From Cryptosporangium phraense (GTDB taxonomy: Bacteria; Actinomycetota; Actinomycetes; Mycobacteriales; Cryptosporangiaceae), in NCBI RefSeq assembly GCF_006912135.1, contig NZ_VIRS01000024.1, forward strand, positions 41,329 through 105,328: a stretch of DNA of 64,000 nucleotides, read 5' to 3'. Position numbers and translations under genes: made by a program. Positions 1 through 64,000 of this stretch are shown piece after piece; position 1 is the stretch's first letter, and every line of letters starts with the position of its first letter. Below the pieces are notes generated by a model that was not told the origin of the DNA, ran no database searches, and saw only the letters and a program-made list of their open reading frames with translations.

Positions 1-1080
1 GTCGCCCGCCTCGACCTGCGCGGCCAGCGCGAACGCGGCCGCCACCCGACCGGCCAGGTTCGGGCTGAGCTCGCCGCCCGGCGAGTTGGCCCGGAACACC
101 GGCCGGTCGCGCAGGTAGCGCTTGGAGTCGCCGGTCGCGGTGTCGTCCTCCTGCGGCAGGCGCCAGGTGTCGTGGTCGCCGACGATGTTGTCGACGCCCC
201 CGCTCCCCAGCCCGACCTGCAGGTACAGCGACTGTGTGGTCTCGTCCCACATCTTGTCGAGCCAGGCGACGCCGTGCTCGGCCTCGTCGGACAGGCCCTC
301 GATGGCCTTTCCGTTGCCGATGCTCGCGTCACCACCGCGCTGCGCGAGCAGCATCAGGCTGACCGCGTACGCGGTCGTGTGGGTGAACTTGAGGTAGTCC
401 CCGGCGTCGAACCACCCACCGGAGACGTCGAGGTCCGACGGACCGTCGGAGGATTCGGTCAATCCGGACGCGAGGTCGTCGCCGTCGGAGAAGTCGGGAG
501 CGGCGTAGACGGTCGCGTGCGCGTCGTTGAGGTGCGACGGCTCCCGCGGGATCGGTTCGGAGATCACGTCGGACCCGTCGCGCTGGAGCCCGAAGAACTT
601 GACCGTGTCGGCCGCGACCTCGCCGAACAGCTCCTTGCTCGCGCCCACCAGGAACACCGGCGAGACGGCGGTCGCGCCGCCGGTCACCCGGATCCGGTAG
701 GCCCCCGCGGTCCGTAATCCCGAGATGTCGATCGGGTAGCTGGCCGGGTAGCGGTCGCTCCAACTTCCGCGGTCGGCCCCGACGGAGCCCTTCAGCGCGA
801 TCGAGCCGTCCTGCCGCTCGACCGTGAACGCGGCCCGGTCGGCCTTGCGCGGAGAGAGCAGGACCGCGACCTTCGTCTCGCCGGTGCCGTAGCCGACCTG
901 GTCGACGCGGACGACCGCGTCGGTCGGCCCGACGGGCGTCCAGGTTCCCGAGGGGGCGTTCCGCTCGGACTTGTCGTCGCCCTTGTCACCGGTACAGCCC
1001 GCGAGGAGTGCCAGCGCGGTGATCGTTGCGATGACCGTGGTCAGGAGCCGGGGGAGGGCCGCGGGGCGGCGGTAGCGCAC
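1..1080 (-). CDS. Glycoside hydrolase family 9 lipoprotein (endoglucanase-type), C-terminus cut by window edge
   Basis: The minus strand is open from a GTG at 1080 to the window edge (360 codons). Residues 1-29 form a lipoprotein signal: basic start, hydrophobic stretch, then lipobox LAGC with Cys29 as the lipidated residue. Residues 57-145 look like the Ig-like domain that precedes many GH9 catalytic domains (RVDQVGYGTGE). From about residue 150 the catalytic domain begins; GGWFDAGDYLKF is the GH9 signature, and Asp225/Asp228 of DAGD are the conserved base region of the family. The proton-donor Glu lies C-terminal, outside the window. An extracellular, membrane-tethered enzyme acting on beta-1,4-glucans is expected; substrate is inferred from the family only. 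It is transcribed divergently from efp. Confidence 0.85.
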   Translation of the reverse strand, partial: MRYRRPAALPRLLTTVIATITALALLAGCTGDKGDDKSERNAPSGTWTPVGPTDAVVRVDQVGYGTGETKVAVLLSPRKADRAAFTVERQDGSIALKGSVGADRGSWSDRYPASYPIDISGLRTAGAYRIRVTGGATAVSPVFLVGASKELFGEVAADTVKFFGLQRDGSDVISEPIPREPSHLNDAHATVYAAPDFSDGDDLASGLTESSDGPSDLDVSGGWFDAGDYLKFTHTTAYAVSLMLLAQRGGDASIGNGKAIEGLSDEAEHGVAWLDKMWDETTQSLYLQVGLGSGGVDNIVGDHDTWRLPQEDDTATGDSKRYLRDRPVFRANSPGGELSPNLAGRVAAAFALAAQVEAGD

Positions 1081-1287
1081 GAGATCCCTTCCTGTTGTTT
1101 CCGCCGACCACGGTGCGACGGACATGTGGACGAGTGGGCCGGCTAGCCCTACGGGTAGTATCGGGGGACCTGCCAAGCGGGTGGTATCCCGCCGCCCAGC
1201 CTCTCAGGAGATCCCTACGACTTGCGCACCGGCCTCACGTGCACCACGCGCACCGGGCCGGCCGACCAGGAGACGAAGAGCTTCCGC
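1081..1287. promoter_or_regulatory. Divergent intergenic region between the GH9 gene and efp
   Basis: Must hold promoters for both genes. A -10-like TAGTAT lies at 1156-1161 on the plus strand, without a convincing -35 at 17 bases. Minus-strand AACAGGAAGG just before the GTG at 1080 is the GH9 ribosome site. Confidence 0.3.
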
Positions 1288-1851
1288 ATGGCCACCACGA
1301 ACGACCTGAAGAACGGCATCACGCTGAACCTGGACGGTCAGCTCTGGAACGTCGTCGAGTTCCAGCACGTCAAGCCCGGCAAGGGCGGCGCGTTCGTGCG
1401 GACGACGCTGAAGAACGTCCTGACCGGCAAGGTCGTCGACAAGACGTTCAACGCCGGCGTGAAGGTCGAGACCGCCAACGTCGACAAGCGGGCGATGTCG
1501 TACCTGTACAAGGACGCGGGCGACTTCGTGTTCATGGACTCGGAGACCTACGACCAGATCACGGTCCCGGCCGCGACGGTGGCCGGCAACGCCGACTACC
1601 TGCTCGAGAACGCCGAGGTCACGATCGCGCTCCACGACGGCACGCCGCTCTACGTCGAGCTGCCCGCCTCGGTCGAGCTCGTCGTCCAGCACACCGACCC
1701 GGGCCTCCAGGGCGACCGCTCCACCGGCGGCACCAAGCCGGCCGAGCTCGAGACCGGCGCGACGATCCAGGTCCCGCTGTTCGTCAACACCGGCGACAAG
1801 CTGAAGGTCGACACCCGCGACGGGCGGTACATCGGCCGGGTCACGGGGTGA
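1288..1851 (+). CDS. efp: Elongation factor P
   Basis: 187 residues, full family length. EF-P binds the ribosome between the P and E sites and helps form peptide bonds at proline stretches, cytoplasmic. The three-domain pattern is clear: N-terminal KOW-like domain (residues 1-65, with [15 protein letters not shown]) and two OB domains, ending in [14 protein letters not shown]. The modifiable position in the PGKGG loop is a Lys, as in unmodified or lysine-modified actinobacterial EF-P. The ATG at 1288 ([10 protein letters not shown]) fits homologues; GAAGAG at 1275-1280 is the likely ribosome site. EF-P should matter here because several proteins in the window are very proline rich. Overlaps nusB by four bases. 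Confidence 0.97.
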
Positions 1852-2285
1852 GCAGTCCCCGTCCCAACGATCCCGATCGCCGTTCGGCGCGCCGCAAGGC
1901 GCGGAAACGCGCCCTCGACATCCTGTTCGAGGCCGACGTCCGCGGCACCGAGCCGCTGGCGACCGCCCGCGACCGCCTCGCGCAGTCCGACCCCCCGGTG
2001 CCCGACTACGCGATCACGCTGGTCGAGGGCGTCACCGAGAAGCGTCCGCGCCTGGACGAGCTGATCTCGACGTATGCCGAGGGTTGGACCCTGGACCGCA
2101 TGCCCGCGGTCGACCGGAACCTGCTCCGGTTGGGGGTGTACGAGCTGCTGTTCCGGGATGACATTCCGGATGCGGTCGCGATCGACGAGGCGGTGGATCT
2201 GGCTCGGGAGCTCTCTACGGATGAGTCGCCGCGGTTCGTGAACGGTCTGCTGGGGCGTCTGCAGTTGGTGAAGGCTGAGCTCTAG
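1848..2285 (+). CDS. nusB: Transcription antitermination factor NusB
   Basis: 145 residues, full length. NusB pairs with NusE (ribosomal protein S10) on boxA RNA in antitermination of rRNA operons. Conserved NusB features: basic start [22 protein letters not shown], central [19 protein letters not shown], and C-terminal [26 protein letters not shown]. The GTG start at 1848 overlaps the efp stop as GTGA, so translation is coupled. efp-nusB next to bldD and the pyr operon is the order known from Streptomyces. Confidence 0.96.
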
Positions 2286-2296
2286 GGGTTTGTGGT

Positions 2297-2343
2297 TTAC
2301 GCCTGCCGGGCGCGCGCCGGTCGCTTCCGCGACTGGCGCGCGT
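2297..2343 (+). terminator. Terminator-like palindrome after nusB; copy 1 of a repeated element
   Basis: Starts 11 bases after the nusB stop. Stem 2313-2325 pairs with 2330-2342 around loop TTCC (13 pairs, one G-U); no U tract follows. Preceded by TTTACGCCTGC at 2297-2307. The same leader word and a nearly identical palindrome occur after tyrS at 63160-63207. Confidence 0.7.
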
Positions 2344-2439
2344 TGCTGTTGCGGGGGTGACGTCCCGCCGGTTCGTGCGTGGTCGCTGACCCACCCTCCG
2401 GTTGCTGGGGGTGTGCATGGCTCAGGGGTTCACGCGCCC

Positions 2440-3075
2440 GATCGCGCCGATACGCACCGCGTCGAGCCGGGTCGCGCTGGGTCGGGTCGGGTCGGGTAGC
2501 GCCACGCTGGGTCGGATCGCGCCGCGCCGCGTCGGATCGCGCCGCGCCGCGTCGGATCGCGTCGCGCCGTGTCGGGCCGGGTCGCGTCGGGCCGGGGTCG
2601 TTTCGCGCATCGGGCCAGGTCGTTTCGCGCGTCGGATCGGGTCGTTTCGCGCGCAGGGTCGCGCCTCTCCGCGCCGGGTCGCCGCGCAGCGCCGCGCCGG
2701 ATCGGGCCGGGTCGGGCCGTGTCGGGTCGAGTCGCGTCGGTCGCGCCGCGCCGCGCCGCGCCGCGTCGGGTCGCGTCGGGTCGCGTCGCTTCGCGCCGGG
2801 TCGCGTATCGCCGCTCCGCGCTGGGTCGCGTCGCGCCGGGTCGCGTAGCGCCGCTCCGCGCCGGGCCGGGCCGGGTCGGGTCGGGTCGCTCCGCGCCGGG
2901 TCGGGCCGCTTCGCGCCGGGTCGCGCCGGGTCGGGTCGGGTCGGGTCGCTCCGCGCCGGGTCGGGCCGCTTCGCGCCGGGCCGCTTCGCGCCGGGCCGCT
3001 TCGCGCCGGGCCGCTTCGCGCCGGGCCGCGCCGGGTCGGGTCGGGTCGGGTCGCGCTGGGGTCGAGTGCGCTGCC
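2440..3075. repeat. Degenerate GGGTC/GCGCC low-complexity array
   Basis: About 635 bases built from irregular mixtures of short words such as GGGTC, GCGCC, TTCGC and GTCGC (for example repeated GCCGGGTCGGGTCGG). The better-ordered part is 2860-3050, where TTCGCGCCGGGCCGC recurs in tandem. Units are imperfect, unlike a clean minisatellite. Lies downstream of nusB. Confidence 0.8.
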
Positions 3076-3611
3076 GCGATAGGTCCTCCGCCTCGCTGCG
3101 CGCGGTCACCCACCCACCTCCTGCCCTCATGCGGCAGCAACCAGGAACGAACGAGAGGCCCCCGCGCGGACCAGCCATGCGTTGACCGACGCACCTCCGC
3201 AGGCCCGCTCCGGATCACGTCGGCTCGCCCGCCCGCCCGGCAGATCGTGCAGCCAGGGCCGTACCGCGGTCCGCCCGGAACAACGAACCCGCAGCCAGTT
3301 CCGCGGGCGTCTGCCGCTCGAGTCGGGCGTCGTCACGAGTACGTCGCCCACGCCGAAGCGCCCAGCGCGGGTGAGGAGTCCGACCTGCTGCCGGTACAGG
3401 CCACCGACATCGGTCGCGATGACGAGCGCTGCCGTCCGCGCCGCAGCGCGCTCCGGTCGACCTGGAGAGTGCGCGCCGGCTCAGGGCGGAGCCACTGATC
3501 CGAAGTCTCACGGCGCCCGCCAACTGCAATAACAAGCCCAGAGAGTGGAGACCGAGGGGTCAACGGTCGGCGGCCACTGACCAACCGCGAGGCGCTTAGC
3601 GGCAGGTCACC

Positions 3612-3812
3612 CACGATACGGCGGCCGGCGATACGGCGGCCCGCGGTGCGGCGGTGCGGCGATCAGAGGTGGCGATCAGAGGTGCGGCGGCCCGCGGTGC
3701 GGCGGTGCGGCGATCAGAGGTGCAGCGGCCCGCGGTGCGGCGGTTCGGCGGCCCGCGGTGCGGCGGTGCGGCGGCCTGCGGTGCGGCGGCCTGCGGTGCG
3801 GCGAACGGCGAG
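3612..3812. repeat. GCGGTGCGGC-type tandem array
   Basis: Tandem copies of GCGGCCCGCGGTGCGGC alternating with GGCGATCAGAGGT. The motif GATCAGAGGT appears at least three times. Different unit from the arrays on either side. Confidence 0.75.
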
Positions 3813-4065
3813 CGGTACGCGTGGTGGCGGCTCGCGATGTGGTGGTCCATGGCCGTAGTGACCATCGATGCGAGTGGTCTCGGCGATCTATGTGCGTCGT
3901 CAGCGGTTCGGCCCTGCCCAGCGAGGGCTCACGCATCACGCACTCAGCCCGGCTCATTCCCGCCACTCCGGCCGGCACCGGCGCGCCCCCCTCTGCTCAC
4001 ACACGCAGATTCACGACGTATCGGGGTTCTCCGGCCTCCGGAAGGCCCGGAAACTCGTCAATCTG

Positions 4066-4216
4066 CGCGCCCGCGTGCCCGCGTGCCTGCGAGCCTGCGT
4101 GCCTGCGAGCCCGCGTGCCCGCGTGCCTGCGCGTCCGCGTGCCCGCGTGCCCGCGTGCCCGCGTGCCCGCGTGCCCGCGTGCCCGCGTGCCCGCGTGCCC
4201 GCGCTCCCGCGCGCCC
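4066..4216. repeat. 8-bp CCCGCGTG tandem array
   Basis: Runs of the octamer CCCGCGTG with T/C and A/T variants (for example CCTGCGAG) in the first half and near-perfect copies in the second half (about 4138-4200). Ends about 40 bases before the bldD terminator. Confidence 0.85.
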
Positions 4217-4252
4217 GCGCGGACAGACATCCCCCGCGGCCCGGGAAACGAC

Positions 4253-4285
4253 GAAGCCCCCCGCGTGACGTGCGCGAGGGGCTTC
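4253..4285 (-). terminator. bldD terminator
   Basis: On the minus strand GAAGCCCCTCGC (4285-4274) pairs with GCGGGGGGCTTC (4264-4253) across a nine-base loop, followed by GTCGTTT. It sits 40 bases past the bldD stop. Confidence 0.7.
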
Positions 4286-4325
4286 ATCACGTTCCAGCCG
4301 ACACCCCCGGCTGGAACCCGGGGCA

Positions 4326-4802
4326 CTACGGGCGAATCGGCGTCGCGACCAGCACGTTCCACTCGGTGAGCTTCTCGATCAGGCCGGCCGGGGACAGGTC
4401 GAACACGATCGCGAGCGTGCGCAGGTCGTCGGCGCGGATCGAGAGCACCCGGCCGTTGTAGTCGCCGCGCTGCTGCTGGATGCTCCGGGCGAACCGCTGC
4501 ACGGCACCGAGCTCGTCACCGGGCAGCTGCTCGAGACGCTCGAGGTCGATGACGACCTTGCTCGCGCCCTCGTGACGGCCGGGGCCGTCGCCGGGGAGGA
4601 GCTCCGCGATCGGGACCCGGTAGAACTCGGCGAGCTCGTTCAGGCGGGCGACGGTGACGGCCCGGTCGCCGCGCTCGTACGAACCGACCACGACCGCCTT
4701 CCAGCGGCCACCGGACTTCTCCTCCACCCCCTGTAGCGAGAGACCCTGCTGCTGCCGGATGGCTCGCAGCCGGGCACCGAGGGCCTTGGCGTAATCGGAC
4801 AT
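4326..4802 (-). CDS. bldD: Developmental master regulator BldD, c-di-GMP responsive
   Basis: 158 residues, close to Streptomyces BldD (about 167). BldD represses sporulation and development genes when dimerised by tetrameric cyclic di-GMP. Residues 5-70 form an XRE-type helix-turn-helix (ALGARLRAIRQQQGLSLQGVEEKSGGRWKAVVVGSYERGDR shows the core, positions 7-47). The C-terminal domain carries the c-di-GMP signature RGD-X8-RxxD intact: RGD at 112-114, then R123-A-D-D126. So binding of the second messenger should be preserved. ATG at 4802, with GAGAACG upstream on the minus strand. Lies next to nusB and pyrR as in Streptomyces. A candidate self-operator is at 4891-4909. Confidence 0.96.
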   Translation of the reverse strand: MSDYAKALGARLRAIRQQQGLSLQGVEEKSGGRWKAVVVGSYERGDRAVTVARLNELAEFYRVPIAELLPGDGPGRHEGASKVVIDLERLEQLPGDELGAVQRFARSIQQQRGDYNGRVLSIRADDLRTLAIVFDLSPAGLIEKLTEWNVLVATPIRP

Positions 4803-4890
4803 TCGTTCTCCGAGGGGTATTGCGCATGCCCGGGGAAAGCATGCGGGCGGACGGGCAGCGACAGCCGAGCCACGTCTCCGCGCCCGGTCG

Positions 4891-4909
4891 CTACGGAGAG
4901 TGACCGTAG
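4891..4909 (-). promoter_or_regulatory. Candidate BldD operator upstream of bldD
   Basis: CTACGG (4891-4896) and CCGTAG (4904-4909) are inverted repeats seven bases apart. On the minus strand GTCACTCTCCGTAG resembles the published BldD palindrome (TnACnC, A/T, GnGTnA), missing two fixed bases. About 90 bases upstream of the ATG, consistent with known BldD autoregulation; the match itself is inference. Confidence 0.4.
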
Positions 4910-5226
4910 AGCCGAAAGGGCAATCCGGTCAAGAGGAATGACGAAACCGTAGCCGCCCGGCGTTGTGACGTTGAACGCCTCGGTCGATTCCACGCGGTAA
5001 GCACCTTTGCCCGATGTCGCTGCAGGGTGTGACCGTCACAGTTCATCATCCTGTCGTCACACGGTTCACATCGGTACCGGAAGTCGGGCCCTGGTCGGTA
5101 CGAAACGGCACAGATTCTCGCTCCCGCACAACCCGCTCAGTCTCGTAACAGCTGTTGTGACCTGCGTCGCCTGTGATTCACGAGACGAGAACGGTGAGCC
5201 GTCGCAGACCGTCAGAGCGCTGATAG

Positions 5227-6760
<1,534 letters not shown>

Positions 6761-6764
<4 letters not shown>

Positions 6765-8074
6765 GCAATTACCTGATCCGCGGCGCGACGTTCCCCGACG
6801 GCACCGCAAAGGACCTGGCGGTCGAGAACGGCCTGATCGTCGAGAAAACCGAAAACGCAGAGGTCATCGACGCTGAAGGCCTGCGACTCCTCCCCGGCCT
6901 CGTCGACCTGCACACCCACCTGCGTCAGCCCGGCCGGGAGGACGCCGAGACGATCGAGACCGGCAGCCGCGCGGCCGCGCTCGGCGGCTACACCGCGGTC
7001 TGCGCGATGGCCAACACCGACCCGGTCGCCGACGCGGCCGGGATCGTCGAGCAGGTCTGGCGGCTGGGCCGCGAGGTCGGCCTGGTCGACGTCCAGCCGA
7101 TCGGCGCCGTCACCCTGGGCCTGAACGGCGAGCGGCTGGCCGAGCTGGGCGCGATGGCCGAGTCGGCCGCCCGGGTCCGGGTGTTCTCCGACGACGGCCA
7201 CTGCGTGCACGACGCCGCGGTGATGCGCCGGGCGCTGGAGTACGTCAAGGCGTTCGACGGGGTCATCGCCCAGCACGCCGAGGATCCCAAGCTCACGGTC
7301 GGCGCGCAGATGAACGAGGGCGAGCAGTCCGCCCAGCTCGGGCTGGCCGGTTGGCCCGCGGTCGCCGAGGAGGCGATCATCGCCCGGGACGCGCTGCTCG
7401 CCGCCCACGTCGGGTCGCGGCTGCACGTCTGCCACGTCTCGACCGCGGGCTCGGTCGAGGTGCTGCGCTGGGCCAAGGGCCGCGGGATCCGGGTGACCGC
7501 CGAGGTCACCCCGCACCACCTGCTGCTCACCGACGAGCTGGCCGCGACCTACGACCCGGTCTACAAGGTCAACCCGCCGCTGCGCACGGCCGAGGACGTC
7601 ACCGCGCTGCGCGAGGCCCTGGCCGACGGCACGATCGACGCGGTCGCCACCGACCACGCCCCGCACGCCCGCGAAGACAAGGAATGCGAGTGGGCGGCGG
7701 CCCGGCCCGGCATGCTCGGGCTGGAGACCGCGCTCCCGATCGTGATCCGGACGATGGTCGAGACCGGGCTGCTCGATTGGCAGGGCGTCGCCGACCGGAT
7801 GAGCCACGCCCCGGCCCGCATCGCCGGCCTCACCGGCCTCACCGGCAACGGCCGGGCAACGAGCGGGGCCGGCGCCCACGGCCGCCCGCTCGCCGTCGGC
7901 GAGCCGGCCAACCTGACGCTCGTCGACCCGTCCGCGCGCTGGACGGTCACCCCGGACGGCCTGGCCAGCATCAGCCGCAACACCCCGTACGCCGGGCTCG
8001 AACTGCCGGGCACGATCGTGGCCACGTTCCTGCGCGGGCGTCCGACGGTCCTCGACGGCAAGGCCCAGGCATGA
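6761..8074 (+). CDS. pyrC: Dihydroorotase, class I
   Basis: 437 residues. Zinc enzyme that cyclises carbamoyl aspartate to dihydroorotate. Metal motifs: HTH in [14 protein letters not shown] (about residues 46-59), a His in HVCHVST, and the catalytic ATDHAPH near residue 303. The class I length and the [11 protein letters not shown] sequence indicate a catalytically active enzyme rather than the inactive PyrC' type. Four-base overlaps with both neighbours. Confidence 0.97.
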
Positions 8075-8601
8075 TCGCGGCCGCCTACGAGCGCGGGCCC
8101 GACCACTGGACCGCCCGGATCCTGTTCACCGCGGCCGTGCTGGTGGTCTTCGGCCTGATCGTGCTGGCCGCCCGCCGGGCCTGGAAGCGACGGGTCGCGG
8201 CCCACGCCGACCTGCTGCCGCTCCCGACCGGCACGGTCACCGATGGCATCCCAGAAAGCAGCGGTCTCTACGTCGGCACCACCCAGGCCGGCGAGTGGCA
8301 GGCCCGCGTCTACGCCGGTGACCTGGCCAACCGCGCCGCCGCCACCCTGCACACCGGCCCCGAAGGCGTGCTGATCGAACGCGACGGCGCCGAACCGATC
8401 TTCATCCCGGCCGAATCGATCACCGGAGCCCGCCTCGACGCCGGCCTGGCCAACAAGGTCGTCGGCGGCGCCGGTCTGCTGGTCGTCACCTGGGAGCAGA
8501 ACGGCTACGCGCTCGACACCGGCTTCCGCGCCGACCACCGCCTCGACAACGCCACCCACCTGCGTGAGATCGAGAAAGTCCTCCTGGAGAACGCCTCATG
8601 A
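8071..8601 (+). CDS. Membrane-anchored PH-like domain protein of the pyr operon
   Basis: 176 residues. One transmembrane helix at about 17-37 ([20 protein letters not shown]), then a basic stretch ([11 protein letters not shown]), then a beta-rich domain of about 130 residues with [21 protein letters not shown] and the PH-like strand pattern. Actinobacteria conserve a protein of this type between pyrC and carA; its role is unknown. Translational overlap on both sides (ATGA with pyrC and carA) makes it an obligate member of the pyrimidine transcript. It may tether or regulate the pathway at the membrane, but that is speculation. Confidence 0.85.
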
Positions 8602-9706
8602 AGACCCCTGCCCTACTGGTTCTGGAAGACGGCCGCACGTTCCGGGGCGAGGCCTTCGGCGCGATCGGCGAGACGTTCGGCGAAGCCGTCTTCACCACCG
8701 GCATGACCGGCTACCAGGAGACTCTCACCGACCCCTCGTACCACCGGCAGATCGTCACGATGACCGCGCCGCACATCGGCAACACCGGCGTGAACGGCGA
8801 GGACGACGAGTCGGCGAAAATCTGGGTCGCCGGCTACGTCGTCCGCGACCCGGCCCGGATCTCGTCCAACTGGCGCGCGACCGGCTCGCTCGACGACCGG
8901 CTGAAGGCCGAAGGCGTCGTCGGGATCGCCGGCGTCGACACCCGGGCCCTCACCCGGCACCTGCGCGAGCGGGGCGCGATGCGCGCCGCGGTCTCCAGCA
9001 CCGGGGAAGACGCCGCGGACGTGCTGGCCAAAGTACGAACCAGCCCGAGCATGACCGGAGCCGACCTCGTCGGCGACGTCACCACCCCCGAGCCGTACGT
9101 GGTGAACGCCGAGGGCCCGACCCGGTTCAAGATCGCCGCGGTCGACCTCGGCATCAAGCGCAACACCCCGCGCCGGATGGCCGCCCGGGGCATCGAGGTG
9201 CACGTCCTCCCGGCCACGACGCCACCCGAGGAGCTGCTGAAACGGCAGCTCGACGGGGTCTTCTTCTCCAACGGCCCGGGCGACCCGGCCACCGCCGACG
9301 GCCCGGTGGCCCTGGCCCGGGCCGCGCTGGGGGCCCAGCTGCCCACGTTCGGCATCTGCTTCGGCAACCAGGTCCTCGGCCGTGCGCTCGGCTTCGGCAC
9401 CTACAAGCTGGTCTACGGTCACCGCGGAATCAACCAGCCGGTCATCGACAAAAACACCGGCAAGGTCGAGATCACCGCCCACAACCACGGCTTCGCGGTC
9501 GACGCGCCCCGAGGGAAAGCCGCCGACACCGAATTCGGCCGCGCCGAGGTCAGCCACGTCTGCCTCAACGACGACGTGGTGGAGGGCCTGACCTGCCTCG
9601 ACACCCCGGCGTTCAGCGTCCAGTACCACCCGGAAGCCGCGGCCGGCCCGCACGACGCGGACTACCTGTTCGACCGCTTCGTCGACCTCATGAAGGGCAA
9701 GAACTG

Positions 9707-9707
<1 letters not shown>
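8598..9707 (+). CDS. carA: Carbamoyl-phosphate synthase small subunit (glutaminase)
   Basis: 369 residues. Releases ammonia from glutamine for CarB. N-terminal CPSase small-chain domain (residues 5-135, with [15 protein letters not shown]), then class I glutamine amidotransferase domain. The nucleophile is Cys254 in FGICFGNQ, with His344 and Glu346 in QYHPE completing the triad. Carbamoyl phosphate feeds both pyrimidines (pyrB here) and arginine (argF at 58455), so the window holds both consumers. Start ATG overlaps the PH protein stop; the stop overlaps carB in TGATG. Confidence 0.97.
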
Positions 9708-13023
<3,316 letters not shown>

Positions 13024-13027
<4 letters not shown>

Positions 13028-14247
13028 GCGCCTACGGGGTCCTGCGAGACCGGGCGCTCTTCCGTCTCGGCGGTGGCGACGCCGAGACGGCGCACGAGCG
13101 GACACTGGACGCGCTGGCGCGGTTCGGCCGTTTCCCGATGGCCGTGGCCGCTTCCCGCCGCTGGGCCCTGGGCGACGCGCCGGGCCTGGCCCGGACGCTG
13201 TTCGGGGTGCCGTTCCCGGGGCCGGTCGGGCTGGCCGCGGGCATGGACAAGAACGGGGTCGCGCTGCCGGCCTGGGCCGGGCTCGGGTTCGGGTTCGTCG
13301 AGGTCGGCACCGTGACCGCGCACGGGCAGCCGGGCAACCCGCGGCCCCGGCTGTTCCGGTTGCCCGAGAGCGAGGCGATCGTCAACCGGATGGGGTTCAA
13401 CAACCGGGGCGCGGCCGCGCTGGCCGCCCGGCTGGCCGACCTGTCGGTGGGTGGCCGCCCGCCGCTGCCGGTCCCGGTCGGGGTGAGCCTGGGCAAGTCC
13501 AAGGTCACCCCGCTGGACGCGGCCGTCGAGGACTACCTGCGGTCGCTGCGCGCCGTCCACCGCTACGCCGACTACGTGGCGGTGAACGTGAGCTCGCCGA
13601 ACACGCCGGGCCTGCGGGCGCTGCAGGACCGGTCGGCGCTCGATTCGCTGGTGGGCGCACTGGCCGCGGAAGCCGCCGCGCTCCGGGACACCCCTGGGCC
13701 GCGTCGTCCGGCCGGGCGCGCGGTGCCGCTCGTCGTCAAGATCGCGCCGGACCTGACCGACGCGGCCGTCGGCGAGGTGCTCGAGGTCTGTGCGGCGCAC
13801 GGCGTCGCCGGCGTCATCGTGTCCAACACGACGCTCGGCCGCGCCGGGGTCACCACGACGGAGGCGGGCGGGCTCTCCGGCGCTCCGCTGGCCGCGCGGG
13901 CCCGGGACCTGGTCCGGTTCGTGGTGCAGGAGACCGCCGGGCGGCTGCCGGTGATCGGCGTCGGCGGCATCCTGACGCCCGCCGACGCGACCGCGATGTT
14001 CGACCGCGGGGCGGCGCTGATCCAGCTCTACACCGGGCTCGTCTACCGCGGGCCCGGGCTGGTCCGGGCGATCAACAAATCCGTCACTCAGCGTGGCGTC
14101 GGGCGCCTCAGCTCCGCCGAGGCCATTTCCGACCCTCTGAGAGCCCCGCAGAGCGCTCCGCAGGGGGCGTTGGAGGGTCGAGTCACCACAGGCGGTCCGG
14201 CGACGCTCAGCGGGCCTGTAGCAGGGGAGGGTCCGAGTGAGCGTTAA
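13024..14247 (+). CDS. pyrD: Dihydroorotate dehydrogenase, quinone-dependent (class 2)
   Basis: 407 residues from GTG 13024, overlapping carB. Oxidises dihydroorotate to orotate with FMN, passing electrons to quinones at the membrane. Class 2 features: N-terminal helices (residues 1-40), [33 protein letters not shown] with the catalytic Ser region, and FMN-binding GVGGI near residue 318. After INKSVTQ the family normally ends; here about 50 further residues, rich in Ser, Pro and Gly, run into the start of pyrF. This tail has no recognisable domain and may be a frame extended into former spacer DNA. Confidence 0.95.
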
Positions 14248-15100
14248 CACGTCGCAGGTCGCGGCCGACCGCGATCACTTCGGGGCCCGCCTGGCCAAGG
14301 CCGTCGCCGAGCGGGGACCACTCTGCGTGGGCATCGATCCGCACCCCGGACTGCTCGACGCCTGGGGGCTGACCAGGGACGTTGCCGGGGTCGAGCGGTT
14401 CGCGCGCACGGTCGTGGACGCGTTGGCCGGGCAGGTCGCGGTGCTCAAGCCGCAGTCGGCGTTCTTCGAGCGGTACGGGTCGCGCGGGATCGCCGTGCTC
14501 GAGCGGGTGATCCTCGACGCCCGGGCGGCCGGCGCGCTGGTGCTCAACGACGTCAAGCGGGGCGACATCGGCAGCACGATGGACGCCTACGCCGCCGCGT
14601 ACCTGGACCCGGCGTCCCCGTTGTGCGGTGACGCGATGACCGCGAGCCCGTATCTCGGGTTCGGGTCGCTGGCGCCGCTGCTCTCCGCCGCGATCGCCCA
14701 CGGCAACGGCGTCTTCGTGCTCGGCCTGACGTCCAACCCCGAAGGACCTCAGGTGCAGCACGCGGTCGCCGCCGACGGACGGACCGTCGCGCAGACCGTA
14801 CTGGACGCGGTCGCGTCCGCGGACGCGGGCTACCTCCCCTACGGACCGGTCGGTGTCGTCGTCGGGGCGACCGTGGGGGAGACCGGGCACGACCTGAGCC
14901 GGGTGAACGGACCGTTCCTCGCGCCGGGTCTGGGCGCGCAGGGGGCGACCGCGGACGACCTCCGGGCGGTGTTCGGGGACGCCCGCCGGGCGGTGCTCCC
15001 GTCGGTCTCCCGGGAGGTGTTGCGGGCGGGTCCGGATCGCGCGTCGTTGCGCTCAGTGGCGGCCCGGGCGGCGGACGATTTTGCGGCTGTGCTTGCCTAA
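14237..15100 (+). CDS. pyrF: Orotidine 5'-phosphate decarboxylase (long, mycobacterial type)
   Basis: 287 residues. Last step of UMP synthesis. The catalytic D-x-K-x-x-D is in [12 protein letters not shown]; the N-terminal [11 protein letters not shown] and C-terminal [12 protein letters not shown] phosphate-binding regions fit the 270-290 residue branch of OMP decarboxylases. GTG 14237 is preceded by AGGGGAGGG at 14222-14230. It overlaps the extended pyrD tail by 11 bases. Last gene of the pyr operon; a hairpin follows at 15128. Confidence 0.96.
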
Positions 15101-15127
15101 GGAAGGGCCGGTTGCGGTAGCCGAAAC

Positions 15128-15150
15128 TGGCGTAGGTGTTGCCTACGCCA
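15128..15150 (+). terminator. Candidate pyr operon terminator
   Basis: Perfect stem TGGCGTAGG (15128-15136) with CCTACGCCA (15142-15150), loop TGTTG, 27 bases after the pyrF stop. No U tract, as is usual in high-GC actinobacteria. Confidence 0.6.
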
Positions 15151-15409
15151 CGATGGGTACTCTCCGACCTGCATGAACCCCTCGCGGCGAACCCTCGTTG
15201 CTGTCAGTGTGGAGTGTGTCATCGATCACTGTGATGTTCCGGTGGCGTCCGGCAAATTCGGGCATAAGACTGCAAATCGCAGCTTTCTGCGGTTTCATGC
15301 CACGATTGGGCGGGGGCCAACACCGGGCCGCATTGCTTCCTGTCGCACTTCCTCGCTAGGTTCACGCGCTGGAATCGTCCGCTTCCCCAACGAACACCCG
15401 AGGTGACCT
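15151..15409 (+). promoter_or_regulatory. mihF upstream region with a structured leader
   Basis: No gene. Contains a palindrome ATCACTGTGAT (15225-15235) and a long hairpin at 15261-15301: outer GGCAT/ATGCC and inner AAATCGCAG pairing with CTGCGGTTT around CTTT. The stretch is AT-richer than its flanks. It lies about 110 bases before the mihF start and may be a promoter region or mRNA leader. Confidence 0.45.
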
Positions 15410-15739
15410 GTGGCTCTTCCGTCGTTGAGCCCCGAGCAGCGTGCCGCTGCTCTGCAGAAGGCTGCCGAGGCGCGCAAGCAGCGTGCCGCGGTCAAGGACA
15501 AGCTCAAGCACGGTGGCCTGTCCCTGTCGGAGGTCCTCGACTCGGCCGAACAGGACGACGTCATCGGCAAGATGAAGGTCTCGGCCGTCCTCGAGGCGCT
15601 CCCCGGCATCGGCAAGGTCCGTGCCGTCCAGATCATGGAGAAGTTCAAGATCGCCGAGAGTCGGCGGGTGCGTGGCCTGGGTGACAACCAGAAGCGCGCG
15701 CTGCTCCAGGAGTTCGGCTCCACCTCCGGTGGACGCTGA
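15410..15739 (+). CDS. mihF: Actinobacterial integration host factor, mIHF/sIHF
   Basis: 109 residues. Nucleoid-associated DNA-binding protein unique to actinobacteria, unrelated to enterobacterial IHF; in Streptomyces it affects development and DNA topology. N-terminal [23 protein letters not shown] forms the long basic helix (residues 3-26); the helix-two-turn-helix DNA-binding part is around [21 protein letters not shown] (63-84), and [14 protein letters not shown] closes the domain. GTG 15410 gives the standard [10 protein letters not shown] start. Located between pyrF and gmk as in most actinomycetes, overlapping gmk by 11 bases. Confidence 0.95.
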
Positions 15740-16325
15740 AATTCCCGGCCTCCCGTCCCGCGCCGCTGATGCGGCGCGGCTGACGGTGCTCTCCGGTCCC
15801 TCCGGAGTAGGCAAGGGCAGCGTCGTGGCCGAGATCCGGCGTCACCACCCCTCGGTGTGGCTGTCGGTGTCGGTGACGACCCGCCCGCCCCGGCCCGGCG
15901 AAGAGCACGGCAAGCAGTACTACTTCGTCAGCCGGGACGAGTACGACCAGATGGTGGCCGCCGGCGATCTCCTGGAACATGCGGAGTTCGCCGGCAACGG
16001 CTACGGCACTCCTCGCCGTGCGGTCGAGGAGCGCCTGGCTTCGGGGCGCCCGGCCCTGCTCGAGATCGAGCTGCAGGGTGCCCGGCAGGTGCGGGAGGCG
16101 ATGCCGACCGCGCAATTCGTCTTCTTGGCGCCCCCGTCGTGGGACGAGCTGGTCCGCCGGCTCGTCGGGCGGGGCACCGAGGACGAGGTGACGATCCGGC
16201 GCCGGCTCGAGGCCGCGGTCGTCGAGCTCGCGGCCGAGAAGGAATTCGACGTCACGATCGTCAACGACAATGTCAGCCAGGCTGCCACCGAGTTGGTAGA
16301 GTTGCTGACCGTGCCTGTCCGCTGA
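15729..16325 (+). CDS. gmk: Guanylate kinase
   Basis: 198 residues. Converts GMP to GDP with ATP. P-loop GPSGVGKGS at about residues 22-30, GMP-binding [38 protein letters not shown], and the lid region around [20 protein letters not shown] 15729 starts inside the end of mihF; no other start fits the domain. Conserved mihF-gmk-rpoZ order. Confidence 0.95.
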
Positions 16326-16399
16326 GGGACGGTCGGGTGCTGATGTGGTTCTTCCACGAGAAACTCAATCTCCCGAAATCATTTTGAGGCTGATCCGTT

Positions 16400-16666
16400 T
16401 TGTCCGGAACCGTCGCTGCTCCTGAAGGCATCACCAACCCGCCGATCGACGAGCTGCTCGAGAAGACCTCTTCGAAGTACGCGCTCGTGATCTACGCGGC
16501 CAAGCGGGCTCGTCAGATCAACGCGTACTACTCGCAGTTGGGTGAGGGGCTGCTCGAGTACGTGGGGCCGTTGGTGGAGACCTCGCCGCAGGAGAAGCCG
16601 CTGTCGATCGCGTTGCGAGAGATCAACTCCGACATGCTGACCCATGAGGCTGTGCCGGGGGAGTAA
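16400..16666 (+). CDS. rpoZ: RNA polymerase omega subunit
   Basis: 88 residues. Small subunit that helps assemble RNA polymerase around beta-prime. Conserved [29 protein letters not shown] at residues 13-41 and the actinobacterial C-terminus with [13 protein letters not shown] 16400 is the start: GAGG at 16386-16389 lies ten bases before it and no ATG or GTG fits. A strong hairpin follows at 16812. Confidence 0.95.
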
Positions 16667-17259
16667 GTAGTCGTTTCGTCGCCTTGGGCGGGGCCGCCTG
16701 GGGGCGGGCTGCCTTCGGGCGGGTGTGCCGCTGTGGGTGGGCTCGGGTTGTGGGTGGTTGCGGTTGTGCCGCGGCTTGCGGCCCGGGGCGCTTCAACGAC
16801 AAAGCACCATGCGGACGGTCGGCAGCAAGCCGACCGTCCGTTTGCGTGTTCGGGCTGGAGGTGGCCCTAGTGCGCTCGGTCGGCATCGATGCGCCCAGTT
16901 TCTGGCGGCGTAGGTGCCGATCAGGGGTGCCGATTGATCGGCGCCGGGTCAACGCGATCGCGGCTGATCGCGCCTGAACAGGTCGTCCCGGAGCGGGCCG
17001 CGGCCGGTCTCGACGCGCACGTGACCGGTTATGTCGACCACACACCACCTCGCGGCGCAACGGCCGACCTCGAGGCTGCTGTGATCGCCACTCGCCGAGC
17101 GCTGCGGACCGACCGGTCGGCAGAGCCGCTCACACCGGCGTCCCACCACACCCCGGTCGCCAACCGCCGATCACCCGACCGTCTCCACCGGGACGGCTCA
17201 ACACCTCGAGCGGGGCCTCCGCTCCGGGGCGGGTCCCGGGCTCACGGCAAGATGGGGCC
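16667..17259. other. Intergenic region rpoZ-coaBC
   Basis: 593 bases. The first 120 are G/T-rich simple sequence, then the rpoZ terminator; 16850-17259 holds no gene or structure I can identify and should contain the coaBC promoter. Confidence 0.6.
16812..16843 (+). terminator. rpoZ terminator
   Basis: Perfect 12-bp stem CGGACGGTCGGC (16812-16823) with GCCGACCGTCCG (16829-16840), loop AGCAA, then TTT. The best classical terminator in the window. Confidence 0.85.
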
Positions 17260-18471
17260 GTGACTGAAGTCGTGTTGGGCGTGGCCGGCGGCATTGCGGC
17301 GTACAAGGCGTGCGAGCTGCTCCGGCGGCTCAAGGAGTCCGGCCTGAACGTCACGGTCGTACCGACCGAGAGCGCGCTGGAGTTCGTCGGGGCACCGACG
17401 TGGGCGGCGCTGTCCGGCCGGCCGGTCGCCACCGACGTGTGGACGAACGTGCACGAGGTGCCGCACGTGGCCCTGGGCCGCCAGGCCGACCTGGTCGTCG
17501 TGGCCCCGGCCACCGCGGACCTCCTCGCCCGCGCCGCCCACGGCCTGGCCAACGACCTCCTCACGAACACGCTGCTCACCGCCCGGTGCCCGATCCTCTT
17601 CGCACCCGCGATGCACACCGAGATGTGGGACCACCCGGCGACCCGAACCAACGTGGCCACGCTGCGGGAGCGCGGGATCGTCGTCCTCGAACCGGCCGTC
17701 GGACGCCTGACCGGGAAGGACACCGGCAAGGGGCGGCTGCCTGAGCCGTCCGAGATCGCCGACGTGGCCTTCTCGCTCCTTCGTCGCCCGACCGCCGAGC
17801 CGGACCTCACCGGCAGGAAGGTCGTCGTCTCGGCCGGCGGTACCCGCGAGTTCCTCGACCCGGTGCGCTACCTCGGCAACCGCTCGTCCGGGCGCCAGGG
17901 CTACGCGCTGGCCAAGACCGCCGCCGCCCGCGGTGCCACCGTCACGCTCGTCGCCGCCAACACGGCGCTGCCCGACCCGGCCGGCGTCGACGTCGTCCGC
18001 GTCGTCAGTACGAACGATCTGAGGGACGCGGTCTTCGCGGCGGCCACCGACGCGGACGCGGTGGTGATGGCCGCGGCCCCCGCGGACTTCCGCCCGGCCG
18101 ACTACGTCGGGACGAAGATCAAGAAGACCGACGACACGAGCGCACCGACCGTCACCCTGGTGCAGAACCCGGACATCCTGGCCGGGCTCGTCCGGAGCCG
18201 GACCGGAGCCGGACCGGTCATCGTCGGGTTCGCGGCCGAGACCGGAGACAGCACCGGAACGGTGCTCGACCACGGCCGGGCCAAGCTGGCCCGCAAGGGC
18301 TGCGACCTGCTGGTCGTGAACGACGTCTCGGGCGGGAAGGCGTTCGAGTCGGCCGAGAACGCCGCGGTGATCCTGGCCGCGGACGGAAGCGTCACCGAGT
18401 TCCCGCACGGACCGAAGGAAGCGCTTGCGGATGCGATCTGGGACCTGGTCGTACCCCGTTTGTTTCACTAG
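17260..18471 (+). CDS. coaBC: Bifunctional phosphopantothenoylcysteine decarboxylase / phosphopantothenate-cysteine ligase
   Basis: 403 residues. Two consecutive steps of coenzyme A synthesis. CoaC flavoprotein domain at residues 1-180: GVAGGIAAYKACELLRRL, the FMN-binding core, and PAMHTEMWDHPAT (the PxMNxxMW motif with His for Asn, as in actinobacteria). CoaB ligase domain from about 187: VVSAGGTREFLDPVRYLGNRSSG and the KIKKTDD lysine loop. GTG 17260 lacks a clear ribosome site, so leaderless or weakly initiated translation is possible. The gene order rpoZ-coaBC-metK-priA is standard. Confidence 0.95.
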   Translation: MTEVVLGVAGGIAAYKACELLRRLKESGLNVTVVPTESALEFVGAPTWAALSGRPVATDVWTNVHEVPHVALGRQADLVVVAPATADLLARAAHGLANDLLTNTLLTARCPILFAPAMHTEMWDHPATRTNVATLRERGIVVLEPAVGRLTGKDTGKGRLPEPSEIADVAFSLLRRPTAEPDLTGRKVVVSAGGTREFLDPVRYLGNRSSGRQGYALAKTAAARGATVTLVAANTALPDPAGVDVVRVVSTNDLRDAVFAAATDADAVVMAAAPADFRPADYVGTKIKKTDDTSAPTVTLVQNPDILAGLVRSRTGAGPVIVGFAAETGDSTGTVLDHGRAKLARKGCDLLVVNDVSGGKAFESAENAAVILAADGSVTEFPHGPKEALADAIWDLVVPRLFH

Positions 18472-18567
18472 GGCGACAACTTCCGGATGAACACCCTGCT
18501 CTTTCCGGGGCTACCCCAGCGGATCGGTAGACTCGCGCCGATATACACCCTCGACCCTGGGAGCACC

Positions 18568-19761
18568 GTGGCCCGCCGTTTGTTCACCTCCGAATCCGTG
18601 ACCGAGGGTCACCCCGACAAGATCGCCGACGCGATCAGCGACGGGATCCTCGATGCGCTGCTGGCTCAGGACCCGCGCAGCCGGGTCGCGGTGGAGACGC
18701 TGATCACCACCGGCCAGGTCCACGTCGCCGGTGAGGTCACCACCGACGCCTACGCCGACATCCCCAGCATCGTCCGCGAGACGATTCTCGGCATCGGGTA
18801 CGACAGTTCCAAGAAGGGCTTCGACGGGGCGTCCTGCGGCGTCAGCGTCTCGATCGGTTCGCAGTCGCCCGACATCGCCCAGGGCGTCGACGAGGCGTAC
18901 GAGGCGCGGGTGGAGTCCGAGGAGGACGCGCTCGACCGGCAGGGCGCCGGCGACCAGGGCCTGATGTTCGGGTACGCCAACAACGACACCCCCGAGCTGC
19001 TGCCGCTGCCGATCGCGCTCGCGCACCGGCTGGCCCGGCGCCTCGCGCAGGTCCGCAAGGACGGGCTGATCCCGTACCTGCGTCCGGACGGCAAGACCCA
19101 GGTCACGATCGAGTACGACGGTCCGAAGGCGATCCGCCTCGACACGGTCGTCGTCTCGTCGCAGCACGCGTCCGACATCTCGCTGGAGACGCTGCTCGCG
19201 CCCGACATCGCCGAGTACGTCGTCGCGCCCGAGCTGGCCGAGCTGGGCCTGGAGACCGAGGGCTACCGGCTGCTGGTCAACCCGACCGGCCGCTTCGAGA
19301 TCGGCGGCCCGATGGGCGACGCCGGTCTGACCGGCCGCAAGATCATCGTCGACACCTACGGCGGCTTCGCCCGGCACGGTGGTGGCGCGTTCTCGGGCAA
19401 GGACCCGTCCAAGGTCGACCGGTCGGCCGCGTACGCGATGCGCTGGGTCGCGAAGAACATCGTCGCGGCCGGGCTCGCCGACCGGGCCGAGGTGCAGGTC
19501 GCGTACGCGATCGGCAAGGCGCACCCGGTGGGTCTGTTCCTGGAGACGTTCGGCACCGAGACCGTCGACCCCGACCGGATCACGGCGGCGGTGAACGAGG
19601 TGTTCGACCTGCGGCCGGCCGCGATCATCCGCGACCTGGACCTGCTGCGCCCGATCTACCGCCAGACCTCGGCGTACGGGCACTTCGGCCGGGAGCTGCC
19701 GGACTTCACCTGGGAGAAGACCGACCGCGCGGCCGCGCTGAAGGATGCCGCGGGGGCCTGA
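18568..19761 (+). CDS. metK: S-adenosylmethionine synthetase
   Basis: 397 residues. Makes SAM from methionine and ATP. N-terminal [35 protein letters not shown] (methionine-binding hexapeptide region) and [19 protein letters not shown] are diagnostic. GTG 18568 gives the family N-terminus; an in-frame ATG at 18487 would add 27 unconserved residues. GGGAG at 18559-18563 is the ribosome site. A -10-like TAGACT is at 18527-18532. No SAM riboswitch is visible upstream. Confidence 0.96.
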
Positions 19762-19791
19762 GCTGTCGGAGGGCCCTGGTAGACCTGGGGT

Positions 19792-22569
19792 ATGAGCCTG
19801 CTGGACACGGAGCCCGCCGAGCCGAACGGCTCGGCGGGCTCCGCACGTCCGGCGAAGCCGCCGGGTCCGGCGAAGCCGCCGGGTCCGGCGGGTCCGCCGG
19901 GTCCGGCGGGCTCCGAGAATGCGGCCGGGGATGCGGCCGGGGCGGCGGACTCGGCTGGGGAGTCGGTCGGTCGGGCTCGTGCGGCGGTGCCGCACGTTGT
20001 CCCCGATCCCGTGCGGGGGTCGGCCGCGTCCGGTCGGGCGGACGACGGGGTGCTCCCGCTCGATCTCGATGACGGCGGCCGGTCCGCGGGCGCGGCGTCT
20101 CCGCGCGCGAAGGCCGCTGCTCGGCCTCGGGCGGCTGGGGCTGCGCCTCGGGCGGCGGCGGCTCCGCAGGCGTCGGGCGCGGTGGGGTCGGCGGACGGTC
20201 GGGCGTCGGCGCGTGGGTCGTCCCGTCCCCGGCGCGATGCGGCTCGGCGGGGGGCTTACGGGGCGCTTCCGCTGGACCTTGGCGCCCCCGTTCCCGGCGA
20301 CCCCGTCGGGCTAGCCTCGCCGCCGCCGACCGCGCCGACTGCGCCGACCGCGCCGACTGCGCCGACCGCGCCTGCGGCGCTTCTGCCCGCGGAGGCTGCG
20401 CCGTCGCCGCCCCGGTCTGCGCCATCGACCTCGGCGGCGGCCGCGCCGCGCGCGGCGGCGGTCTCGGTGGGCTCCCCGCCGTCGGCGGGTCACTCCGAGG
20501 CCTCGGCCGACGTCGACCCAGCAGACGTCAAACCTGCGGACGTCAAACCGGCGGCGAAGAAGAAGCGGGCGGCGAAGCCGAAAGGCGCGCGGGAGCCCGC
20601 CGCCGACCTCCCCGTAGCCAGAATCTGCGTAGACCTCCCACTCCCTCACCTGGACCACCCCTTCGACTACCTGGTCCCCTCCGACCTGGCCGAAACCGCA
20701 GCCATCGGCACCCGCGTCCGGGTCCGCTTCGCCGGCCAACTAGTCGACGGCTACGTCCTCGACCGGGTAGCGAACAGCGACCACGCCGGCCGCCTCGCGT
20801 ACCTCGACCGCGCACTGTCGGCCGAACCGGTCCTGAGCCCGGAGATCGCGCGCCTCGCCCGCACGGTGGCCGACCGCTCGGCCGGAACGCTGGCCGACGT
20901 GCTCCGGCTGGCGATCCCGCCGCGCCACGCGCGCGCCGAGTCCGCCGCCCGCCGTGGTGGGGACGTTCTCCCGGTGGACGCCGAGGGCCGCCCCCGTCCG
21001 GCGACTGACGGTTTCGGCCGGTACCGCGCAGGCCCGGGGTACCTGCGAGCGTTGGCCGAGGGTGGTTCACCGCGGGCGGTGCTCGCCGCTCTGCCCGGCG
21101 AAGACTGGCCCCGACGCATCGCCGAGGCCGTCGCCGCGACGCTGGCATCCGGGCGGGGCGCGGTCGTCGTCGTGCCCGACGCGCGGGATCTCGACCGGGT
21201 CGACGTCGCCATGGCCGCGGTGCTGGGGCCGGGCCGGCACACGACGCTGGCCGCCTCCCTCGGTCCGGAGGAGCGTTACCGCCGCTGGCTGGCCGTCCGG
21301 CGGGGCGAGGTGCTCGCCGTGGCCGGCACCCGGGCCACCGCGTTCGCCCCGGTGCACGACCTCGGGCTGGCCGTGATCTGGGACGACGGCGACGACCTGC
21401 ACGCCGAGCCGCGCGCCCCCTACTGTCACGCCCGCGAAGTGCTGCTGGTGCGGTCGCAGCTGGCCGGCGCCGGCCTCCTGGTCGGCGGGTTCGCCCGGAC
21501 CGCCGAAGCGCAGCTCCTGCTGGAGACCGGCTGGGCCAAGCCGTTGGAGGCCGACCGCGAGGTCGTCCGGGCGGCCGCGCCCCGGGTGGTGCCGGTCGGC
21601 GACGACCGCGACCTCGCCGCCGACCCCAGCGCGTCCGCGGCCCGGCTGCCGACCGTCGCCTGGCGAGCCGCCCGGGAGGCGCTGGCCGCCGACGCCCCGG
21701 TGCTGGTCCAGGTGCCGCGGCGGGGCTACGTGCCGTCGGTGGCGTGCAGCCGGTGCCGTCAGCCGGCCCGGTGCACGGTCTGTTCCGGCCCGCTGGAACT
21801 GCGCGGGGACGACAGCGTGCCGGCCTGCCGGTGGTGCGGGCACCTCGCGGGCGGCTGGACCTGCCCCGAGTGCGGCAATCGCGGCCTGCGGGCGTCGGTG
21901 CTCGGGGCCCGGCGCACGGCCGAGGAGCTGGGCCGGGCGTTCCCCGGCGTCACCGTCCGGACGTCCGGCCGCGACGGCGTGCTCGCGACCGTCGGGCCCG
22001 GGCCCGCGCTGGTCATCGCGACGCCCGGCGCCGAGCCGGTGGCCGAGGACGGCTACGGCGCCGCCCTGTTGCTCGACACCTGGGCGATGCTCACCCGGGC
22101 CGACCTGCGGGCGTCCGAGGAGGCGCTGCGGCGCTGGTCGAACGCGGTCGCGCTGGTGCGTCCGGCCCGGGCCGGCGGGCGGGTGGTGATCACCGCCGAC
22201 GGGGCGATCCCGACCGTCCAGGCGCTGCTGCGCTGGGACCCGGGCTGGCACGCCGGCCGCGAGCTCGCCGACCGCGCCGAGCTGGGGTTCCCGCCGGTCA
22301 CCCGGATCGCGTCGGTGACCGGCACCCCGGACGCGGTCGCGGACCTGCTCGGCCTCACCGAGCTGCCCGAGGAGGCGGAGATCCTGGGCCCGGTGCCGGT
22401 CCCGCCGCGGGCCGGCTCGGACGAGGAGCTCGAGCGCGCGCTGGTCCGATGTCCCCGCTCGCTCGGGGGCGCGCTGGCCGCCGCGCTGCGCGCTGCGGCG
22501 TCGGTCCGCAGCGCCCACAAGGCCCCGAACCCCGTCCGGATCGAACTCGACCCCCTGGAGCTGCTGTAG
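19792..22569 (+). CDS. priA: Primosomal protein PriA, actinobacterial type without a working ATPase motif
   Basis: 925 residues against about 650-730 usual. Residues 1-275 are a low-complexity Ala/Pro/Gly tail with PPGPAKPPGPAG and TAPTAP repeats. The conserved part starts at about 280 (RICVDLPLPHLDHPFDYLVP, the fork-binding domain). The helicase Walker A region reads LASGRGAVVVVPDARDL with no GxGKT, and the DEEH box is DDGDDLH, so ATP hydrolysis is doubtful, as in other actinobacterial PriA. The zinc-binding region is intact: eight Cys from Cys652 (CSRC, CTVC, CRWC, CPEC). Probably keeps the structural role in replication restart. Confidence 0.9.
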   Translation: MSLLDTEPAEPNGSAGSARPAKPPGPAKPPGPAGPPGPAGSENAAGDAAGAADSAGESVGRARAAVPHVVPDPVRGSAASGRADDGVLPLDLDDGGRSAGAASPRAKAAARPRAAGAAPRAAAAPQASGAVGSADGRASARGSSRPRRDAARRGAYGALPLDLGAPVPGDPVGLASPPPTAPTAPTAPTAPTAPAALLPAEAAPSPPRSAPSTSAAAAPRAAAVSVGSPPSAGHSEASADVDPADVKPADVKPAAKKKRAAKPKGAREPAADLPVARICVDLPLPHLDHPFDYLVPSDLAETAAIGTRVRVRFAGQLVDGYVLDRVANSDHAGRLAYLDRALSAEPVLSPEIARLARTVADRSAGTLADVLRLAIPPRHARAESAARRGGDVLPVDAEGRPRPATDGFGRYRAGPGYLRALAEGGSPRAVLAALPGEDWPRRIAEAVAATLASGRGAVVVVPDARDLDRVDVAMAAVLGPGRHTTLAASLGPEERYRRWLAVRRGEVLAVAGTRATAFAPVHDLGLAVIWDDGDDLHAEPRAPYCHAREVLLVRSQLAGAGLLVGGFARTAEAQLLLETGWAKPLEADREVVRAAAPRVVPVGDDRDLAADPSASAARLPTVAWRAAREALAADAPVLVQVPRRGYVPSVACSRCRQPARCTVCSGPLELRGDDSVPACRWCGHLAGGWTCPECGNRGLRASVLGARRTAEELGRAFPGVTVRTSGRDGVLATVGPGPALVIATPGAEPVAEDGYGAALLLDTWAMLTRADLRASEEALRRWSNAVALVRPARAGGRVVITADGAIPTVQALLRWDPGWHAGRELADRAELGFPPVTRIASVTGTPDAVADLLGLTELPEEAEILGPVPVPPRAGSDEELERALVRCPRSLGGALAAALRAAASVRSAHKAPNPVRIELDPLELL
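20328..20375 (+). repeat. 9-bp tandem repeat in priA
   Basis: Copies of GCGCCGACC/GCGCCGACT encode Thr-Ala-Pro repeats in the disordered N-terminal tail. Confidence 0.7.
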
Positions 22570-22659
22570 TGCAGCGCGGGCTCCGCGTCAGAACCCGGCG
22601 CCGGCCGCGCCGTAGACTTGGCGGCTGGTCGCGCCCGTCGTTTCGCGAGAGGTACTAGC

Positions 22660-23208
22660 TTGTCTGTCCGTCCCATCCGGCTCTTCGGAGACCCGGTTCT
22701 GCGCACGCCCGCCGACGAGGTCGTCGACTTCGACCGGCAGCTGCGCCGCCTGGTGAAGGACCTCACCGACTCGATGATCGAGGAGAACGGCGCCGGCCTC
22801 GCTGCTCCGCAGCTCGGCGTCTCGCTGCGCGTCTTCACGTTCCACATCGACGACGTCGTCGGGCACCTGGTCAACCCGGTTCTGGAGTTCCCGGACGACG
22901 AGGAGCAGGACGGGCCGGAGGGCTGTTTGTCCGTCCCCGGCCTGTACTTCGACACCAAACGGCGGCTCAACGTCGTCGCCCGGGGCTTCGATCAGCACGG
23001 GGAGCCGCTGCAGATCGTCGGAACCGAGCTGATGGCGCGCTGCCTGCAGCACGAGACCGACCACCTCGACGGAGTGCTGTTCGTCGATCGGCTCGACGCG
23101 GCGACGAAGAAGGAAGCGATGAAGGCGATCCGGCAGGCTTCGTGGGCGAACGAACCGGCGCCGACCGTGAAGGTCAGCCCGCACCCGCTGTTCGGGAAGG
23201 CCCGATGA
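22660..23208 (+). CDS. def: Peptide deformylase
   Basis: 182 residues. Removes the formyl group from new proteins; the formylating enzyme Fmt is encoded next. All three metalloenzyme motifs are intact: [18 protein letters not shown] and QHETDHLDG (metal ligands Cys and two His, catalytic Glu). TTG 22660 gives [15 protein letters not shown], the usual N-terminus, with GAGAGG seven bases upstream (22647-22652). Overlaps fmt by ATGA. Confidence 0.95.
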
Positions 23209-24131
23209 AGCTCGTTTTCGCCGGAACTCCGGCCGTCGCCGTACCGCCGCTGGAGCGGCTGCTGCGCTCGGACCACGACGTCGTCGCGGTCGTCACCCGG
23301 CCGGACGCGCCGGCCGGACGCGGCCGGACGCTGCAGCGCTCGCCGGTCGCCGAGGTGGCCGACGCGCACGGCATCGAGGTGCTGACGCCGGTCAAGGCCG
23401 GTGACCCGGAGTTCCTGGGGCGGCTGTCGGTGCTCGCGCCCGACCTGGTGCCGGTCGTGGCCTACGGCAACCTGGTGCCGCCGTCGGCGCTGGTCGTGCC
23501 GGTGTTCGGCTGGATCAACTTGCACTTCTCGCTGCTGCCGGCCTGGCGCGGGGCCGCGCCGGTGCAGCACGCGATCCTGCACGGTGACGAGCTGACCGGC
23601 GCGGCGGTGTTCCAACTGGAGAAGGGGCTCGACACCGGGCCGGTGTTCGGCCAGCTCACCGAGGTGATCCGGCCGGACGACACGGCCGGGGCGCTGCTGT
23701 CGAGGCTCTCCGACGCCGGTGCCGAACTGTTGGCCCAGGTCGTAGACGGGATCGCGGCCGGTGCGCTGGCGCCGGTGCCGCAGCCGGACGACGGGATCTC
23801 GCTGGCGCCGAAGCTCACGGCCGACGATGCGCACGTCGACTGGGCGGTGCCGGCCTTCGCGATCGACCGCCGGGTGCGGGCGTGCACCCCGGCACCGGGG
23901 GCATGGACGACGTTCCGCGGTGCGCGGATCAAGCTCGGGCCGGTCCGGATCGCCCGCGACGAGGCCGGCATCGCGCCGGGCGCGCTCGTCGTGGAGCGCA
24001 AGCGCGTGCTGGTCGGGACCGCGACCGACCCGGTCGTGCTGGGCGACGTGGTGGCGCCGGGCAAGAAGCCGATGCCCGCCACCGACTGGGCGCGCGGCGC
24101 GCGCCCGGAGTCCGGCGACCACTTCGAATGA
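23205..24131 (+). CDS. fmt: Methionyl-tRNA formyltransferase
   Basis: 308 residues. Transfers a formyl group from 10-formyl-THF to initiator Met-tRNA. N-terminal [16 protein letters not shown], catalytic region [17 protein letters not shown] and KGLDTGPV (Asn-His-Asp set), then a C-terminal OB-like tRNA-binding domain from about residue 205. Translationally coupled to def. Confidence 0.95.
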
Positions 24132-24156
24132 CGATGACCAACGTAAAGGTGTACCT

Positions 24157-27100
24157 GTGACCGAGCCGACCGGCCGCCCCGACGATCGCCCGACCGGGCG
24201 CGAGCCGGGCGGCGACCGCCCGGCGCCGTCCGATCGCGGCCCCGGCGACCGCTCGGACCGCCCGCGTTCCGACCGCCCGACCGGCGAGCGTCGCTTCAGT
24301 GGGGGGCGCGCTGACCGTGGCACCGATCGTGGCGCCGGCCGTGGCGACCGGCCGGCCGGCGACCGTTCCGAGCGCGGGGACCGGGGATTCGGCGGTGGCC
24401 GCTCGGACGGTGGCGGGCGTTCGTTCGGCGGCGGTGACCGCGGCGGACGTTCGTTCGGCGGTGGAGATCGTGCGGGGTCGGGAGAGCGTTCCCGAGGCCC
24501 GCGCTCCGATCGGGGCGACCGCCCGTCCGGCGACCGCCCCGATCGCGGTGGCCGCGATTTCGGTGGTCGGGCCGACCGCGGTGACCGTGGCTTCGGCGGC
24601 GGTCGCCCTGACCGCGGGGGACGCCCGGATCGCGGCGACCGCCCGTCCGGCGGCGACCGGCCTGAGCGTGGCTTCGGCGGGGACCGGCCTGAGCGTGGCT
24701 TTGGCGGCGGTCGCTCCGATCGCGGGGGACGCCCGGACCGCGGCGACCGCCCGTCCGGCGGGGACCGGCCTGAGCGTGGTGACCGTGGCTTCGGCGGGGA
24801 CCGGGCTGAGCGTGGTGACCGTGGCTTCGGGGGTGGCCGGCCGGATCGCGGGGGGCGCCCGGATCGCGGCGATCGTTCGTTCGGGGACCGGGCTGAGCGT
24901 GGCTTCGGTGGCGGTCGGCCGGACCGCGGGGACCGTGGGTTTGGCGGCGGGCGCGGTGGCGGTGGTGACCGCGCCGGGTCGGAGGACCGGCCGCGCGGGC
25001 CGCGTTCTGATCGGGGGGATCGTGCGTTCGGTGGCGACCGGCCCGATCGTGGTGGCCGGCCTGATCGGGGCGACCGTTCCTTCGGTGGCGGCCGTGGTGC
25101 CGGTGACCGTCCGGGCGGTCCGCGTTCCGACCGCGGCGATCGGCCGTTCGGCGGGAGCGGCTCGGACCGCGGCGACCGGCCCTTCGGTGGCAATCGTGAC
25201 GCTGGTGGCGGCCCGCGTGGTCAGCGCTCGGACCCCGGCGACCGCCCCTACGGCGCCGATCGTCCGGATCGTGGCGACCGCTCGGATCGTGGCGACCGCC
25301 CCGACCGTGGGGATCGGCGAGACCGTCCGGAGCGTGGAGATCGTTCGTTCGGCGGGGACCGGTCGGACCGGGGGCCGCGGGCCGATCGTGGGGACCGTGC
25401 GTTCGGTGGCGGTCGTCCGGATCGTGGTGGTCGGTCGTTCGGCGAGGACCGCTCCGACCGCGGGGGGCGGCCCGATCGTGGGGATCGGCCTGACCGCGGG
25501 GGGCGGCCCGAGCGTGGGGATCGGCCCGATCGGGGGTCGCGTCCGGAGCGTGGGGAGCGGTCGGACCGGGGCGGCCGGGGCGGGGACGACCGGACCAAGC
25601 GCGCCTGGGGCTCGTACCAGAAGGCCGACCCCGACCCGGCCCGTCGCGCCGCGTTCGACGCGCTCGTCGCGGTCGCGGCGCGGGACGCCTACGCGAACCT
25701 CACGCTCCCGCCGCTCCTGGCCGAGCGGCGCCTGACCGGCCGGGACGCCGCCTTCGTCACCGAGCTGACCTACGGCACCCTGCGCCACCGCGGCACGCTG
25801 GACGCGATCCTGGCCGCGGGGAGCAGTCGCCCGATCGAGCAGGTCGATCTGCGGGTGCTCCAGGCACTCCGGCTCGGCGCTTACCAGCTCCTATTCACGC
25901 GGGTGCCGGCGCATGCGGCGGTCGCGGGGACGGTCGAGGTCGCGCGGGTGGCGCTCACCGATGGGCCGGCCCGGTTCGTCAATGCGGTGCTCCGGAGGGT
26001 GTCCGAGCGGGAGCTCGACGACTGGCTCACCGAGGTCACGCCGGACCTGGCGACCGATCCGATCGGCCACCTGGCGATCCGGCACAGTCACCCGGAGTGG
26101 GTCGTGCGTGCTTTTGCCGATGCGCTCGGCGAGAGCGTCGAGCAGCTCGCACTGGGCGATAGCGAGACCGCGGCGGCTCTGGCGGCCGACAATGCCCGCC
26201 CGGGCGTCGACCTCGCGGCGCGGCCCGGCCGGATCACCCCGGACGAGCTGGCCGCGGAGGTCCAGGCCGAACTAGGCCGCACCCCCCGCCACCCCAAGTC
26301 CCCACCCCCGCCCACCGATGCCCCCACGCCCGTCGGGGATGCCCCGCCCGCTGATGGTGCCCCGCCCGCTGATGGTGCCGCGCCCGCTGATGGTGCCCCG
26401 CCCGCGGATGGTGCTGCGGTGGCTGATGGTTCCGCGCCCGCAGGCAGCGCTACGCCCGCCGACGCGGTGTCTGATGGTGCCGCGCCCGTGGATGGTGCCG
26501 CGCCCGTGGATGGTGCCCCGCCCAGGGATGGTGCCGCTCCCGCCGAGGGCGCTGCGCCCGTGGACGGTTCTGCTCCGGCCACCGACGAGCGCACGAGCGC
26601 GCCGACGGACCGCTTGCCCGCCGACGGTCCCTCCACGGCAAGCACCGCCGCCCCCGCCGACGCATCCACCGCGGAATCCCCAGGCACGCCCGCGGTGGCT
26701 CCGGCCGACGGCGCCGTTCCGGCGTCCGCCGGCCAGCCCACGCCGGCGACTGCCGAGCAGCCCGCCCCGGCCGCCGCCGAGCAGCCCAGCCCGGCGGCCG
26801 CAGGCCAGCCCGCCCCGGCGGCTGCCGAGCAGCCCGCCCCGGCCGCCGCCGAGCAGCCCAGCCCGGCAACCCCGAGCGCCCCGGCGCCCGCCGACGACGA
26901 CACGCTCCTCGGGCGTTGGTCGCCCGTGGCCGTCAAGCTCCCCGAAGGCGCCCCGGGCGACGTCAAAGCGATCGCCGACGGGCGCGCCCACGTGCAGGAC
27001 GAAGGCAGCCAGCTCTGTGCCTGGACCCTCGCCACCGCCCCCCTCACCGGCCCCGACACCACCTGGCTCGACCTCTGCGCCGGCCCCGGCGGCAAAGCCG

Positions 27101-27672
27101 GCCTCCTCGGCAGCATCGCCGCCCAGAAGGACGCCCACCTCACCGCCGTCGAGGTCACCGAACACCGCGCCGAGCTGGTCGAGAAGGCCGTGACCGACCT
27201 CCCGGTCACGGTCCTCAACGCCGACGGCCGAGACGTCGGCACGCACCCCGACCTGCCCGAGAACGGCTTCGACCGGGTCCTCGTCGACGCACCGTGCACC
27301 GGCCTCGGCGCCCTCCGACGGCGTCCCGAGGCCCGCTGGCGACGCGAACCCAGCGACGTCCCGGCACTGGCCAAACTCCAGCGCGAGCTGCTGCTCGCCG
27401 CGATCAGGGCGGCCCGCCCGGGCGGGCTCGTCGCCTACGTCACCTGCTCGCCGCACCTGGCCGAGACCCGCGTCCTGGTCGCCGACGTCTGCCGCCGCAC
27501 GAACGCCGAGCCCATCGACGTCCGCATGGTGCCGGAAGCAGCACGGGCCGCAGGCCCGGCGCCCAAGGGCAGCCCGGTGAGCGCGGCCGCCCTGCAGCTC
27601 TGGCCCCACCGCCACGGCACCGACGCGATGTTCCTCTGCCTGCTCCGCAAGCCCACAAACCCCCACGACTAA
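24157..27672 (+). CDS. rsmB: 16S rRNA m5C967 methyltransferase RsmB with two giant low-complexity insertions
   Basis: 1171 residues; RsmB is normally about 430-480. GTG 24157 follows AAAGGTG by six bases and is the only start that fits the spacing to fmt. Residues 1-480 are an Arg/Gly/Asp-rich disordered tail (DRG, DRP, RSFGGG repeats). Residues 481-708 are the NusB-like RNA-binding domain ([21 protein letters not shown]). Residues 710-915 are an Ala/Pro insert ([11 protein letters not shown], then QPAPAAAE repeats). Residues 917-1171 are the Rossmann methyltransferase: [15 protein letters not shown], Cys1047 in VDAPCTG and catalytic Cys1097 in YVTCSP. All catalytic parts are intact, so the enzyme is probably active. 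Follows fmt as in most bacteria. Confidence 0.93.
24290..25590 (+). repeat. RG/DRG-coding repeat tract in rsmB
   Basis: Roughly 1.3 kb of recurring GACCG(C/T)GG, GGATCG and TTCGG(C/T)GG(C/G) words giving [16 protein letters not shown] and RSFGGG modules. Larger modules such as [23 protein letters not shown] recur in pieces from 24600 to 24860. Confidence 0.85.
26335..26880 (+). repeat. Ala/Pro-coding repeat tract inside rsmB
   Basis: Two blocks: [12 protein letters not shown] units at about 26335-26545 and [15 protein letters not shown] units at about 26745-26875, with very similar DNA between copies. Confidence 0.8.
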
Positions 27673-27683
27673 ACTCGAGAGCC

Positions 27684-28349
27684 GTGGAGCTCTACGTCGC
27701 ACCGAGCATTCTGTCCGCCGACTTCGCCCGCCTCGCCGAGGCCGCGCAAGCGGTGGGTGGTCCCACCGGCGCCGACTGGCTGCACGTCGATGTCATGGAC
27801 TACCACTTCGTCCCGAACCTCACGCTCGGCCTGCCGGTCGTGAAGAGCATCAAGGCGTCGACCGACATCCCGCTCGACTGCCACCTGATGATCGAGGACC
27901 CGGGCCGCTGGGCGCCGACCTACGCCGAGGCCGGCGCCCACAACGTGACGTTCCACGCCGAGGCCACCGACGACCCCGCCGCCGTAGGCCGTGACCTGCG
28001 CAAAGCCGGAGCCAAGGCCGGTCTGGCGATCAAACCGGGCACTCCGCTCGAGCCCTACCTGGAAATTCTCAAGAACTTCGACACGCTGCTGGTCATGACC
28101 GTCGAACCGGGCTTCGGCGGCCAGGAGTTCATGGCCGAGGTGCTGCCCAAGGTCACCGAGGCGCGCAAGCGCGTCGAGACCGGCCACCTCGACCTGCGGA
28201 TCGAGGTCGACGGCGGCATCAACGCCGACACGATCCACGCGGCCGCCGAGGCCGGGGCCGACACGTTCGTCGCCGGCTCCGCCGTCTACAACGCGGCCGA
28301 TCCGGCCGCGGCCGTCGCCGCCCTCCGCGCCGCGGCGGTCGTCCGGTGA
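27684..28349 (+). CDS. rpe: Ribulose-phosphate 3-epimerase
   Basis: 221 residues. Interconverts ribulose 5-phosphate and xylulose 5-phosphate in the pentose phosphate pathway; ribulose 5-phosphate is also the substrate of RibBA encoded downstream. TIM-barrel signatures: [55 protein letters not shown] 27684, 12 bases after rsmB. Its stop overlaps the next gene as GTGA. Confidence 0.96.
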
Positions 28350-29377
28350 CCGAATCGGCGGGTGACGCGGTGCACGCGTCCCCGCGCGGGTCGGACGGTC
28401 TGGTGCTCGTCGTCGACGACGACCCCGCGATCGCCGAGCTGGTCGCGATGAACCTCCGGTTCTCCAGCTTCGAGGTCATCGTCGCTAACGACGCCCGCAG
28501 TGGGCTGGCCGCCATCGAACGCCACCGCCCCGACCTCGTCCTTCTGGACGTCATGATGCCGCGCGTCGACGGGTACGAGCTCTGTCGGCAGCTTCGGGCC
28601 TCCCCGCTGACCGCCGCACTCCCGATCATCATGATGACGGCCAGGGACCTCTCGGCCGACCGCATCCAGGGCCTCACCGCCGGGGCCGACGACTACATCA
28701 CGAAGCCGTTCGACCTGACCGAGCTCATCGCCCGGGTCCGCTCGACGCTCCGCCGCAACCGCGAGATGCGTGACGTGTCACCGCTGACCGGCCTGCCCGG
28801 CAACACCCGGATCCTCGAGGCGATCGCCGACCGCATCGCGACCCGGCGCGACCACGGCTGGGAGTACGCGGTCTGCTACGTCGACCTCGACAACTTCAAG
28901 ACGGTCAACGACGTCTACGGCTTCTACCGCGGCGACCAGATGCTGACGGCGGCCGCCGCGGCCCTGCACACGTCGACGATCGGGGTCGCCGGCCCCCCAC
29001 CGTTCCTCGGTCACATCGGCGGCGACGACTTCCTGGTCGTCTGCACGCCCGACCAGATCACGCCGATCACCGACCGCGCGATCACGCTGTTCGACCAGGC
29101 CAGCCGCGTCCTCTACGACCCCGAGGACCTGGCCCGCGGCTACTTCGAGGTCCTCGACCGGCAGGGCCGCTTACGTCGCCACGGCCTGCTGACGCTCTCG
29201 ATCGGCGTCGCCCTCTCGACCCAGCGCCGGTTCACCGACCACCGGGAGGTCGTCGCGGCCGCCAGCGAGATGAAGTCGGTGGCGAAACGGACAGTCGGTT
29301 CGATGGTTGCCGTCGACCGTCGCAAAGATCCGGAACCGGGCCGCGGGCCGGAGGCGCGCAGGATCGAAGGCACGTGA
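28346..29377 (+). CDS. Response regulator with degenerate GGDEF (diguanylate cyclase-type) output domain
   Basis: 343 residues. Receiver domain at about 18-140: acidic VDDDP, phospho-acceptor Asp in [15 protein letters not shown], and Lys in YITKPFD. A GGDEF-type domain follows (about 150-320: [24 protein letters not shown]). The active-site loop is GGDDF at 225-229 instead of GG(D/E)EF, and no RxxD inhibitory site precedes it, so cyclase activity is uncertain; a conservative Asp for Glu may lower or abolish it. No histidine kinase is adjacent. Coupled to rpe by GTGA. Given c-di-GMP-dependent BldD in the same window, a link to development is possible but unproven. Confidence 0.88.
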
Positions 29378-29388
29378 TCCAGATCGCA

Positions 29389-29413
29389 TCGGTCGCGCCG
29401 ACGGCGCGCCACC
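29389..29413 (+). terminator. Weak hairpin after the GGDDF gene
   Basis: CGCGCC/GGCGCG stem with a short loop, flanked by GGT/ACC, upstream of the FMN riboswitch. Would separate the rpe transcript from the rib transcript; weak evidence. Confidence 0.3.
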
Positions 29414-29467
29414 GTGATAAGGATGAACGGTAACGGTGGGATTTCTACCGTTCTGCAAACGAAGTAA

Positions 29468-29599
29468 CGCGCGCTCCGGGGTCGGTGAAAGTCCGAACCG
29501 GCGGTGACAGTCCGCGACCCGTGAGCCCTTCGGGGTGAGCGGTTGACCCGGTGGAACTCCGGGACCGACGGTGAAAGTCCGGATGGGAGGATGCGCGCG
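29468..29599 (+). ncRNA. FMN riboswitch (RFN element)
   Basis: Conserved RFN sequence blocks appear in order: CTCCGGGGTCGGTGAAAGTC, GAACCGGCGGTGACAGTCC, the ACTCCGGGACCGACGGTG block, and GTCCGGATGGGAGGA. The closing helix P1 is made by GCGCGC words at both ends (about 29469 and 29593). FMN binding should reduce expression of ribE-ribBA-ribH, which starts about 85 bases later. No terminator is visible between it and ribE, so control is likely at translation. Confidence 0.95.
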
Positions 29600-29684
29600 G
29601 GTCGCGGCGTGCCCTCTCCGGGGTGCGTCGATACCCGTGCTGGCCTCTTCGTGCCTCCGGAGCCGTTCACGGCGAAGGAGGAGC

Positions 29685-30268
29685 ATGTTCACCGGCATCG
29701 TGGAAGAACTCGGCACGCTCGCCGACGTCGACCGGTTGGACCGGGCGGCCAGACTCACGCTCGAGGGTCCGCTGGTCGCGGCGGACGCCCACCACGGCGA
29801 CTCGATCGCGGTCAACGGCGTCTGCCTGACCGTCGTCGAGACGACCGACGACACCTTCACGGTCGACGTGATGGCCGAAACGCTGTCCCGTTCCGGGCTC
29901 GAAAATCTGAAACCGGGCGACCCGGTCAACCTCGAGCGGGCGGCGACGCTCGCCACCCGGCTCGGCGGCCACCTCGTGCAAGGCCACGTCGACGGCGTCG
30001 GCACGGTACTGGAGCGTCGGCCCGACACGCACTGGGAGATCGTCCGGATCGGGATGCCGGCGGACCTCGGGCGGTACGTCGTCGAAAAGGGCTCGATCGC
30101 CGTGGACGGCGTCTCGCTGACGGTCACCGCCGTCGCTGAGGACTGGTTCGAGGTCAGCCTGATCCCGACGACGCTCGCGGTGACGACGCTCGGCGCGCGG
30201 GCCGTCGGCGAGCCGGTGAACCTCGAGGTGGACGTGATCGCGAAGTACGTCGAGAAGCTGGTGAGGTC

Positions 30269-30272
<4 letters not shown>
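29685..30272 (+). CDS. ribE: Riboflavin synthase, alpha subunit
   Basis: 195 residues. Dismutates two 6,7-dimethyl-8-ribityllumazines to riboflavin. The two lumazine-binding repeats are visible: [11 protein letters not shown] with VNGVCLTVV, and [12 protein letters not shown] with [11 protein letters not shown] 29685 follows AAGGAGGAG directly. First gene of the riboswitch-controlled operon; ribD, usually placed just before it, is missing here. Overlaps ribBA by ATGA. Confidence 0.95.
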
Positions 30273-31998
<1,726 letters not shown>

Positions 31999-32030
31999 GC
32001 CGCTGTCCAGCGCATGAAAGACTGGGGCAC

Positions 32031-32294
32031 GTGAAAACGTTCGATGCGCTGTTCGCCGAGCTGTCGGCCAAGGTGGCCGAGGGAACCCCGGGTTCCGGGA
32101 CGGTCGAGGCGGTACGGGCCGGCGTCCATACCGTGGGGAAGAAAGTCGTCGAGGAAGCGGCCGAGGTCTGGATGGCCGCCGAGCACGAGTCCGCCGAGCG
32201 GACCGCGGAAGAGATCTCGCAGCTGCTCTACCACCTGCAGGTCCTGATGCTGGCCCGCGGCTTGAGTCTCGAAGACGTCTACACCCACCTGTAA
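32031..32294 (+). CDS. hisE: Phosphoribosyl-ATP pyrophosphatase
   Basis: 87 residues. Second step of histidine synthesis; an all-alpha NTP pyrophosphohydrolase. Metal-binding motif [14 protein letters not shown] at about 42-55 and [18 protein letters not shown] 32031, 32 bases after ribH. hisE-hisG here are separated from the main his operon, as in other actinobacteria. Confidence 0.94.
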
Positions 32295-32307
32295 GGAGCC
32301 CCCGCGC

Positions 32308-33162
32308 ATGCTGCGCATCGCTGTGCCCAACAAGGGCTCGCTCTCCGAGCGAGCCACCACGATCCTGTCCGAGGCCGGGTACCGCCAGCGTCGCGACCCC
32401 AAAGAGCTCGTTCTGGTGGACGCCGAGAACGAGGTCGAGTTCTTCTACCTGCGGCCCCGGGACATCGCGGTGTACGTCGGGTCGGGCGACCTCGATCTCG
32501 GCGTCACCGGGCGGGACCTGCTGCTGGACTCGGGGGCTGACGCCGTCGAGGTGCTGCCGCTCGGGTTCGGGTCGTCGACGTTCCGGTTCGCGGCCCGGCC
32601 GGGAACGGTTTCTACTGTTCGTGACTTGGCCGGGCGTCGCATCGCCACGTCGTACGCGGGGCTGGTGCGGTCGCACCTGGCCGACCACGGGGTCACCGCC
32701 GAGGTGATCCGGCTGGACGGCGCGGTCGAGACCGCGATCCGGCTCGGCGTGGCCGACGTGATCGCCGACGTCGTCGAGACCGGCGCGACCCTGCGCCAGC
32801 AGGGGCTGGAGATCGTCGCCGAGCCGATCCTGCGGTCGGAGGCGGTGGTGATCCGGGGCAAGGGCCGTTCGGAATCCGGCGAGGACCACCGGGTCGATCA
32901 GCTGATGCGCCGGATCAACGGGGTGCTGGTCGCGCGCCGGTACGTGATGCTGGCTTACGACGTCGAGATGGCCCGGCTCGACGAGGCGGTCGCGATGACG
33001 CCGGGCATCGAGGGCCCGACGATCTCGCCGCTGCACAAGGAGGGCTGGGTGGCCGTCCAGGCGATGGTGCCCCGGGACGAGACGAACCGGATCATGGACG
33101 CGCTCTACGACCTGGGGGCGCGGGCCATTCTGGTCACGTCGATCCACGCATGCCGGCTGTGA
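32308..33162 (+). CDS. hisG: ATP phosphoribosyltransferase, long form
   Basis: 284 residues. First step of histidine synthesis. The long form has its own C-terminal histidine-binding regulatory domain (about 210-284, with GIEGPTISPLHKEGWVAVQ), so feedback inhibition does not need HisZ. N-terminal RIAVPNKGSLSERA and PRDIAVYVGSGDLDLGVTGRDLL, with the PRPP loop around DVVETGATL. ATG 32308 follows AAGGAG (32293-32298). Confidence 0.96.
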   Translation: MLRIAVPNKGSLSERATTILSEAGYRQRRDPKELVLVDAENEVEFFYLRPRDIAVYVGSGDLDLGVTGRDLLLDSGADAVEVLPLGFGSSTFRFAARPGTVSTVRDLAGRRIATSYAGLVRSHLADHGVTAEVIRLDGAVETAIRLGVADVIADVVETGATLRQQGLEIVAEPILRSEAVVIRGKGRSESGEDHRVDQLMRRINGVLVARRYVMLAYDVEMARLDEAVAMTPGIEGPTISPLHKEGWVAVQAMVPRDETNRIMDALYDLGARAILVTSIHACRL

Positions 33163-33635
33163 ACGAGGTCGTCCGGTCGCGGCCGCATCGGTTGACGGTC
33201 GTCTGCTGGATCGTCGCGGTCGCGATCGTCGTGCTGTTCGTTGTGGTGGCGGTGCTGCTCGGGCGTCCGGTGCACGACGCCGAGGCCGAGGCGGACGCCG
33301 GGGGGCCGTTCGGGATCGGCGACCAGATCGGCATGGTGTTCCTGGGGGTGCTGCTGGCCGCCGGGGCGCTGGCGTTCACCCGGCCGCGCGTCGTCGCGGA
33401 CGCGCACGAGGTGCGGGTGCGGAACGTGATCGGCGGGATCACCGTGCCGTGGACGCTGGTGCGCGCGGTCCGCTTCGACCGGCACTCGCCGTGGGCGGCG
33501 CTGGAGCTGCTGGACGACGAGCTCGTGTCGGTGCTCGCGGTGCAGGCCGCCGACAAGGAGATCGCGCTGGACGCGGTCCGGGGGTTGCGTCGATTGCACG
33601 CCGAAGCCTGGGGCGGATCGCCGCCCTCGTCGTAG
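33150..33635 (+). CDS. PH-domain membrane protein downstream of hisG
   Basis: 161 residues. Two transmembrane helices (about 15-38, WIVAVAIVVLFVVVAVLLG; and about 57-77, IGMVFLGVLLAAGALAF), then a short bacterial PH-like domain with RVRNVIGGITVPWTLVRAVRFDRHSPWAALEL. Actinobacteria often have this protein directly after hisG; function unknown. Starts inside the last codons of hisG (13-base overlap). Confidence 0.85.
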   Translation: MPAVNEVVRSRPHRLTVVCWIVAVAIVVLFVVVAVLLGRPVHDAEAEADAGGPFGIGDQIGMVFLGVLLAAGALAFTRPRVVADAHEVRVRNVIGGITVPWTLVRAVRFDRHSPWAALELLDDELVSVLAVQAADKEIALDAVRGLRRLHAEAWGGSPPSS

Positions 33636-33645
33636 CGCAGGGAAC

Positions 33646-33690
33646 GCCGCCCGGCGGCGAGCCGTCGTGAACGGCTCGCCGCCGGGCGGC
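33646..33690. terminator. Strong bidirectional hairpin
   Basis: Perfect 20-bp stem (33646-33665 with 33671-33690) and loop CGTGA, placed between the convergent PH-protein gene and the minus-strand small peptide gene. No U tract on either side. Confidence 0.75.
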
Positions 33691-33724
33691 GCTATGGCTC
33701 GGCGGGATCAGGGCTCGGCGGGTA

Positions 33725-33877
33725 TCAGGCCAAGTTCGTGACGAACGCGCTGAATCCGCTGGCGATGTTGACCATGCCATTACCTAGGGATCGCACTACG
33801 CCGGCCGCGTCACCCGGTTGGGTAACCACGAAGAACACCAGCAGGGCAATCGCTCCCCATTTGAGGAACTTCTTCAT
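33725..33877 (-). CDS. 50-residue membrane peptide, conserved-type actinobacterial hypothetical
   Basis: Starts MKKFLKWGAIALLVFFVVTQ: a basic start, one helix (about 7-19), then GDAAGVVRSLGNGMVNIASGFSAFVTNLA, likely an amphipathic tail. ATG at 33877 follows GAGGAGG by six bases; a longer GTG start at 33934 would read through that ribosome site. Function unknown. Upstream there is an AT-rich perfect palindrome (33951-33963) that may be its operator. Confidence 0.75.
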   Translation of the reverse strand: MKKFLKWGAIALLVFFVVTQPGDAAGVVRSLGNGMVNIASGFSAFVTNLA

Positions 33878-33950
33878 GTCACGCCTCCTCGCAGCGGGGG
33901 TTGGCGCCCACCAGCACTGCTGCCGCAGAGTCACAGCCCGTATACCAACA

Positions 33951-33963
33951 GTTAGAATCTAAC
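33951..33963. promoter_or_regulatory. AT-rich palindrome upstream of the 50-residue peptide gene
   Basis: GTTAGAATCTAAC, arms of six around one A. On the minus strand a -10-like TATACG lies at 33944-33939, so the palindrome would overlap the spacer or -35 of that promoter. Regulator unknown. Confidence 0.4.
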
Positions 33964-34049
33964 ACGTTGCTATGACTTGGTGACCCGTAGGCCGATTGTG
34001 TCCGATGACTGATCGCGTGGGGTGGGCACTCGGCAATTCACTCATGTGT

Positions 34050-36539
34050 TCAACCGGCTTCTCCTGCGCCGGGCTCGGCTGAGGTGTTGACGGCGTTAGC
34101 GTCAGTGATAGCCGTCTCCTCGTCGTCGGGGAGGACTGTCAGTTCGGCGGCGCCTGCGCGGCTCAGGGTACCGATTGGAGCGTCGGGTCCGGAGCGTCGG
34201 ACGAGCGAGAAAGACGGTAATCCGAGGAGCGTCGACCGGCCGGAAGCGGTTCCGACGGCGAGGAACCAGTGGTCGGCCTGGTCGTAGTACATCCACCCGT
34301 CGTCGAGCCCGTCCCACTCGGCGGATGGATCCACAATGCTGTGGGGGGCGGGGGTGGTGGTCGTGTCCTGGCCGGAGGTGCTTTCGCCGGCCGGGGCCGC
34401 GCCGGCGGCGGGGGCGGTGCTGGCGGCGGGGGCGGTGCTGGCGGCGGGAGCGGACTCGGGACGGGGCTCGGTAGTGACCTCGGTAGTGACCTGGGCAGGG
34501 GGCTCGGTAGTGACCTCGGTTGTGACCTGGGCAGGGGGCTCGGTAGGGGACTCGGCAGGGGGCTCGGCCGTGGCCGAGGTCGCCGGTTGGGGAGCGGGGT
34601 CGCTCGTAGCGGCGTCGGCCGACCCGGCCTCCGTTGTGGCCTCCGGGAGGCCGGTGGGCGCGCCGGCAGGCTCGCGGGTGCTGATCGGGCTGGGGGCGGG
34701 CACGGTGCCGTCCTGGTTGGTCGTAGCGCTCGAGATCGGGTCCGAGTCTCGGCGGGCTGGTTCCCCGGCGGCGGCCGCTTCAACCGAGGCGCCCGAGTCG
34801 GCCGAGGCGGCTCCGAGATACGCGGTGGCTACGGCGGGAGCAGCCTCACCCCGGCCGGGACCGGCTGGGTCCTCAGCGGCCGCTGGGTCGTGAACGGCGG
34901 CCGCGTCCTGAGCGGAGACGGCCGGGTCCGGTGAGGCCACTGCCGCTGGGGCGGAGGCGGAGGGGTTTTCGTCGCGCGAGGCTCGATCGGCCGTAGCGTC
35001 GGCCGGGTCGTCCTCGCCGAGAGGGCCGTCGCTGGAGGCGGCGAGATCCTGAGCGCTGTCTGCGACCGGGTCAGCCTGGTCCGGGACCTGAACGGCGGAG
35101 GTTTCGGCTGCAGTCTCGCCCTCCGCAGCCGAGTCGCGGTTCTCCGGCCCTTCCCGGATGTCCCGGCCGTCGGCGGCCGAGTCGTCTTTCGAGCCGGTTG
35201 AGCCCGCGCCGGGAGGCCGGGCGGCGGGGTGCGGGGCCGCCGGGCTCCGTGCCGGAACCGCTTGAGCCTGGCCTGGGATCGCGGGGCCTGGGATCGCGGG
35301 GCCAGGTGCCGCGGGGGCAGGTGCCGCGGGGGCAGGTGCCGCGGGGGCGGGTGCCGCGGGCGGCGGTGTTGCTCGGTCATGGGTCACTGGGATGGGCGCG
35401 GGGCTACCGACGGCCGGTGGGCTCTGAACGGCGGCAGCGACAGATGGGGCGGCGGGGTAGCCCGTGGGGGCGTCCGTCGCGTTCGGGCGATCGGGTCGGC
35501 CGACACCCGGCAAGCTCGGCGCCGCCGGCACGCCGGCACCCTGCTCCCCAGGGCGGGGGCTAGCGACCAGCCCCTCGGGCCGCGGGCCGGTCTCCAGAGC
35601 CTCGGGCTGCAGGCCGGCCTCCAGCCGCTCGGGCAGCGGGCCGGCCTCCAGCCGCTCGGGGCGCGAGCCGGCCTCCAGTCGCTCGGGGCGCGGGCCGGCC
35701 TCCGCGCCTGCGGGGTGCGGGCGGGCCTCCGAGCCTGCGGGGTGCGGGCGGGCCTCCGAGCCTTTGGGGGGCCGGTCGCGGCGGGTGACCGGCACCAAGC
35801 GGGTCGAGTAGCCGTAGCGCGGGGCGTCCGACGGCGGGCGTGGGCCCGGCAGCGCCGCGGTTCGGGGTCCGGGCGGCGGCTCGCGGTCGGGCGACCCGTT
35901 ACGGGCGCGGTCGCCGGCGCGGCCGGCGTCCCGGCTGCCGCCGTCACGCCGGTCGGTGTCACGGCGGCTGGCGTCGTGGCGGGCGGCGTCCAGGCTGCCG
36001 CCGTCACGCCGGTCGGCGTCCCGGCTGCCGCCTTCACGCCGGTCGGCGTCCCGGCTGCCGGGGTCATGGCGGTCGGCGTCACGGCGCGTGGCGTCGCTCA
36101 GCGTGGCCGGCCGTCTGGCCGGTAAGGCGGCCGCGCGGCTCGCGCCCGCGGTGAGCGCGGCCCGGCGCGGGGGCGGCGAGATCGGACGATGCTCCTCGTG
36201 GGGCACCTGCCGCAGCTGACGCTCCTCGACCCGGTCCGCGACCCGCGCGAACCCGGCCCCGACCACCGCGAACAGGATCACCCCGGCGCCGATCGCGGCC
36301 AGCAGCGCGGTCGTCCCGTGCTCCGGCACGAGCCGCCAGCAGAGCACGGCGCCGGCGACACTCGTCAGCAGGAACCCCAGGAGCGCGGAGAGCGCGGCCG
36401 GGAACTGGGTGATCGACGCGCGCCGGGGGCTGTCGGCCCGGACCGCGGCCCGCGCGTGCGCCAGTATCACCGACCCGCCGGTCGCCAGGAGTAGCCCTAA
36501 GCCGAGCGCGACCGCCGCGACCAGCGTCGTCCTGTTCAC
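34050..36539 (-). CDS. Large low-complexity membrane protein, function unknown
   Basis: 829 residues from GTG 36539 (GGAGGG five bases upstream). Residues 1-100 hold three hydrophobic segments (TTLVAAVALGLGLLLATGG; FPAALSALLGFLLTSVAGAVL; ALLAAIGAGVILFAVVGAGF). Residues about 105-720 are disordered: RRDADRRDGGSRDA repeats, then SEARPHPAG/LEAGPRPER repeats, then Ala/Pro and Pro/Thr/Glu tracts (PPAQVTTEVTTE). A short ordered C-terminal domain (about 740-815, EWDGLDDGWMYYDQADHWFLAVGTASG) is the only globular part; it looks beta-rich and I do not recognise it. Divergent from the type IV-like cluster, so possibly a partner. Confidence 0.75.
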   Translation of the reverse strand: MNRTTLVAAVALGLGLLLATGGSVILAHARAAVRADSPRRASITQFPAALSALLGFLLTSVAGAVLCWRLVPEHGTTALLAAIGAGVILFAVVGAGFARVADRVEERQLRQVPHEEHRPISPPPRRAALTAGASRAAALPARRPATLSDATRRDADRHDPGSRDADRREGGSRDADRRDGGSLDAARHDASRRDTDRRDGGSRDAGRAGDRARNGSPDREPPPGPRTAALPGPRPPSDAPRYGYSTRLVPVTRRDRPPKGSEARPHPAGSEARPHPAGAEAGPRPERLEAGSRPERLEAGPLPERLEAGLQPEALETGPRPEGLVASPRPGEQGAGVPAAPSLPGVGRPDRPNATDAPTGYPAAPSVAAAVQSPPAVGSPAPIPVTHDRATPPPAAPAPAAPAPAAPAPAAPGPAIPGPAIPGQAQAVPARSPAAPHPAARPPGAGSTGSKDDSAADGRDIREGPENRDSAAEGETAAETSAVQVPDQADPVADSAQDLAASSDGPLGEDDPADATADRASRDENPSASAPAAVASPDPAVSAQDAAAVHDPAAAEDPAGPGRGEAAPAVATAYLGAASADSGASVEAAAAGEPARRDSDPISSATTNQDGTVPAPSPISTREPAGAPTGLPEATTEAGSADAATSDPAPQPATSATAEPPAESPTEPPAQVTTEVTTEPPAQVTTEVTTEPRPESAPAASTAPAASTAPAAGAAPAGESTSGQDTTTTPAPHSIVDPSAEWDGLDDGWMYYDQADHWFLAVGTASGRSTLLGLPSFSLVRRSGPDAPIGTLSRAGAAELTVLPDDEETAITDANAVNTSAEPGAGEAG

Positions 36540-37035
36540 CGGTCCCTCCGGACACTCGGTGCAAGCGCCTGTGATGCGACGTCGCCGAGAACCCGCCGCG
36601 TCGCGGGAAACAGGGTATCGGGTCCCACACCGGACGATGATGGCCAGTGGGGGCAATGAGACCGCTGCTGCGGAGCGTCCCCATAGTGCAGTTCAGCGGG
36701 AGGAACGGACCGGCGGACGGCCGCGGTGAGATCAAGCACCCTCCGTAGCCGAACCCGTGAACGTACCGGAACATCCGATGAAGCCGGTTGACCCGTTGCC
36801 ACCTGCGGGTTGATCCTCCGTATCGGTGAGTCCGCCTCGGCCGGGCGGGGCCGATCGGCGGTCCCAAACGGTGAACGGCGTTATTACCAACTCCCCGGAC
36901 GTAGCGGTAGCGTGTCTTAGCGTCACCAGAGAGGTGGTGGTACGTCGGCATGCGGATCGGCGGGTGCGGGAACCCAGTAGTGTCCGTGCGCGTGTAAAGG
37001 GCCGAGGAGTCGGCGTACCAATGCGGGAGGTACAG
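36540..37035. promoter_or_regulatory. Divergent region upstream of the type IV-like cluster
   Basis: 496 bases without a convincing gene; open frames are short and atypical. It should hold promoters for the minus-strand membrane protein and for the plus-strand cluster. The GC content dips around 36880-36960. No strong promoter pair or palindrome found. Confidence 0.4.
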
Positions 37036-37332
37036 ATGCTGACCCACGTGATCCAGGCGACCGCAGGGATTCCTGACGGGATTCTCGCCGCGGCTGACCC
37101 GGGCGGCACCACGTTGAACACTGACGGCATCGTCGGGTTCATCGTGTCCAAGATCGTGCCGATCCTGCTCGCCGTGGTCGGCGTGATCATCTTGAGCAGG
37201 TCGGGCAAGGGACAGTGGTCGCAAGCGTTGACCACTGGGGGCATCGCCATCCTGGGAATCGTGTTCATCGCCGGCGCGGGGTTGCTCTTCGCGTTCGGGG
37301 AGGGCATTGCCAAGCTGGCGCTCGGAGGCTGA
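37036..37332 (+). CDS. Small two-helix membrane protein, VirB2/TrbC-like position
   Basis: 98 residues from ATG 37036, five bases after GGGAGG (an in-frame ATG at 37021 contains that site). Two hydrophobic helices: IVGFIVSKIVPILLAVVGVIIL (about 32-53) and ALTTGGIAILGIVFIAGAGLLFAF (about 63-87), joined by a short polar loop SRSGKGQWSQ. Size and layout match pilin-like VirB2/TrbC subunits or small accessory proteins of type IV systems; assignment rests on context, not on a conserved motif. First gene of the cluster. Confidence 0.75.
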   Translation: MLTHVIQATAGIPDGILAAADPGGTTLNTDGIVGFIVSKIVPILLAVVGVIILSRSGKGQWSQALTTGGIAILGIVFIAGAGLLFAFGEGIAKLALGG

Positions 37333-37337
37333 ATCGG

Positions 37338-37691
37338 ATGCGGCTGCGCCCTGACGACGACATCTACCGCGCGAAGCTGCTCTTCCTGGGTCCGAAGGGC
37401 TTCACGCTGCCGGTGCACCTGCCCTATGTGGCATATCCGCTGTTCGCCGTCGTGCTTGCTGTGATCATGTTTCTGCGGTGGGTCTTCACGAGGGACGTCG
37501 AGCTGTTCCCCGCGATCGAGATCGCGCTGTCGATCGTCACCACCTCAGTGATCCTGCGGCAGGTCAGTCCCGACCGTCCGGTCCGCGCGGTGCTGCGCAC
37601 CGCGGCCACGGACTGGCGGCGCGATCGCGCTTCCGACGTGCGCGGCGGACGGGCCCGGTCCAAGATCGTCGTGCGGGAGACCATTCGATGA
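37338..37691 (+). CDS. Small membrane protein, VirB3/PrgI-like
   Basis: 117 residues, ATG 37338 with GGAGG nine bases upstream. Starts with a short polar segment (RLRPDDDIYRAKLLFLGPKGFTLP), two close helices (PYVAYPLFAVVLAVIMFLRWVF and ELFPAIEIALSIVTTSVILRQV), then a basic tail (RTAATDWRRDRASDVRGGRARSK). A two-helix protein just before the VirB4 ATPase is the usual VirB3 or PrgI arrangement. Overlaps the ATPase gene by ATGA. Confidence 0.75.
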   Translation: MRLRPDDDIYRAKLLFLGPKGFTLPVHLPYVAYPLFAVVLAVIMFLRWVFTRDVELFPAIEIALSIVTTSVILRQVSPDRPVRAVLRTAATDWRRDRASDVRGGRARSKIVVRETIR

Positions 37692-40600
37692 GCGGACGCC
37701 ATTCCCGGGGGGACGCCGACGCGGCGGACACCCGGGACGCACAGACCAGCGCCCCGGCGAGCGGGTCGCCCCCGAAGTCGGGGTATCCGGTTTTTCGTCC
37801 GGCGGGTGCGCGGGGGCGGGCCGGCTCCGAGGGGACGGGTCCGGGGGTGACTCGGATTCCGTCCACTGGGGCGGTCGTTTCTCCACAGTCCGGTGTGTCG
37901 CCGGCGGAGGAGTCTGCGGTCGGCGGGGACGTCGAGGCGAATGGGGCTTCGGGAGTGCCGCAGTCTGGGCCGCCGCAGGCGGGGGTACCTCAGGCGGGGG
38001 CGCCGGAGGGCGTGGGTGATGGGGGTTTGCGCCAGGACGCGCCGGTCGGTGAGGCGCAGCCGGGCAGTGAGCTCGGTGGTGACGGGAGCCAGCCGCAGGG
38101 CGGGGCGCCGAACGGGGTTTCGTCGGGTGGGGTCAGTCCGAACGGGGCGCCGCCGAATGGTGGGGCGTCTAACGGTGGGGTGCCCAACGGCGGGGCGTCT
38201 AACGGCGGGGCGTCTAACGGCGGGGTGTCTAACGGCGGGGTGTCTAACGGCGGGGTGTCTAACGGCGGGGTGTCTAACGGCGGGGTGTCTAACGGCGGGG
38301 CGTCTAACGGCGGGGTGCCCGACGGCGGGGCGCAGAACTTCGGGGCGCCGAGTGGTGGGGGGCAGAACTTCGGGGCGCCGAGTGGTGGGGGGCAGAACGG
38401 CGGGGTGCCGAATGGTGGGGGGCAGAACGGGGGCGCGCCGGGTGGGCCGCCTCGGCCGGGGCCGTTCCCGCCTCGGATCATGCCGCCCGGGGCTCGGCCG
38501 AACTACGGTCAGCAGCCGCCGAACCCCGGGGTGAACCAGCCCTCGGGGCCGCACCGGGTGATCAACCAGCCGTCCGGGGCGTACCCGGTCCTGCCGCCGA
38601 ACGCGGGTCAGCGTCCGGGCGGGCCTCACCCCGGCGTGGCCCAGCCCTCGGGCACGCATCCGGTGCTTCCGCCGGGTGTGCATCAGACTTCGGGGCCGCA
38701 TCAGGTCCTGCCGCCGGGCGTGAATCAGCCGTCCGGGGCGCATCGCCTCGTGGCGCCGGGGAATGTTCCGCCCGGGGCGGTTCCGCCGGGGAACGTGCCG
38801 CCGGGGAGCGTTCCGCCGGGGAGCGTGCCGCCCGGCAACGTGCCGCCCGGCAACGTGCCGCCCGGCAACGTGCCGCCGGGGAACGTGCCGCCTGGGGTGG
38901 CTCAGCCGTCGGGGGCTCATCCGCTGCTGCCGCCGAATGTGGGGCCGGGGCAGCGACCCGGGCCGCCGTCCGGGGGAGTGCCGGCTCAGGGGTATCCGAA
39001 TCGGCAGCCGGGTGGTCCGGTGCAGGGTGGGCCGGGGCGGCCGCCTCAGGGTGGGCCGGGTGGATGGGGTCCGGGCGGACGTGCGCCTGGCAATGTTCCG
39101 CCGGGCCAGGTTCCGCCGGGCCAGGTTGCGCGTGGCAATGTTCCGCCGGGAGTTGGGCAGCCGTCCGGGGCTTACCCGGTACTGCCTGCGAACGCTGGTC
39201 ACCCTAGCTCCGCGTCTCCGCGTTCAGCTCCGCCCGGGCGGCCGGTCTCCGGGCCGGTAGTCGGCCCGAACGGCCTCGTCGGCTCCGGGCCGGGCGGTCC
39301 GGGGTCGGATGGTCCGGGCGGCCCAGGCGTTGTTGGCCCATCGGGTTCTGGTGGACCGGCTGGTCCTGGCGGTCCGACCGGTCCTGGCGGTCCGACCGGT
39401 CCTGGCGGTCCGGCTGGTCCTGGCGGTCCTGGCAGCGCCGGGCCACCTAGGGCTGGCGGGGGCGTCGGGCGAGGCGGCCTTGACGGCCCCAATGCTGGCG
39501 ACCCTTCTGGCCGCGGTCCGGCCGGCCCCGGCGCCTCGACCGGTCTCGGCGGTCCGGCTGGCCCTGGCGGCCCGGGCGGTCCTGGTGGGCCAGGCAGTCA
39601 GCGGGGTCCTGTCGGGCAGCCTGGATCGGGCGCTGCAAACGGAGCACCTCCCTACAGCGGTCCTTCGCGGCCCGTTTCCGGTCCGGTCGTAGGTCCGGGC
39701 GGCCCCGACGGACCGGCGGTGTACGGCGGAGCGCCCTCGCGGCCGGTTTCCGGGCCGGTCGGCGGCCCCGACGGACCGGGCGGGCCAGCCGGGTATGCCG
39801 GCGCGCCCTCGCGGCCCGTTTCCGGGCCGATCGTTGGTCCTGACGGGTATGTCGGCGCGCCCTCGCGGCCGATCTCTGGGCCGATCGTCGGGCCCGGTGG
39901 GCCTAGCGGGCCCGAGGGGCCGGCCGGCTACGGCGGGGCGCCTTCGCGCCCGACCTCCGGGCCGGTCGGCGGCCAGGGCCCCCGGCCCGTGTCCGGCCCG
40001 GCGGGAGCACCCGTGTCCGGCCCGGCCGGAGCACCCGTGTCCGGAACGTTCGGACCTCCCGTATCCGGACCGGTCGGGCGGCCGGTGTCCGGGCCCGTCG
40101 GGGCGGACGGCCTCGAGCGCGGCCCCGGCCCGGCGCCGTGGCCGGTCCAGCACCCGATGAACACCGCGCCGCACAACGCGGCTCCTCCGTCGACGCTTCC
40201 GACGCACCCCGCTTCGGTCGCGGTCGCGCCCCCGGCCCGGATGCCCAGCCGGCCGGTGACCGGGGCTCCGGCGTCGGCTCCGCCCGCGTCCGTTCCTCCC
40301 GCGCTGTACGTGCCCGCGCCCGAGCGCTACCCCGCGCTGGATCCCGCCGAGCCCAGCGAGCCGGAACGTTCCGCCGAAAATCGTAAAAAAAGGCCCAAGC
40401 CACGACGGGTGAAGAGCCGTCCGCCGAAGGACCGGAAGGACCGGCAGGCGGTTCACGAGCTGGAGCTGCGCGAGATAGCCGGGCATCTCACCTTCACCCG
40501 CAACGACGTCACCGCGTGGTACCACCTGCCCGACATCCAGTGGGCGTTCCGGGCCGACAAGGAGCGGACGTCGATCCTGCTCGGGATCGCCGCGCAGTAC

Positions 40601-42982
40601 GCGGCGCTCGGCGGGTACCGGCTGCACCTGCGGCGGACGAACCGGCCGTACCCGGCCGTCGGCTGGGCGCGCCGAATGGCGGCGCTGACGCCGAACCCGG
40701 TGCCGGACGTCCGCGGCGCGCCGAGCTGGTCCGACCACCTCGAGGCCGGCCAACGGCGGCTGCACGCGACCAGCCTCGCCGAGGGCGAGGTCTACCTCGG
40801 GGTCGTCTTCCAGCGGCGGACGATGCGCGAGCAGGCGATCGAGACGCTCAACGCGCTGCGCAAGCGCGGGTCCGGGAACGCGGAGCGCAACCGGCTGGAG
40901 CAGCTCGTCGGACGGTTCGACGAGGTGCTCGGCGCGTTCGGCATGCAGGCCCGCCCGGCGACCGCGAAGCAGGTCGAGTGGCTGATCCACCGGTCGGTCG
41001 CGCTCTGCATGCCACCGCCTCCGGCGCTGTCGCCGGCCGAGTCCGGCGGCTGGGAGACCGGTGACCTGCTCGCTTTCACCGAGCACACGATGCGGTACCG
41101 GTCGCCGTACGGCAGCACCGTCAAGCTCCTGTCCCGGATCGGTGACGAGTACGTCGAGCGCCACGTGGCCGTTCTGACGTTCGGACGGATGGAAGAGCTG
41201 TCGATCCCGGAGCGGCACGAGCCGTGGCTGCACTTCCACGAGCAGCTGCCGTGGCCGATGGAGATCTCCAGCCGGGTCGACGTGCTCGGCCAGGGCGACG
41301 CGCTGCGGTCGCTGGAGCACAAGCTGCTGACGATCCGGTCGCAGCAGCGCGACTACCACGAGCACGAGATGGACGCTCCGCCCGAGTTGGAGCGCCTGGC
41401 TCAGCGTGCGTTGGACATCTCTGACGAGATGTCCACCGGTCTCGATCTGGACGCTGCGCGAGTGCACGGGTGGCACCGGATCGCGGTGGCCGGTCGCAGC
41501 GAAGAGGAATGCATGCGACGGGCGCGGGCGCTGACCGACCACTACCGGTCGATGCGCATCACACTGAACCATCCGCGGGACCAGCTGCGGCTGCTCGACG
41601 AGTTCATTCCTGGGCAGCCGGTCGCGAACACCGGTTACCTGCGGCGGATGCCGGCGAAGTACTTCGCGGCGGCGATTCCGCAGGCCGCAGCGGCGATCGG
41701 TGACCGGCGCGGCCCGATCATCGGCGAGACGTGCGGGACGTCGCACCGTCCGGTGATGTGGGATCCGCACTACGCGACCGAGGTGCGGGAGCGGTCAGGG
41801 CTCGCGGTGTTCGTGGCCGAGCCCGGCGGTGGTAAGTCGACGCTGATGGGCGGTATCGCATACCTCGCCGCCCGGCGCGGGGTGCAGTGCACGATTCTGG
41901 ACCCGTCGGGTCCGCTGGCCCGGCTGGCGACGATGCCGGAGCTGGCGCCGTTCTCCAAGGTCTACAACCTCACGCGGGGCGAGCCGGGGACGCTGGCGCC
42001 GTACGGCCTGATCCCGACGCCGCGGCGGGAGCACTTCGCCGCCGGTCCGGCCGGCGATGCCGAGTGGACGTCGGCGGTGGCGGCGGCGCGGGCCGAGCGG
42101 AAGGCGCTGGCCACCGACATCTGCATGATGTTGCTGCCGCCGCAGATCCAGCGGGAGCGGTCGTCGCCGATCCTGCTGCAGCGGGCGGCGCGTCAGGTGG
42201 AGCCGGAGGAGTGGGCGACGCTCGACGAGCTCATCTCGGTCGTTGCCGGCTTCGGTGACGAGGGGTCGGAGCTGGCGGAGACGCTCGGGGACGTGCGGGA
42301 CATGCCGCTCTCGCGGCTGTTCTTCGGGCGGTCGACCGCGGCCTACGGGCAGGACGAGGCGGTGCTGACCGTGATCACGATGGCCGGGCTGGCGCTGCCG
42401 GACCTGACCATCGACCGGGAGTTCTGGCAGCTCGAGGAGCGCATGGCGCTGCCGATGCTGCACCTGGCCACGGCGTTCACGACCAGGCGCGCGTACGGAC
42501 GGGCGATGCACGAGCGCAAGCTCGTGGCGCTGGACGAGACGCACTTCCTGGCCGGGTGGGGATCGGGGCGGGCGCTGTTCACGCGGCTCGCGCGGGATTC
42601 GCGGAAGTGGAACATCGCTGCTCTGGCGGCTTCGCAGAATCCCGTGGACATCTTGGGTCTGGACGTTCAGAACCTGGTTTCGACGGTGTTCGTGGGGCGG
42701 ATTGCCGAGGATCCGGAGATCGCGGCTCAGGCGCTCCGTATGCTCGGTGTGCAGCGTGGGATCGGATACGAGAACACGCTGGCGCAGTTGTCTTTGGCGG
42801 ACAGTTCGAATGATCAGCGGCTCGGCTACCGGGAATTCGTCATGCGTGACGTTGACGGCCGGGTCCAGAAATTCCGGGCGGACCTGGCTTATGTGGCCGG
42901 GCTGCTCGAACACCTTGACACCACCGCCGATCCACTCGGCGATGTTGGCCGGATAGCCGGCCAGGAGGGTGATGCCCGGTGA
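37688..42982 (+). CDS. VirB4-like type IV secretion ATPase with ~900-residue collagen-like N-terminal extension
   Basis: 1764 residues. Residues 1-900 are disordered repeats: [10 protein letters not shown] tandem units (about 160-220), PSGAHPVLPP blocks, [10 protein letters not shown] (about 360-405), collagen-like [13 protein letters not shown] (about 555-640) and [11 protein letters not shown] units (about 655-800). From about 920 a conserved ATPase region begins ([23 protein letters not shown]). Walker A is EPGGGKST with Lys1383; Walker B is LVALDE with Asp1616-Glu1617, followed by [18 protein letters not shown], a sensor-like motif of VirB4/TraC. It should power assembly or substrate transfer at the inner face of the membrane. 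Four-base overlaps on both sides. Confidence 0.88.
38165..38335 (+). repeat. 15-bp tandem repeat in the VirB4-like gene
   Basis: At least ten copies of a 15-base unit (GGCGGGGTGTCTAAC and variants) encoding [10 protein letters not shown]; five consecutive copies around 38220-38290 are identical, indicating recent slippage. Confidence 0.9.
39345..39600 (+). repeat. Collagen-like Gly-X-Y coding tract in the VirB4-like gene
   Basis: Repeats of GGTCCTGGCGGTCCGAC and relatives encode Gly-Pro-Gly and Gly-Pro-Ala/Thr triplets. Confidence 0.8.
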
Positions 42983-45285
42983 CCCTGCGTGTCGTGCCGG
43001 TCTTTGGGGCCGGGTGGGTGGATGCGGTTTTGGATGGCGTCCTTGGGCGGTCTGGTGTGGGTGGGCAGCCCGGCGCGGGCGGGCGGCCGGGATGGCAGAC
43101 TGGTGCTGGCGGGCGGTCCGGCTCGAGTGGGCAGCCTGGGCGGGGTGGGCAGCCTGGGCGGCCGGGCCGGCGTAGCCGGGTTGGCTGGCTTCGGGGGCGT
43201 GGCCTGCGGGGGTCGGTGGGGCGGGGTGTGGCTTGGGTTCTGACGGTGATGGTGGTCGCGGTAGCAACGCTGTTCGGGGGGCCGGGAGTAGGCCCAGCCG
43301 CGGCGGCGTGCGGCCCGAGCGATCCGGCGGCTTGTTTGCCGAGTAGTAGCGTGGTCGATTGCCTAGACCCCCCAACACCAGCAATGCCAGACACCGGCGC
43401 TACGAGCTTCTTCGTCAGCCGCCCAGCGGAAATAGATCCGGGCAACTATCAGAAGGCCCCAACGTATGATCAATTCGGCTATGCAGGCCTGCAATATCAT
43501 ACGTACGACCTAGGTTGTGGCCCTGACGGGGCTGTGGCGCCCGATGCGCTTGTGAATACCAGCATTGCGAATATGATGCTCAGCTTTTCGACCTTCGTTG
43601 TTGGTCTTACGAACGCTGTAAGAGAGAGGGCGTACGATCCCCAGACGATGTGGGGCTGGACAAATGAACTAATCGGAAAAGCCAGCAGTGCTCTATACGA
43701 ACGAATCTTTACCGTCCTTGGCTTCGTGACCGTCGTCATTGTGGGAGCGTGGCTAATTTGGACCGCTCGACGTGGAAACATGTCAGATGCAGCCACGATT
43801 GCGGGCTGGGCGCTGTTTGTGATGGTGGTGACAACTGCAGTGGCGGCGTGGCCTGTTCGTGCCGCAACGCTGGCGGATAGTGCCCTTACCGGTTCGCTCG
43901 GAAGTGTCAATAGTGCTCTCCACCCGAACACGAGTGAGACGTGCGGTACCCGGTCGTGCGACGACACGCGAGAGCCCGCGCAGAAGGCTAGCGCGACGAT
44001 CACCGACGTGGTGCTGTACCGCCAGTGGCTCAGTGGGCAGCTTGGTTCGGCGGATAGCGCTACCGCGAAGAAATACGGGCGCGATCTTTATGAAGCTTCG
44101 GCGATGTCGTGGGACGAAGCAATTGACGCGCGCCAGAGTCCCACAGAGCGCGACCGCATCGTTAAGGAGAAGCAGGAGAAGTGGAAGGATATTGCTGCCG
44201 AGATTAAGAAAACCGATCCAGACGCATATCAGTATCTGACCGGTAAGCAAGGAAGTGCCCGTATAGGATCGGCGTTCACGTCCATCGTGGCGGCGTTGGT
44301 GGCGGCTCCGTTTGACTTGATGGCCTCTATTCTTATCATTATTGCGTTCCTGATTATTCGGCTGGCCGTGGCTTTCTTGCCGGCCATTGCGGTAGTTGGG
44401 ATTTTGCGGCCGGCTTCTGGGCCTCTTCGGGGGTTGTTCCGCACCGTTGTCGCGGCCATTTTGAACTGCGTCATCTTCGGCGTCGGGGCCAGCGTCTACC
44501 TGCTCGCCCTCGAGTTGATCACCAGCACCGCCTCCCTGGCCGGGTGGCAGCAGATCCTGCTGATCTTCCTCACCGGCCTCGTCATGTGGTTACTGCTCCG
44601 GCCCTTCCGGCGCCTTACCAGCCTCGCCGGCGGTAATCCCTTCCACGACCTCGTCGGTGGGCTTGGCGCGGTTCGGCGGCGGGCCTTTGGCGACGCTCGG
44701 CAGGCCGGCCTCGTCGCGGCCGGTGCGCTCATCGGAAACCGCGCGGCGGAGAACTCCGACGAGCGGCAGAGTGAGGCCCGGCCGGAGACCTGGAGCCGCG
44801 ACCGGAGCTTCGTCCGCACCGGCGACTCGCCCATCGACTCGGCCACCGACACGGCCGCCGTCGGCGGTTCCCCGGTGGAATCAGCCGCGGCACGGCGGTC
44901 CCGTCTGCGCGAGGACTCCCCGGTCACGTCGGGCGCACGCCCCGAAGGCGCCGGCGCGCCGGCGCGCGACGACGAGAACGACTACCCCGGTCTGCGTCCG
45001 CCCGCCCGGGTCGCCGCCGGCCGCGGCTACCCTGACCCTGAGCCCGGTTCCCGTCCGGAAGGCTCCCGCCCAGGGGGTTCCCGTCCGGAGAACGGCGGCG
45101 GCATCGACTACCGCGACCCGGCCTCCGCCGTCGCCTCCCGCGGCGAGTCGATCCCGGTCCAGTCCGAGGAGCGGTTCGTCATCTACCGCCCCGACAGCGG
45201 GTTCCGCACCGTCGATCCCGACATCCGTCCGGAGTCCCGCCGCGTTCCGCGCGAGGACGTGACGGCCGGAAACCGACCCGAATAG
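42979..45285 (+). CDS. Polytopic membrane protein, VirB6/TrbL-like
   Basis: 768 residues from GTG 42979 (GTGA overlap). Residues 1-80 are Gly/Arg-rich; a signal-like helix follows (AWVLTVMVVAVATLF), then a Cys-containing extracellular stretch (ACGPSDPAACLPSS). Five or six helices lie between about 235 and 540 (FTVLGFVTVVIVGAWLIW; ILIIIAFLIIRLAVAFLPAIAVVGIL; ILLIFLTGLVMWLLL). The C-terminal 200 residues are charged and disordered. This matches VirB6/TrbL channel proteins in layout. The middle (about 43330-44480) is clearly AT-richer than its flanks (one 60-base line, 43441-43500, counts 29 G/C). Confidence 0.8.
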   Translation: MTLRVVPVFGAGWVDAVLDGVLGRSGVGGQPGAGGRPGWQTGAGGRSGSSGQPGRGGQPGRPGRRSRVGWLRGRGLRGSVGRGVAWVLTVMVVAVATLFGGPGVGPAAAACGPSDPAACLPSSSVVDCLDPPTPAMPDTGATSFFVSRPAEIDPGNYQKAPTYDQFGYAGLQYHTYDLGCGPDGAVAPDALVNTSIANMMLSFSTFVVGLTNAVRERAYDPQTMWGWTNELIGKASSALYERIFTVLGFVTVVIVGAWLIWTARRGNMSDAATIAGWALFVMVVTTAVAAWPVRAATLADSALTGSLGSVNSALHPNTSETCGTRSCDDTREPAQKASATITDVVLYRQWLSGQLGSADSATAKKYGRDLYEASAMSWDEAIDARQSPTERDRIVKEKQEKWKDIAAEIKKTDPDAYQYLTGKQGSARIGSAFTSIVAALVAAPFDLMASILIIIAFLIIRLAVAFLPAIAVVGILRPASGPLRGLFRTVVAAILNCVIFGVGASVYLLALELITSTASLAGWQQILLIFLTGLVMWLLLRPFRRLTSLAGGNPFHDLVGGLGAVRRRAFGDARQAGLVAAGALIGNRAAENSDERQSEARPETWSRDRSFVRTGDSPIDSATDTAAVGGSPVESAAARRSRLREDSPVTSGARPEGAGAPARDDENDYPGLRPPARVAAGRGYPDPEPGSRPEGSRPGGSRPENGGGIDYRDPASAVASRGESIPVQSEERFVIYRPDSGFRTVDPDIRPESRRVPREDVTAGNRPE

Positions 45286-45305
45286 CGCGATGAAGGAGCT
45301 CGACG

Positions 45306-45833
45306 ATGCCACGGCTACCGGCAGGCGTGTACCTGCGCCGGCCGGGTTACCGGGTGCTGTCGGCCCTGGTCCTGGCCGTGATCGTCGGGGGCATCATCGT
45401 CGTCGCCCGGCTGTTCGGCTCGGTCGCCGCCGACCAGCGGAGCCCTCAGCCGAACGATCGGCCGGCCCCGACAGCGGTCCGAACGACACAAGGCGACGAC
45501 AGCGTCTACTCACCCACGACCCGAGCGCCGGACGGCGCCGAACAGGTGGGTGACGCGTTCGTGCGCGCCTGGCTCCAACCGACCGACGGCCGGTCGCAGA
45601 AACAGTGGTTCGCCGGCCTCGAGCGGTACGCCCAGCCCGACCTGGCGAACCAGCTCAAGGACGTCGACCCGACTACGAACCCGGCCACGTCGATCACCGG
45701 CGACTCCACGGCCACTCCGCTCAGCGACACGGCCGTCCGCGTCGAGACCCCCACCAACGCCGGTCCGGCCACGACCCTCTGCGTCCTGACCGCCGACGGC
45801 TGGCGGGTCGCGACGATCGACCTGGGGGAGTGA
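45306..45833 (+). CDS. Single-pass membrane protein, VirB8/TcpC-like
   Basis: 175 residues; ATG 45306 with GAAGGAG seven bases upstream. One helix (about 19-38, LSALVLAVIVGGIIVVARLF), a flexible linker, then an outside domain of about 100 residues (EQVGDAFVRAWLQPTDGRSQKQWFAGLERYAQPDLANQL) with the NTF2-like pattern of VirB8/TcpC. The assignment depends partly on its place between the VirB6-like and hydrolase genes. Confidence 0.7.
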   Translation: MPRLPAGVYLRRPGYRVLSALVLAVIVGGIIVVARLFGSVAADQRSPQPNDRPAPTAVRTTQGDDSVYSPTTRAPDGAEQVGDAFVRAWLQPTDGRSQKQWFAGLERYAQPDLANQLKDVDPTTNPATSITGDSTATPLSDTAVRVETPTNAGPATTLCVLTADGWRVATIDLGE

Positions 45834-45840
45834 CGCCCCC

Positions 45841-46998
45841 ATGGCCATCGACGTCCGTCCGGAGACCGCCGCGCCCCCCGAGCAGAACCCGAACCGGCTG
45901 AAGAAGCTCGTCATCATCGGCATCTGCGTGATCGCGGCCGGCTCCCTGCTCTGCCTCGGCTTCACCCCGATGGTGTTCAGCGGCATCGTCCAGAGCATGC
46001 GCGACTCGGCCGAGAACGCGCAGGAAGGCTGCGGCTCGCTGGGCTTCACCGTCGACGACGACGTCAAGATCGACGGGCTGGCCGCGGATCAGCTGCAGAA
46101 CGCGGCGACGATCGTCGGCGTCGGTCAGAAGATGCAGGTTCCCCCGCGCGGATGGGTCATCGCGCTGGCCACCGCGCTGCAGGAGAGCCTGCTGCACAAC
46201 TACACGGTCGCCACCGACCACGACTCGGTCGGCCTCTTCCAGCAGCGTCCGAGCAGTGGGTGGGGCAACGCCCCGGCGACCGCTACCGACACCCGCACCC
46301 CCGCCCAGCGCCTGGCCGACCCCAGCTATGCGTCCGCCAAGTTCTACGAGAAGCTCCTCCGGCAGCCTGGCTGGAACCAACGGCGGCTGGCCGAGGTGGC
46401 CCAGGCGGTGCAGATCTCCGCGTTCCCCGAGCGCTACGCGCGCTGGGAGTCGTTCGCCACGCTCCTGGTGAACCGGCTGACCAAGGGCGCCGCCAACGGC
46501 GTCGTCGCGACCCAGGGCGACCCGATCCGGTGCGCAACACCGGGGCAGATCACCGGGGCGGGCTGGACCGTCCCCGCGCTCGGCCAGGTCGGTAGCGGCT
46601 TCCGGCCGCCGGACCGGCCCAGCCACCAGGGCGTGGACATCATCGTCCCGCGTTTCACGGTGATTCACGCGGCCAGCGCCGGGATCGTCATCACCTCGAA
46701 GTGCAACGCGTCCACCGGCAACTGCGATGTCGACGGTGGCATCAGCGTCAAGGGCTGCGGCTGGTACGTCGAGATCGCGCACACCAGCGGGCTGACCACC
46801 CGCTACTGCCACATGGTCGAGCGGCCTCTCGTGCAGGTCGGTCAGACCGTCGTGGCCGGGCAACCGCTGGGGCGGGTCGGTTCGTCGGGCAACTCCTCCG
46901 GGCCGCATCTGCACTTCGAGACCCGCGTCAATGGCGACGCCGTCAACCCGATCCCGTTCATGGCCGCCCGCGGCGCCCCGCTCGGCACCCGGCAATGA
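45841..46998 (+). CDS. Two-domain peptidoglycan hydrolase: lysozyme-like plus M23 endopeptidase
   Basis: 385 residues. One membrane helix (about 22-45, LVIIGICVIAAGSLLCLGF). Residues about 75-200 resemble lytic transglycosylase/lysozyme folds (VIALATALQESLLHN with the likely catalytic Glu, then DHDSVGLFQQRPSSGWG). Residues about 240-375 are an M23 zinc peptidase (GSGFRPPDRPSHQGVDI and GPHLHFETR: His/Asp and HxH ligands intact). Such VirB1-type enzymes open the cell wall for type IV machines in Gram-positive bacteria. Last gene of the cluster. Confidence 0.88.
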   Translation: MAIDVRPETAAPPEQNPNRLKKLVIIGICVIAAGSLLCLGFTPMVFSGIVQSMRDSAENAQEGCGSLGFTVDDDVKIDGLAADQLQNAATIVGVGQKMQVPPRGWVIALATALQESLLHNYTVATDHDSVGLFQQRPSSGWGNAPATATDTRTPAQRLADPSYASAKFYEKLLRQPGWNQRRLAEVAQAVQISAFPERYARWESFATLLVNRLTKGAANGVVATQGDPIRCATPGQITGAGWTVPALGQVGSGFRPPDRPSHQGVDIIVPRFTVIHAASAGIVITSKCNASTGNCDVDGGISVKGCGWYVEIAHTSGLTTRYCHMVERPLVQVGQTVVAGQPLGRVGSSGNSSGPHLHFETRVNGDAVNPIPFMAARGAPLGTRQ

Positions 46999-47055
46999 CC
47001 GCTCAGAACCCGGCAAAGACCGCATCACCCATCGGCGTTCCGCCGCATAGCGTAA

Positions 47056-47421
47056 TCAAAAGACCGGACCGGTCAGCTTTTCTCCCGGACCTTGGCCGGG
47101 AGGGTCGGGAATGACCGACGATTCGCGGAACGCGCGCTGAAGGCTGGACAGGCCGTCGCGCAGCGGCGCGGCGTGCGCGCCGAGGTACTCCACCGACGAG
47201 GTGACGAGGCCCGCCAGGGCCGTGATCAACCGGCGCGCCTCGTCGAGGTCGCGATGCGGAGAGGAGTCCGGATCGTCGGAGGCGAGCCCGAGACGCTCGG
47301 CGGCCGCGCTCATCAGCATGACCGCGGCACGGCTGATGACCTCGACGGACGGGATCTCCGCCAGGTCGCGGACGTCGGGCTCGAGGGAATGCACATCGCC
47401 GACTGGGTGTTCAACACTCAT
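47056..47421 (-). CDS. DUF1844 family protein
   Basis: 121 residues. Residues about 22-75 match the DUF1844 pattern DLAEIPSVEVISRAAVMLMSAAAERLGL followed by HRDLDEARRLITALAGLV, and the C-terminus GPGEKLTGPVF is typical of the actinobacterial family. Conserved next to infC but of unknown function; all-helical, cytoplasmic. ATG 47421 chosen; a start ten codons upstream (47451) is possible. The gene is divergent from infC and shares its promoter region. Confidence 0.88.
   Translation of the reverse strand: MSVEHPVGDVHSLEPDVRDLAEIPSVEVISRAAVMLMSAAAERLGLASDDPDSSPHRDLDEARRLITALAGLVTSSVEYLGAHAAPLRDGLSSLQRAFRESSVIPDPPGQGPGEKLTGPVF
47058..47081. terminator. Bidirectional terminator between the hydrolase and DUF1844 genes
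   Basis: AAAAGACCGGACCGGTCAGCTTTT: a short GACC/GGTC hairpin flanked by an A run and a T run. It overlaps the last codons of the DUF1844 gene (Val-Phe-stop). Confidence 0.5.
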
Positions 47422-47518
47422 GCCTGGTACCCTGGCAGAACGACCAGCCATCCGCGCATTGCGGGTGGCAGCCAAGTGGAGCCCCGCTCCCACCCTCGCA
47501 GCCTCCGGGCGGCAGGGT

Positions 47519-47549
47519 CCGGTCTGAGAACGGCTATGCCGTAGACCGG
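47519..47549 (+). ncRNA. Structured element in the infC leader
   Basis: CCGGTCT (47519-47525) pairs with AGACCGG (47543-47549) and ACGGC (47530-47534) with GCCGT (47538-47542), leaving a GAGA bulge. It sits seven bases before the leader terminator, the arrangement of an aptamer plus expression platform. Confidence 0.6.
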
Positions 47550-47556
47550 TCGAGTG

Positions 47557-47582
47557 GGCCTCAGCATGCGCTGAGGCCTTTT
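47557..47582 (+). terminator. Intrinsic terminator (attenuator) in the infC leader
   Basis: GGCCTCAGC (47557-47565) pairs with GCTGAGGCC (47570-47578), loop ATGC, followed directly by TTTT. It lies 55 bases before infC on the infC strand, so it probably terminates part of the infC transcripts rather than ending an upstream gene (the upstream gene is on the other strand). Confidence 0.75.
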
Positions 47583-47637
47583 CGTCGTGTGGGGCTCCAG
47601 CCGGGCAGGTCAGAGACAGTACGTCCGAGGAGGTCCC

Positions 47638-48207
47638 ATCAGCGTAGAGCTGCGTGTGAACGACCAGATCCGCGCCCGAGAGGTGCGTCTCGTCGGTCCT
47701 GAAGGAGAGCAGGTCGGCATCGTCCCGGTTGCCGAGGCCCTGCGCCTCGCCCAGGACACCGACCTGGATCTGGTCGAGGTCGCGCCGACCGCGCGGCCGC
47801 CCGTCTGCAAGCTCATGGACTACGGAAAGTTCAAGTACGAGAGCGCGCAGAAAGCACGGGAGGCGCGGCGTAACCAGAGCCTCACCGTGATCAAGGAAAT
47901 GAAGCTTCGGCCGAAGATCGACCCGCACGACTACGAGACCAAGAAGGGTCACGTGGTGCGGTTCCTCAAGGCCGGCGACAAGGTCAAGATCACGATCATG
48001 TTCCGCGGTCGCGAGCAGAGCCGTCCGGAGCTGGGTTTTCGGCTCCTGAAGCGGCTCGCCGACGAGGTGACCGAACTCGGCTTCGTCGAGTCGTCGCCGC
48101 GCCAGGATGGCCGCAACATGATCATGGTGATGGCCCCACACCGCGCACTGAAGACCGCGGGCCAGCGAGGCTCGGGTGAAGAGTCGGACGCCCCTGCGGA
48201 CGTCTGA
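47638..48207 (+). CDS. infC: Translation initiation factor IF-3, ATC start
   Basis: 189 residues. IF-3 keeps the 30S subunit free and checks the start codon. N-domain: [24 protein letters not shown]; linker region [24 protein letters not shown]-domain: [39 protein letters not shown] at 47627-47633 is spaced four bases from an ATC at 47638, which begins the conserved frame; the next usual start (GTG 47656) is too distant. Non-canonical starts are how IF-3 represses its own mRNA in other bacteria. Behind the leader attenuator at 47519-47582. Confidence 0.92.
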
Positions 48208-48208
48208 C

Positions 48209-48258
48209 ACGTAACGGGTGGCGCGGCTCCCGGAGACGGGCGCCGCGCCCCGGTACGT
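48209..48258 (+). other. Long hairpin between infC and rpmI
   Basis: ACGTA, CGG and GGCGCGGC arms (48209-48227) pair with GCCGCGCC, CCG and TACGT (48241-48258). It ends 25 bases before rpmI. May control or process the rpmI-rplT part of the message; ribosomal protein L20 feedback on this operon is known in other bacteria. Confidence 0.5.
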
Positions 48259-48283
48259 CATGAGTAGACCAACGAGGAAACTG

Positions 48284-48478
48284 ATGCCGAAGAACAAGAC
48301 CCACTCGGGCACCGCCAAGCGCGTGAAGATCACCGGCAGCGGCAAGCTCCGTCGCCAGAAGGCGAACCGCCGCCACCTGCTGGAGCACAAGCCCAGCACC
48401 CGCACCCGGCGGTTGGACGGCACGACGGACTTCGCGCCCACCGAGACCAAGCGCATCAAGCGTCTTCTCGGAATTTGA
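48284..48478 (+). CDS. rpmI: 50S ribosomal protein L35
   Basis: 64 residues, very basic. [35 protein letters not shown] is the L35 signature, and [15 protein letters not shown] the usual end. ATG 48284 with a GAGG site upstream. Confidence 0.96.
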
Positions 48479-48552
48479 TTTTCCCTTCCCTTGACCACTG
48501 ATCGTCGCCACCGAGAAAAGGTCGACGACCGCTAGAAGGAACAGGTGTACCC

Positions 48553-48942
48553 GTGGCACGCGTGAAGCGGGCGGTCAATGCCCAGAAGAAGCGCCGGACC
48601 ACCCTTGAGGCCGCGAAGGGTTACCGCGGCCAGCGCTCGCGGCTCTACCGCAAGGCCAAGGAGCAGATCCTCCACTCCGCGACGTACTCGTACCGCGACC
48701 GCAAGGCGCGTAAGGGTGACTTCCGCCAGCTCTGGATCACTCGCATCAACGCTGCGGCCCGGGCCAACGGCCTGACCTACAACCGCTTCGTCCAGGGCCT
48801 GCGCCTCGCCGAGATCGAGGTCGACCGCAAGGTCCTCGCCGACCTCGCCGTCAACGACGCGGCCGCCTTCGCCGCCCTCGTCGTCGTGGCCAAGGCCGCG
48901 CTGCCCGAGGACACGTCGGCGCCGCGCGAGGACGCGGCCTGA
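48553..48942 (+). CDS. rplT: 50S ribosomal protein L20
   Basis: 129 residues. [37 protein letters not shown] gives the long rRNA-binding N-terminal helix; the C-terminal globular part has [20 protein letters not shown], the region that recognises 23S rRNA and, in other bacteria, its own mRNA. GTG 48553. Its TGA stop overlaps the apparent CTG start of the next gene. Confidence 0.96.
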
Positions 48943-49775
48943 CCCGATCGTCGCGACCCGAGGATCTGCCGCTCGCGAGCGGCCGGACTCCTCGGGTCGC
49001 TGCGTCTCGGCAGCTGACCCGCCGTTCACGGCGCGACGCCTCCCGTCAGTTCCTGGCCGAAGGACCGCAAGCGGTCCGCGAGGCCTTGGCTCTCCCGGCG
49101 ACTTCCCCCGGTGCTCCCTCCGTCGTTTTTTCTACGCCTGCCGCGCTGGCAAGATACGCGGGATTCCTGTCGGAGTCGCCCGTGCCCGTGATCGCTGTGG
49201 ATGACGCCGGTATGGCTGGGCTGTCGGAGACGGTCACGCCCCAGGGCCTGGTGGCCGTGTGCTCGTTCCTGGACGTGCCGCTGTCCTCGATCGGGGGCTC
49301 GCTGGTGGCTGTGCTGGCCGAGATCCAGGACCCGGGTAACGCCGGAACGGTGCTGCGGACGGCCGACGCCGCCGGCGCGTCGGGCGTGGTCTTCACCGAC
49401 GGCAGCGTGGACCCGTACAACGGGAAGTGCGTCCGGTCGTCGGCCGGAAGCCTGTTCCACCCGCCGGTGGTGCGGGGGGTTCCGGCGGCCGAGGCGGTGG
49501 CGTCTCTGCAGGCCTCCGGGCTGCAGATCCTGGCCGCGGACGGGTACGGCGACTCGGACCTGGACGACCTGGCCGATGCCGGTGAGCTGTCCCGGCCGAC
49601 CGCGTGGCTGTTCGGCAACGAAGCGCGGGGCCTGCCGAGCGAGCTGGCGGCGCTGGCCGACCGTCGGGTGCGGATCCCCATTCACGGCCGGGCCGAGAGC
49701 CTGAATCTCGCCGCGGCCGCTGCCGTGTGCCTTTATGCGTCGGCGCGGGCTCAGCGCCGTCTGTCTTCCGAATGA
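48939..49775 (+). CDS. TrmH/SpoU-family rRNA 2'-O-methyltransferase, apparent CTG start
   Basis: 278 residues if started at CTG 48939 (CTGA overlap with rplT, GAGGA at 48928-48932). The substrate-binding N-domain [21 protein letters not shown] needs translation from before 49029, yet no ATG, GTG or TTG exists in frame upstream; the first one is TTG 49086, which would delete this domain. The SPOUT methyltransferase knot is intact: [34 protein letters not shown] and [21 protein letters not shown]-dependent 23S rRNA methylation is expected; the exact nucleotide is not known. A long hairpin occupies codons 6-21. Confidence 0.85.
48954..48999 (+). terminator. Hairpin after rplT inside the methyltransferase start
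   Basis: CGACCCGAGGA (48954-48964) pairs with TCCTCGGGTCG (48989-48999), and the 16-base palindrome 48968-48983 forms an inner 8-bp stem. No U run. Either a partial terminator for the ribosomal protein genes or a structure limiting initiation of the methyltransferase. Confidence 0.55.
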
Positions 49776-51092
<1,317 letters not shown>

Positions 51093-51093
<1 letters not shown>

Positions 51094-53582
51094 TGCGCGT
51101 CGCGGTGTCGTGGCTGGGCGAGTACCTGGATGTCGCGGGGCGCTCGGTTGCCGAGATCGACGCGGCGTTCGTGCGGGCCGGGCTCGAGGTCGAGGCCGTT
51201 CACGACCTGGGGGCTTCGGTCTCCGGGCCGTTGGTGATCGGCAAGGTGCTGTCGGCCGAGGAGCTGACCGGGTTCAAGAAGCCGATCTGGTACTGCCGGG
51301 TGGACGTCGGTCCGGCTCTGAACGGGCCCGAGGGCAGCCGGGGGATCGTCTGCGGGGCGCCCAACGTGGCTTCGGCGGCCTACGTAGTGGTCTCATTGCC
51401 CGGAGCGGTGTTGCCCGGTGGGTTCGAGATCGCGGCCCGGAAGACGTACGGGCACATCTCCGACGGGATGATCTGCTCCGGGCGTGAGCTCGGCATCAGC
51501 GACGACCACAGCGGGATCCTGGCGTTCTCGTCGCTCCCGTCCGGGCTGGAGCCGGGCTCGGATGCCCGGTCTCTGCTGGGCCTCGACGACGTGATCTTCG
51601 AGCTGGCGATCACCCCCGACCGGGGCTACTGCTTCTCGGTGCGCGGGTTGGCCCGGGAGTTGGCGTCCTCGCTGGGGGTTCCGTTCCGCGACCCGGCGTC
51701 GACGTACACGGTGCCGTCTTCGACGGACGAACCGCCGCACCCGGTCGTCGTCGAGGACACCGTCGGCTGTGATCGGTTCTACGCACGGGCCGTCACCGGT
51801 CTGAACCCGGCGGCGCCGTCGCCGGAGTGGATGAAGCGGCGGCTGCAGGCCGCCGGGGTGCGGTCGATCTCGCTCGCCGTCGACGTCACGAACTACCTGA
51901 TGCTCGAACTCGGGCAGCCGATGCACGCGTTCGACCGGGCGGCTTTGACCGGACCGATCGTGGTGCGGCGGGCTCGGGAGGGTGAGCGGGTCACCACGCT
52001 GGACGGCTCGGACCGTGCTGTGTCGGTCGAGGACCTGCTGATCACCGACGACACCGGGCCGATCGGGCTGGCCGCGGTGATGGGCGGCGCGACCACGGAG
52101 ATCTCGTCGGAGACGACCGAGGTGCTGATCGAGGCCGCGCACTGGGACCCGGTGTCGGTGGCCCGCACCGCGCGCCGGCACAAGCTGCCGAGCGAGGCGT
52201 CGAAGCGCTTCGAGCGGGGAGTCGACCCGGAGATGACCGCGGTCGCGGCCGAGGCGGCCGTGCGGCTGCTGGTCGAGTACGGCGGTGCGGTCGCGGACCC
52301 GCGGGTCCTCGACCTGGACGCCCGGGGCCCGGTTTCGCCGATCAGCCTGCCGGTGTCGTTGCCGTCGCGGGTGGTCGGGGTTCCGTATTCGCGGTCGGTG
52401 GTCGAGAAGCGGCTGCGTGACGTGGGCTGCACGGTCACGACCGCGGGCGAGGACGAGCTCTGGGTGCTGCCGGCGTCGTGGCGTCCGGACCTGACCGACC
52501 CGGTCGACCTGGTCGAGGAGGTGGCCCGGCTGGAGGGGTACGACAACATCCCGTCGGTGCTGCCGCCGACCCCGTCGTCGTCCGGTTTGACCGACGACCA
52601 GCGCCGTCGTCGCACGGTGGCCCGTGCGCTGGCCGAGGCCGGCTACGTCGAGGTGCTGAGCTACCCGTTCGTCGCACCGTCGATTCACGACGCGTTCGGT
52701 CTGGACGCGGACGACCCGCGCCGCTCCGCGGTACGGCTGGCGAACCCGCTCTCGGACGCCGAGCCGGAGATGCGGACGAGCCTGCTGCCCGGCCTGGTGA
52801 AGGCGATGCTCCGAAACATCGGGCGCGGCCAGCGGGACGTCTCGCTGTTCGAGATGGGCCTCGTGTTCCTACCGGGGGCGGAGTCGGGCCCGGCGCCGCG
52901 GCTGGGAGTGGACCGCCGTCCCACGGACGAGGAACTGGCCGCCCTGTACGCCGCTGTGCCGTCCCAGCCGAGGCACGTGGCGGTGCTGCTCACCGGTGAC
53001 CGTGACCCGGCCGGCTGGTGGGGCCCGGGACGCCCTGCGTCCTGGGCCGACGCGATCGAGGCCGCGCGCACCGTAGCCGCCGGAGCCGGAGTGGCGCTCG
53101 AAGTCCGCCGCGGTGATCTCGCCCCGTGGCACCCGGGCCGCTGCGCGGAACTGGTCGTGGATGGACGGGTAGTGGGCCACGCCGGCGAATTGCACCCGAG
53201 GGTGGTGGCGGCGCTGGAATTGCCGTCGAGGACGGCGGCGATGGAGCTGAATCTGGACGCTCTACCGGCGCCGGAGGTCCCGACCGCGCCGGTGATCTCG
53301 CCGTTCCCGCCGGCGTTGCTGGATGTGGCGTTGGTAGTGGACGAGCAGGTGCCGGCGGGGGAGGTGGAAAAGGCGCTGGCGGAGGGGGCAGGGGATCTGC
53401 TGGAGTCGGTCCGCCTCTTCGACGTTTACCAGGGTTCCCAAATAGCCGAAGGCAAAAAGTCTCTGGCGTTCGCCCTGACCCTACGCTCCCCCACCCAAAC
53501 CCTAACCGCCGAACAATCCACCACCACCCGAGACGCAGCGGTAACAAACGCCGCCACCACCCACGGAGCAGCGCTTCGGTGA
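51093..53582 (+). CDS. pheT: Phenylalanyl-tRNA synthetase beta subunit
   Basis: 829 residues. Domains in order: EMAP-like OB fold (about 40-155, GPLVIGKVLSAEEL), B3/B4 editing domain (about 215-400, AVDVTNYLMLELGQPMHAFD), B5 (about 410-480), catalytic-like core (about 500-710, LANPLSDAEPEMRTSLLPGL), and anticodon-binding ferredoxin-like domain at the C-terminus (ISPFPPALLDVALVVDEQVP). Edits Tyr mischarged on tRNA-Phe. Confidence 0.96.
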
Positions 53583-53619
53583 TAACTGCTGCATGAATTA
53601 GGCGCCCTACAGAATTGGA

Positions 53620-54087
53620 CTATTTTGGTGTGGCGCTGCACACTTTGTTGTTTACGACGGCGAATTCTATTTCCTCGTTTCTAACGAATATCTCTCCAGA
53701 TTTTTCGACCTCGTAAGTTGCTCGGACTCGAACGATGGTCGAGTCATTTCCGGAGGTCCTCTGGCCCTCGTTTGACCAACGAATATCTGTGAGGGTAACT
53801 CCATCGCGCTTGAACCCTGCGTTGAAGTCATCAATCAGCGACTTTGCATTATCCTTCGAGCCGGAACACGTAACACTCGCGAGTCCGTCGACGTTCTGCT
53901 TCTGGAGGCTCCGATAGTAAGCGGATATGGCCTCTGAAGAGTTATTGGGAGAGTCGTCAAATTTTTGAAGGAAAAGCCATGCGACTCCGGAGCAAATCAG
54001 AAGCAGCAGGGTGCCAACGGTGGCGATCGAGGCGATGACGATTGTTCGAGTCGAGGATCCCTTGGTGGTCCATCGGTCATCGGTCAT
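53620..54087 (-). CDS. AT-rich single-pass membrane protein, unknown function
   Basis: 155 residues from ATG 54087 (AGGAG eight bases upstream). One helix at about 14-38 (RTIVIASIATVGTLLLLICSGVAWLFL), then an outside domain of about 110 residues with an NTF2/DUF4878-like pattern (AISAYYRSLQKQNVDGLASVTC ... IVRVRATYEVEKSGEIF) and two Cys that may bond (VTC and KVC). Base composition is far from the surroundings: the 60-base line 53641-53700 counts only 24 G/C. A singleton between pheT and argC on the opposite strand; probably a recent insertion. Confidence 0.75.
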   Translation of the reverse strand: MTDDRWTTKGSSTRTIVIASIATVGTLLLLICSGVAWLFLQKFDDSPNNSSEAISAYYRSLQKQNVDGLASVTCSGSKDNAKSLIDDFNAGFKRDGVTLTDIRWSNEGQRTSGNDSTIVRVRATYEVEKSGEIFVRNEEIEFAVVNNKVCSATPK

Positions 54088-54182
54088 CGGGATCACTCCT
54101 GACGGACGTTCTGGTCGCCCTAGTTCAGGCTAGCTGTTGGTGTCGACGCATCGTTCCGGCGTGCCACGCCTCAGGCTGACGT

Positions 54183-54216
54183 TGCATGGGAATCCATGGG
54201 GGTGCATACTCATGCG
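54183..54216 (+). promoter_or_regulatory. Candidate ARG boxes upstream of argC
   Basis: Two imperfect inverted repeats in tandem: TTGCATGGGAATCCATGG and GGTGCATACTCATGCGG. The TGCAT/ATGCA-like half sites resemble ARG boxes bound by ArgR in actinobacteria. argR is inside the operon, so autoregulation is expected. Confidence 0.5.
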
Positions 54217-54228
54217 GTAGGTCGTTGA

Positions 54229-56413
<2,185 letters not shown>

Positions 56414-56417
<4 letters not shown>

Positions 56418-57312
56418 GCGTCGATCACATGCTCTCCGCCCGGGACATCGAAACCGCCCAGCGCAAGGCCAGCGTCCTCATCGAGGCCCTGCCCTGGCTC
56501 AAGCGCTTCAACGGCGCCGTCGTCGTCGTCAAGTACGGCGGTCACGCCATGACCGACGAATCCCTCAAGCGCGCGTTCGCCGAGGACATGGTCTTCCTCC
56601 GCTACGCCGGTGCCCGCCCGGTCGTCGTGCACGGCGGTGGTCCGCAGATCTCCAGCATGCTGAACCGCCTCGGCATCGACAGCGAGTTCCGGGGCGGCCT
56701 GCGCGTCACCACGCCCGAAACGATGGACGTCGTCCGCATGGTGCTGGTCGGTCAGGTCGGGCGAGAACTCGTCGGGCTGATCAACGAGCACGGACCGTTC
56801 GCCGTTGGCATGTCCGGAGAAGATGCGCACCTGCTCACGGCGACAAAAAGAAAAGCCACCGTCGACGGCGAGCTCGTCGACGTCGGACTGGTCGGAGACG
56901 TGGCGACGGTGAACCCGGCGGCCGTGTGGGACCTGATCGAGTCCGGACGGATACCGGTCATCTCGACGGTCGCGCCGGACGCGGACGGGCAGGTGCACAA
57001 CCTGAACGCGGACACCGCGGCCTCGGCCCTCGCGGTCGCGCTCGGCGCGCAGAAGCTCGTGGTCCTGACCGACGTCGAAGGCCTGTACACGCGCTGGCCG
57101 GACCATGATTCCCTGGTCAGCCAGATCGCCGCCGAGGACCTCGAGACCCTGCTGCCGGCGCTCTCGGCGGGCATGATCCCGAAGATGGAGGCGTGCCTGC
57201 GCGCGGTGCGCGGCGGGGTGCCGCAGGCGACGGTCATCGACGGTCGCGTCGCCCACTCGCTGCTCCTGGAGATCTTCACCGAGGAAGGATTCGGCACGAT
57301 GGTGGTCCCGTC

Positions 57313-57316
<4 letters not shown>
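56414..57316 (+). CDS. argB: Acetylglutamate kinase
   Basis: 300 residues. Phosphorylates N-acetylglutamate. Amino acid kinase fold: [48 protein letters not shown] and LTDVEGLY. The N-terminal helix ([19 protein letters not shown]) is typical of the arginine-inhibited type, so feedback control is likely. GTG 56414. Confidence 0.96.
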
Positions 57317-61873
<4,557 letters not shown>

Positions 61874-61893
<20 letters not shown>

Positions 61894-63154
61894 CTTTCTC
61901 GACGAACTGCGCTGGCGCGGCCTCATCGCCCAAACGACCGACGAGCAGGCCCTCGGTGCTGCTCTCGACGCCGGGCCGCTCACGGTCTATGCCGGTTTCG
62001 ACCCGACCGCGGCGAGCCTGCACGCCGGCCACCTCGTCCCGATGCTCACGCTGCGGCGTTTCCAGCAGGCCGGCCACCGTCCGATCGTCCTGGCCGGCGG
62101 CGCGACCGGCCTGATCGGCGACCCCAGCGGCCGCTCCAGCGAGCGGGTACTCAACACGCCGGAGCGGGTCCGCGAGCTGGTCGAGGCGCTGCGCCCCCAG
62201 CTGGCCAAGTTCGTCGACTTCGAACAGGGCGCCCTGCTGGCCAACAACCTCGACTGGACCGCGAACATCTCGGCCCTCGACTTCCTGCGTGACGTCGGCA
62301 AACACTTCCCGGTCACGCAGATGATGGCCCGCGAGTCGGTCAGCGCCCGCATCAACTCCGGCGGACTGTCCTACACCGAGTTCAGCTACCAGCTCCTGCA
62401 GGCCAACGACTACCTGCAGCTCTACCGCGACCAGGGCTGCCGCCTGCAGATCGGCGGCAACGACCAGTGGGGCAACATCACCGCGGGCCTCGACTACATC
62501 CGCCGCGTCACCGCCAACGAAGGCGGTCCTGCGCACGCGCTCACGCTGCCGCTGCTCACCAACGCCAGCGGAGAGAAGTTCGGCAAGAGCACCGGCGGCG
62601 GATCCGTGTGGCTGGACCCGGCGCTGACCAGCCCTTACGCCTGGTACCAGTTCTGGTTCAACACCGATGACCGCGACGTCGTCGCCCGCCTCAAGACGTT
62701 CACGTTCCTCGACCGCAAGGAGATCGAGGAGCTGGCCGCGGCGGTCGAGGAGCGGCCGGCGGCGCGCCTCGCGCAGCGTCGGCTCGCGGAGGAGATGACC
62801 ACGCTGGTCCACGGGTCGTCCGAGACGTCGGCGGTCACTGCGGCCAGCGGTGCGTTGTTCGGCCGCGGCGAGCTGCAGGGCCTCCCCGCGGAAACGTTGC
62901 GCGCGGCTCTGGCCGAGGCCGGTCTGCACCAGGTCGGTGGGGAGCTTCCGTCCGCGGCGGCGCTGTTCCAGGCGTCCGGCCTCGCGTCCAGCCTCTCCGA
63001 CGCGCGCCGGACGGTCCGCGAGGGCGGGGCCTACGTCAACAACGCGAAGGTCACCGACGCCGACGCGCCTCCGGCCCGGGAAGACCTCCTCCACGGCCGC
63101 TGGCTGGTCCTCCGCAAGGGAAAGCGCACGATCGCCGGGGTCGAGGTCTCGTAG
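61874..63154 (+). CDS. tyrS: Tyrosyl-tRNA synthetase
   Basis: 426 residues from ATG 61874; GTG 61886 ([15 protein letters not shown]) matches homologue starts equally well. Class I synthetase: HIGH motif as HAGH in [14 protein letters not shown]-like KFGKST, tyrosine pocket region YAGFDPTA and the [12 protein letters not shown] segment. C-terminal S4 RNA-binding domain (about 360-426, [19 protein letters not shown]). Start overlaps the mpg end. Followed by a hairpin at 63174. Confidence 0.96.
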
Positions 63155-63159
63155 GTTCT

Positions 63160-63207
63160 TTTACGCCTGCATGGCGCGCGCCTGGGCCTTCCGCGGCCGG
63201 CGCGCGC
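63160..63207 (+). terminator. Terminator-like palindrome after tyrS; copy 2 of the repeated element
   Basis: TTTACGCCTGC at 63160-63170, then GCGCGCGCC (63174-63182) and GGCC (63185-63188) pair with GGCCGGCGCGCGC (63195-63207). Same leader word, same CTTCCGCG loop region and nearly the same stem as 2297-2343. Confidence 0.75.
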
Positions 63208-63289
63208 TGGTCTCTCGTGGGTCGGGCGGCACGACGGTGGTCGCGACCCGAGGGTCCTAGCTCCGGTCACTGACGGGCGAGTGGCCGTC

Positions 63290-63620
63290 GCGGATACCCG
63301 CCGACCGCGAGCCGCCCGGGGCCGACCGCGGGCTGCCGGAGCGCCGACCGCGAGCCGCCCCGGGCCGACCTCGGACCGCCCGAGGGCTGAGCGAAAGCCG
63401 CTGAAGGTCCAAGCGGGCCGCCCGGCGCCGAGAGGGCCGCCCGGGGGCTGAGCGCGGGCCGCCCGGGGGGTGAGCGCGGGCCGTCCGGGGCCGACCGCGG
63501 GTAGCACAGGGACCGAGCTCGGGCCGCCCGCGGCCGATCGCGGGTCGCACGGGGGCCGAGTGCGAGCCGTCCGGTGCCGAGCGCGAGCCGCCCGGGGGAG
63601 GCCGGGCGGGCGTGCCGGCT
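63290..63620. repeat. GCCGACCGCGAGCCGCCCGGG-like low-complexity array
   Basis: Imperfect repeats of GGGCCGACCGCG and GAGCCGCCCGGGG words. Like the array after nusB, it lies just downstream of a copy of the terminator-like element. Confidence 0.75.
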
Positions 63621-63842
63621 CGGCCGGCCGACCCGCGGCACCGCCGAGCGCAAGGGTGTGGCGCGCGCCACGTCCGACCGGGTTTGCAGATCCGCGGAAG
63701 GCCGCGTAGATTTCATCGGGCCCGCAGGGGACACGGACACGATCCGGTGCGCAAGCGCCGGGGTGGACGTCCCGCGGGAAACCAGCCGAACGAGCCGGTG
63801 AAAGCCGGAGCGTAACGCTGTGTGCCGGGCGAGGCAGCCGAA

Positions 63843-63872
63843 TTGGCGGTTGCGAACTCGACCGGATACGCT
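63843..63872 (+). promoter_or_regulatory. Promoter-like site P1 near the right edge
   Basis: TTGGCG (63843-63848) and TACGCT (63867-63872) separated by 18 bases, followed by GGAAAAG. Confidence 0.5.
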
Positions 63873-63936
63873 GGAAAAGCCGAACGGAAAGCAATCCGTG
63901 ACGGCCGCACCACCCGCTCGAGCAATCGGCACCAAT

Positions 63937-63965
63937 TTGGCGCCGGAGACGCGAGCGGTTAAGCT
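63937..63965 (+). promoter_or_regulatory. Promoter-like site P2 near the right edge
   Basis: TTGGCG (63937-63942) and TAAGCT (63960-63965) separated by 17 bases, again followed by GGAAA. Tandem copies with the same -35 suggest a strongly expressed unit to the right. Confidence 0.5.
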
Positions 63966-64000
63966 GGAAATGCGCAAGCAATTCCAGCGCCCCGATAAGA

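Follow-up and report, generated by a model that had tools for sequence, protein, structure and literature searches.

Organization of the locus

The window (the whole 64,000-nt stretch of DNA analysed here) contains six neighbouring, closely packed plus-strand genes (A to F, positions 37036-46998 by ORF coordinates), arranged in the type IV secretion system (T4SS)-like order that a preliminary description of the sequence had proposed. The B/C and C/D junctions are four-base overlaps (ATGA and GTGA) and the other neighbours, A/B, D/E, and E/F, are separated by 2, 20, and 7 bases, respectively, so that the six genes likely form an operon. The housekeeping flanks hisG and infC, also named in that description, are both matched by NCBIfam profiles. 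The features of the locus are:

32308..33162, plus strand: hisG, left flank (NCBIfam TIGR00070)
36898..37035, plus strand: conserved leader/promoter region just 5' of gene A (same-genus alignment)
37036..37332, plus strand: gene A, 98 aa, predicted to have two membrane helices; resembles VirB2 only in size and position
37335..37691, plus strand: gene B, 118 aa; resembles VirB3/TcpE only in topology and position
37688..42982, plus strand: gene C, 1764 aa, VirB4-like ATPase (NCBIfam TcpF, Pfam AAA_10)
37688..40450, plus strand: Gly/Pro-rich N-terminal tail of gene C, 921 aa (composition, tandem repeats)
40451..42982, plus strand: conserved VirB4 core of gene C, 843 aa (alignment, dN/dS)
41825..41839, plus strand: Walker A GGGKS of gene C (motif, alignment)
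42533..42538, plus strand: Walker B Asp-Glu of gene C (motif, alignment)
42979..45285, plus strand: gene D, 768 aa, VirB6-like protein with multiple membrane spans (NCBIfam CD3337/EF1877)
45306..45833, plus strand: gene E, 175 aa, one membrane helix and predicted NTF2-like ectodomain; VirB8-like
45841..46998, plus strand: gene F, 385 aa, M23 peptidoglycan hydrolase with VirB1-like role (Pfam M23)
47587..48207, plus strand: infC, right flank (NCBIfam TIGR00168)

Gene C encodes the only recognised ATPase of the cluster. It had been described as of VirB4 type with intact Walker A and B motifs, and the protein indeed matches VirB4-type profiles (NCBIfam TcpF, E 9e-24; Pfam AAA_10, E 9e-15), with both motifs located. 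Core residues G459, G461, K462, S463, D695, and E696 are identical across all 15 sequences of an alignment in which identity falls to 37%, and the core profile matches the VirB4-like structure 4ag5 (E 9e-6). With dN/dS values of 0.06-0.09, this core is under purifying selection, and there are no stop codons inside VirB4 among the matches listed for an order-wide draw of genomes and two family draws. The N-terminal tail, absent from the preliminary description, comprises 921 residues (25% G, 22% P) and contains tandem repeats with periods that are multiples of three.

The other genes gave more varied results. Gene F matches Pfam M23 (E 1e-25) and gene D matches NCBIfam CD3337/EF1877 with an E-value of 1e-7, below the curated cut-off of that family, which is also matched by 25 of 34 gene D orthologues at E <= 0.01; a PDB sequence search with gene D returned nothing. 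No convincing Pfam or NCBIfam match was found for gene A, nor for gene E, searched as a single protein or over orthologues, and gene B had no match in these databases either as a single protein or as a profile over 27 orthologues. The dN/dS of gene B is 0.20 against L035, the values against L033 and L034 being distorted by misplaced starts. The AlphaFold2 model of the gene E protein reaches pLDDT >= 90 at 100 of its 175 residues, and predicts an NTF2-like fold, reminiscent of VirB8. Its Foldseek matches, all weak, include the VirB8 domain of PrgL (7aed), the IcmL-like 5cnl, and OrfG (8s7l); these VirB8 domains are found among many NTF2-like matches, the best of which (E 4e-3) is a designed protein, and the PDB sequence search with gene E retrieved designed proteins only. 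Among the roles assigned earlier, those of C, D, and F now stand on profile matches, and those of A, B, and E on topology and gene order, with the predicted fold added for E. The parts of a Gram-positive T4SS (MPF_FA/FATA) found are VirB4 with Walker A and B, a VirB6-like polytopic protein, and a wall hydrolase.

The leader (36898-37035) has a mean pairwise identity of 97.8% in four same-genus genomes, versus 61.5% for positions 36740-36878, with boundaries picked after viewing the alignment. Ten-base words common to the leader and other families amount to two per locus at most. Its identification as a known RNA was rejected (no credible Rfam match; folding z -0.22, not unusual). Downstream of gene F, a terminator-like hairpin lies at 47062-47074, and a scan of this 3' region detected no promoter-like site.

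Signs of mobility were not found around the cluster. No exact repeat of at least 14 bases that could represent att sites is common to the flanks 33600-37035 and 46999-47650, there is no tRNA gene within the window, and none of the 11 proteins of 32308-48942 run against Pfam and/or NCBIfam is an integrase or excisionase; the earlier statements about att repeats, as tested in the window, and about integration genes near the cluster thus hold. Profiles recognised no coupling ATPase at the locus and no FtsK/SpoIIIE ATPase among the profiled ORFs of 33150-46998.

Distribution and inheritance in actinomycetes

At strict cutoffs, VirB4 is present in 531 of 549 genomes from two actinomycete families: 291/300 in the family that includes Micromonospora humi (276/282 good genomes) and 240/249 in a second one (220/228 good genomes), probably Pseudonocardiaceae, as the tree places three VirB4s of this family with those of Actinomycetospora and Pseudonocardia. 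As listed, the match is single in all positive genomes except two in the first family and three in the second, although copy number may be undercounted because at most three candidates per genome were scored in the family draws (two in the order and phylum draws). This near-universal and nearly always single occurrence strongly supports the earlier view of a fixed system. The order-wide draw yielded VirB4 in 169 of 397 genomes at E 1e-80. The 18 genomes without it among the 549 include all three of one genus (g334); the cluster can be lost.

A tblastn search over 103 sources recovered A in 74, B in 86, C in 103, D in 99, E in 93, and F in 95, the misses of A including truncated contigs and distant relatives. 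The complete set of six genes was found in 66 sources, and the remainder also include truncated contigs. When 20 regions were compared, ten had all six genes in the same order, L044-L048 were without detected A, L049, L050, and L036 were partial, and in L051 and L052 the VirB4 was of a distant type, with A, B, D, and E missing.

The cluster mostly occupies lineage-specific housekeeping sites. It is located between ribAB-ribH-hisG/PH and infC in the source genome, G002, G003, G014, and G027 (hisG itself was undetected in the latter). The same-genus genome G001 retains the hisG side, and no infC was found over about 13.8 kb of the opposite side, so the site varies even inside the genus. Folate genes or ftsH adjoin 45 of the 52 full-length loci among L057-L124, and in three Actinomycetospora the cluster lies upstream of dnaK (DnaK being profile-named in one of them). 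Distances between VirB4 sequences follow those of neighbouring genes (Mantel r 0.70-0.85, against at most 0.37 in permutations). Control by bldA through TTA codons was considered and found unsupported: TTA occurs in 16/78 D, 9/76 E, and 1-5 of 68-80 sequences of the other genes, and one flanking family has it in 14/31.

Relatives on linear plasmids and transfer genes elsewhere

The seven VirB4-bearing plasmid records that were opened are all linear and carry this six-gene module with unchanged gene order; they include those of Streptomyces sp. 891-h (NZ_CP050694), pRVR2, and Rhodococcus jostii pRHL3. With profiles of the chromosomal copies, A, B, D, and F are detected at their expected positions in 7/7 and E in 6/7 (undetected on pRHL3), with E-values that refer to a set of 44 plasmid proteins, and the plasmid VirB4s are 31-39% identical to that of the window over 97-100% of the core. 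By contrast, six of the seven plasmids have a nearby FtsK/SpoIIIE ATPase with intact Walker A, which the window cluster lacks, as does the Pseudonocardia plasmid within 9 kb of its module. ParA is annotated nearby in five of the seven, and the hydrolase position is occupied by C40/NlpC in six and by an M23-type protein on pRHL3, whereas gene F is M23; the Nonomuraea plasmid has an additional small gene between B and C. Unlike these modules, which presumably transfer DNA, the window copy is chromosomal and nearly universal. In the tree, the plasmid VirB4s adjoin the chromosomal clade of the second family, so that exchange with plasmids has occurred.

These plasmids also affect how the missing transfer genes should be read. 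A typed relaxase is absent from 6/7 of those with the module, and its absence at the window locus is therefore weak evidence against conjugation. Of the earlier proposal of a fixed system rather than a conjugative one, the fixed character is strongly supported; the non-conjugative part, with its suggested tasks of protein export, DNA uptake, or contact between cells, is conjectural. The missing coupling ATPase at the locus is more telling. No match to TrwC (PF08751) or MOBP (PF03432) relaxases was found in the source draft genome or in the same-genus G002 and G003, and the one MOBP match in G001 lies on a contig other than that of the cluster. A relaxase beside the cluster in relatives would have spoken for mobility; in 18 VirB4-bearing genomes, no TrwC or MOBP match lies on the cluster-bearing contig. 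Concerning the coupling protein, its reported absence holds at the locus, but the genome-wide check revealed one TraG-type ATPase (TraG-D_C) in the source draft genome, on another contig and in a separate ICE-like locus. TraG-type ATPases occur away from the cluster in 12 of the 18 VirB4-bearing genomes, this one included, which makes a coupling partner in trans possible. An FtsK-like neighbour of Micromonosporaceae type, present at 38/52 full loci, was examined as a lost coupling protein, an idea that is unsupported: GxxxxGK[ST] occurs in only one of the six FtsK-like neighbours and one relative inspected, and these neighbours are weakly similar to plasmid FtsK.

Possible functions and comparison with known systems

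On balance, and with moderate confidence, we interpret the cluster as a predicted, fixed T4SS channel of the Gram-positive conjugation class, likely with a household envelope task in hyphal growth or sporulation, and not its own conjugation. Its retention in 531/549 genomes makes a household job likelier than self-spread; against this explanation, we count the f11 genomes, of only 2.4-3.0 Mb. A membrane translocon would be built from VirB4, B (VirB3-like), and D (VirB6-like). E would extend the path through the wall via its NTF2-like ectodomain, F would open the peptidoglycan locally, and A may form a small oligomer inside the channel or on its surface. As the cluster has no coupling ATPase, VirB4 itself might power transport or assembly; alternatively, an FtsK/SpoIIIE-type ATPase encoded elsewhere, as on linear plasmids, might deliver the substrate. 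The roles of A, B, and E, the assembly of the channel, and the nature of its substrate are presumptive, and we found no published experiment on this cluster.

Several other explanations deserve consideration. The locus might be a machine for DNA uptake or protein export, with a logic like that of T4SS devoid of coupling protein such as Helicobacter ComB (uptake) and Bordetella Ptl (two-step export). That no coupling protein is recognised and VirB4 is the only recognised ATPase in the cluster would agree with this, but the neighbours of the cluster differ among lineages, and we regard it as a minor possibility. It is quite unlikely, in our opinion, that the host owns a conjugation channel used in trans, through which mobile elements would exit that bring no more than a relaxase or an FtsK-type ATPase. 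The linear-plasmid module speaks for such a helper since, in 6/7 cases, it adjoins an FtsK/SpoIIIE ATPase with intact Walker A, so that the chromosomal copy resembles the same channel minus its motor; moreover, many relaxases and few T4SS and T4CP are described for actinobacteria by Guglielmini 2011 (PMC3158045), according to which mobilizable elements presumably need both. Nevertheless, no obvious host benefit would explain the 531/549 retention and a dN/dS near 0.07, and the finished same-genus chromosome G002 keeps the cluster without any TraG-D_C, TrwC, or MOBP match. Finally, a stranded or decaying integrative conjugative element (ICE) seems scarcely credible: surveys do count a VirB4 locus as a defective ICE when it has no relaxase, coupling protein, or integrase, but the purifying selection, the near-universal retention, and the stop-free VirB4 reading frames among the matches listed argue against decay, as do the lack of att-like repeats and of tRNA genes in the window.

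The developmental role that we propose leans on analogy with cmdABCDEF of Streptomyces (SCO4126-4131), likewise chromosomal and encoding a VirB4-type ATPase with membrane proteins. Upon its deletion, according to PMC2782261, branching becomes aberrant, spore septation is poor, and 6-8% of the spores are anucleate, with transfer of an SLP2-derived plasmid not significantly changed (data not shown there); deletion of cmdA alone is described there as having no apparent phenotype. We found cmdB in 13/13 genomes searched, of a genus taken as Streptomyces because its CmdB matches published oligonucleotides. In profile-profile comparison, the Walker A and B regions of CmdB and the window VirB4 align (probability 88, E 3e-6), as would be expected if the two clusters were orthologous. 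However, the VirB4 of cmd is short (about 470 aa), and the operon also encodes an SCO6880-family protein and CmdA, with a marginal TraG-D_C match, in another gene order, whereas the window cluster has neither an SCO6880-family protein nor a short VirB4. In addition, cmd-like matches separate from the window-type cluster co-occur with it in G018, G047, and G001 (weak tblastn matches, best E 3e-11). Orthology is rejected as highly improbable on this gene content and co-occurrence, and shared descent further back is likely. Since the window VirB4 profile has no match in the 13 Streptomyces genomes at E 1e-3 and the gene contents differ, the analogy is loose.

Two other kinds of systems are comparable. 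The fixed T4SS of Patescibacteria, as outlined in PMC12102498, have an MPF_FATA-related VirB4, are chromosomal, widespread, and mostly without relaxase, and have been proposed to be co-opted; they differ by the phylum, varied gene arrangements, and epibiotic life style (PMC12102498). The Tcp conjugation system and Gram-positive mobile elements are comparable through the matches of VirB4 to TcpF and of D to CD3337/EF1877, but these matches are far below curated cut-offs and no relaxase, integrase, or coupling protein is recognised at the locus.

That two families possess a nearly universal channel, usually in single copy, suggests a conserved envelope machine that has been left unnamed, and automated ICE surveys may tally such core machinery as defective elements. 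Both families are known for antibiotic producers. Type IV systems have been described as rare in actinobacteria (PMC3158045). More speculatively, filamentous actinomycetes may have repeatedly turned linear-plasmid conjugation machines into core organelles, Cmd and the window machine being parallel cases and the latter moving DNA or protein through the hyphal envelope during development with VirB4 as its own motor, a scenario to which we give tentative credit. If true, the window machine would be core to two further families, with a make-up distinct from that of Cmd.

The six-gene cluster and its possible partners

37036-46998 (+), six near-contiguous genes, A to F

Within this cluster, genes B and C, and genes C and D, each overlap by four bases. 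The preliminary description had proposed a six-gene type IV layout around a VirB4-like ATPase, and the ATPase is borne out: gene C matches NCBIfam TcpF (E 9e-24) and Pfam AAA_10 (E 9e-15), its core profile retrieves the VirB4-like structure 4ag5, and the residues of its intact Walker A and B motifs do not vary among 15 aligned sequences (identity down to 37%). The wall hydrolase proposed at the cluster end is likewise an M23 peptidase (gene F). For gene D the match is to CD3337/EF1877, a family of membrane proteins (E 1e-7), which 25 of 34 orthologues match as well; among the family matches of A-F, only AAA_10 and M23 passed curated cut-offs. Genes A (VirB2-like by size and position), B (VirB3/TcpE-like by topology and position) and E (VirB8-like) gave no convincing family match. 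Gene E is predicted to comprise one helix and an NTF2-like ectodomain, the fold found in VirB8, and its Foldseek matches were weak and mixed.

The cluster probably constitutes a fixed envelope channel, in which F would open the wall, D and E would span the envelope, and VirB4 would drive the channel, alone or with an ATPase acting in trans. Among 18 VirB4-bearing genomes, 12 encode a TraG-D_C protein, four a TrwC relaxase and two a MOBP relaxase. Since the finished same-genus chromosome, G002, has no match to any of the three, the putative channel can be retained without them. The absence of a relaxase, previously claimed for the window, extends to the whole draft genome with the TrwC and MOBP profiles. 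The genome-wide search for a coupling protein returned one TraG-D_C match, on another contig, C16, and not at the cluster; the only other AAA_10 match of the draft genome, a weak one, is also on C16. There (L158:7235-14389), a reading of the ORFs suggests an ICE-like locus separate from the window cluster: a TraG/VirD4-type ATPase of 850 aa, with a multi-span membrane protein and a possible VirB4 close by.

Chromosomal setting, distribution and descent

The location between hisG and infC was confirmed, as was the lack of att-like repeats in the two flanks, which have no exact repeat of at least 14 bases in common; the window contains no tRNA. Genes of the ribAB/ribH/hisG/PH set lie on one side and infC on the other in the window, two same-genus genomes (G002 and G003) and two further relatives, G014 and G027, PH being undetected at the G014 locus and hisG at the G027 locus. 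A fourth same-genus genome, G001 (L034, L209), keeps the hisG side, but infC was not found within ~13.8 kb beyond F. G001 counts against a perfectly constant site. Folate genes or ftsH lie near the cluster in 45 of 52 full-length loci (L057-L124), the other seven being six Glycomyces and one Stackebrandtia, and in three Actinomycetospora the cluster is upstream of dnaK. Downstream of the cluster, 38 of 52 full Micromonosporaceae-type loci encode an FtsK/EccC-like protein (e.g. L060:17416-20085); the Walker A pattern was missing in six of seven related proteins inspected.

VirB4 was matched in 27 of 61 near relatives (E 1e-3), 5 of 396 genomes drawn from the phylum (E 1e-40), 169 of 397 from the order (E 1e-80), 291 of 300 from the family of Micromonospora humi, f15 (E 1e-200), and 240 of 249 from f14, inferred to be Pseudonocardiaceae (E 1e-140). 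Of 170 confirmed candidates, the best 80 include loci from Micromonospora, Salinispora, Actinoplanes, Dactylosporangium, Glycomyces, Kineosporia, Actinomycetospora and Pseudonocardia. The cluster can be lost, since VirB4 is absent from all three genomes of one f15 genus (g334) and, at the f15 cutoff of E 1e-200, from two complete genomes of another genus, g271.

Distances between VirB4 proteins correlate with those of four gene families nearby (r 0.70, 0.76, 0.83 and 0.85; largest permuted value 0.37). The VirB4 core has a dN/dS of 0.06-0.09, and the other cluster genes range from 0.06 to 0.40. In the VirB4 tree (34 rows), a single clade with full support and no plasmids unites the window's family, family f11 and the Micromonosporaceae-type loci, the f14 clade is separate and adjoins two linear plasmids, and the plasmid label requires two changes. 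Since the deeper joins, weakened by several long branches, are unsure and exchange between plasmid and chromosome may have run either way, two independent chromosomal fixations are suggested rather than proven.

Comparison with linear-plasmid modules and Streptomyces cmd

Among 300 PLSDB records encoding a VirB4 relative, all seven examined in detail are linear. With profiles from chromosomal copies, A, B, D and F are in place on all seven and E on six, pRHL3 being the plasmid where E was not found; on the Nonomuraea plasmid an additional small gene separates B from C. In the stretch read, six of the seven encode an FtsK/SpoIIIE ATPase, each with an intact Walker A. Given this shared order and the frequent ATPase, the window cluster looks like the linear-plasmid module without its FtsK motor. 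Mobility typing classed six plasmids as non-mobilizable and pRHL3 as MOBP.

According to the published study, cmdABCDEF of Streptomyces coelicolor is chromosomal, developmentally regulated and encodes a VirB4-type ATPase, being required for normal sporulation and dispensable for SLP2-derived plasmid transfer (PMC2782261). All 13 Streptomyces genomes searched contain cmdB, identified through AAA_10 and through the published oligonucleotides (2-6 mismatches); its Walker A lysine is Lys90. The window VirB4 profile did not detect it at E 1e-3, and profile-profile alignment indicates a distant relation. Two genomes of the Micromonospora family and one of the window's genus (G018, G047 and G001; loci L178, L179 and L180) have weak tblastn matches to CmdB, CmdC or CmdA, in each case away from the window-type cluster. 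On these sequence comparisons we take the two as distinct systems, and a possible developmental role for the cluster, by analogy with cmd, is the weakest step of our reading. Among the titles, abstract openings and passages listed from an open-access full-text library, no description of the conserved cluster was found, and mention was limited to a lone virB4 in M. lupini.

Further features in and around the cluster

29467-29598, FMN riboswitch
34050-36656 (-), long low-complexity ORF
36898-37035, leader upstream of gene A
37688-40450, N-terminal tail of gene C
42979-45285, gene D

The gene C tail is Gly/Pro-rich, has repeats and measures 921 residues. VirB4 tails range from 4 to 1103 residues across 86 sources (median 281). 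Those of four genomes of the window's genus are long, at 741-1103 residues; Kineosporia and the linear 891-h plasmid have short ones, of 15 and 35. Third-position GC is low in gene D, at 0.73; in A, B, the C core, E and F it is 0.86-0.93. Synonymous divergence is higher in D (dS 1.3-1.6 versus 0.33-0.72), and a similar GC dip occurs in one Micromonospora-family orthologue. Four same-genus genomes share 97.8% identity over the leader, in which neither an RNA family nor unusual folding was found, and 61.5% over the ~140 bases before it. The low-complexity ORF, without a family match, contains tandem repeats with periods such as 12, 15 and 27 bases; blastn with the low-complexity filter on matched its middle part in none of three same-genus relatives. 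The riboswitch lies upstream of apparent riboflavin genes.
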